IMG/VR virus record: IMGVR_UViG_3300017710_000033
Coordinates: 1 to 30,202 of that record
DNA: 30,202 bases
Direction: 5' to 3' (one strand)
From: a virus
Shown: positions 1-30,202 of the stretch, one piece after another
How the letters are laid out: each line of letters starts with the position of its first letter
Position numbering within the stretch: the first letter of the stretch is position 1
The notes under the pieces: generated by a model
Database searches by the model: none
What the model saw: the letters and a program-made list of their open reading frames with translations, nothing else
What the model was told of the DNA's origin: nothing
Translations under genes and position numbers: made by a program

Positions 1-1
1 C

Positions 2-1564
2 AGTGAATACTCGGCCAAGGCTTGGGCTATTGGCGGCACGGGCGTGGACACCACTGATGGCTCGGCAAAAGACTGGGCAACCAAGACGTCTGGGGCTGTA
101 GGTAACTCAAGTGATTTCTCAGCCAAGTATTACGCCACCAATGCTCCTGTTACGACAGTGGCCTCTGGTATAACAAACATCAATACTGTTGCTGGCGCGA
201 TTGCTAATGTTAACAGCGTCGGCGGAGCTATTGCTAACGTAAACGCCGTAGCCACAGACATCGCTAATGTAAATGCGGTAGCTGGTGATGCGACAGACAT
301 TGGCACAGTTTCAGCAAACATCTCCAATGTAAACGCAGTCGCAGGCATTTCGGCTAGTGTTACCGCTGTTGCTGGAGACGCTACAGACATAGGTGTGGTT
401 GCTACAGACTTGGCGGGTTCAGACACGGTTGGCTCGGTTGCAGGCTCCATAGCTAATGTAAATAGCGTAGCTGGCGCTCTCACTGCAATTAACGCGGTCA
501 ATGCTAACGCCACAAACGTGAACAAGGTTGCGACCATCGACGCAAACGTAACCACCGTTGCTGGAATTGACGCAAACGTGACTGCTGTGGCTGGTGCATT
601 AACCCCCATCAACAATGTGAATGGCGCGCTAACTGCAATCAATAACGTCAACACCAACCTTGCAGACGTAAACAACTTTGCAAATACTTATTTTATAAGC
701 GGCACTGCACCGACAGGCTCCAATATTGGGGCGGGCGATTTGTGGTACGACACATCAGTTAGCCAACTCAAAGTATATAATGGTAGCGCTTGGGTTACGT
801 CCGCGGCTTTTTCCAGCATCAACCTACAGGACTTGGCAAACGTAGCGGCAACTGCGCCGTCAGCAAACCAAGTTCCTGTATTTAGTGGCTCTGCATACAC
901 GCCTACCGCGTACACCTTACAAGCTCTGACTGATGTAGGTGCGACAACCACCAACACAATCACAGTTGCTACCCCTACAGCAACAGGTCATGCCGCGACT
1001 AAGGGTTATGTAGACACGGAAGTTGCCAACCTTGTGTCCAGCGCGCCTGCGGCACTAGACACGCTCGATGAGTTAGCGGCCGCTCTTGGAGACGACGCCA
1101 ACTTTGCCAGCACGACGACTAATGCGATTGCCGCCAAGCTACCCTTGGCTGGCGGGTCAATGACAGGCGATGTTGATTTTGACAACAACAAGGCAACAGA
1201 CGTAACGCTTGAAAACTTCCAAGAAGTTATGGCGTCTAACACGAACGTCTCTGGCGCTGTCACAGTTCCAGACGCAACCAACAATGTCAGTTACACGCTG
1301 ACAGGAGACACCACTGTCACACTACCTGACACAGATGAACTGCCAGCAGGAACAGCGCGCACAGTGACAATCTTTGTAAAGCAGGATGGTACAGGCGGTA
1401 GGACATTTACCCTTGCCGCTCCAACGGGCTTCAGTATCAAATACAACAGTTCGAGTACACAGCCTGCGGTGCAAACTGCCGCTAACAAAGAGACCATATA
1501 CACGGCGCTCTTGGTTAAAGGCTCAACCACGATATACGTATCACTATCTTTTTATGAGGCTTAA
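2..1564 (+). CDS. Tail fibre protein, 5' end cut by window edge
   Basis: The reading frame is open from base 2, so this is the C-terminal 520 residues of a longer protein. It begins in a region with SAKAWA / SAKDWATKTSG / SAKYYAT motifs, which are common in phage tail-fibre shafts. Next come about 170 residues of degenerate repeats built on IANVNAVAG-type units (nt 170-685), then a GDLWYDTS...LKVYNGSAWV motif typical of fibre and structural proteins, then a LPLAGGSMTGDVDF segment also recurrent in fibres. The last ~100 residues are Thr/Val-rich and probably form a beta-structured tip. The role is probably host adsorption. The gene ends 1 nt before the next start codon. I infer a trimeric fibre from the repeats; the exact attachment point on the virion cannot be told. 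Confidence 0.85.
   Translation, partial: SEYSAKAWAIGGTGVDTTDGSAKDWATKTSGAVGNSSDFSAKYYATNAPVTTVASGITNINTVAGAIANVNSVGGAIANVNAVATDIANVNAVAGDATDIGTVSANISNVNAVAGISASVTAVAGDATDIGVVATDLAGSDTVGSVAGSIANVNSVAGALTAINAVNANATNVNKVATIDANVTTVAGIDANVTAVAGALTPINNVNGALTAINNVNTNLADVNNFANTYFISGTAPTGSNIGAGDLWYDTSVSQLKVYNGSAWVTSAAFSSINLQDLANVAATAPSANQVPVFSGSAYTPTAYTLQALTDVGATTTNTITVATPTATGHAATKGYVDTEVANLVSSAPAALDTLDELAAALGDDANFASTTTNAIAAKLPLAGGSMTGDVDFDNNKATDVTLENFQEVMASNTNVSGAVTVPDATNNVSYTLTGDTTVTLPDTDELPAGTARTVTIFVKQDGTGGRTFTLAAPTGFSIKYNSSSTQPAVQTAANKETIYTALLVKGSTTIYVSLSFYEA
170..685 (+). repeat. Degenerate ~10-11 residue shaft repeats in the tail fibre
   Basis: The encoded residues repeat a pattern of hydrophobic-Asn-x-Val followed by Ala-Gly (for example INTVAGAIANVN, VNAVAGDATDIG, IDANVTAVAG). 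The DNA repeats are diverged, so this is conserved protein periodicity and not a recent DNA expansion. It probably forms the elongated shaft of the fibre. Confidence 0.8.
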
Positions 1565-1565
1565 C

Positions 1566-1892
1566 ATGACTGTTCGCTATGACGAGGTACATTTATATGC
1601 GAAACCAGGTCAGGCCGCTTGCGCGACAATGAGGCAGTGGCTTGACAGTAATGGGGTTGCATTTACAAACCTAGATTATCAAGACCCCACTGAGACGTTG
1701 GCCGCACTATCTACATGGTTTCAAGATGAAGAAGGCAACGACATTAATCTTACTGACACTCCTGTTCTTGTTTATGACAGGGTGATGTGGGAAGCGGACG
1801 ATAAGTCCGATAGATACGCGCACCGTCAACATGTAACGGACGTGTCAAATTTACCAGATGATTTTTTAACGCTAGTTGATAAGGTGTCGTAA
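1566..1892 (+). CDS. Glutaredoxin-like protein lacking the first active-site cysteine
   Basis: 108 residues. The frame is open further upstream inside the fibre gene, but the ATG at 1566, one base after the fibre stop, is the sensible start. The N-terminus has a beta strand then Tyr-Ala-Lys-Pro-Gly-Gln-Ala-Ala-Cys, which aligns by eye with the glutaredoxin active site (YSKPGCPYC), with the first Cys replaced by Gln. A helix and strand follow (WLDSNGVAFTNLDYQD), and a Thr-Pro-Val-Leu-Val-Tyr segment fits the cis-Pro strand of thioredoxin folds. The C-terminus is Asp/His-rich and unlike standard glutaredoxins. Glutaredoxins normally carry out thiol-disulfide exchange; here only one catalytic Cys remains, so it would be monothiol or non-catalytic. 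Its place between two receptor-binding genes leaves open a chaperone or assembly role. The fold assignment is by motif only. Confidence 0.5.
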   Translation: MTVRYDEVHLYAKPGQAACATMRQWLDSNGVAFTNLDYQDPTETLAALSTWFQDEEGNDINLTDTPVLVYDRVMWEADDKSDRYAHRQHVTDVSNLPDDFLTLVDKVS

Positions 1893-3730
1893 TGCCGTTA
1901 CTTGGGGTCTCACTTCGAGCAGACCCCCTGTTTCCTGGGGGTCAACAAACTTTTACATCAGACGGGACGTTCAACGTCCCCGCAGGTATTTCTGTTGTTA
2001 CCGTTCGGGCTAAGGGGCTAAACGGAACAGACGGCTCTCCAGGCGGTACTGGGGCTGATGGCAGTCAAGGCGCTACTGGCAATGCAGGCAACTCAGGCAA
2101 CAACGGAGCAGGCGGAGCAGGGGGGTCGGCTGGTAATCCTGGTAACGACGGTAATTCGGGTAACAACGGTACGGCTGGAAACGGCGGTAGCGCTGGCAAC
2201 CCAGGCACTGCTGGCAACCCAGGCAACGCTGGAAATAACGGAGTGCGCGGCAATGGTGGCGCGCGAGGTAATGCAGGCAATCCAGGCGCAACAGGGAACT
2301 CAGGCGGCGCTGGAAACGGCGGAGGCGGAGGCGGCGGAGGGGGTGGTGTAGGCATAAAACTGTATGCTGGCCCGAATGGCTCTCCAGGCGGCACATCCCC
2401 TGGCCCTGGTGGTGCTGGAGGCGCGCAAGGTAACTCGGTTGCAACTGGCGCTATTGTTGGCGGGACGATGCCAAACGCAGGTGGCGCTGGAGGTGTAGGC
2501 ACTAACGGAAACAACGGCAACACGGGCGGTGGCGGGAATGGAGCCAACGGAGGCTCGTCGGGCAACCCTGGGAACGCTGGAGCAAATGGCAACGCGGGCA
2601 ACGTAGGAAGTAATGGTAATGGAGCCACGTCTGGTAACGCAGGCAACAACGGGGCAAACGGAAACGCTGGCTCTGCTGGTTCGGGCGCGGGCGCGGGTGG
2701 CTCTGGTAGCGCTGGTAGCAACGGTACTGCTGGCAACACTGGCGCACAAGGAGCCGCTGGTGCAACAGGCTCGGCTGGTGCAGACGGAAGTCCTGGGGCT
2801 AGTTCTTTATTTGGTGGATATCACACATTTGCTGGAGGTGCTGGAGGTGCTGGAGGTGCTGGCGGAGCAGGTGGTATAGGTGGTCCAGGTGGTACGGGCG
2901 GAAACGCTGGTCTTGCTGGTAATGCTGGAGCAGATGGCAACCCAGGAACTGTTGGCAACGGTGGTAATGGCGGCTCTGCTGGTAATGCAGGCAATCCTGG
3001 TAATAGCGGCAATAACGGTGTTCGAGGAAACGGTGGCGCACGGGGCAACGCAGGTAACTCAGGAACTCCTGGTAACTCAGGAAACTCTGGAAGCAATGGT
3101 AACGGCGGCGGTGGAGGGGCAAGAGGAAACCGTGGTGGTGGCGGTAATGGTGGTGCGGCGGGTAATGTAGGACAAGTCACCGCTCCTAGCGGAAGCATTG
3201 GTAGCCCTGACGGAAATAGAAACTCCTTTGGCAATGGTGGCGCAGGCGGGCCTAGCTATGGCCAAGCCACTGGAAATGCCAATACGGGCCGAGGCGGAAC
3301 TGGTGGGCGCGGTGGTCGTCCCAATAACGGTGGTGGCGGCTCAGGCGGTAACGCAGGGTCAAACGGAAATGCTGGTAACGTAGGAAGCAACGGCAATGGA
3401 GCCAATAACGGCTCTAGCGGGAATCCAGGAAATGCTGGCGCAAATGGAAACCCAGGAAACGCTGGTAGTGGAGCTACGTCTGGAAACCCAGGAAACGCTG
3501 GAGCCGCTGGGAACGCGGGGGCAGGTGGCTCAGGCGCTACGTCTGGCAATGCAGGTAGCGCGGCTCCATCTACTTGGGCAGGAAAAGCGGGAGCATCAGG
3601 AGCGGCGGGAGCCGCAGGAGGCACGACTGCCTACGCAGACCAAGTAATAAGAATTACTGAAGCCCAGCAAGCAATTGCCCTAACAGTTGCTTCTGGCACA
3701 GAAATGGTAGTTACCTTCGAGAGACAATGA
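1892..3730 (+). CDS. Collagen-like Gly-X-Y repeat protein, probable adhesin
   Basis: 612 residues; the ATG overlaps the preceding stop by one base (TAATG). Residues 1-41 form a short beta-type head (QQTFTSDGTFNVPAG, then VVTVRAKG) resembling the start of glycine-rich phage domains. Residues 42 to about 579 are almost continuous Gly-X-Y triplets rich in Asn, Ala, Ser and Gly, with about ten Gly-Asn-Pro triplets and a poly-Gly stretch near nt 2318-2349. Two breaks contain ordinary sequence (YAGPN...TMPNAGG; LFGGYHTFAGG). The final ~33 residues (from TAYADQ) form a C-terminal beta-like cap. This could be a collagen triple helix or a polyglycine-II bundle like the receptor-binding tip of phage S16 gp38. 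Role inferred: receptor binding. The repeats are internally duplicated (see separate entry). The long reading frames on the other strand here are by-products of the repeat composition. Confidence 0.8.
   Translation: MPLLGVSLRADPLFPGGQQTFTSDGTFNVPAGISVVTVRAKGLNGTDGSPGGTGADGSQGATGNAGNSGNNGAGGAGGSAGNPGNDGNSGNNGTAGNGGSAGNPGTAGNPGNAGNNGVRGNGGARGNAGNPGATGNSGGAGNGGGGGGGGGGVGIKLYAGPNGSPGGTSPGPGGAGGAQGNSVATGAIVGGTMPNAGGAGGVGTNGNNGNTGGGGNGANGGSSGNPGNAGANGNAGNVGSNGNGATSGNAGNNGANGNAGSAGSGAGAGGSGSAGSNGTAGNTGAQGAAGATGSAGADGSPGASSLFGGYHTFAGGAGGAGGAGGAGGIGGPGGTGGNAGLAGNAGADGNPGTVGNGGNGGSAGNAGNPGNSGNNGVRGNGGARGNAGNSGTPGNSGNSGSNGNGGGGGARGNRGGGGNGGAAGNVGQVTAPSGSIGSPDGNRNSFGNGGAGGPSYGQATGNANTGRGGTGGRGGRPNNGGGGSGGNAGSNGNAGNVGSNGNGANNGSSGNPGNAGANGNPGNAGSGATSGNPGNAGAAGNAGAGGSGATSGNAGSAAPSTWAGKAGASGAAGAAGGTTAYADQVIRITEAQQAIALTVASGTEMVVTFERQ
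2015..3630 (+). repeat. Gly-X-Y repeat tract with an internal ~259-codon duplication
   Basis: Two separate anchors recur at exactly 777 nt spacing: the block encoding NNGVRGNGGARGNAGN at 2234 and 3011, and the block containing aacgtaggaag at 2600 and 3377. A GNGGSAGN block recurs at 786 nt, and a GSSGNPGNAGAN block at 858 nt, so short triplet gains or losses occurred around the anchors. The first block is identical over 16 residues while 11 of its 16 codons differ synonymously. Confidence 0.8.
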
Positions 3731-4431
3731 TTTTCGGAAACCCAAAAGTTACTTTTACAACTTACCCAGAGCTATATGATGTAATTCCTGAGCCTGTACC
3801 TGCGCGCTCAATGTTGCCTGACTGGTTTAAAAAGTTAAAAGGGTTTAGTAGTCTTGAGTCAGAGAACCCTAGCGGCTGGCCTGACAGAAGTATAAAGCGT
3901 TGCCCTCCAGTATTGGATGCAATGGTAAGTGGATGGATATTAACTACGCCCGCAGAAATGAGGGTTGTTATCAATGAGGACGGCAGTGGTGTGGAGTGGG
4001 ACACAGAGTTTAGTCACAGCGTAATCGAGGACCACTCAATACAACAAATAAAAGGACACCCGTCCCTGCCTAGACTGCCATTAAAAATAATGAACTACTG
4101 GCACATGAAAACACCCCCAGGTTGGTCTACGTTGTTTGTCCCTCCACTAAATAGAGTTAACGAATATTTTGAACCTATGTCTGGAGTTGTTGAGACGGAT
4201 AAATATTTTGAGTTTGTAAACTTCCCTAGCTTCTTAAAACATACAGGGACGACATTTATCATTCCACGAGGCTATCCTGTCGTTCAAGCAATACCTTTTA
4301 AAAGAGGGTTTAGCAGAAAGGCCGACATACGGGCGATGAAGCCAAGGGAGTCTGATGCGCTTGAATTGTTGCGCAAAAAACGTACAAGTCACCCAGGCAT
4401 ATATAGAGAGACTATGTGGGAAAGAAAATGA
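3727..4431 (+). CDS. Uncharacterised protein of a marine-phage family (DUF6065-like)
   Basis: 234 residues; the ATG overlaps the previous stop by 4 nt (ATGA). Recognisable pattern: early Pro-Glu-Pro-Val-Pro-Ala then LPDWFKKL, an IKRCPPVLDAM segment, then KTPPGWSTLFVPPLN, GVVETDKYF, VNFPSF and a C-terminal IPRGYPVVQAIPFKR. I recall this arrangement from proteins near tail-fibre genes of marine phages; DUF6065 is my tentative name and needs a profile search. No catalytic motif, signal peptide or membrane segment is visible. The predicted all-beta core and its place between an adhesin and an oxygenase suggest an accessory role in fibre modification or a small-molecule enzyme, but the function is unknown. 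Confidence 0.6.
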   Translation: MIFGNPKVTFTTYPELYDVIPEPVPARSMLPDWFKKLKGFSSLESENPSGWPDRSIKRCPPVLDAMVSGWILTTPAEMRVVINEDGSGVEWDTEFSHSVIEDHSIQQIKGHPSLPRLPLKIMNYWHMKTPPGWSTLFVPPLNRVNEYFEPMSGVVETDKYFEFVNFPSFLKHTGTTFIIPRGYPVVQAIPFKRGFSRKADIRAMKPRESDALELLRKKRTSHPGIYRETMWERK

Positions 4432-4682
4432 GTAAAATAAATTACAAAATTTTAGCCTTTGATGACATTACTTTTGAGTATGTGGTTTTAGCTAACGACA
4501 AGAAATTTAATGTTCCCGCTGTTGTGGTAGATGGTTTGGTAGATAAAGAGGAAACCACCAAAGTCATTGAGGCAGAGGTAAAGAATGTTTTTGCCGTTCG
4601 GACTCCTCCAAGCCCCCCAACCAACTATGTTGACCTTGTGGGTGCTGGCTCTTCAGTAGATTTGTCGGCAGAAGAAGTATGA
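4428..4682 (+). CDS. Small uncharacterised acidic protein
   Basis: 84 residues starting at the ATG that overlaps the preceding stop (ATGA); a GTG twelve bases upstream is in frame but a less likely start. The N-terminal half looks beta-rich (INYKILAFDDITFEYVVLAN), followed by an acidic helix and a Pro-rich turn (RTPPSPPTNYVDLVG). No known domain recognised. The tight 4-nt overlaps on both sides suggest coupled expression with its neighbours. Confidence 0.65.
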   Translation: MSKINYKILAFDDITFEYVVLANDKKFNVPAVVVDGLVDKEETTKVIEAEVKNVFAVRTPPSPPTNYVDLVGAGSSVDLSAEEV

Positions 4683-5380
4683 CAGAAGGTCATACAACAA
4701 AAATTTTAGACGAAGTGCTTACGTCTTCAGACGGAATTACTTTGTCAAAAGTAAATTACGAAAAAAAAGAAACCATTATTTGGCCCCGAAGCACGCATAG
4801 CGTTGACATTACTAAAGCAGAGTACCACCCAGAAACTAATAGTTTAATTAAAGACACATCCCCTTGGTTTTTTTACACACCCACCCCTGACTCGTCAGAG
4901 GGTTCGTATATGAGTATTACCTATCCAATTTTGCAAAATGGTGTTAGCGCAAACGAAGTATCTAAGCATTTTGTCTCAAGCACTGATTGTTTTGACGCTG
5001 GCCTCAACTCTGATGGTATATTTGAAATACTGTTGGACGCTTCTGTATGGTGGAGGCAAACAGAGTGGAAGAGCGTGGCGGCTCCCTACTACCCTCTTTG
5101 GCTTCGTCTCGAACAAGAAGTGCTAGACCCCACCACGCGTTTGGCATGCACAGTTCCAAAAGGCCTTAATATGTTTTGGAACCGTTTTGCATTGCCTTTG
5201 CTTGCTGGCAAGTCGGTTGAAATAAACAAGTCGGGCGATGAGTGCTATTTTATTTCTGTTGAAAGCGATTTAATCTGCGGAGATAAAACTATCAGCAAAG
5301 ATAAGATTATTAGAATTTCTTCGCCTAGTGTAACAGTAACAGCCAAGACAGATACGATACTCCTGAAAGTATATAGATGA
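4679..5380 (+). CDS. Uncharacterised protein with a possible cupin-like C-terminus
   Basis: 233 residues, start overlapping the preceding stop by 4 nt. The N-terminal part contains aromatic-rich stretches (TSPWFFYTP, ASVWWRQTEW, YYPLWLRLEQE). The last ~55 residues read as short beta strands ending with a CGDKTISKDKIIRI turn and VTAKTDTILLKVYR, a pattern resembling the second half of a cupin barrel; this is inference from periodicity, with no conserved metal-binding histidines seen. The gene directly precedes, and overlaps, the 2OG-Fe(II) oxygenase, so a partner or substrate-handling role is possible. Otherwise unknown. Confidence 0.6.
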   Translation: MTEGHTTKILDEVLTSSDGITLSKVNYEKKETIIWPRSTHSVDITKAEYHPETNSLIKDTSPWFFYTPTPDSSEGSYMSITYPILQNGVSANEVSKHFVSSTDCFDAGLNSDGIFEILLDASVWWRQTEWKSVAAPYYPLWLRLEQEVLDPTTRLACTVPKGLNMFWNRFALPLLAGKSVEINKSGDECYFISVESDLICGDKTISKDKIIRISSPSVTVTAKTDTILLKVYR

Positions 5381-5919
5381 TTTTTGACCCTCACTTTTGG
5401 TTGTTCGACAGTGTGTTGAGCGATGGCCTGTGCGATTTAATTATTGAGCGCGGCAACGAAATGAACAAAGAGCTAGGTGTTGCTGGAGGTGAGGTTGTGC
5501 TTGATATGCGTAAGTCTCACATAGCCTGGTTCGACCATAACGATTGGATTGCTGGCCTGTGCTATCACTATGCAACATTGGCCAACAAGCAGGCTTGGAA
5601 TTTTGATATTGATAATATGGACGGCTGTCAGTTCACTGAATATGGAGTGGATGAGTTTTATGAGGCGCACATGGACACGCATAAATTGTGTGATGATATG
5701 CGTAAGGTAAGTGTTGTTATGCAACTTAATTCAAAAGAAGACTACCAAGGTGGTGAGTTTTTATTTGTAGATGGAGATGAAGGATATGAACCTGATAATT
5801 TTGCTAACCGCGGTTCCGTTATTGTGTTTCCTAGCTTTTTATATCATCAAGTCAAACCAGTAACAGGCGGTAAAAGACACAGCATTGTAAGTTGGTTTAC
5901 AGGGCCGCAAATCAAATAG
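5377..5919 (+). CDS. 2-oxoglutarate/Fe(II)-dependent oxygenase, prolyl-4-hydroxylase-like
   Basis: 180 residues, start overlapping the preceding stop by 4 nt. The iron-binding triad is visible as His98-x-Asp100 (EAHMDTH) and His157 (FLYHQVKPV), and Arg167 ten residues after the distal His is placed to bind the 2OG carboxylate (GGKRHSIVSWFTGP). DYQGGEFLFV and RGSVIVFPSF are typical core strands of the P4Hc fold. Such enzymes hydroxylate protein side chains or small molecules using O2 and 2OG, releasing CO2 and succinate, in the cytoplasm. The length is that of a single-domain phage enzyme. The substrate is not shown by sequence; the X-Pro-Gly triplets of the collagen-like protein 1.6 kb upstream are a natural candidate. 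It ends the first tightly packed gene run. Confidence 0.9.
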   Translation: MIFDPHFWLFDSVLSDGLCDLIIERGNEMNKELGVAGGEVVLDMRKSHIAWFDHNDWIAGLCYHYATLANKQAWNFDIDNMDGCQFTEYGVDEFYEAHMDTHKLCDDMRKVSVVMQLNSKEDYQGGEFLFVDGDEGYEPDNFANRGSVIVFPSFLYHQVKPVTGGKRHSIVSWFTGPQIK

Positions 5920-5929
5920 AGGACGACAG
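5920..5929 (+). promoter_or_regulatory. AGGACGACAG motif, copy 1
   Basis: This 10-mer starts directly after the oxygenase stop codon and recurs exactly at 19775-19784 after another stop codon; a shorter form (GGACGAC) is at 10027-10033 after the capsid stop. It may be a phage regulatory or promoter element. The 7-mer core also occurs inside coding sequence as Asp-Asp codons, so support is weak. Confidence 0.25.
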
Positions 5930-5945
5930 TTCTGGGAACAGAACT
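5928..5945 (+). promoter_or_regulatory. Hairpin with GGAA tetraloop ahead of the 37-residue peptide
   Basis: A perfect 7-bp inverted repeat (AGTTCTG / CAGAACT) encloses GGAA, a GNRA-type loop. No T-run follows, so it is not an intrinsic terminator. It ends 11 nt before the ATG at 5957 and covers the place where a ribosome-binding site would be sought; no strong Shine-Dalgarno is seen. It may control translation or mRNA processing between the accessory and lysis genes. Confidence 0.4.
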
Positions 5946-5956
5946 AATACTGACTT

Positions 5957-6070
5957 ATGGATTTAGTAAACGCATGGAATGAACTAAGTTACTTTGATGG
6001 TGTGCTTTTCACCATCTGGTTAGGCATTTTGTATGTCGGCAAAAAACAAATAGACAGGTGGCTGGGATGA
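5957..6070 (+). CDS. 37-residue single-span membrane peptide
   Basis: The ATG at 5957 opens a 37-residue frame. It has an N-terminal polar segment, a hydrophobic stretch of about 15 residues (GVLFTIWLGILYVG) and a basic C-terminus (KKQIDRW). The stop overlaps the next gene's ATG by 4 nt (ATGA), which supports it being real despite its size. The topology fits a small lysis-related protein (pinholin, antiholin or spanin fragment), but no family is recognised. A GNRA hairpin lies just upstream. Confidence 0.55.
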   Translation: MDLVNAWNELSYFDGVLFTIWLGILYVGKKQIDRWLG

Positions 6071-6318
6071 GTTACGAGCCTGAAGAAATGGAAGATATGC
6101 TTGAACGCGCCGCCGAACGCGGCGCTAGACGTGCGTTAAAAGATGTAGGGCTTGCAGATGAAGACGCGATACATGATATGCACGAGCTACGAGATTTATT
6201 AGATAGCTGGAGGTCAGTAAAGGCAACAGTAGGCCAAACCATACTTAGGTTTTTTACCGTTGCAGTTTTAGGCGCTATCGCCGCCTGGATAGGGATTACC
6301 AACTGGCCGACCGAGTAA
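6067..6318 (+). CDS. Putative holin, DUF6127-like
   Basis: 83 residues from the ATG at 6067; an in-frame GTG lies 9 bases upstream, but the ATG sits in a 4-nt overlap with the preceding stop. The N-terminus is helical and acidic (EEMEDMLERAAERGARRAL), followed by the LADEDAIHDMHELRDLLDSWR stretch (shown only in part here: DLLDSWR) that I associate with DUF6127 proteins of alphaproteobacterial prophages. One transmembrane segment lies near residues 56-78 (ILRFFTVAVLGAIAAWIGI). Known members are small membrane proteins of phage clusters; holin function is inferred from size, topology and its neighbour. No endolysin is seen in the window. Confidence 0.6.
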   Translation: MSYEPEEMEDMLERAAERGARRALKDVGLADEDAIHDMHELRDLLDSWRSVKATVGQTILRFFTVAVLGAIAAWIGITNWPTE

Positions 6319-6975
6319 ATGGTAGACACAGCTAAACTTCAAGCCCTTATAAAACAAGAATTAATTAACTGGGCCACCCACGTTCTTTCTGTAAAAACAG
6401 AATACTACAACGACAATCCACCCTGTCCCTTTGCATTAACCGCGTTACAGCAGGGCTTCGCTCATGTGAAGTACGGCTTTGGCCCTTACATGAGTGATGT
6501 TATGCAAACTATTGCCAATTACCCCAAAGAAATGTCGATGGTCATACATGCACAAATAGACCCGAAGTTTTCAGCAAAAGAATTAAAAGAATGGACGAAG
6601 CTCCATAATCGGGAAGTTTGTAAGAAAGATTTGTGGTTAATTTCGTTTCACCCAGAGGACGACCCGAATGAAAATATGGAAGATGATGGAGACTTCGAGG
6701 AGCTTATTGATGATGAATACGCTCTAGTCTTTGTTCAAAACCTAACGGAATTGAATGATGCAAGTAAGGTTCTCGAAATAAAAGGATACTACGACAACCT
6801 TCCTGACGAAGATTTGTCTGAGTTAAGTGTTAGACGTAAAGCAAGTGAGGATTTGATTATGGCTATGGGAAGAAAAGGCGCTATGAAAAAGAAGCGCGGT
6901 ACTGGAACTAAAGACAAGGCTTTTAAAAAAGTAATGCCAGGTAAGGCAAAGAGCCGTCGCGGACGGAGAAAATAA
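6319..6975 (+). CDS. Uncharacterised protein with a strongly basic C-terminal tail
   Basis: 218 residues; the ATG directly abuts the preceding stop. The first ~130 residues contain PPCPFALTALQQG and, later, DLWLISFHPEDDP, which resemble by eye the LCPFA and SFHP motifs of the DUF1415 family; this is a weak resemblance. An acidic stretch (MEDDGDFEELIDDEYA) follows, and the last ~35 residues are very Lys/Arg-rich (MKKKRGTG, KAKSRRGRRK), suggesting nucleic-acid binding. It starts a gene run that leads to the scaffold and capsid. Function unknown. Confidence 0.65.
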   Translation: MVDTAKLQALIKQELINWATHVLSVKTEYYNDNPPCPFALTALQQGFAHVKYGFGPYMSDVMQTIANYPKEMSMVIHAQIDPKFSAKELKEWTKLHNREVCKKDLWLISFHPEDDPNENMEDDGDFEELIDDEYALVFVQNLTELNDASKVLEIKGYYDNLPDEDLSELSVRRKASEDLIMAMGRKGAMKKKRGTGTKDKAFKKVMPGKAKSRRGRRK

Positions 6976-7334
6976 TGGCTTTCGGTAAAAACTTAATGGG
7001 AAGTTTTAAAGTTGGCGTTCCTACAAGGGTGCGCCGACAACTACCCCCTGGTTTTGGGGGTATGGTAGACCTGCCTATGGCTGGTGCTTTGGAGATGACT
7101 GCATTTTCAAAGAAAGTAGATATGCCAGACATTGGGAAAACTAACTCTATGGCCAGCCAAATGTTTACCGACAGCCAATCTAACGCCAACACTGACCCTG
7201 TAATGAACAGGGGAATGACATTTAAAAAAGCTATGGACGCTCGGCTTGGAAGAACAATGGCTGATGCCAGAGTTGCTCAAGAAGACGCCGCGCGAGGAGC
7301 AACCACTAATACTGTTGTTTATAGGCGCTCTTAA
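6975..7334 (+). CDS. Uncharacterised protein in head-gene cluster
   Basis: 119 residues; TAATG overlap with the previous gene and with the next. The N-terminus is small and basic (GSFKVGVPTRVRRQLPPGFG), the middle is Met-rich (NSMASQMFTD, NRGMTFKKAMDARLGRTM) and the C-terminus is helical. No known domain recognised. The position before the scaffold suggests a head- or packaging-related role, but nothing in the sequence proves it. Confidence 0.6.
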   Translation: MAFGKNLMGSFKVGVPTRVRRQLPPGFGGMVDLPMAGALEMTAFSKKVDMPDIGKTNSMASQMFTDSQSNANTDPVMNRGMTFKKAMDARLGRTMADARVAQEDAARGATTNTVVYRRS

Positions 7335-7657
7335 TGGGTCAACCTAAAGCAACCCTAAAGGCTGTTACGCAGTTGTCGTCATCTCGTGGATGGTCATACA
7401 TCGTTGAGGTGATGGAAAAAGAAATCGTTGGTGCGGCTATGTCCATGGCAAACAACCCTGCCATGTCCGTAGAAGAGATGCACTTCCGACGCGGTTCTAT
7501 ATGGACCGCAAAACAGCTTTTAGAGCTACCCTCAAAACTCCAGTTACATTTGGAATCAGAGATAGCTCTTGAGGCAAATGACCTGGGCGACGCCATGGCC
7601 TCGCCTGATATTTTTAATTCCCCGCCACGGCTGGGAGAAGGAGTAGAAAATGGCTGA
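7334..7657 (+). CDS. Uncharacterised helical protein before the scaffold
   Basis: 107 residues; the start overlaps the previous stop (TAATG) and the end overlaps the next gene's start by 8 nt. Mostly predicted helix (WSYIVEVMEKEIVGAAM; MHFRRGSIWTAKQLLELP), acidic towards the C-terminus. Not recognised; a small head-assembly protein is the simplest guess from position. Confidence 0.6.
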   Translation: MGQPKATLKAVTQLSSSRGWSYIVEVMEKEIVGAAMSMANNPAMSVEEMHFRRGSIWTAKQLLELPSKLQLHLESEIALEANDLGDAMASPDIFNSPPRLGEGVENG

Positions 7658-8669
7658 AGAAATGCCTCAAGAAGTAGCCGCCGCTATTATTGATAGAGTG
7701 GCTTCAAACCAAATGGGTGTAGACACCGCACAAACCCCAGCCCCCAAACAGGCTGAAGAAAAACCCACAGAAACAGAAAAAGCTGTAGAGGAAGGCTCTC
7801 CGAAAGTAGAGTCAGATGCTATGGCAGAAAACCCAGTGCTTTATAAAATTTTGATGGGTCAGGATGCGGACGGTAACGACGAGTATCGTGATTTGTCTCC
7901 AGAGCAAATTTCTTCAACATTAAAAAGATACGCGGCTCTGAACCATAAGAACGCCGAAATGAAACCAGTTAATATGGTTATAGAAGCGGCTATCAAGAAT
8001 GGCCTCGCCAAAGACCCTTTGGATGCGGCGCGCCAACTTGTTAATCTTATGAAGGCTGGCGACAAGAACACGCAGTTGGGTGACACTGATGGTACGACAA
8101 ACGTGGCGTTGAAAGAGCAAGCCCAAGAACCTGGTGATATGTTTGCGCAGTACGAGGAAGACAACGCAATCTCCCTCCCACCTGGCTACCGTGAAATGAT
8201 GGCGGCGTTGCCCCAGATTACGCAACAAAACCAACAGTTGATGCAAGCAGTAGAAGGAATGATGCGAAACGCTCAAGGCTCTGCACAGCAAGGAGCGGAG
8301 TTGGCCGCAAGCGGGATAGCCGACAAAAGCTCCGCAATGGCCACGAGAATTTCTAACAACCTTGACCGCATGGCTCAGAAGACTGGTTTGGGCGAAGACC
8401 AAGCAGAGGATTTTAGAATCTTTGCTTTTGAGCGCGGCTACACTTCTGAAGATTTCCTTGACCCACAGTTGGCAATGAAGGTCGGCACTGACTACAAAAA
8501 CAGTATCGAGTCTGGTGACATGGAGCGTCTAAGGGAAATTGCAAAACGACGCCAAGCCTTCACAGGCACAGTTGGCAATACGCCGCAATCAGAGATGGCT
8601 TCTGAAACAGGCGTAGAAGCTGAGGGCGACCCAACTCTAAATAGGCTTGCTGGTCAACGCAGAGTCTAA
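7650..8669 (+). CDS. Putative capsid scaffolding protein
   Basis: 339 residues. The call rests on composition and position: acidic, rich in Glu, Gln, Met and Ala, no cysteine-rich or catalytic motif, with a low-complexity N-terminus (QTPAPKQAEEKPTETEKAVEE), helical middle (MREMMAALPQITQQNQQLMQ type) and disordered C-terminus. It sits immediately upstream of the major capsid gene, the usual place for podovirus scaffolds, which guide procapsid assembly and are later released. No protease gene is visible nearby. A strong terminator follows 16 nt after its stop codon. Scaffold sequences diverge quickly, so family proof is not possible by eye. Confidence 0.7.
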   Translation: MAEEMPQEVAAAIIDRVASNQMGVDTAQTPAPKQAEEKPTETEKAVEEGSPKVESDAMAENPVLYKILMGQDADGNDEYRDLSPEQISSTLKRYAALNHKNAEMKPVNMVIEAAIKNGLAKDPLDAARQLVNLMKAGDKNTQLGDTDGTTNVALKEQAQEPGDMFAQYEEDNAISLPPGYREMMAALPQITQQNQQLMQAVEGMMRNAQGSAQQGAELAASGIADKSSAMATRISNNLDRMAQKTGLGEDQAEDFRIFAFERGYTSEDFLDPQLAMKVGTDYKNSIESGDMERLREIAKRRQAFTGTVGNTPQSEMASETGVEAEGDPTLNRLAGQRRV

Positions 8670-8684
8670 TTTAAAAAAAACTTT

Positions 8685-8715
8685 AAAAGCGGGACGAAAA
8701 CGTCCCGCTTTTTTT
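8685..8715 (+). terminator. Intrinsic terminator after the scaffold gene
   Basis: A perfect 12-bp stem (AAAAGCGGGACG / CGTCCCGCTTTT) with an AAAA loop is followed by more T residues. It separates the scaffold operon from the capsid transcription unit. Because the stem flanks are A- and T-rich, it could work in both directions. Confidence 0.9.
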
Positions 8716-8851
8716 GTTAAATTATTTATATGGCGCTACGGCCCCTGTTTACTAAAAAGAGTTAAGACCCTAAGAGATGGTAAATTCCTCGGTGGGTGAG
8801 AGACTCAACCAAAATCTGTAACTACCTAATGCCGAAAGTGAGGATACTATT
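8716..8851 (+). promoter_or_regulatory. Capsid gene leader, likely containing its promoter
   Basis: This 136-nt non-coding stretch lies between the terminator and the capsid ATG. Because the upstream transcript should end at 8715, a promoter for the capsid gene is expected here. I see AT-rich sequence (ttaaattatttatat) near its start but no convincing sigma-70 -35/-10 pair. A shallow hairpin with one mismatch lies near 8792-8810 (gggtgag / ctcaacc). An AGGA ribosome-binding site at 8841-8844 is 7 nt from the ATG. It does not fold as a tRNA. Confidence 0.5.
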
Positions 8852-10024
8852 ATGGCTATTCAAGGTGTGCGCGGAACTGGTGAGTTTTCATCTGATTTCC
8901 GCCCTAAAAACTACCGAGAGTTATTTACTCTCCTAGAGCCGAACGGTAACGCACCGCTCAACGCTCTGTTGTCTTTTGGTTCATCCGAGTCTACGGACGA
9001 CCCAGAATACAAAAACTTCCGCGATGAACTGCCAGAGCGGACTCTGAAAGTGAACGGCGCTGTAGCCAGCACTTCAACCACAAGCATCACCATTGACGCT
9101 AGTGACAACAACAAGTTTGCCGTAAACGGCGCAGTTGTGGTCAACAGTGAAACTGGTGAAGTTATGCGTGCTTCCGCTGATACAACAGGCACAACGCTGA
9201 CTGTTGTTCGTAACATCGGTGGCACAACTCACCAAATCGCAGATAACGCAATGCTGTTTGTTGCTGGATTTGCCGCGGCTGAAAACGCTGATGTCGGAAC
9301 CGCCATCACGTTCGACGCAACGGTAGCTTCCAACTTCACTCAGATTTTCCGTACAGCCTTCGGTGTGTCGAACACATTGAAGTCAACCTATCTGCGGACT
9401 GGTGATAAAGAAGATGAAGCGATGACCAAGGCTCTCAAGTTGCACATGAGTGACATTGAGCGCGCCATGTTCTTCGGCAAAAAAGCTGAAGAGAGTGGTA
9501 CATCTGCTACTCCTCGCCGCTACACTGGCGGACTGACTACCTCACTCACAACTGTCATTGATTGTAACAGTGACATTGATGGTGACGGTACAATGAACGA
9601 GGCGCAGTTTGATGAGCAACTCATTCAAACCATCTTTAAGTTTGGTTCAACCGAGAAAATTGCATTTGTGGGCTACAAAGTAGCTTCTCACCTGCAAGAG
9701 TTCGGCAAGAACCGTTGGCGTCCAGAAAGTGTGCAAGGCACGTATGGTGTAAACCTTACACGTTACAGCACATTTGCAGGCGACTTGATGGTACATCTGC
9801 ACCCGCAGTTCCGTCAGGTTCCAGGTATGGACAATGCCATGGTGATTGTTGACTTCCCTTACCTGAAGTATCGACACCTCGAAGGTCGGGATACATCCCT
9901 CTTCGAGAACCGTCAAGGTAACGGTGTAGACGGAGTTATCCATGAGTACCTGACCGAGTGTGGTCTGGAACTCCTTCAGGACAAAACTCACGCCTACATT
10001 AAGAACTGGTCTTCAAACGCATAA
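8852..10024 (+). CDS. Major capsid protein, SU10/DUF5309 type
   Basis: 390 residues, strong AGGA ribosome-binding site 7 nt upstream. The N-terminal arm (FSSDFRPKNYRELFTLLEP) precedes a beta-rich inserted domain at residues ~65-150 (TSITIDASDNNKF, GEVMRASADTTG, LTVVRNIGGT). A helical P-domain follows (DKEDEAMTKALKLHMSDIERAMFFGKK), then a beta-rich C-terminal A-domain (DLMVHLHP, AMVIVDFPYLKYRHLEG, ECGLELLQDKTHAYIKNW). This order matches the SU10-like, DUF5309 family of HK97-fold capsid proteins. It would be the abundant shell protein of the procapsid. The gene is alone between two terminators, consistent with high, separate expression. Confidence 0.85.
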   Translation: MAIQGVRGTGEFSSDFRPKNYRELFTLLEPNGNAPLNALLSFGSSESTDDPEYKNFRDELPERTLKVNGAVASTSTTSITIDASDNNKFAVNGAVVVNSETGEVMRASADTTGTTLTVVRNIGGTTHQIADNAMLFVAGFAAAENADVGTAITFDATVASNFTQIFRTAFGVSNTLKSTYLRTGDKEDEAMTKALKLHMSDIERAMFFGKKAEESGTSATPRRYTGGLTTSLTTVIDCNSDIDGDGTMNEAQFDEQLIQTIFKFGSTEKIAFVGYKVASHLQEFGKNRWRPESVQGTYGVNLTRYSTFAGDLMVHLHPQFRQVPGMDNAMVIVDFPYLKYRHLEGRDTSLFENRQGNGVDGVIHEYLTECGLELLQDKTHAYIKNWSSNA

Positions 10025-10026
10025 GC

Positions 10027-10033
10027 GGACGAC
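10027..10033 (+). promoter_or_regulatory. GGACGAC motif after the capsid stop
   Basis: This 7-mer lies 2 nt after the capsid stop codon; the same core follows stop codons at 5921 and 19776. See the 10-mer entries. The core also occurs in coding sequence by chance or as Asp-Asp codons, so this is a weak call. Confidence 0.2.
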
Positions 10034-10057
10034 CATATCCTTGATTGAGGGTAACTT

Positions 10058-10088
10058 AAGGGAGTGTCGGAAACGGCACTCCCTTTTT
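10058..10088 (+). terminator. Intrinsic terminator after the capsid gene
   Basis: A 12-bp stem with one G-T wobble (AAGGGAGTGTCG / CGGCACTCCCTT) closes a GAAA tetraloop and runs into TTTTT. It closes the single-gene capsid unit and lies 17 nt before the next start codon. Confidence 0.9.
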
Positions 10089-10104
10089 GTTAGGAGCAGA
10101 GTTT

Positions 10105-10341
10105 ATGTCAGAAGAAAAGAAAACCCCGAAAACTAAAAAAACTGCGGAGCCAAAAGCTCCCGCCAAACCTACAACTGTTATTTTTAGAAGCGCTGAACCA
10201 GAAGCTACGCAGTTTGAGATACGCGGCGAAAACGCATCGCGTTGCCAAGATGGTCGCATTGAATGGGAGTTTGGCGCAGAAGAGGCTGAGTTTGTTCGAC
10301 GCCACGCTCACATTGAAAGTGGTCGCGTCGTAGAGGTGTAA
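10105..10341 (+). CDS. Small uncharacterised protein, Lys/Pro-rich N-terminus
   Basis: 78 residues from the ATG at 10105; an in-frame TTG at 10087 lies inside the terminator, so the ATG with the TAGGAG ribosome-binding site at 10091 is preferred. The first ~25 residues are Lys/Pro/Ala-rich and look disordered (KTPKTKKTAEPKAPAKP). The rest has short beta strands and an acidic helix (EWEFGAEEAEFVRRH). Not recognised; its position just after the capsid suits a small head-associated protein. Confidence 0.6.
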   Translation: MSEEKKTPKTKKTAEPKAPAKPTTVIFRSAEPEATQFEIRGENASRCQDGRIEWEFGAEEAEFVRRHAHIESGRVVEV

Positions 10342-10342
10342 G

Positions 10343-10921
10343 ATGGCTTACTACAATTCAGACGGCACTGTGTATGGGGGCGACGTTCACACGATGGCCG
10401 ATGGTCGGATTATGACTGGCGCTTCCCACGACAGCGGTAGTGTGCAGGTTTTTGTCACCAACCCAAAAGAAGACAGCACATCTAACCCACACATTACAAA
10501 TGAGTTTTCGCCCCTAGAAACTATGGTGCTACAGGCTGTACGCAGGTTTGGTGATTTCAATCCTGGAACACTATCTGGAGACGCCGCGCTAATGTTTATT
10601 GAATTTGCAAACATGGTGATAGATGAAATTCGGATGCACCCATACTGGGACGGCAGTGAGTTAGATTATTACCAGCACTTGTCAGACGTGCGCAAAGTGC
10701 CAGACGTAATTATGGTTGGCGGTTTGCTATATCACTACGCAACACAACAAGGCTCAGAAAAAAGCCAACAATTTGCGTCTAGCTTTATTCGTACAATTGG
10801 CCAGCAGTTGTGGCGACGTCTCAATGGAAACACCGCTATTCAAATGCGCGTCACAGATGAAGGTAGTAATAAGCGTAACCATCAGGGCCAAACTAGCAAA
10901 TATAACGGCACAACAAGATGA
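10343..10921 (+). CDS. Putative head-tail adaptor (connector) protein
   Basis: 192 residues, starting 1 nt after the preceding stop. The core has an alpha-helical pattern (FSPLETMVLQAVRRFGDF; ALMFIEFANMVIDEIRMHPYW; MVGGLLYHYATQQGSEKSQQ) similar in length and composition to podovirus adaptors such as T7 gp11 and P22 gp4, which bind below the portal. The N-terminus is short and beta-like; the C-terminus looks unstructured. Its position between capsid and propeller-like tail genes supports this. The portal is not in the window. The family match is by pattern and place, not by signature motif. Confidence 0.55.
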   Translation: MAYYNSDGTVYGGDVHTMADGRIMTGASHDSGSVQVFVTNPKEDSTSNPHITNEFSPLETMVLQAVRRFGDFNPGTLSGDAALMFIEFANMVIDEIRMHPYWDGSELDYYQHLSDVRKVPDVIMVGGLLYHYATQQGSEKSQQFASSFIRTIGQQLWRRLNGNTAIQMRVTDEGSNKRNHQGQTSKYNGTTR

Positions 10922-12414
10922 CAAGCACCTTTAAGTCACCATCAGGTATACCAAGTAAAAGCGTAGCCTATGAAAACTTTCAAGGGCTTGATGTTTCACG
11001 TGATAGAACTTCTTTAGATACAGGTAAGAATCAACACCTTTCTGTGTGTCAAGATTCGTTCTGCGACTGGCGCGGACAAATTACCCGCGACCCTGGGTGT
11101 AACTACTTAAAAGGTAGCAGTCCCGTTAATGCTGTAAACTTTTATTCTAAAGACAAAGTGGTGTATGCAGAGCAAGATGGCGCTGGCATCAACCTTGTCA
11201 GTGAAGATGACCATATTAAGGAGGGAGCTTTTCCCCTTAACAGTGTTATCACAACCTCGGTGTTCAACAGACGTATCCATTTTTTTTCGCAAGATAACCC
11301 GCCAATTTACTACGATGGGACAAACTATAATTTTAATGCCAGCCCAGCGCTAGACAAGCTACGCCCTTCTTTTTCAACGTCCGTATCACGGCGGTTGTGT
11401 GTTGCTGGAATCAACGGCAGAGAAACTACTATTGCAATCTCACGAGTAGATAATGATGAAATATTCCCTGACGACGAGCCTATTGACAGTGTTTCTGTCC
11501 TCCGCGCTGGCAACATTGATATATCAAACCAGCTTGGTGCATCCGAGTCTATTACTGGCTTATCTAAATTCGAGCAAAGCCGATTGGCTGTTTTTACAAC
11601 TGACCGCACTCTCATCTTTTTAATTGATACAGATATAGGTTTGTGGGCGCTTGATGATAAAGCGTCTGTAAATGTTGGTTGTGTAAGTCATGCAACTGTA
11701 AAAAGCGCTGGTAGTGATTTGTTATTCTGTTCTCGCTCTGGGGTGCATAGCCTAAGACGCTCCGCGGAAAACGGGCTGACCATCGAGGGCGAATCTTTGT
11801 CGTTCAAGATAGACACCCTATACAGAAACCTAGTTTCCTCAGTAGAAAACCCAAAAGATATATCCGCTGTCTATGACCAAGACATGGGGCAGTACCATAT
11901 TTTCTTCCCACAACGCGGTGGTTTTTTAACTAAGCGCCTAACTATGACCTTGTTCCCAGGCATAGACCCCAAGTGGTCTACGGGTACTTTTTTAAATGCG
12001 CGGTGTGGCGCGGCTCTTGGTGGGCGAATAGTTTTTGGCTCAAGTGGCGGTATTTATGACATTAAAAAAATTGAAGAAGAAGCCGAAGTACATCCTGACA
12101 TGGTGGTTAAAACCCCAGTTTTATGGCACGGCTCATTTACTGATACCAAGTCAGTGCATGCTGTCCTCATTCAAGCCACGGGGAATGGGACGGCCCTGCT
12201 GGAAGTTACTGATGATATGGAGCAGGTAATTCATTCAGATACATTCGAGATTAGTGATAGTGGGGACGACAATAACTACCCTGATGTTCCATTATCTAGG
12301 CAATATGAACGTAAGTTTGCGGGCCGCTATAGAGGGGCGCAGTACAAACTAACAGTAAGCGGAAAAGGTATTTGCCGAATTATTGGGTTTGGCGTGATTC
12401 TGAGGAAGAGCTAA
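10918..12414 (+). CDS. Putative beta-propeller tail hub/nozzle protein (P22 gp10-like)
   Basis: 498 residues, start overlapping the adaptor stop by 4 nt. Almost entirely short beta strands with turns in a repeated style (AVNFYSKDKVVYAEQDG; SVFNRRIHFFSQDNPPIYYDG; SRLAVFTTDRTLIFLIDTD; GSDLLFCSRSGVHSLRR; GRIVFGSSGGIYDIKK), which suggests a WD-like propeller. P22 gp10 and T7 gp12-type nozzle proteins follow the adaptor gene in this way and seal the DNA-filled head. A C-terminal beta domain (ALLEVTDDMEQVIHSDTFEI) follows. Function is inferred from fold style and gene order. Confidence 0.65.
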   Translation: MTSTFKSPSGIPSKSVAYENFQGLDVSRDRTSLDTGKNQHLSVCQDSFCDWRGQITRDPGCNYLKGSSPVNAVNFYSKDKVVYAEQDGAGINLVSEDDHIKEGAFPLNSVITTSVFNRRIHFFSQDNPPIYYDGTNYNFNASPALDKLRPSFSTSVSRRLCVAGINGRETTIAISRVDNDEIFPDDEPIDSVSVLRAGNIDISNQLGASESITGLSKFEQSRLAVFTTDRTLIFLIDTDIGLWALDDKASVNVGCVSHATVKSAGSDLLFCSRSGVHSLRRSAENGLTIEGESLSFKIDTLYRNLVSSVENPKDISAVYDQDMGQYHIFFPQRGGFLTKRLTMTLFPGIDPKWSTGTFLNARCGAALGGRIVFGSSGGIYDIKKIEEEAEVHPDMVVKTPVLWHGSFTDTKSVHAVLIQATGNGTALLEVTDDMEQVIHSDTFEISDSGDDNNYPDVPLSRQYERKFAGRYRGAQYKLTVSGKGICRIIGFGVILRKS

Positions 12415-13961
12415 TGGCAAGGTTAAGACAACAAAACCCACAAAACTATGTGGCAAGTAGCAATATCAACGCTGAGTTTGAAAATGTTATTAGGTATCTG
12501 AATAGCGCAGAACTTGGAGAAAAAACTCTTGGAGAGCTTCTCAAGGTTCTGTTCACCGAAGATGGTGTTTGGCAGGGTCCAATTGAGTTCCGTAATGATA
12601 GCTCTGCTGGCATCCAATATCGCGTTGGCTCTTACAATGACACCACCACAGGCTGGACAACCCTGGCTACGCTCGACAGTCTGCGCGGCGCAAGCGGTTC
12701 AGACATTGGAACAGTTGGTGCGCCAATCATTCACACCCGTCAGGATACAGTAGCTACCTCTGCTCAAACCGTTGTTAACTACGCGCATGACACCACAGAC
12801 GAGCTATTAGTTTACGTAAACGGCTTGTTAAAACGCTCTGGCGGCTCAAATGATTACACAAGTAGTGCCGCAGGAAACACGGTGACATTTAACTCTGGCC
12901 TGACTGCTGGCCACATTGTTACCATTTACAAAATTCGAGCAACTTCGATTACTGGTTTCACACGCTCTGATACAGTTACCACTTCGTCTCAGACAGTGTT
13001 CCCGTTTGTACATGATGACTCCACTGTATTGCAGGTGTATAAAAACGGCATCTTGCAAAGAGAGGGTGGCGCTAACGACTATGTGACTAATGCCGCATCT
13101 GACACAGTCACTATGACAAGCTCCATTCCAAGCGGCAACATACTTACAATCGTTACTGTTGAAAATACATCAGCCAATACAATCACTGGCCTGATGACAG
13201 AAACAAAATTTACAGACACCGCCACTGGTAAAATTCCATTTAGTAAACTGCAAATTGCAGACGCTGATGTAGCTCAAGCAAAAGTAGTTGGCCTTGTTTC
13301 TCATATTGCGTCTGCCGCGAAACTTACGACTAGCGGCTCAACACCAGCAGGCCCATCAACTGGAGACCTTTGGCTAGATACGTCTCAGTCGCCAAACGTC
13401 CTTAAATTTTACGACGGCGCGCAGTTTCTTCAGACGTCGCCAGAAAGCGGGTTGCCAACATTCTCTACGTCTAACGCTGGCCAAGTCGTCCAGGTAAATG
13501 GTACGGGTACAGCATTGCAGTACGCGGCCGTTGACCTTTCGTCTCGGATTGCTACGACACAACGCGGAGCCGCCAACGGCGTAGCGTCCCTCGATTCGTC
13601 TGGCCGACTGCCGTCGGCTCAACTGCCCACATCTATTTCATCTGGTAGTTTTTACAAGTCTGTCGCGGGGTCAGTCTCAAATAGTGCGCAAGTTATCCAG
13701 CGTATTTTTAAACAACGCATACAAATTGATGCGGTACATGTTGTCTGCGCCTCTGGTACAGGAACAGTGCAAATACAAGTAAATGGTGTGAATGTAGGTC
13801 AGACAGTTAATGTTTCATCTAGCGATAACAGCGTGACGCTGTCCACACCGCAAGAAATAGACGCCACTTCTGCGAACAAGAAGATTGGTTTTAATATAAC
13901 CAATGCGGCGAGCTTGAATGATTTAGAGGTGACTTTCGCCTTCAGTATCTTGAGTAGCTAA
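12414..13961 (+). CDS. Second tail fibre-like structural protein
   Basis: 515 residues from the ATG at 12414 that overlaps the previous stop (TAATG); an in-frame TTG 42 nt upstream is unlikely. Residues ~20-95 form an N-terminal attachment-type region. Residues 107-253 contain two tandem ~75-residue beta domains, starting HTRQDTVATSAQTV and FTRSDTVTTSSQTV. Then come a helical linker, a GDLWLDTSQSPNVLKFYDG motif shared with the fibre at the window start, a fibre-like segment (GVASLDSSGRLPSAQLP), and a C-terminal beta domain of ~95 residues. Probably a tail fibre or tail appendage; a separate locus from the upstream fibre suggests two receptor-binding systems. Confidence 0.75.
   Translation: MARLRQQNPQNYVASSNINAEFENVIRYLNSAELGEKTLGELLKVLFTEDGVWQGPIEFRNDSSAGIQYRVGSYNDTTTGWTTLATLDSLRGASGSDIGTVGAPIIHTRQDTVATSAQTVVNYAHDTTDELLVYVNGLLKRSGGSNDYTSSAAGNTVTFNSGLTAGHIVTIYKIRATSITGFTRSDTVTTSSQTVFPFVHDDSTVLQVYKNGILQREGGANDYVTNAASDTVTMTSSIPSGNILTIVTVENTSANTITGLMTETKFTDTATGKIPFSKLQIADADVAQAKVVGLVSHIASAAKLTTSGSTPAGPSTGDLWLDTSQSPNVLKFYDGAQFLQTSPESGLPTFSTSNAGQVVQVNGTGTALQYAAVDLSSRIATTQRGAANGVASLDSSGRLPSAQLPTSISSGSFYKSVAGSVSNSAQVIQRIFKQRIQIDAVHVVCASGTGTVQIQVNGVNVGQTVNVSSSDNSVTLSTPQEIDATSANKKIGFNITNAASLNDLEVTFAFSILSS
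12732..13170 (+). repeat. Tandem ~75-residue domain duplication in the second fibre
   Basis: The segment from HTRQDTVATSAQ to VTIYKI and the segment from FTRSDTVTTSSQ to LTIVTV align over their length, sharing DTV.TS.QTV, VY.NG.L.R.GG.NDY and a final T.G.I.TI strand pattern. Unit starts are 225 nt apart. The pair resembles repeated fibre shaft or binding modules. Confidence 0.75.
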
Positions 13962-14374
13962 TGGCGGCAGAGCCGACTAGCCACAAACAAGATGTGATAG
14001 CTAAGGTCTGCGCCGTAAGGTGCAAATGCCCTCCCATTCCAGAGCCTAACTCCTCTATAGGCTTCGTAAAGGATGGGAACTTGGTAGGTGGCGTCACTTA
14101 TTCAAGTTACACAGGGCGCGAGATTTGGGCGGCTATATGGGTGGACGACAGGTCTGTCTGGAGCAGGAAGAATCTTAATACCATGTTTAGCTATCCTTTT
14201 GAGGAGTGCGGTGTGGTTCGGTTGTGTGGTTTAGTTTCTGTAAGGAACACGGCCAGTTTGAAGATGATGGAGCGGATGGGTTTTGTTCGAGAAGGATTGT
14301 ATAGAAAGTATTTTCCGAACGATGTAGATGCAGTAGTTTTTGCTATGTTAAAAGAAGAGTGTAAGTGGATATAA
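13961..14374 (+). CDS. GNAT-family N-acetyltransferase
   Basis: 137 residues, ATG overlapping the previous stop by one base. The C-terminal half carries the RimJ/RimL-style pattern: a strand, then VRLCGLVSVRNTASLKMMERMGFVREGLYRKYF, with Asn-x-x-Ser-x-x-x-Met and Gly-Phe-x-x-Glu-Gly before the last strand (parts of this stretch: GLVSVRNTASLKMMERMGF). The family transfers acetyl from acetyl-CoA to amines or protein N-termini. The N-terminus is shorter than in RimJ, so the acceptor site may differ. GNATs are seen among phage structural genes; the substrate may be a virion protein or a host protein, which cannot be decided here. Confidence 0.85.
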   Translation: MAAEPTSHKQDVIAKVCAVRCKCPPIPEPNSSIGFVKDGNLVGGVTYSSYTGREIWAAIWVDDRSVWSRKNLNTMFSYPFEECGVVRLCGLVSVRNTASLKMMERMGFVREGLYRKYFPNDVDAVVFAMLKEECKWI

Positions 14375-14377
14375 GTT

Positions 14378-16396
14378 ATGGGTAAAAAATCAGGACCGAA
14401 GGCTCCGCCGCCGCCCCCAGATTACTCGCCGCAACGCGACCAGTATGTTAAGGGTATTGACGCGGCAAGAAACGAGCAGGCTGGCGACTATAATAAAGCG
14501 ATTAACTATTTCAACGAACAGTTGACTGGTTACGGGGGGCAAATTAACACGCTAGGAGATACGCTTGGCGGTCTTGATATTGATTACAATGTAGATGATT
14601 TAGCGGGATACAGTAATCAAATTGATGACATACAGGATTTGCTTGGCAATTTCTTGTCGGGCGATGTTTCAGGTCTGACGGCTTACTCGCCACCTGAAAA
14701 ACTGGCCCCGACGGGCGGAGTTAGTTCTGGGGGAGACCCCAATATGGCGTTCTTGGACAGCCCCAAATATAAAAATATAGCCGCTACCTCAGAACAACTG
14801 AAACGACAGAACACGCCAGACTTGGTTTACGACGCCTTTGGCTTGCCAACTAATCCAAACTTTAATCCCACGGGAACCTCCTATGGGCAAAAAGTAGCTC
14901 TCGCTACACCAACGCTTGCTGGTTTGAATTTCGACCAAGCAAATAAATTTATGCGAGACTTGGCAGAATACGAGGCAATGATTGGCTCACTAGAATCTGG
15001 TCGCCAGTCTGAGCTAGACCGTATTAAGAATTACTTTGGTGATTACGCGGACGAATTTAATAATTATGACATTGATGTCGCGTATGACCCACTGAGTACC
15101 GACTTTGATAAATACATGGCCCAAGTAGAAAAAGCCCAAAATGAACTTGGTGGCTTTGAAAGTAAGCTCGATTTTAGTGATGCTCAAGCTGGCGCTCAAA
15201 CAGAACTCGATGAGCTAATAGGAATTATTGGTGGGCGTCAGGAAGAGAAGGCCGCTGAAGAGGCTCGAATAAAAGGATTTGAAACAAGCCTAGATGATAG
15301 ACTTGGTTCTTTGCGAGGCGATATAGACGCGCTTGGTATAGCCGATGTTGAAGATGTAACGTCATACACTGACCAGCTAAAAGCTCTACAGGACGAAATT
15401 AAAGGTTTTGATTCTGAGTTAGATTTTAATTTTACTGGAGACCAGAATACGACGTTTGAATTAGAGGACGCACTCTCAGACTTGCAAGACAAACGCGCCA
15501 TGGAAAAATCTAGGATTGATTCCTTCCGCGATAAATACGAAGCGCTTCTTGATTCTGGGACTAAGGGCGTCAATCGTATGAATTTGTACGATTTGTTTGC
15601 GCTTGAAGACGCTCAGTCAGATTTGAACAACTTTGTTAAAGACCTATCTGGGTTTGAGTCTGATTTGGATTTTGACTTTTCTGACCTTATTGCAGGGGCA
15701 GACGACCCACAAGCTGTGTTATCTCAACTAATCTCCGACAGGGAAGGTAAACTTGCTAACGAGCAAGCTGATGTCGATAACATCTTGTCGCAAATCGACG
15801 GTGTTTCAGACTTCGATGAGTCCACAATGAACATGCTAAAAAACAATCTTATAGACGAGCTTGGTGATTTGGACCGCTTTACAGGAGGCTTAAATACTAA
15901 CCGTGAGTCTATTGAGGGCGGCTTAGATAGTGTGGATGACTTGCTGGACGCACTCCTTCAAACTCGTGGCGGCATTGAGCAAGAGGCGCTTGAGGCGCTC
16001 CAGGGATACCGAGGGCAGGACTTCAACACGCTAGACGATGTAACGGCGGCTGAGGAGGCACTTAATACCATACTTGGCAAAAGTGAAACGTACAAAGCTA
16101 CACAAGCTCAAGACGAACTTGACCTTATTTCAGAACTACTGGGCGATGAAAGAACGCGGTTGCAGGGAGATGTTGATGCTGTTGCCTCTCGTGAAGAAGC
16201 GGATGCGGCTTCGGTTGAGCCATTGCTGGATGCCTACGGCAACTTGACATTCCCGACTGTTGCAGACGGCGCTCAAGATATTGTTTCCGAAGAGCAGTTG
16301 CGCGCTTACTTAGCTAGCCTAGATGACGAGGACGAATTGGAAAACTTAGCATACAACAGTTCATTTGCTCGCAACTTGTTAGCACAGGGAGTGTAA
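14378..16396 (+). CDS. Probable internal virion (ejection) protein with ~80-residue repeats
   Basis: 672 residues. Very acidic and largely helical. It begins with a Pro-rich motif (KSGPKAPPPPPDYSP), similar in style to the first internal proteins of T7-like and marine podoviruses. From residue ~240 to ~545 it contains four ~80-residue repeat units, each starting with a GFxSxLDF-type motif (units near residues 257, 341, 424 and 500). No catalytic motif or cysteine cluster is visible. The position, first of four large proteins ending in a giant one, suggests a role in the core stack or the ejection channel. The function is inferred from order and composition. Confidence 0.65.
   Translation: MGKKSGPKAPPPPPDYSPQRDQYVKGIDAARNEQAGDYNKAINYFNEQLTGYGGQINTLGDTLGGLDIDYNVDDLAGYSNQIDDIQDLLGNFLSGDVSGLTAYSPPEKLAPTGGVSSGGDPNMAFLDSPKYKNIAATSEQLKRQNTPDLVYDAFGLPTNPNFNPTGTSYGQKVALATPTLAGLNFDQANKFMRDLAEYEAMIGSLESGRQSELDRIKNYFGDYADEFNNYDIDVAYDPLSTDFDKYMAQVEKAQNELGGFESKLDFSDAQAGAQTELDELIGIIGGRQEEKAAEEARIKGFETSLDDRLGSLRGDIDALGIADVEDVTSYTDQLKALQDEIKGFDSELDFNFTGDQNTTFELEDALSDLQDKRAMEKSRIDSFRDKYEALLDSGTKGVNRMNLYDLFALEDAQSDLNNFVKDLSGFESDLDFDFSDLIAGADDPQAVLSQLISDREGKLANEQADVDNILSQIDGVSDFDESTMNMLKNNLIDELGDLDRFTGGLNTNRESIEGGLDSVDDLLDALLQTRGGIEQEALEALQGYRGQDFNTLDDVTAAEEALNTILGKSETYKATQAQDELDLISELLGDERTRLQGDVDAVASREEADAASVEPLLDAYGNLTFPTVADGAQDIVSEEQLRAYLASLDDEDELENLAYNSSFARNLLAQGV
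15130..16000 (+). repeat. Four ~80-residue repeats in the first ejection protein
   Basis: Recurring motifs GGFESKLDF, KGFDSELDF, SGFESDLDF and a diverged RFTGGLNTN are spaced by about 85, 83 and 76 residues, each followed by acidic helices with a DxL..L...R pattern. DNA identity between units is low, so the repeats are old. Confidence 0.65.
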
Positions 16397-16397
16397 C

Positions 16398-17924
16398 ATG
16401 AGTTTTGGTACTGCTTTCAATGTAGCCAGTAACGTCTACGGTATGTTTAGCTCAAGTAAGGCGGCTAAACGTGCCGCGCAGTGGCAAAAGTATAATGCGG
16501 CGTTACAGCGAGACAATCGACAACAACAAAATAACTTAATGAACATTGAGTTCGCCCAGCAAGAAAGAGCGGCGGCTCAAGCAAGAGAACAATATGAACG
16601 TGACATGGGGTTTTTTAATGACCAGATGGACGAGCGGCTCGAAAATAAAAGATACCTTCGTGAGCAAGACCAGCTAGGTGAGCAATTTGCGCAAGACCAA
16701 AATAGAAGAATTTCAAACCAGCAAAGAGCGCTAGAGAGAGCCGCACGCGAAAGACGCATATTTGACTTAGAGCAGATAGCAAATGACAAAGAGATACGCG
16801 AAAACGAACGCAAGTTCGCATTAGAGCAGTTAGAACGTGAGCGCCGAATACGGGCTAAAGAACGCGAAGAAGAGCGTGAGTACATGGACAGCAATCAAGC
16901 AAAGCTGGACAGAGAATTTGAGGCGCGCGAAGAAAGACTAGTTCAAGACCGCGAACAAAAAATGCTTGAGCGTGACCGCGAAGTATCTCTGGCCAATGAT
17001 ATATTGCGTCAGACATCAAATACACGCGACGAGCTTACATCTATTCTTGAGGCTCAGGGAAACATGCAGACCCCTGAGCTTGCTGGAGAGGAAGAGATTG
17101 GCGAGCGCGCAGACGAAAAGTTTCAAGTTCTTAATCAAGAAATTGAACGCGCAGTAGACCAAATGTTGTCTAAAACAGAGTCAGACCTTATAAGGCGTGG
17201 CGTTGGAACTGATGGCGCTGACTCAAATGCTAGACGTGCTGAGGTTCTAGCTCGAATAGCCCCCGCTGTGCAGAAAGCTGGGCAGTCTGCTTACTCAGAT
17301 GCTCTAGCAGAAGTCACTGGTGAAAATAAAATAAAGACAGACAGGTTTGCTTTACTTAGACAAGCACTTCAAGACAAGCTCTCTAATACTCAAATGGCTG
17401 GCACAACAGGATTGAACTTTGATGCAAATGCTAGACGTACCACGAGCGGTGTTTACGATAAAGCCACAGGTTCAGCAGTAAACAATTACTTGCTAAGGGG
17501 GCCAACCAAATCAAACACAGGTGTTACTGGGCCGCTATCTATAGACAGCCTAGCTAAAATTTATGGCAACCCAAATAGTGGCGTTGCTGATATGCTCAGT
17601 ATGAGTAACCCCTACGGAAATCGAACACAGTACAACGCCCTGGGTAGCTTGAATATGCCAGGCTCTCCTAATTTATCTATGGACTTAACTAATATTCAGT
17701 CAATGCTGGAAGACCAGTTAGCTTCAGCAAACAAAGGCTATGCCGACGCTACGGCGGCGGGTTCCAAAGCGGGCCAACTCGGTGGACAGTTCATGCAAAA
17801 TGCAATTTCTGGAGCTGGTAGTTTCTTAGATAACAGGTACGGACCCACATATAATAGAGACGGTTCACTAAACGAACCAGCAGTTGGGCCTTACAAATTC
17901 TTCTTTGGTGACGGGAAAGCTTAA
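16398..17924 (+). CDS. Probable internal virion protein with a long charged helix
   Basis: 508 residues; the stop of the previous gene lies 1 nt upstream. Residues 1-20 are mildly hydrophobic (FGTAFNVASNVYGMFSS). Residues ~45-230 form one long Glu/Arg/Gln-rich helix with few breaks (ERRIRAKEREEEREYMDS). Residues ~230-320 look helical with an acidic first part; the rest is Gly/Asn/Ser-rich. Podovirus second core proteins (for example T7 gp14/gp15) are helical, and a long charged helix would suit a channel or coiled-coil stalk, but no motif proves it. The gene lies between two other large virion proteins in an unbroken run. Confidence 0.65.
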   Translation: MSFGTAFNVASNVYGMFSSSKAAKRAAQWQKYNAALQRDNRQQQNNLMNIEFAQQERAAAQAREQYERDMGFFNDQMDERLENKRYLREQDQLGEQFAQDQNRRISNQQRALERAARERRIFDLEQIANDKEIRENERKFALEQLERERRIRAKEREEEREYMDSNQAKLDREFEAREERLVQDREQKMLERDREVSLANDILRQTSNTRDELTSILEAQGNMQTPELAGEEEIGERADEKFQVLNQEIERAVDQMLSKTESDLIRRGVGTDGADSNARRAEVLARIAPAVQKAGQSAYSDALAEVTGENKIKTDRFALLRQALQDKLSNTQMAGTTGLNFDANARRTTSGVYDKATGSAVNNYLLRGPTKSNTGVTGPLSIDSLAKIYGNPNSGVADMLSMSNPYGNRTQYNALGSLNMPGSPNLSMDLTNIQSMLEDQLASANKGYADATAAGSKAGQLGGQFMQNAISGAGSFLDNRYGPTYNRDGSLNEPAVGPYKFFFGDGKA

Positions 17925-19772
17925 ATGTTTGGAATGTTTTCAATTGATGCCGCTGAGGGCATGCTTAATCAAAAGAATCAAAATGATACGCGGCGCGTTG
18001 AAATTGCGAAGGCTTTCGAGCAGTACCGCAGAGACAACCCGTATGCGACTGCGCTAGACCTACAGAACTTCACGGACTCCTTGGTAGGAAGCGACTTTTA
18101 CCTGCGGCCTGGAAATGCCACTGGACAAGCTCTACAAAACATTGCGGACACTAACGAAGAGAACCGCCTTATCGCGGATAGGAAGAAGAAATTAGAGGCG
18201 TTGAACCAAGAGCAAGGGTTTGTACAGCAAGTTGATGACTTCTTCGTAAATAGATTTAAGGCTAGTGGCGACAGCGAAGGCGCGCTCCGAGAAACACAAG
18301 AGTTATTCGGCTCAAATCTGCCTGGCGACCCATCTATGGATTCTCAAATTAAGAAAGTTTTAGACAGTCTTTCAAAAAGAGCAGACTCTTTAGCCAACAA
18401 TACTGTTTATCAACTACTTGGTGAAAATCAAGAAATGATAAAAAATTTTGTAGAACAAGGAATGGACCAATCGACCTTGCAGAAATCACTACCCGCAGGC
18501 CTACAAGGACAAACGGCGAACAGTTTGTTGGATGGTCAGATTCGAGGGTATGACAGGGGTATAAGAGACAGGGTGTTCGGAGAAGCGGCTAACTATCTAA
18601 AAGACGACAAATTGAGAGGCGCTGTCGGCATGAACGATTTATCTCTTGTTAGAGAAAAAGTAGGCCCAGACTTTTATGACCGATACAATAAAGACGGGGA
18701 ACTTGATGAATATCTTATCACTATGTCTAACGCCATGGTTCAAGATACTTGGAATAAAGAGCAAGGCGCGGCGTTTAAGGATGCTTTAGAATACGGTGAT
18801 TCAAGCACGTCACAAAGGCTTGAGGCTCAAACGATGGCGTTTGCACATTTTGCGGGTGGCGACAGCCCTAAAGATATAGCGATTCAGGGCGCGTTAGGAA
18901 CTTTACAGGCAGGTTATGTTTTGGACCCAACGTCTATCCGCATAGTCCAAGGTATTCTTGAAAGAACAACTGCCAACAACTCAGAAGATATCCTGGCTGA
19001 AATAGACGCCGCCCTTCCGCCAGGTAGTAAAGTTCCTGTGTCTCAGTTCAAACAAAACCAGCAAAACTCGTATCTATCTCTGCGAGGTTTGGGTGGCGGA
19101 AGTCCTCAAACTTTCCCTGACTACGTAAGAATGAACCTCGGAGAAAATGGAGCAATAACAAAACAAACTGATAGCAATATTGATGCGACAACCCCTTTGC
19201 AAATTCAAACCACGGCAGAGCTTTACGGTGGCACTAATGCGTTTGGATTACCGACTGCGGATGCCTATGCTCAACATGTTCGTGATATAAGCGTTGCTAT
19301 CAGGGACCAACAAATGGCATTTCAAGAGTTAGAAGGGGTTAGAAGAAACATCTCTAATCAATCAAAATTCTTAGCAACTGTGAAGGGGCAAGATGGCGAC
19401 CCTGGAAACCAACGGGAGTTAGAGGCGAAAGCGAGCCGAGAACTTGACGCCATGCAACAGAATATTAAAGCTAACATAGAAAACCTTGGGAGTAGGCAAG
19501 ACGAACTCCGTGCATTTCAGGCAAGGGTTAGTCAGAGAAACCGTCGGTTTAACGACAAATTTAAAGATTTTGACGGAAACGAAATTAAAGAAGCGGCTAA
19601 AGCTATGCAAAAGTATATGGACCGCACTGGGAAGACCGACAAACAAAATATTGCTAGGCAATATGCCGCCGCACTCGGCGTCGTAGGCGGCGTGATGGTT
19701 AAAGGCAGAAACCGAAACTTTAGTCGTGACCAATTACAATTGGCTGAAGCCATTTTACGCGCGTTGCCATAA
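17925..19772 (+). CDS. Probable internal virion protein
   Basis: 615 residues; the start codon directly follows the preceding stop. Mostly helical, with no recognised enzyme motif, no signal peptide and no clear transmembrane segment. Visible features: an N-terminal FEQYRRDNPYATALDLQNF helix, repeated Gln- and Asn-rich linkers, and a C-terminal basic region (KQNIARQYAAALGVV, MVKGRNRNFSRDQL). Composition and position match the middle core proteins of podovirus ejection machines. Function inferred only. Confidence 0.6.
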   Translation: MFGMFSIDAAEGMLNQKNQNDTRRVEIAKAFEQYRRDNPYATALDLQNFTDSLVGSDFYLRPGNATGQALQNIADTNEENRLIADRKKKLEALNQEQGFVQQVDDFFVNRFKASGDSEGALRETQELFGSNLPGDPSMDSQIKKVLDSLSKRADSLANNTVYQLLGENQEMIKNFVEQGMDQSTLQKSLPAGLQGQTANSLLDGQIRGYDRGIRDRVFGEAANYLKDDKLRGAVGMNDLSLVREKVGPDFYDRYNKDGELDEYLITMSNAMVQDTWNKEQGAAFKDALEYGDSSTSQRLEAQTMAFAHFAGGDSPKDIAIQGALGTLQAGYVLDPTSIRIVQGILERTTANNSEDILAEIDAALPPGSKVPVSQFKQNQQNSYLSLRGLGGGSPQTFPDYVRMNLGENGAITKQTDSNIDATTPLQIQTTAELYGGTNAFGLPTADAYAQHVRDISVAIRDQQMAFQELEGVRRNISNQSKFLATVKGQDGDPGNQRELEAKASRELDAMQQNIKANIENLGSRQDELRAFQARVSQRNRRFNDKFKDFDGNEIKEAAKAMQKYMDRTGKTDKQNIARQYAAALGVVGGVMVKGRNRNFSRDQLQLAEAILRALP

Positions 19773-19774
19773 CA

Positions 19775-19784
19775 AGGACGACAG
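19775..19784 (+). promoter_or_regulatory. AGGACGACAG motif, copy 2
   Basis: Exact second copy of the 10-mer at 5920-5929, again just after a stop codon (2 nt). It lies at the start of the only sizeable gap (71 nt) in the ejection gene run, before the giant gene. Candidate phage regulatory element; support is statistical only. Confidence 0.25.
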
Positions 19785-19843
19785 CCCGCCTCTATTCTTC
19801 TACATTTGTGTGAAATACCCACCAATGGAAACTGGAGAACCTA

Positions 19844-22800
19844 GTGGCACAAGATGATTTCCCCACCCGACGTGTAGGCTTTGAACAAAATCTTACAGGC
19901 TTTGACAACCCCGTAAATCCAAATGGAGTTTTAAGCTCCTCTTCAGGGCTAGACGCTCTGCAAGACCCACAGTTTATTTCTGAACTGATGGAGTATTACG
20001 GCAAGCAAGGAGACGTCGCAGACCCATCAAACATCGAAGAACTACTCGACCAATTCTACGAAGACCAGACGTGGAAAGGTATGAACGCGGGTTCAGCGGT
20101 TCTTGATATTATGGAAACAAGGGGGCAGGACGAGCGTCAAGTTCAACTTAAAGGGCGTATGAAGCAAGTTTTTGACAGCTTGCCAGACGCTTTTGACAAG
20201 GGTGGTCGTGGGTTTGGCGGGTTCGCGCAAAATGCGGCCGCGGCAATTCTTGACCCAGTTAATATCGTTGGCTTTGGTTCTGGTGCTTTAGCGGCTAAAG
20301 CCGCCGCACGAGCCGCAACCAATGTCACACAAAAACAAATGCTTGGAAGAGCGGCAAAAACTGGTGCTATTGCAGAAGGTGTTGTCGGTGTTGGTGTTGG
20401 TGGGGTTCAAGATACTCTACAACAAAACAGAGACCTAGCGACAGGCATCCAGGATGAGTTTGATACTACGCGCGCCATTGGCGCGGCAGCGGCGGAAGGC
20501 CTTTTAGGGGTTGGCCTCGGCGGGTTGTTTGGTCTTGCGGGTGGTGCGGCCGCTGTGCAAGCTCGCGCTGGTGCTGGCGCGTCTAAAACAGATAAAGTTG
20601 CCAGCGCTGTATTGGCTCCTGCTCGTGTTGCGGGACGCTTTTTAGACAAAGCTGTTTACGGCCCATTTGGAAAGCAGTTTACTCTACAAGCTGAAAACGC
20701 ACGTCTAAACGAGTTAGGTTTTACTGATGCTCAAATTGCACAGTTAGTTGATGAGGCACAAAAAAAAGGTCAAAACGCAAAAGCAGAAATAGCGACTATT
20801 TTAAGAAACAGCATACAAGCAGACGACTATATGGTGCGCACTCAGGAAGGTAATGCTGAGGATATAGAGCTACCCTCCCAAGAAGAGATTGACGCTATTG
20901 GAGAGGACGTTGTAGAAGACTCTCGATTCCCAGGTTTACAGCAAGAGCTAGCTGAATCAGAGGCGGACCTTGCAAAGCGACAAGTTGAATTACAACAGGA
21001 TTTAAATGAGGCGCGCCAAAAGGGTGACACAGAAAACGAAGCACAAATAATAAAAGAACTCACCACTGTCGCCTCGATGGAGGGGCTTGCCACTAGAATT
21101 TCTAATTACCAAGATGAAATTGCCGCAGACTTAGTAAGTCCGAACGCCGCTACAATAGCCGCGGCCCAAAAGCGTATCGGTGACTTACGTACACTTATAG
21201 CTGATTATAAAAACTTCACTCGCAATGGCGATGCTGTTACAGCCCAAGCAGTAAAAGAAAGCGAACAAGTAGTAGTAGCTGGTGGCCCCGCCCCAGCAAG
21301 TCAAGCGCCAGCGCCCACTCCTACAGCAACACAAGCTGTAGAAACTCCTGCCGAAGCGCCCGTCACTGAAGCCGCGCCAGTAGAAGCTCCTTCGCCCGTG
21401 GAAACAAGTGCAGAGTTACCTCAAAGCATGTTCTCTACCTCTGCCGTAAGAGGTATGGCGCAAAACGCTGGTTTAACAGAAGCAGACTTTGAGGGTGTTA
21501 CTCCAACTACAAAATCAGGTAAAAAATACAACGTCAAAGATGTTAAGAAAATCATAGCGTCTAAGGCAGGGCAGACACCAGAGCCAGCTACGTCTCAGCC
21601 TGTTACTGCGCCTGAAGCTGTGACGCCTGAGCCAGTCACACCTGAGCCTGATGTAGAAGCGGCTTCCGTAGACTCTTCTCCGATTGAATACATAATGATG
21701 CAAGACGGGGAATTTTTGCTTCCTGGCTATAGGGAAAAAACGTCAGGCAGAATAATTGTGCGAGACCCAAAAGATGGGGCGGCTATTTCCTTGCCGCAAG
21801 AATCCGCGGGACCAATTACTCCGCTAACAACTGGCACTCTGAGATACCGTAGCAATGAACAGAAAACTGCTATTCAAAATGTTCTATCTCAAATTGGAAA
21901 AACAGAAGAGGATATAGTTGAGGCCGTTGCTCAAGGCAGAATACCTGTATCAAAAGACGGCACAATAAAACAAATCAAACGCCCGAATATTATTCAGGTT
22001 CTTACAGCATTTGACGACGTGGGCGTGGACCCTGTTGACTTGGCGTACCAAAAGCGCGCAGAGCGTGTTTTAACAAAAATTGATAAAGATTTGGGTGGGG
22101 TGTTTGCAAGAATAGTACAGTTAAGACCAGATAAAGCAAGGGAGATAATTTTAAAAGAAGACCCTGAGCAGGGGGACCGTATATTCAATGAGTTGGTAGA
22201 TTCTCTGGATGATGGCGGAATTACGAACGAAAGAAACAGCATAGAAAATGTTGATGGTCAGCCAGAATTTACTGTTACAGAACAGAAAAAAGTAAAACAA
22301 CTTACTAAGAATATGATTGCGCTTGGTTTACCTGAAGAAACAGCCGAGCTTGCCGCAACCATGAAAGTCGTGCAAATGCGCGGCTCTGAAATTCAAAAAA
22401 GCAGTGGCGACCTAGAAGGCCCGCTTGCTAATCCGCCTATTGAAACAACAGCAGGTAGAACAACTTTTAATAAGATACAAAGTTTTTTGAAAAGCGGCGA
22501 GTTTATTGGCCGCGCACCCTCTGTTCCTGAAGGTTTGGACCCAGATACAAAAATTATTTATGGGTATGATAACGCGGTTGTTGAGGCTAATAAGTTAATC
22601 GAAGAAGAATACGAAGTTAGATTTGAAAGAGCCGCCCCCACGGAAGAAAATCCGAACGCTGTGGAAGAAGTTGTGCAAACGCGAACGCGTAGAGTGCCAA
22701 ACACAGGTGTCGTTCGTTACGTCTCAACAGGTGGCGAGTACCTTGCTGATGGCCAAGGAAGCTTGTTACCCAGGGCAGACGGCAAGAAAAATATTATTAA

Positions 22801-25800
22801 ACCAGAAGCCGCCACAAGAGGTCAGAGTTATTGGCACGACCCTATAACCAACAAGGCGTGGAAAAACGAAGCCAACATGCGGGTGGCTCGTGGCGAAGGC
22901 CCGAACCAAACACACTACGCATCAACAGACGTACCTGTAGATACAGACAAAGACATACTTGATAGAGCGTTTGAGAGATTTGAGCTTGACGGCGACATGG
23001 CGGCACTCGGTGAGGCTGTCAAAAATACTGGCAAAAACAGTCTTGTTCCTATTACTAGCGAAGTCCCTGATGTTCCCGTCCTAAGCACAAATGGAAAGCG
23101 CATAGCGCTACGCAACAAAGAAACAGGAAATATACGTGTTATTGGTCAGAACCAAATAGACGACGGGAAGGGACTCGAAGCACTTCTTGGGAAAGCAGAC
23201 ATTGAAGACTTTGATATTGGACACACCAAGGGTGCGCGTAACTCTAAAACGGCTACAGAAGAATTTGAAGTCTGGTCTCCTGATGGAGCCAAGAGAGCAT
23301 ATTTAACTGCCCAGCAAGCATCTCAACAAGTAGTTGATTTAACACCCCTTAAGTTTGTGCAGGAATTGGATGGCCTAAAAGAATTAGTAGAAGATATGCC
23401 TATGCCTAGTGACAGGCGCGTATCAATTTCTACTACCATTAGTCGTCTTGCTGAACGCGCGGGCGAAGTAGACAAACTTACATTTGTGTCGGCTATAAAT
23501 TCAATAGAAAACGATATTGGTTGGCCGCGTCTAGGTCAGGGAGATTTAAAAAGAAGCTACGCAGAAATTTTTACAGCCCTGCACAACTTTAGAAAATCTA
23601 TTGTACCTGACGACATAAGGTTTCCTGGCGAAACTATTGGCGAGTCTCAAAGACAGCTTAAGGGAATACTTAGAACTATGTCAGGGAAAGAGACCGCAGA
23701 GATTACCTCTGTGCTACGCACCCTGTCTGAGCAAGCGGACGATTTAGCTCCCGCCTTCAAAGAGGGCGATGGAAATTATTACATTGATTTTTCAATAGAT
23801 GGTGATGATAAGTCTAGGTTGAGCCGTTTAAATCACGTCGCATTGTCTAAAAAAGAAAATGTAAGTAATCCCAAAATAAGGACTGTTTTACATGAGCTTG
23901 GTCATTGGGCTTATCATAATGTATTAACACCTGAAGATAAGTTGGAATTTTGGAAAACTGCTCAAGGTTATATAGACGCAGACACTGGTTTAGTAGACGA
24001 GCCTAAGTTGGCTAGAAGCCTATACAACTTGGAAGAAAACCCAATACACTCAGAAATGTTAAACCACCCTGGGGGCGTGGTTAGAGTCGGAGACAAAAAA
24101 TTTAGCTCGAACCACCACCTAAGTCCGCAAGAATGGTTTGCTACACAGTTTTCTAATTGGGCTATGAACGAAAGACTAGCTCCAGAGTTTAGGGAAGAAA
24201 GCTACTGGAATAAAAACCCAATTATGAGAGATGTATCCAGATACGTTAAGTCTATCGTGGATTTCTTTTTGCACAGAAAGGGTGTGGACCCAGACTTGGT
24301 TCCGATATTCAGCAAAATTATTCCTGATAATTTGCAAGCCGCGGCATTGGCCGACGGCGTTATGACACCCACGTCTAAAGCAGGCAAGGATGTGCATAGA
24401 ACAATGATTGATTTGACTATGTACCGAGATGACCTGCAAGAAGCAATAGATAGTGGCAACGACGAGGGTATTGTCTTTCATGCCCAAATGTTGGCCAACA
24501 GGCTTTATGGTATTGCGGCCCCAGAATATAAACGCAGAGGCCCAGTTGGTGAAAAAGGCAAACCGTTTATGCTTTTTGGTCAAACTCACAAACTGTCCCA
24601 GACTTTATACGGCAAAATATACGACGCTCTTGGCGAAGATGTTTCTACATTAAGTGTTAGCGAAGTTGAAAATCTTGGTTTTAGCTATGACGCAGTATCG
24701 CGGGACATGATTGCTGACGCAGATAGAATTAGACAAATTTTTTACGGCCAAGACGAAGGCTCTAAGTTTGATGTCAATGAACTTATGGGCATCATTATTA
24801 ATGATGGACGTAAGGCTTTTAACAAACTGTCTGATGAACCTGTAAAAATGAAGGGTGGTTATCCAGGCATTGAGTTTGCGCCTAAGTCACCACTCAAAGG
24901 GTACGCCAAATATTCTAAAATGTTGCGCGACGGAACACGTAAGAAAAAACGTATTCAAGAAAAGCGAACCAAAGAAACTCGTCAAAACGCAGACGCCGCT
25001 AGGCTGAATAAATCTCCCACAGTTGCACAAATAGACGATGGCCAGGCGGTCAGTTACAGGCTAGCAACGGCGACACAACTTTCTGACGAGCTAGGTAAGT
25101 ACGGCGAAACAGATTACGGTAAAATGGTTGCGCGTCAAATGAAAGAAAACGAGCGCACCGCTCCACTTTCCAACGAAGTAGAGCCTCAGCAAATAGACGA
25201 CCAGTACACGCTTGACGCTATTAGCAAGGAGATTGAAGAAACTCAAGGGATTTCGACTACAAATGTAAGCCCTGGCGCGCGGCCAGGCATTAACTTAGCG
25301 CAAGAAAAACTTAGCCACCGAGACGTCGATAGAACTAATATTATGCGGACAGTATTTTACCGCATGGCAAACATAGTGGGAACAGCACGACCCAACCGTC
25401 GCATGCACCTAGCAATGATGGGCGTTAGCGATGTCAACGAAGTTGCCAGAAGAATAAATACGTCTGACCCCCAAAACCAATTACCTGGCTCGCCTCCTGC
25501 CAATTATCTTAATGAACAAATTGAAACAGATGGGCCAGAATTTAAAGAGCTTAGAGATAAAATTCGCAGTTTATCTACAAACCTTTCTCCTAAATCAGAA
25601 AAAGCGACAGGTCAAAAAAACGCAAAGCTCGTCGTTGAAGATGTTATCAGGGCGATTGTTATTATGGACCCGCGCCAAAAACTTCACCAAGAGATATGGA
25701 GAAAAACATTTGGTCCTAAAAACCAAGGCGGACAAGGGTTAGAAGTTACTCAGGCAAACTGGGACAAGGCGCTAAATGATTTAGTCAAAAAAGTCTCTGG

Positions 25801-28800
25801 CAATATGTCGGGAACAGAGCCTTTTGATGAAGCGACTGCGGGTGTTCTGCCAAGCCATGTGCATACAGTAAAACAGCACGTCGCCTACATACTGAATGGC
25901 CAGATGGACACACGACTTAAGAAAGCCCACCCTGTACTTGACGCATACGGAAACGTGTTCAACCTCGAATCACAAAGAGAAAGCATTGATGAAGTGTTCT
26001 ACCCAAGTCGCTATGACGACGAGGCTACGGGCGATGTGTCTGGCTTAAAAAGAACTACCGAAGCGTTCTGGAATAACTCTAGTCAAAATAGAAAAGACGC
26101 AATTAACGACTTTACAGGCAACGCCGATGTAAATAATCCGCCTACAATGTTTACACTTACTGTTGCTGATGTCGGTGGCAAGAGGCCTCACGTCTTAGGT
26201 GAGCGCGGTCTTGAACCACAGGTCACAACAGACAAGCGTTACGGTAATGGCACTAAAGTACGTGAATTAGTTAACGAGCAAGAGCAACAATACCACGAAA
26301 CTATGGTCGGTGCTTTGCGCGAAGCGGGCGCACCAGAAGGTGATATAAATAAGTATAACGATTTGCTCGAAATGCGGGAGGTAATGAAAGACTCGATTAT
26401 GCACCTCCAAGCAAAATCGTTTGATAGAGAAAGAAACTCGGAAGGTATTGGACATTTTGAACGTCAAATAGATAACGTCTATGACAACCTACTAGTCATC
26501 AATGAAGAGTTGGATGAAATACTTGATGGATTTAATGTAAGTCGCCAAGACAAGCACATCCCTGTTTACATGGCCGATGCGAGAGTTTTTGATTTCACTA
26601 TTGGCGCAGAGTACGGCGTGGATGACATCTCTTTTATTCGGGGTGTCATGGCCGCTATAGACCAACGCTCATCATTCGACACTGAGTCTCCTATAAATAT
26701 GATTAGCTCACGAGGCTACATTACAGGCGATGCACTGCATCAAGAGTTTGTAGACGTAATACAAGAGGTTGCTAGGGAAAATAGTGGACGACCAATTTCA
26801 TTAACCAGCGCGTCTGAAAGACTAAATAAAATCTTAAAAGACCAGGGCTATGATGGAATTAAGGGGCATGAAGACGGCGACCTTACCACAGACAATCCGT
26901 TTACCATGTTGTTTGAGGCCCAAGGTAAAATCAAACACGCTATGGCTGACGAATTTGATGACAACCGTCACATTACTGGATACCTCTATGACAAAGAAGA
27001 GGTGTCGAGAATAAACAGCCAGCTTATAAACACCATGGACGAGCAAGGTCAACTCGGTGAGTCTCAGACTGTCACAATAGAAGAGGGCTTAAGAAATGCT
27101 GGCGTCTCAGCAAATGCGGCCTCTGCTGTAGGTCAAATTGCTAGAGGAAAAGTACCTGCTGGACGTCAACAAAGCGCTCTTAGACGCGCTCTTAATATAG
27201 GGCTTGGTGAAAACTCCCACAACATGAGACGTTTTGGAATGAACTGGGTGGCTGATTGGATTTCTCCTGCACGTATGGAGGGGACAGGACACTATGAGCG
27301 TCTTGCGGGACGCACGTCTAACCACGTATCTCCAGTTTTTGAAGCTCTTGCTGGGTTGCCTGGAGGTGGCGGTATTAAGAATTGGGCGCGCAAGGCAAGT
27401 GACTTCAACATTGGCAAGGCCAGCCTACATCACGCTATGGGTGTAGACCAGCCTCGTGGTTATGAAAAAATTGTAAACGCAATTAGACGCGGACCAGGTT
27501 CTAACGCTGTAAAAAATCTTACGAACGCTGAAAATTTTGCGTATAAAAAAGTGCGCGCTATGTTCCAGAACATTCATTACGAACTCACGGAAGCGGGTGT
27601 AATGGTGGGTCGCGTCAAAGACTACTTCCCACAAGTTTGGAGCGTAGAAAAAATCTTACGTGACCCAGACAATTTTAAAGCGGCTTTGGCGAGATACTTT
27701 GTTTCCGAGTCAGAACGTCACGAAGATAGAGTCTTACCTTTTAATAGCGCTCTTGATAAGGCAGGTAGAGTTTACTCACGACTTGTGGAAGAGGACGGTG
27801 TGTACACGCCAGCCCATGGAACCCGCGACACTAACGATGACCACGTTGATTACCAGCGTTTAATACGTCTCGATGAATTTAAAGAACACCTCGATGATGT
27901 TGGTTCTTATCTTGAGAATGACTTAGAAGCTATTGTTAGTAAATACGCTGACAACGCTGTGCGTCGCGTAGATTTGGCAGAAAAATACGGTAATGAAACT
28001 CATGGCTTTTACGACTACATGAGCATAGTCACAGCCAACAGCATGCCAGACCAAATTGCAAAACTTTTATCTACAAAGAAAGTTTCGCGCAAAATTATTG
28101 TTAATAAGCTAAATGATAAAATTGACGAGAGTTTAGAAATTAGGCGCGAATCACCAATGCCGTTTGAGGGCGACGACATCGCCGCGCGAAAAGCGGCCGA
28201 GACCCTAATAAGACTTGCCCCTAAAGGCGAAGCCGCGATGCGTCAGTTTATGAGCAACTTTGAAACTGGCAGAGGTGAGCCAGCTTTTTCAAAACGTATG
28301 GACGCAATCATTGGCGCGATACTTGACCGCCAAAACATGTCTGGCCCAATAGACAGGGACATAGAAAAGTTTGCCATAGGAACTCTTGAGTCCCTACAGC
28401 GCAAGGGTAACGGTGGGTACGGTATATTTGGCACACACGGAACTAGGGCGTCTAAAGTAGTGCGCAACTTTAATGCTATTACACTACTTGGCTCAACAGT
28501 ATTCACGTCCCTTGGTGACGCGGTTCTACCACTCGTAAGGTCGGGTAGTTTTAAGGCGTATACAAAGGCCATGGCCAAATACATGGCCGACCCCCACTAC
28601 CGTAAAATGACACGCAACATTGGGGCCGCGCTTGAAAACCAAATACATGAGCGCATGACGGGTTTGTATGGCGCGGATTCATCTAAGAATACAGTGGCTT
28701 TCTTTAACGCTACGTTACTATCCCCATGGACTGGCTTTTGGCGTAGCACCTCATCTGCTGTTGGGCATGAATGGTTCAAGGCTGAGTATGCTATTGCTTT

Positions 28801-29749
28801 AGCAAATTTCAATCCCGCGGCCAACTTGAGGGAACAGAACAGAAAGTTCCAGAAGTCTTATCGTATTCTTCGTGCATACGGCTTAGACGAATTGCTTGCA
28901 ACCAATCAGCGGATTGATGACTTTGATAGCTTTATACCATCTCCTAGCGACAGCCCTCAAAGGGCTGACGCGAAAGCGCGGGTGCAGGAAGCGGTTATTA
29001 AGTTTTCTAACCAGACTATTTTTACGCCAAATGCAAACGACATACCCCTGTTTGCACAGTCTCCTATAGGGCAAATTGTATATCAGCTTAAATCATTCCC
29101 GATGATGATGGGTAGAACAGCTTATGACGTAGGACGTCTTGGGCTTGCCGCAGACCCCGTAACAGGTGGTGGACGTAGGTTCTCTCCAGCAATCATGCTT
29201 GCTTCTGTAGCGCCAATGATTGGTGGTGGAAGTGCAAACCTTGTAAAAGATTACGTCCAAGCTCGCGGGGAAGATAACACCAGGCAACCGCGTGAACGCT
29301 CATTCAACGAGTTAGCCGAGTCAGTTGGCTGGGACGGAAGAGTCCACGGCGATATATACGGAATTAGCGCAGACGCCTTCTGGGGTAACTACGTAGAGGG
29401 CATGATACAAATGGGTGGCTTAGGCTTGTTGGCAGACATCTTCTATCAAACCGCAGAGCAAGCAGACAATGGGACTTATGGTGCGCAACGCATAGTTTCA
29501 GTGTTCGGTGGGCCGACTGCTGGGTTAGCGTTCGATGCCGTTAAAGTGTATCAAGGTATAGCTGACCAAAACGATTCGAGACGTTACCCAGAAAGAGCCG
29601 CGGCACGAGTAGTAGCGAACCGCATACCTGTGCTTGGTGGATACCGAGACGTAAGGGAGGGAATTACAACCGCTATTGCTGGGCCACCAAGTAGAGGTGG
29701 CGGCGCAAGTAAATCAGACTTTATGAAGAACTGGATGAAAGGAAACTAA
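19844..29749 (+). CDS. Giant polyvalent virion protein with metallopeptidase and ART-like regions
   Basis: 3301 residues; GTG start with GGAG 7 nt upstream. The upstream frame is closed by a stop 33 nt before it and offers no ATG, so GTG is chosen. Order: ~130-250 Gly/Ala-rich hydrophobic segment; ~363-422 coiled coil; ~480-526 and ~578-608 Pro/Ala/Thr-rich linkers around a ~45-residue domain (528-573) resembling a peripheral subunit-binding domain; His1350-Glu-Leu-Gly-His1354 zincin motif with a candidate third ligand Glu1430 (SPQEWFA); ~2238-2375 an ADP-ribosyltransferase-like polyvalent region (IPVYMADA ... GYDGIKG ... KIKHA); YFPQVW near 2594; hydrophobic stretches near 2866-2900 and 3111-3135. 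Giant proteins like this are injected with phage DNA. No lytic transglycosylase and no RNA polymerase motifs were found, so it is not clearly like T7 gp16 or N4 vRNAP. Confidence 0.8.
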   Translation: MAQDDFPTRRVGFEQNLTGFDNPVNPNGVLSSSSGLDALQDPQFISELMEYYGKQGDVADPSNIEELLDQFYEDQTWKGMNAGSAVLDIMETRGQDERQVQLKGRMKQVFDSLPDAFDKGGRGFGGFAQNAAAAILDPVNIVGFGSGALAAKAAARAATNVTQKQMLGRAAKTGAIAEGVVGVGVGGVQDTLQQNRDLATGIQDEFDTTRAIGAAAAEGLLGVGLGGLFGLAGGAAAVQARAGAGASKTDKVASAVLAPARVAGRFLDKAVYGPFGKQFTLQAENARLNELGFTDAQIAQLVDEAQKKGQNAKAEIATILRNSIQADDYMVRTQEGNAEDIELPSQEEIDAIGEDVVEDSRFPGLQQELAESEADLAKRQVELQQDLNEARQKGDTENEAQIIKELTTVASMEGLATRISNYQDEIAADLVSPNAATIAAAQKRIGDLRTLIADYKNFTRNGDAVTAQAVKESEQVVVAGGPAPASQAPAPTPTATQAVETPAEAPVTEAAPVEAPSPVETSAELPQSMFSTSAVRGMAQNAGLTEADFEGVTPTTKSGKKYNVKDVKKIIASKAGQTPEPATSQPVTAPEAVTPEPVTPEPDVEAASVDSSPIEYIMMQDGEFLLPGYREKTSGRIIVRDPKDGAAISLPQESAGPITPLTTGTLRYRSNEQKTAIQNVLSQIGKTEEDIVEAVAQGRIPVSKDGTIKQIKRPNIIQVLTAFDDVGVDPVDLAYQKRAERVLTKIDKDLGGVFARIVQLRPDKAREIILKEDPEQGDRIFNELVDSLDDGGITNERNSIENVDGQPEFTVTEQKKVKQLTKNMIALGLPEETAELAATMKVVQMRGSEIQKSSGDLEGPLANPPIETTAGRTTFNKIQSFLKSGEFIGRAPSVPEGLDPDTKIIYGYDNAVVEANKLIEEEYEVRFERAAPTEENPNAVEEVVQTRTRRVPNTGVVRYVSTGGEYLADGQGSLLPRADGKKNIIKPEAATRGQSYWHDPITNKAWKNEANMRVARGEGPNQTHYASTDVPVDTDKDILDRAFERFELDGDMAALGEAVKNTGKNSLVPITSEVPDVPVLSTNGKRIALRNKETGNIRVIGQNQIDDGKGLEALLGKADIEDFDIGHTKGARNSKTATEEFEVWSPDGAKRAYLTAQQASQQVVDLTPLKFVQELDGLKELVEDMPMPSDRRVSISTTISRLAERAGEVDKLTFVSAINSIENDIGWPRLGQGDLKRSYAEIFTALHNFRKSIVPDDIRFPGETIGESQRQLKGILRTMSGKETAEITSVLRTLSEQADDLAPAFKEGDGNYYIDFSIDGDDKSRLSRLNHVALSKKENVSNPKIRTVLHELGHWAYHNVLTPEDKLEFWKTAQGYIDADTGLVDEPKLARSLYNLEENPIHSEMLNHPGGVVRVGDKKFSSNHHLSPQEWFATQFSNWAMNERLAPEFREESYWNKNPIMRDVSRYVKSIVDFFLHRKGVDPDLVPIFSKIIPDNLQAAALADGVMTPTSKAGKDVHRTMIDLTMYRDDLQEAIDSGNDEGIVFHAQMLANRLYGIAAPEYKRRGPVGEKGKPFMLFGQTHKLSQTLYGKIYDALGEDVSTLSVSEVENLGFSYDAVSRDMIADADRIRQIFYGQDEGSKFDVNELMGIIINDGRKAFNKLSDEPVKMKGGYPGIEFAPKSPLKGYAKYSKMLRDGTRKKKRIQEKRTKETRQNADAARLNKSPTVAQIDDGQAVSYRLATATQLSDELGKYGETDYGKMVARQMKENERTAPLSNEVEPQQIDDQYTLDAISKEIEETQGISTTNVSPGARPGINLAQEKLSHRDVDRTNIMRTVFYRMANIVGTARPNRRMHLAMMGVSDVNEVARRINTSDPQNQLPGSPPANYLNEQIETDGPEFKELRDKIRSLSTNLSPKSEKATGQKNAKLVVEDVIRAIVIMDPRQKLHQEIWRKTFGPKNQGGQGLEVTQANWDKALNDLVKKVSGNMSGTEPFDEATAGVLPSHVHTVKQHVAYILNGQMDTRLKKAHPVLDAYGNVFNLESQRESIDEVFYPSRYDDEATGDVSGLKRTTEAFWNNSSQNRKDAINDFTGNADVNNPPTMFTLTVADVGGKRPHVLGERGLEPQVTTDKRYGNGTKVRELVNEQEQQYHETMVGALREAGAPEGDINKYNDLLEMREVMKDSIMHLQAKSFDRERNSEGIGHFERQIDNVYDNLLVINEELDEILDGFNVSRQDKHIPVYMADARVFDFTIGAEYGVDDISFIRGVMAAIDQRSSFDTESPINMISSRGYITGDALHQEFVDVIQEVARENSGRPISLTSASERLNKILKDQGYDGIKGHEDGDLTTDNPFTMLFEAQGKIKHAMADEFDDNRHITGYLYDKEEVSRINSQLINTMDEQGQLGESQTVTIEEGLRNAGVSANAASAVGQIARGKVPAGRQQSALRRALNIGLGENSHNMRRFGMNWVADWISPARMEGTGHYERLAGRTSNHVSPVFEALAGLPGGGGIKNWARKASDFNIGKASLHHAMGVDQPRGYEKIVNAIRRGPGSNAVKNLTNAENFAYKKVRAMFQNIHYELTEAGVMVGRVKDYFPQVWSVEKILRDPDNFKAALARYFVSESERHEDRVLPFNSALDKAGRVYSRLVEEDGVYTPAHGTRDTNDDHVDYQRLIRLDEFKEHLDDVGSYLENDLEAIVSKYADNAVRRVDLAEKYGNETHGFYDYMSIVTANSMPDQIAKLLSTKKVSRKIIVNKLNDKIDESLEIRRESPMPFEGDDIAARKAAETLIRLAPKGEAAMRQFMSNFETGRGEPAFSKRMDAIIGAILDRQNMSGPIDRDIEKFAIGTLESLQRKGNGGYGIFGTHGTRASKVVRNFNAITLLGSTVFTSLGDAVLPLVRSGSFKAYTKAMAKYMADPHYRKMTRNIGAALENQIHERMTGLYGADSSKNTVAFFNATLLSPWTGFWRSTSSAVGHEWFKAEYAIALANFNPAANLREQNRKFQKSYRILRAYGLDELLATNQRIDDFDSFIPSPSDSPQRADAKARVQEAVIKFSNQTIFTPNANDIPLFAQSPIGQIVYQLKSFPMMMGRTAYDVGRLGLAADPVTGGGRRFSPAIMLASVAPMIGGGSANLVKDYVQARGEDNTRQPRERSFNELAESVGWDGRVHGDIYGISADAFWGNYVEGMIQMGGLGLLADIFYQTAEQADNGTYGAQRIVSVFGGPTAGLAFDAVKVYQGIADQNDSRRYPERAAARVVANRIPVLGGYRDVREGITTAIAGPPSRGGGASKSDFMKNWMKGN

Positions 29750-29993
29750 TTAGTTTTTCGATGTACCAATTTGCTTTCTTCAAGTCCTCCACCTTGTCTC
29801 TTTTAAGACCAGCGCGCCATAGATATTTGATGGCGTTTGCTTTGCAGTAACCTTCAAACTCTTCTGGCGTTAGTGCTGACTGAATAGCATCAATACACTC
29901 TACACTGCCATTGGTGTAATGAGAGGGATGGTTGACGTTGTCGTCACCCTCAACTTGCACTGGAAGCCCTCCGTTCCAATTCCATATCTGCAT
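29721..29993 (-). CDS. DUF3310 family protein
   Basis: 90 residues on the minus strand. It has the DUF3310 signature: VNHPSHYTNG at the N-terminal third, ECIDAI, YCKANAIKYLWRAGLK and KKANWYIEKL. The family is common in phages, often near nucleotide and replication genes, with no firmly proven function. The last 29 nt overlap the end of the giant gene tail to tail, and the first 44 nt overlap the next minus-strand frame. The start is the ATG at 29993; a poly-Ser tail ends the protein. Confidence 0.85.
   Translation of the reverse strand: MQIWNWNGGLPVQVEGDDNVNHPSHYTNGSVECIDAIQSALTPEEFEGYCKANAIKYLWRAGLKRDKVEDLKKANWYIEKLISFLSSSSS
29743..29756. terminator. 14-bp perfect palindrome at the convergent gene ends
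   Basis: AAACTAATTAGTTT is its own reverse complement and contains the giant gene's stop codon; a T-run follows on the plus strand. It lies where the two opposing transcripts meet. The 5-bp stem with an AATT loop is AT-rich and weak, so any terminator role (possibly in both directions) is uncertain. Confidence 0.3.
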
Positions 29994-30202
29994 TTATCTT
30001 GTCCTTGGTGGTTATATGCTCGTTCATTTGTTTTAACAGGTGTCTCTTTTTATCTATTGCTCTTTGTAAATCATCCTTGAGACGAAAGACTTCGTCGTCC
30101 TCTACGGCGCAATGTAGGCTGATAGTAATGAAGTGAACACGGTCATTGATGGACTCTATTTGCAGACTGTCCTCTCTAAGCACTTCATCTACCTCAATAA
30201 TC
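29950..30202 (-). CDS. Small coiled-coil protein, N-terminus cut by window edge
   Basis: The frame is open to the right edge of the window, so the N-terminus is missing; an internal GTG at 30183 need not be the start. 83 visible residues: an N-terminal beta-like part (SINDRVHFITISLHC) and an acidic/basic heptad helix (EVFRLKDDLQRAIDKKRHLLKQM) that may dimerise. No family recognised. It overlaps the DUF3310 gene by 44 nt and is read in the same direction, so the two are probably cotranscribed as part of a minus-strand (early or middle) gene block. Confidence 0.6.
   Translation of the reverse strand, partial: IIEVDEVLREDSLQIESINDRVHFITISLHCAVEDDEVFRLKDDLQRAIDKKRHLLKQMNEHITTKDKINADMELERRASSAS

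Follow-up and report, generated by a model that had tools for sequence, protein, structure and literature searches.

The eukaryotic algal virus PBCV-1 encodes a prolyl hydroxylase of the 2OG-Fe(II) class, and we know of no tail adhesin cassette, DUF6065 protein or fibre tip in that virus. The prolyl 4-hydroxylase (P4H) of Bacillus anthracis is a cellular enzyme, the partner proteins of which are of the GPT type. Hydroxyproline in viral proteins has been proposed on the basis of the PBCV-1 enzyme (Eriksson et al. 1999, as reported in PMC9301287), and the use that viruses make of prolyl 4-hydroxylase has been termed cryptic (PMC9301287). In aquatic phages, few unexplained genes are as common as those for 2OG-Fe(II) oxygenases, and the literature has guessed at DNA repair or 2OG metabolism as their role (PMC3037559).

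Among tail proteins, gp38 of Salmonella phage S16 (6F45) is a polyglycine-II host-range adhesin of more than 50% Gly that caps the tail fibre (PMC6851490); no report linking an oxygenase to it was found in the literature. Downstream of their fibre genes, the cyanomyoviruses syn9, S-CREM1, P-TIM40 and S-RIM44 carry Gly_rich_2 tail proteins followed by DUF6065-like proteins and 2OG oxygenases, and Gly-X-Y repeats are also found in the GPT/GPQ collagen-like tail fibres of phages. A search of the open-access literature found no earlier report of a phage collagen paired with a prolyl 4-hydroxylase and a tail fibre.

The DNA analysed here (the window) is a stretch of 30,202 nucleotides from a marine phage, IMG/VR record IMGVR_UViG_3300017710_000033. 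It resembles the cyanomyovirus clusters in the order of its genes; those clusters differ in having tryptophan halogenases and several 2OG paralogues, and in that their Gly-rich proteins are not of the GNPG type. We consider the odds about even that positions 1566-5919 are a tail-adhesin maturation cassette, in which an oxygenase would hydroxylate the adjacent Gly-rich adhesin, with Asn-Pro-Gly prolines as the likeliest sites.

Results

Organisation of the locus

The genes concerned are as follows.

2..1564, + strand: tail fibre protein, truncated at its 5' end by the window edge (phrog_21412 tail fiber, 1.4e-20; homologue of CRP-810 gp57)
1566..1892, + strand: small glutaredoxin-like protein without a CxxC motif (weak Pfam Glutaredoxin match, E 0.033, below cut-off)
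1892..3730, + strand: Gly-X-X-rich (GXX) protein of 612 aa, putative fibre-tip adhesin and putative hydroxylase substrate (10 GNPG units; weak PHROG tail-fibre matches)
3727..4431, + strand: DUF6065 protein (Pfam PF19541, 4.5e-7; phrog_7084, 9.7e-52)
4428..4682, + strand: small protein between DUF6065 and the downstream genes
4679..5380, + strand: 233-aa protein without family match (position conserved; fast-evolving, 26-83% identity)
5377..5919, + strand: 2OG-Fe(II) oxygenase of 180 aa, prolyl-hydroxylase-like (Pfam 2OG-FeII_Oxy_3, 5.5e-16; phrog_61)

The preliminary description of this DNA had placed the Gly-rich and oxygenase ORFs correctly. It had also proposed that the genes from one to the other overlap by 4 nt, as is indeed seen at 3727/3730, 4428/4431, 4679/4682 and 5377/5380, the second of these requiring the internal ATG 4428, instead of GTG 4416, as start of the 88-aa ORF.

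The oxygenase

The oxygenase scored 59.7 bits against 2OG-FeII_Oxy_3 (PF13640; cut-off 27). The set His98-x-Asp100, His157 and Arg167 read from it earlier proved exact: the Fe ligands H98, D100 and H157 and the 2OG-binding R167 did not vary across 11 homologues, the most distant of them at 31% identity. Its best local profile match was a PKHD-type hydroxylase (8e-13), and the profile of the phage family aligned from end to end with the B. anthracis P4H (3itq, 5hv0; 1e-10). An AlphaFold model (pLDDT 88) had the double-stranded beta-helix fold, with 431 PDB matches at E <= 0.001. The nearest solved fold was the PBCV-1 collagen prolyl hydroxylase vCPH (PDB 5c5t; Z 17.8, rmsd 2.9, 164 residues aligned at 21% identity), and tied with it were the P. 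putida P4H (Z 17.2), PiuC/PKHD (17.1) and PHD2 (16.9). These near folds were overwhelmingly prolyl hydroxylases, PiuC and the lysyl hydroxylase LH3 being also near. Thus, the description of the enzyme as prolyl-hydroxylase-like was borne out in both profile and fold, although the fold by itself cannot tell a prolyl hydroxylase from a protein hydroxylase of another kind. For 2OG binding the enzyme has Arg (R167, +10 from H157), as in PKHD/PHD enzymes, where the B. anthracis P4H has Lys at the aligned position; since Lys is the mark of the collagen-type P4H, the oxygenase strictly speaking falls outside that type.

The Gly-rich protein

Periodicity in the Gly-rich protein was far above chance. 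Residues 41-575 are 40% Gly and include aromatic loops and a run of poly-Gly; Gly(i)/Gly(i+3) pairs in this part numbered 162, compared to 86 +/- 5.6 (maximum 106) in 2000 composition-preserving shuffles. The protein had been called close to strict Gly-X-Y, and in this the strictness was overstated: runs of at least five triplets account for 402 of the 612 residues; two of the blocks are long (37 and 38 triplets), several more are short, and loops and poly-Gly interrupt them. The estimate of about ten Gly-Asn-Pro-Gly units agrees with the exact count, and prolines do lie mostly at Y before Gly, with 13 at Y and one at X within the GXX runs.

The label 'collagen-like' fared less well. The protein scored 22.7 bits against Collagen (PF01391), under the Pfam cut-off of 27.2; one homologue (L010) exceeded it with 52.5 bits. 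Pro occupies only 14 of the 268 X and Y positions (5%), extra Gly is present in 38 of the 134 Gly-X-Y triplets (28%, compared to 4% in the GPT/GPQ collagen-like tail fibres), and the long unbroken Gly-X-Y of high imino-acid content that would suit a triple helix was absent. The GPT/GPQ fibres, by contrast, have Pro at X, much Pro and little extra Gly, and among the matches listed in the scans below they are rarely linked to the oxygenase. From this make-up, low in Pro and with extra Gly, collagen is probably the wrong fold, and a polyglycine-II lattice like that of S16 gp38 would suit the protein better than a triple helix. Poly-Gly runs are present in gp38 too, and its loops are hypervariable (PMC6851490); a sequence search found no homology between the two proteins, and the Gly-rich domain of gp38 is shorter. 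Matches to animal collagens were set aside as due to repeat composition, not homology.

At the N-terminus, an FTSxGTFxVPxG motif resembles that of cyanophage proteins matching Gly_rich_2 (PF21722); neither the whole protein nor its N-terminal 53 aa alone matched that profile. In L023 a globular insert was seen within a loop.

Recurrence of the gene order and linkage

Unrelated phages show this order again: C-terminal domain of the fibre, glutaredoxin-like protein, GXX protein, DUF6065, oxygenase. In the phage family to which the window belongs, the full cassette was present in 8/8 contigs that cover the region and have MCP identity of at least 83%, and more distant relatives had no long Y-Pro GXX protein. 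Beyond the family, GXX protein, DUF6065 and oxygenase follow one another in L100/L101 and L102 at 31-44% identity, and this module is also borne by L122-L133 and L159. The glutaredoxin-like gene is conserved between fibre and Gly-rich protein in the clade and in L100/L101. Of the fibre itself it is the C-terminal domain (~1196-1558) that travels with the module; it is located ahead of the Y-Pro GXX proteins of unrelated phages, and was in none of the GPT-collagen loci examined. DUF6065 alone was rejected as a marker of the pair, as the HF1 and HRTV-2 stretches of haloviruses have DUF6065 with no oxygenase match beside it.

Co-occurrence of the two genes had been named as a check in the preliminary description; when run, it revealed a linkage that was strong, specific to Y-Pro proteins and found in unrelated phages. 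Gly-rich proteins were located in other viral contigs by motif scans and a GXX counter, and GXX ORFs with at least 1.5 kb of downstream sequence were taken into the count. Among the matches listed, an oxygenase of this family lay within 4 kb downstream of 26/34 strict GXX ORFs with Y-Pro and 11/71 (~15%) of those with X-Pro (GPT), a difference for which the Fisher p of 1.5e-9 is optimistic because the loci share lineages and habitats. The 29 linked Y-Pro loci among all matches listed fell into 20 clusters at 60% oxygenase identity. Similarly, of Gly-rich ORFs with GNPGNxGN, 63/92 had a same-strand oxygenase in the fetched stretch, compared to 2/21 non-Gly-rich ORFs with this motif and 9/86 GPT proteins, again among the matches listed. 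For bacterial genomes the figure was 0/41 Gly-rich GNPG ORFs with an oxygenase neighbour among the matches listed, which serves only as a background control because many of these ORFs look like GC-rich repeats. The oxygenase tree tracked the type of partner, with 11 label changes where shuffles gave 32.6.

The pairing was not universal. In at least one cassette of this kind (L138-L141) DUF6065 and the oxygenase adjoin a collagen in which the run of 80 triplets has no Pro at Y, so prolyl-4-hydroxylation should not be assumed in every case; given this, and the ~15% of X-Pro collagens that have an oxygenase, the target residue may differ or be a non-proline. It is common for 2OG oxygenases to have no GXX partner, two examples from the window's own phage family being CRP-810 gp21 and L072.

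Discussion

The pairing with Y-Pro proteins in many unrelated phages suggests that a phage may chemically alter the tips of its own tail. In the mechanism we propose, the Gly-rich protein would be structural, probably at the fibre tip, and would attach to the upstream fibre at the latter's C-terminal domain. During infection, before assembly, it would be hydroxylated by the oxygenase, the most likely product being 4-hydroxyproline at the Y-position prolines of Asn-Pro-Gly, and the modification may change how stable a polyglycine-II-like lattice is or how it contacts the receptor. We infer the substrate, the residue, the place at the fibre tip and the effect on stability or receptor contacts alike.

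It is unlikely, though worth weighing first, that the oxygenase modifies the Gly-rich protein elsewhere than at Y-Pro, at Asn or at a residue in the terminal parts outside the GXX runs. Asn is far commoner than Pro, occupying 58/134 X positions and preceding the proline of every GNPG, and two asparaginyl beta-hydroxylases have been annotated in cyanophages (PMC3037559). Cassettes without Y-Pro exist, as described above, and the cyanophage DUF6065/2OG cluster adjoins Gly_rich_2 proteins that are rich in His and Ser instead of GNPG. These points have to be set against the predominance of prolyl hydroxylases among the nearest folds and the much stronger linkage to Y-Pro than to X-Pro proteins among the matches listed, although as an argument against an Asn target this linkage is confounded, the two classes differing also in Asn content.

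Equally doubtful is an oxygenase that hitchhikes, as an auxiliary metabolic or host-takeover enzyme, in the variable, high-traffic tail-fibre region. The roles that would come into question are 2OG/nitrogen metabolism, DNA repair or action on a host protein such as EF-Tu. 2OG metabolism or DNA repair has been proposed for cyanophage members (PMC3037559, PMC9602691), the P. putida P4H, which is a near fold, was solved in complex with EF-Tu, and many 2OG genes have no GXX neighbour. Yet hitchhiking would not predict that, as among the matches listed, the oxygenase is linked to Y-Pro collagens and not to X-Pro ones from the same type of region; nor would it predict an order conserved across unrelated phages or the 4-nt overlaps.

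That the two genes merely mark one marine phage gene pool, sharing module ancestry with no functional interaction, is improbable. Labels do cluster on the oxygenase tree, and some of the loci are near-copies of one another, but the linked loci among the matches listed form 20 clusters, and the label changes on the tree are repeated, at least three of the 11 being forced by starred branches.

The clear statistical link to one class of tail protein provides the oxygenase with a definite candidate substrate that can be put to the test. If the proposed hydroxylation is real, the receptor-binding proteins of phages can bear an enzymatic modification, which would be relevant to sequence-based prediction of host range and to the recombinant production of such adhesins. 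More tentatively, with the balance tipped somewhat against it, the fibre-tip domain, the glutaredoxin-like protein, a GNPG adhesin of polyglycine-II type, DUF6065 as helper and a dedicated 2OG oxygenase may constitute a widespread, horizontally exchanged adhesin-maturation module by which the tail tips of phages acquire 4-hydroxyproline (or hydroxyasparagine). Many of the orphan 2OG-Fe(II) oxygenases that are at present classed as metabolic genes in aquatic phages, a large share of them, would then be accounted for.

The small proteins encoded between the Gly-rich protein and the oxygenase would be assembly or folding helpers. For the DUF6065 protein (30 bits against PF19541; cut-off 26.6) a role as assembly or scaffold factor is possible; its model, a weak one (pLDDT 68), matched dUTPases in fold with Z ~10, a resemblance on which none of our reasoning draws. 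At the place of the ORF at 4428-4682, the cyanophages syn9, P-TIM40 and S-CREM1 have a small, unrelated-looking ORF.

Gene order and the oxygenase

The preliminary description placed the Gly-rich ORF and the oxygenase gene correctly, and the genes concerned are:

1892-3730 (+), Gly-rich protein, 612 aa
3727-4431 (+), DUF6065 protein
5377-5919 (+), 2OG-Fe(II) oxygenase, 180 aa

The 4-nt overlaps described from the Gly-rich ORF through the oxygenase hold provided that the small ORF starts at ATG 4428. The window, a virus record of 30,202 bases, runs from tail fibre through the six-gene run, small genes, scaffold and capsid to virion genes, whereas the corresponding place (portal/fibre to capsid) in Roseobacter phage CRP-810, whose major capsid protein is 74.5% identical, holds a 1252-aa fibre without the six-gene run. 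Within the tail gene run lies a GNAT-like acetyltransferase (13961-14374; phrog_4470, 1.1e-32), matched in position by CRP-810 gp40, also GNAT-like, and 19844-29749 is a single 3301-aa ORF that begins with GTG and probably encodes a giant virion protein.

The His98-x-Asp100, His157 and Arg167 set attributed to the oxygenase is present and invariant across 11 homologues. The protein matches Pfam 2OG-FeII_Oxy_3 (5.5e-16); a profile of its family gave a local match to a PKHD-type hydroxylase (8e-13) and a full-length one to Bacillus anthracis prolyl 4-hydroxylase (P4H; 1e-10). Its model (pLDDT 88) comes closest in fold to the viral collagen prolyl hydroxylase of PBCV-1 (Z 17.8); Pseudomonas putida P4H, PiuC and PHD2 follow less than 1 Z unit behind. 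These profile matches and folds indicate that the enzyme is, by prediction, a prolyl-hydroxylase-like protein hydroxylase. For 2OG binding it has an Arg, in common with PHD and PKHD enzymes, whereas the B. anthracis enzyme has Lys at the aligned position. Viral P4Hs are known from PBCV-1.

The Gly-rich protein

Glycine periodicity of three residues was strong (162 pairs against 86 +/- 5.6 in shuffles). The ten GNPG units were confirmed, as was the bias of proline to the third triplet position (Y:X = 13:1 in the Gly-X-Y (GXX) runs). The protein had been called close to strictly Gly-X-Y; there are 134 triplets, but the runs span 402/612 residues. Proline occupies 14/268 X and Y positions and 38/134 triplets carry an extra Gly, whereas in the X-proline collagen-like (GPT) class about 42% of triplets have proline and 4% an extra Gly. 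Such a composition would favour a packing of polyglycine-II helices over a collagen triple helix, so collagen is probably not the right fold.

Linkage of the oxygenase to Y-proline proteins

Hydroxylation of the phage's own fibre had been proposed, with co-occurrence in relatives as its check. The Gly-rich protein, DUF6065 and oxygenase were found together in all eight region-covering contigs with capsid identity of at least 83%. Relatives below 78% had no long Y-proline GXX protein; one (L057) had a short GPP-type run and another (L025) a Gly_rich_2 protein. The pairing fails in the other direction: a distant 2OG gene, unaccompanied by a GXX protein, occurs in one relative (L072) and in CRP-810.

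Beyond the family, the GXX-DUF6065-2OG order was kept at mere 31-44% identity in contigs L100/L101 (which also have the glutaredoxin-like gene) and L102, and profile scans gave many further such loci. In the reverse test, ORFs were sought by protein motifs independent of the oxygenase and same-strand oxygenases then scored. Among the matches listed, these accompanied 63/92 Gly-rich GNPGNxGN ORFs, 2/21 non-Gly-rich ORFs with that motif and 9/86 GPT-type Gly-rich ORFs, counts that include kin, as the scanned contigs have lineages and habitats in common. For strict GXX ORFs with at least 1.5 kb downstream, an oxygenase lay within 4 kb downstream of 26/34 Y-proline against 11/71 X-proline ORFs (p = 1.5e-9, among the matches listed and optimistic given those common lineages and habitats), a comparison in which Y-proline and Asn content are confounded. 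The linked Y-proline loci listed numbered 29, in 20 clusters at 60% oxygenase identity, and partner type was clustered on the oxygenase tree (11 changes against 32.6 in shuffles). Among the matches listed from bacterial genomes, 0/41 Gly-rich GNPG ORFs had an oxygenase.

Proline is the leading, unproven, candidate for the oxygenase target. In contigs L138-L141 the DUF6065/2OG genes are paired with a collagen having no Y-proline in its 80-triplet run, and in cyanomyoviruses the cluster adjoins Gly_rich_2 proteins, with tryptophan halogenases. The safest statement is that the 2OG oxygenases of these cassettes accompany Gly-rich tail proteins. The X-proline collagen of L138-L141 is rich in GQKGEK, and the oxygenase type there is possibly a lysyl-hydroxylating relative; these contigs and L144 have DUF6065 and two oxygenases, one large (~587 aa). 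Cyanophages syn9, P-TIM40, S-RIM44 and S-CREM1 have what looks like a larger island for modifying tail proteins, in which tryptophan halogenase(s), a DUF6065-like protein and two to eight 2OG/JmjC oxygenases come after the Gly_rich_2 tail proteins.

In the open-access literature we found no earlier report of a Gly-rich tail protein paired with a 2OG oxygenase in phages. Earlier authors either gave phage 2OG oxygenases no definite role or placed them in DNA repair or 2OG metabolism (PMC3037559, PMC9602691), and viral use of P4H has been termed cryptic (PMC9301287).

The fibre and neighbouring genes

The C-terminal 120 residues of the preceding fibre are found again 5' of Y-proline GXX proteins in unrelated phages, and this domain was found in no GPT-collagen locus among those searched. 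By analogy with phage S16, in which a Gly-rich adhesin caps the tail fibre (PMC6851490), the Gly-rich protein probably forms the fibre tip. Its counterpart in contig L023 (3001-5319) has a globular insert of ~180 residues in a loop between GXX blocks, which would match expectation for a receptor-facing scaffold and is possibly a carbohydrate-binding or receptor domain.

DUF6065 may have adapted a trimeric dUTPase fold to a new purpose. Its best fold matches are dUTPases (Z about 10; model pLDDT 68), the motif GVVETDKY that it conserves is similar to a dUTPase motif in degenerate form, and the homologue in S-CREM1 carries a nucleotidohydrolase annotation. Many loci conserve, between fibre and Gly-rich gene, a glutaredoxin-like protein without CxxC (1566-1892 in the window), perhaps a chaperone or a component of the tip.
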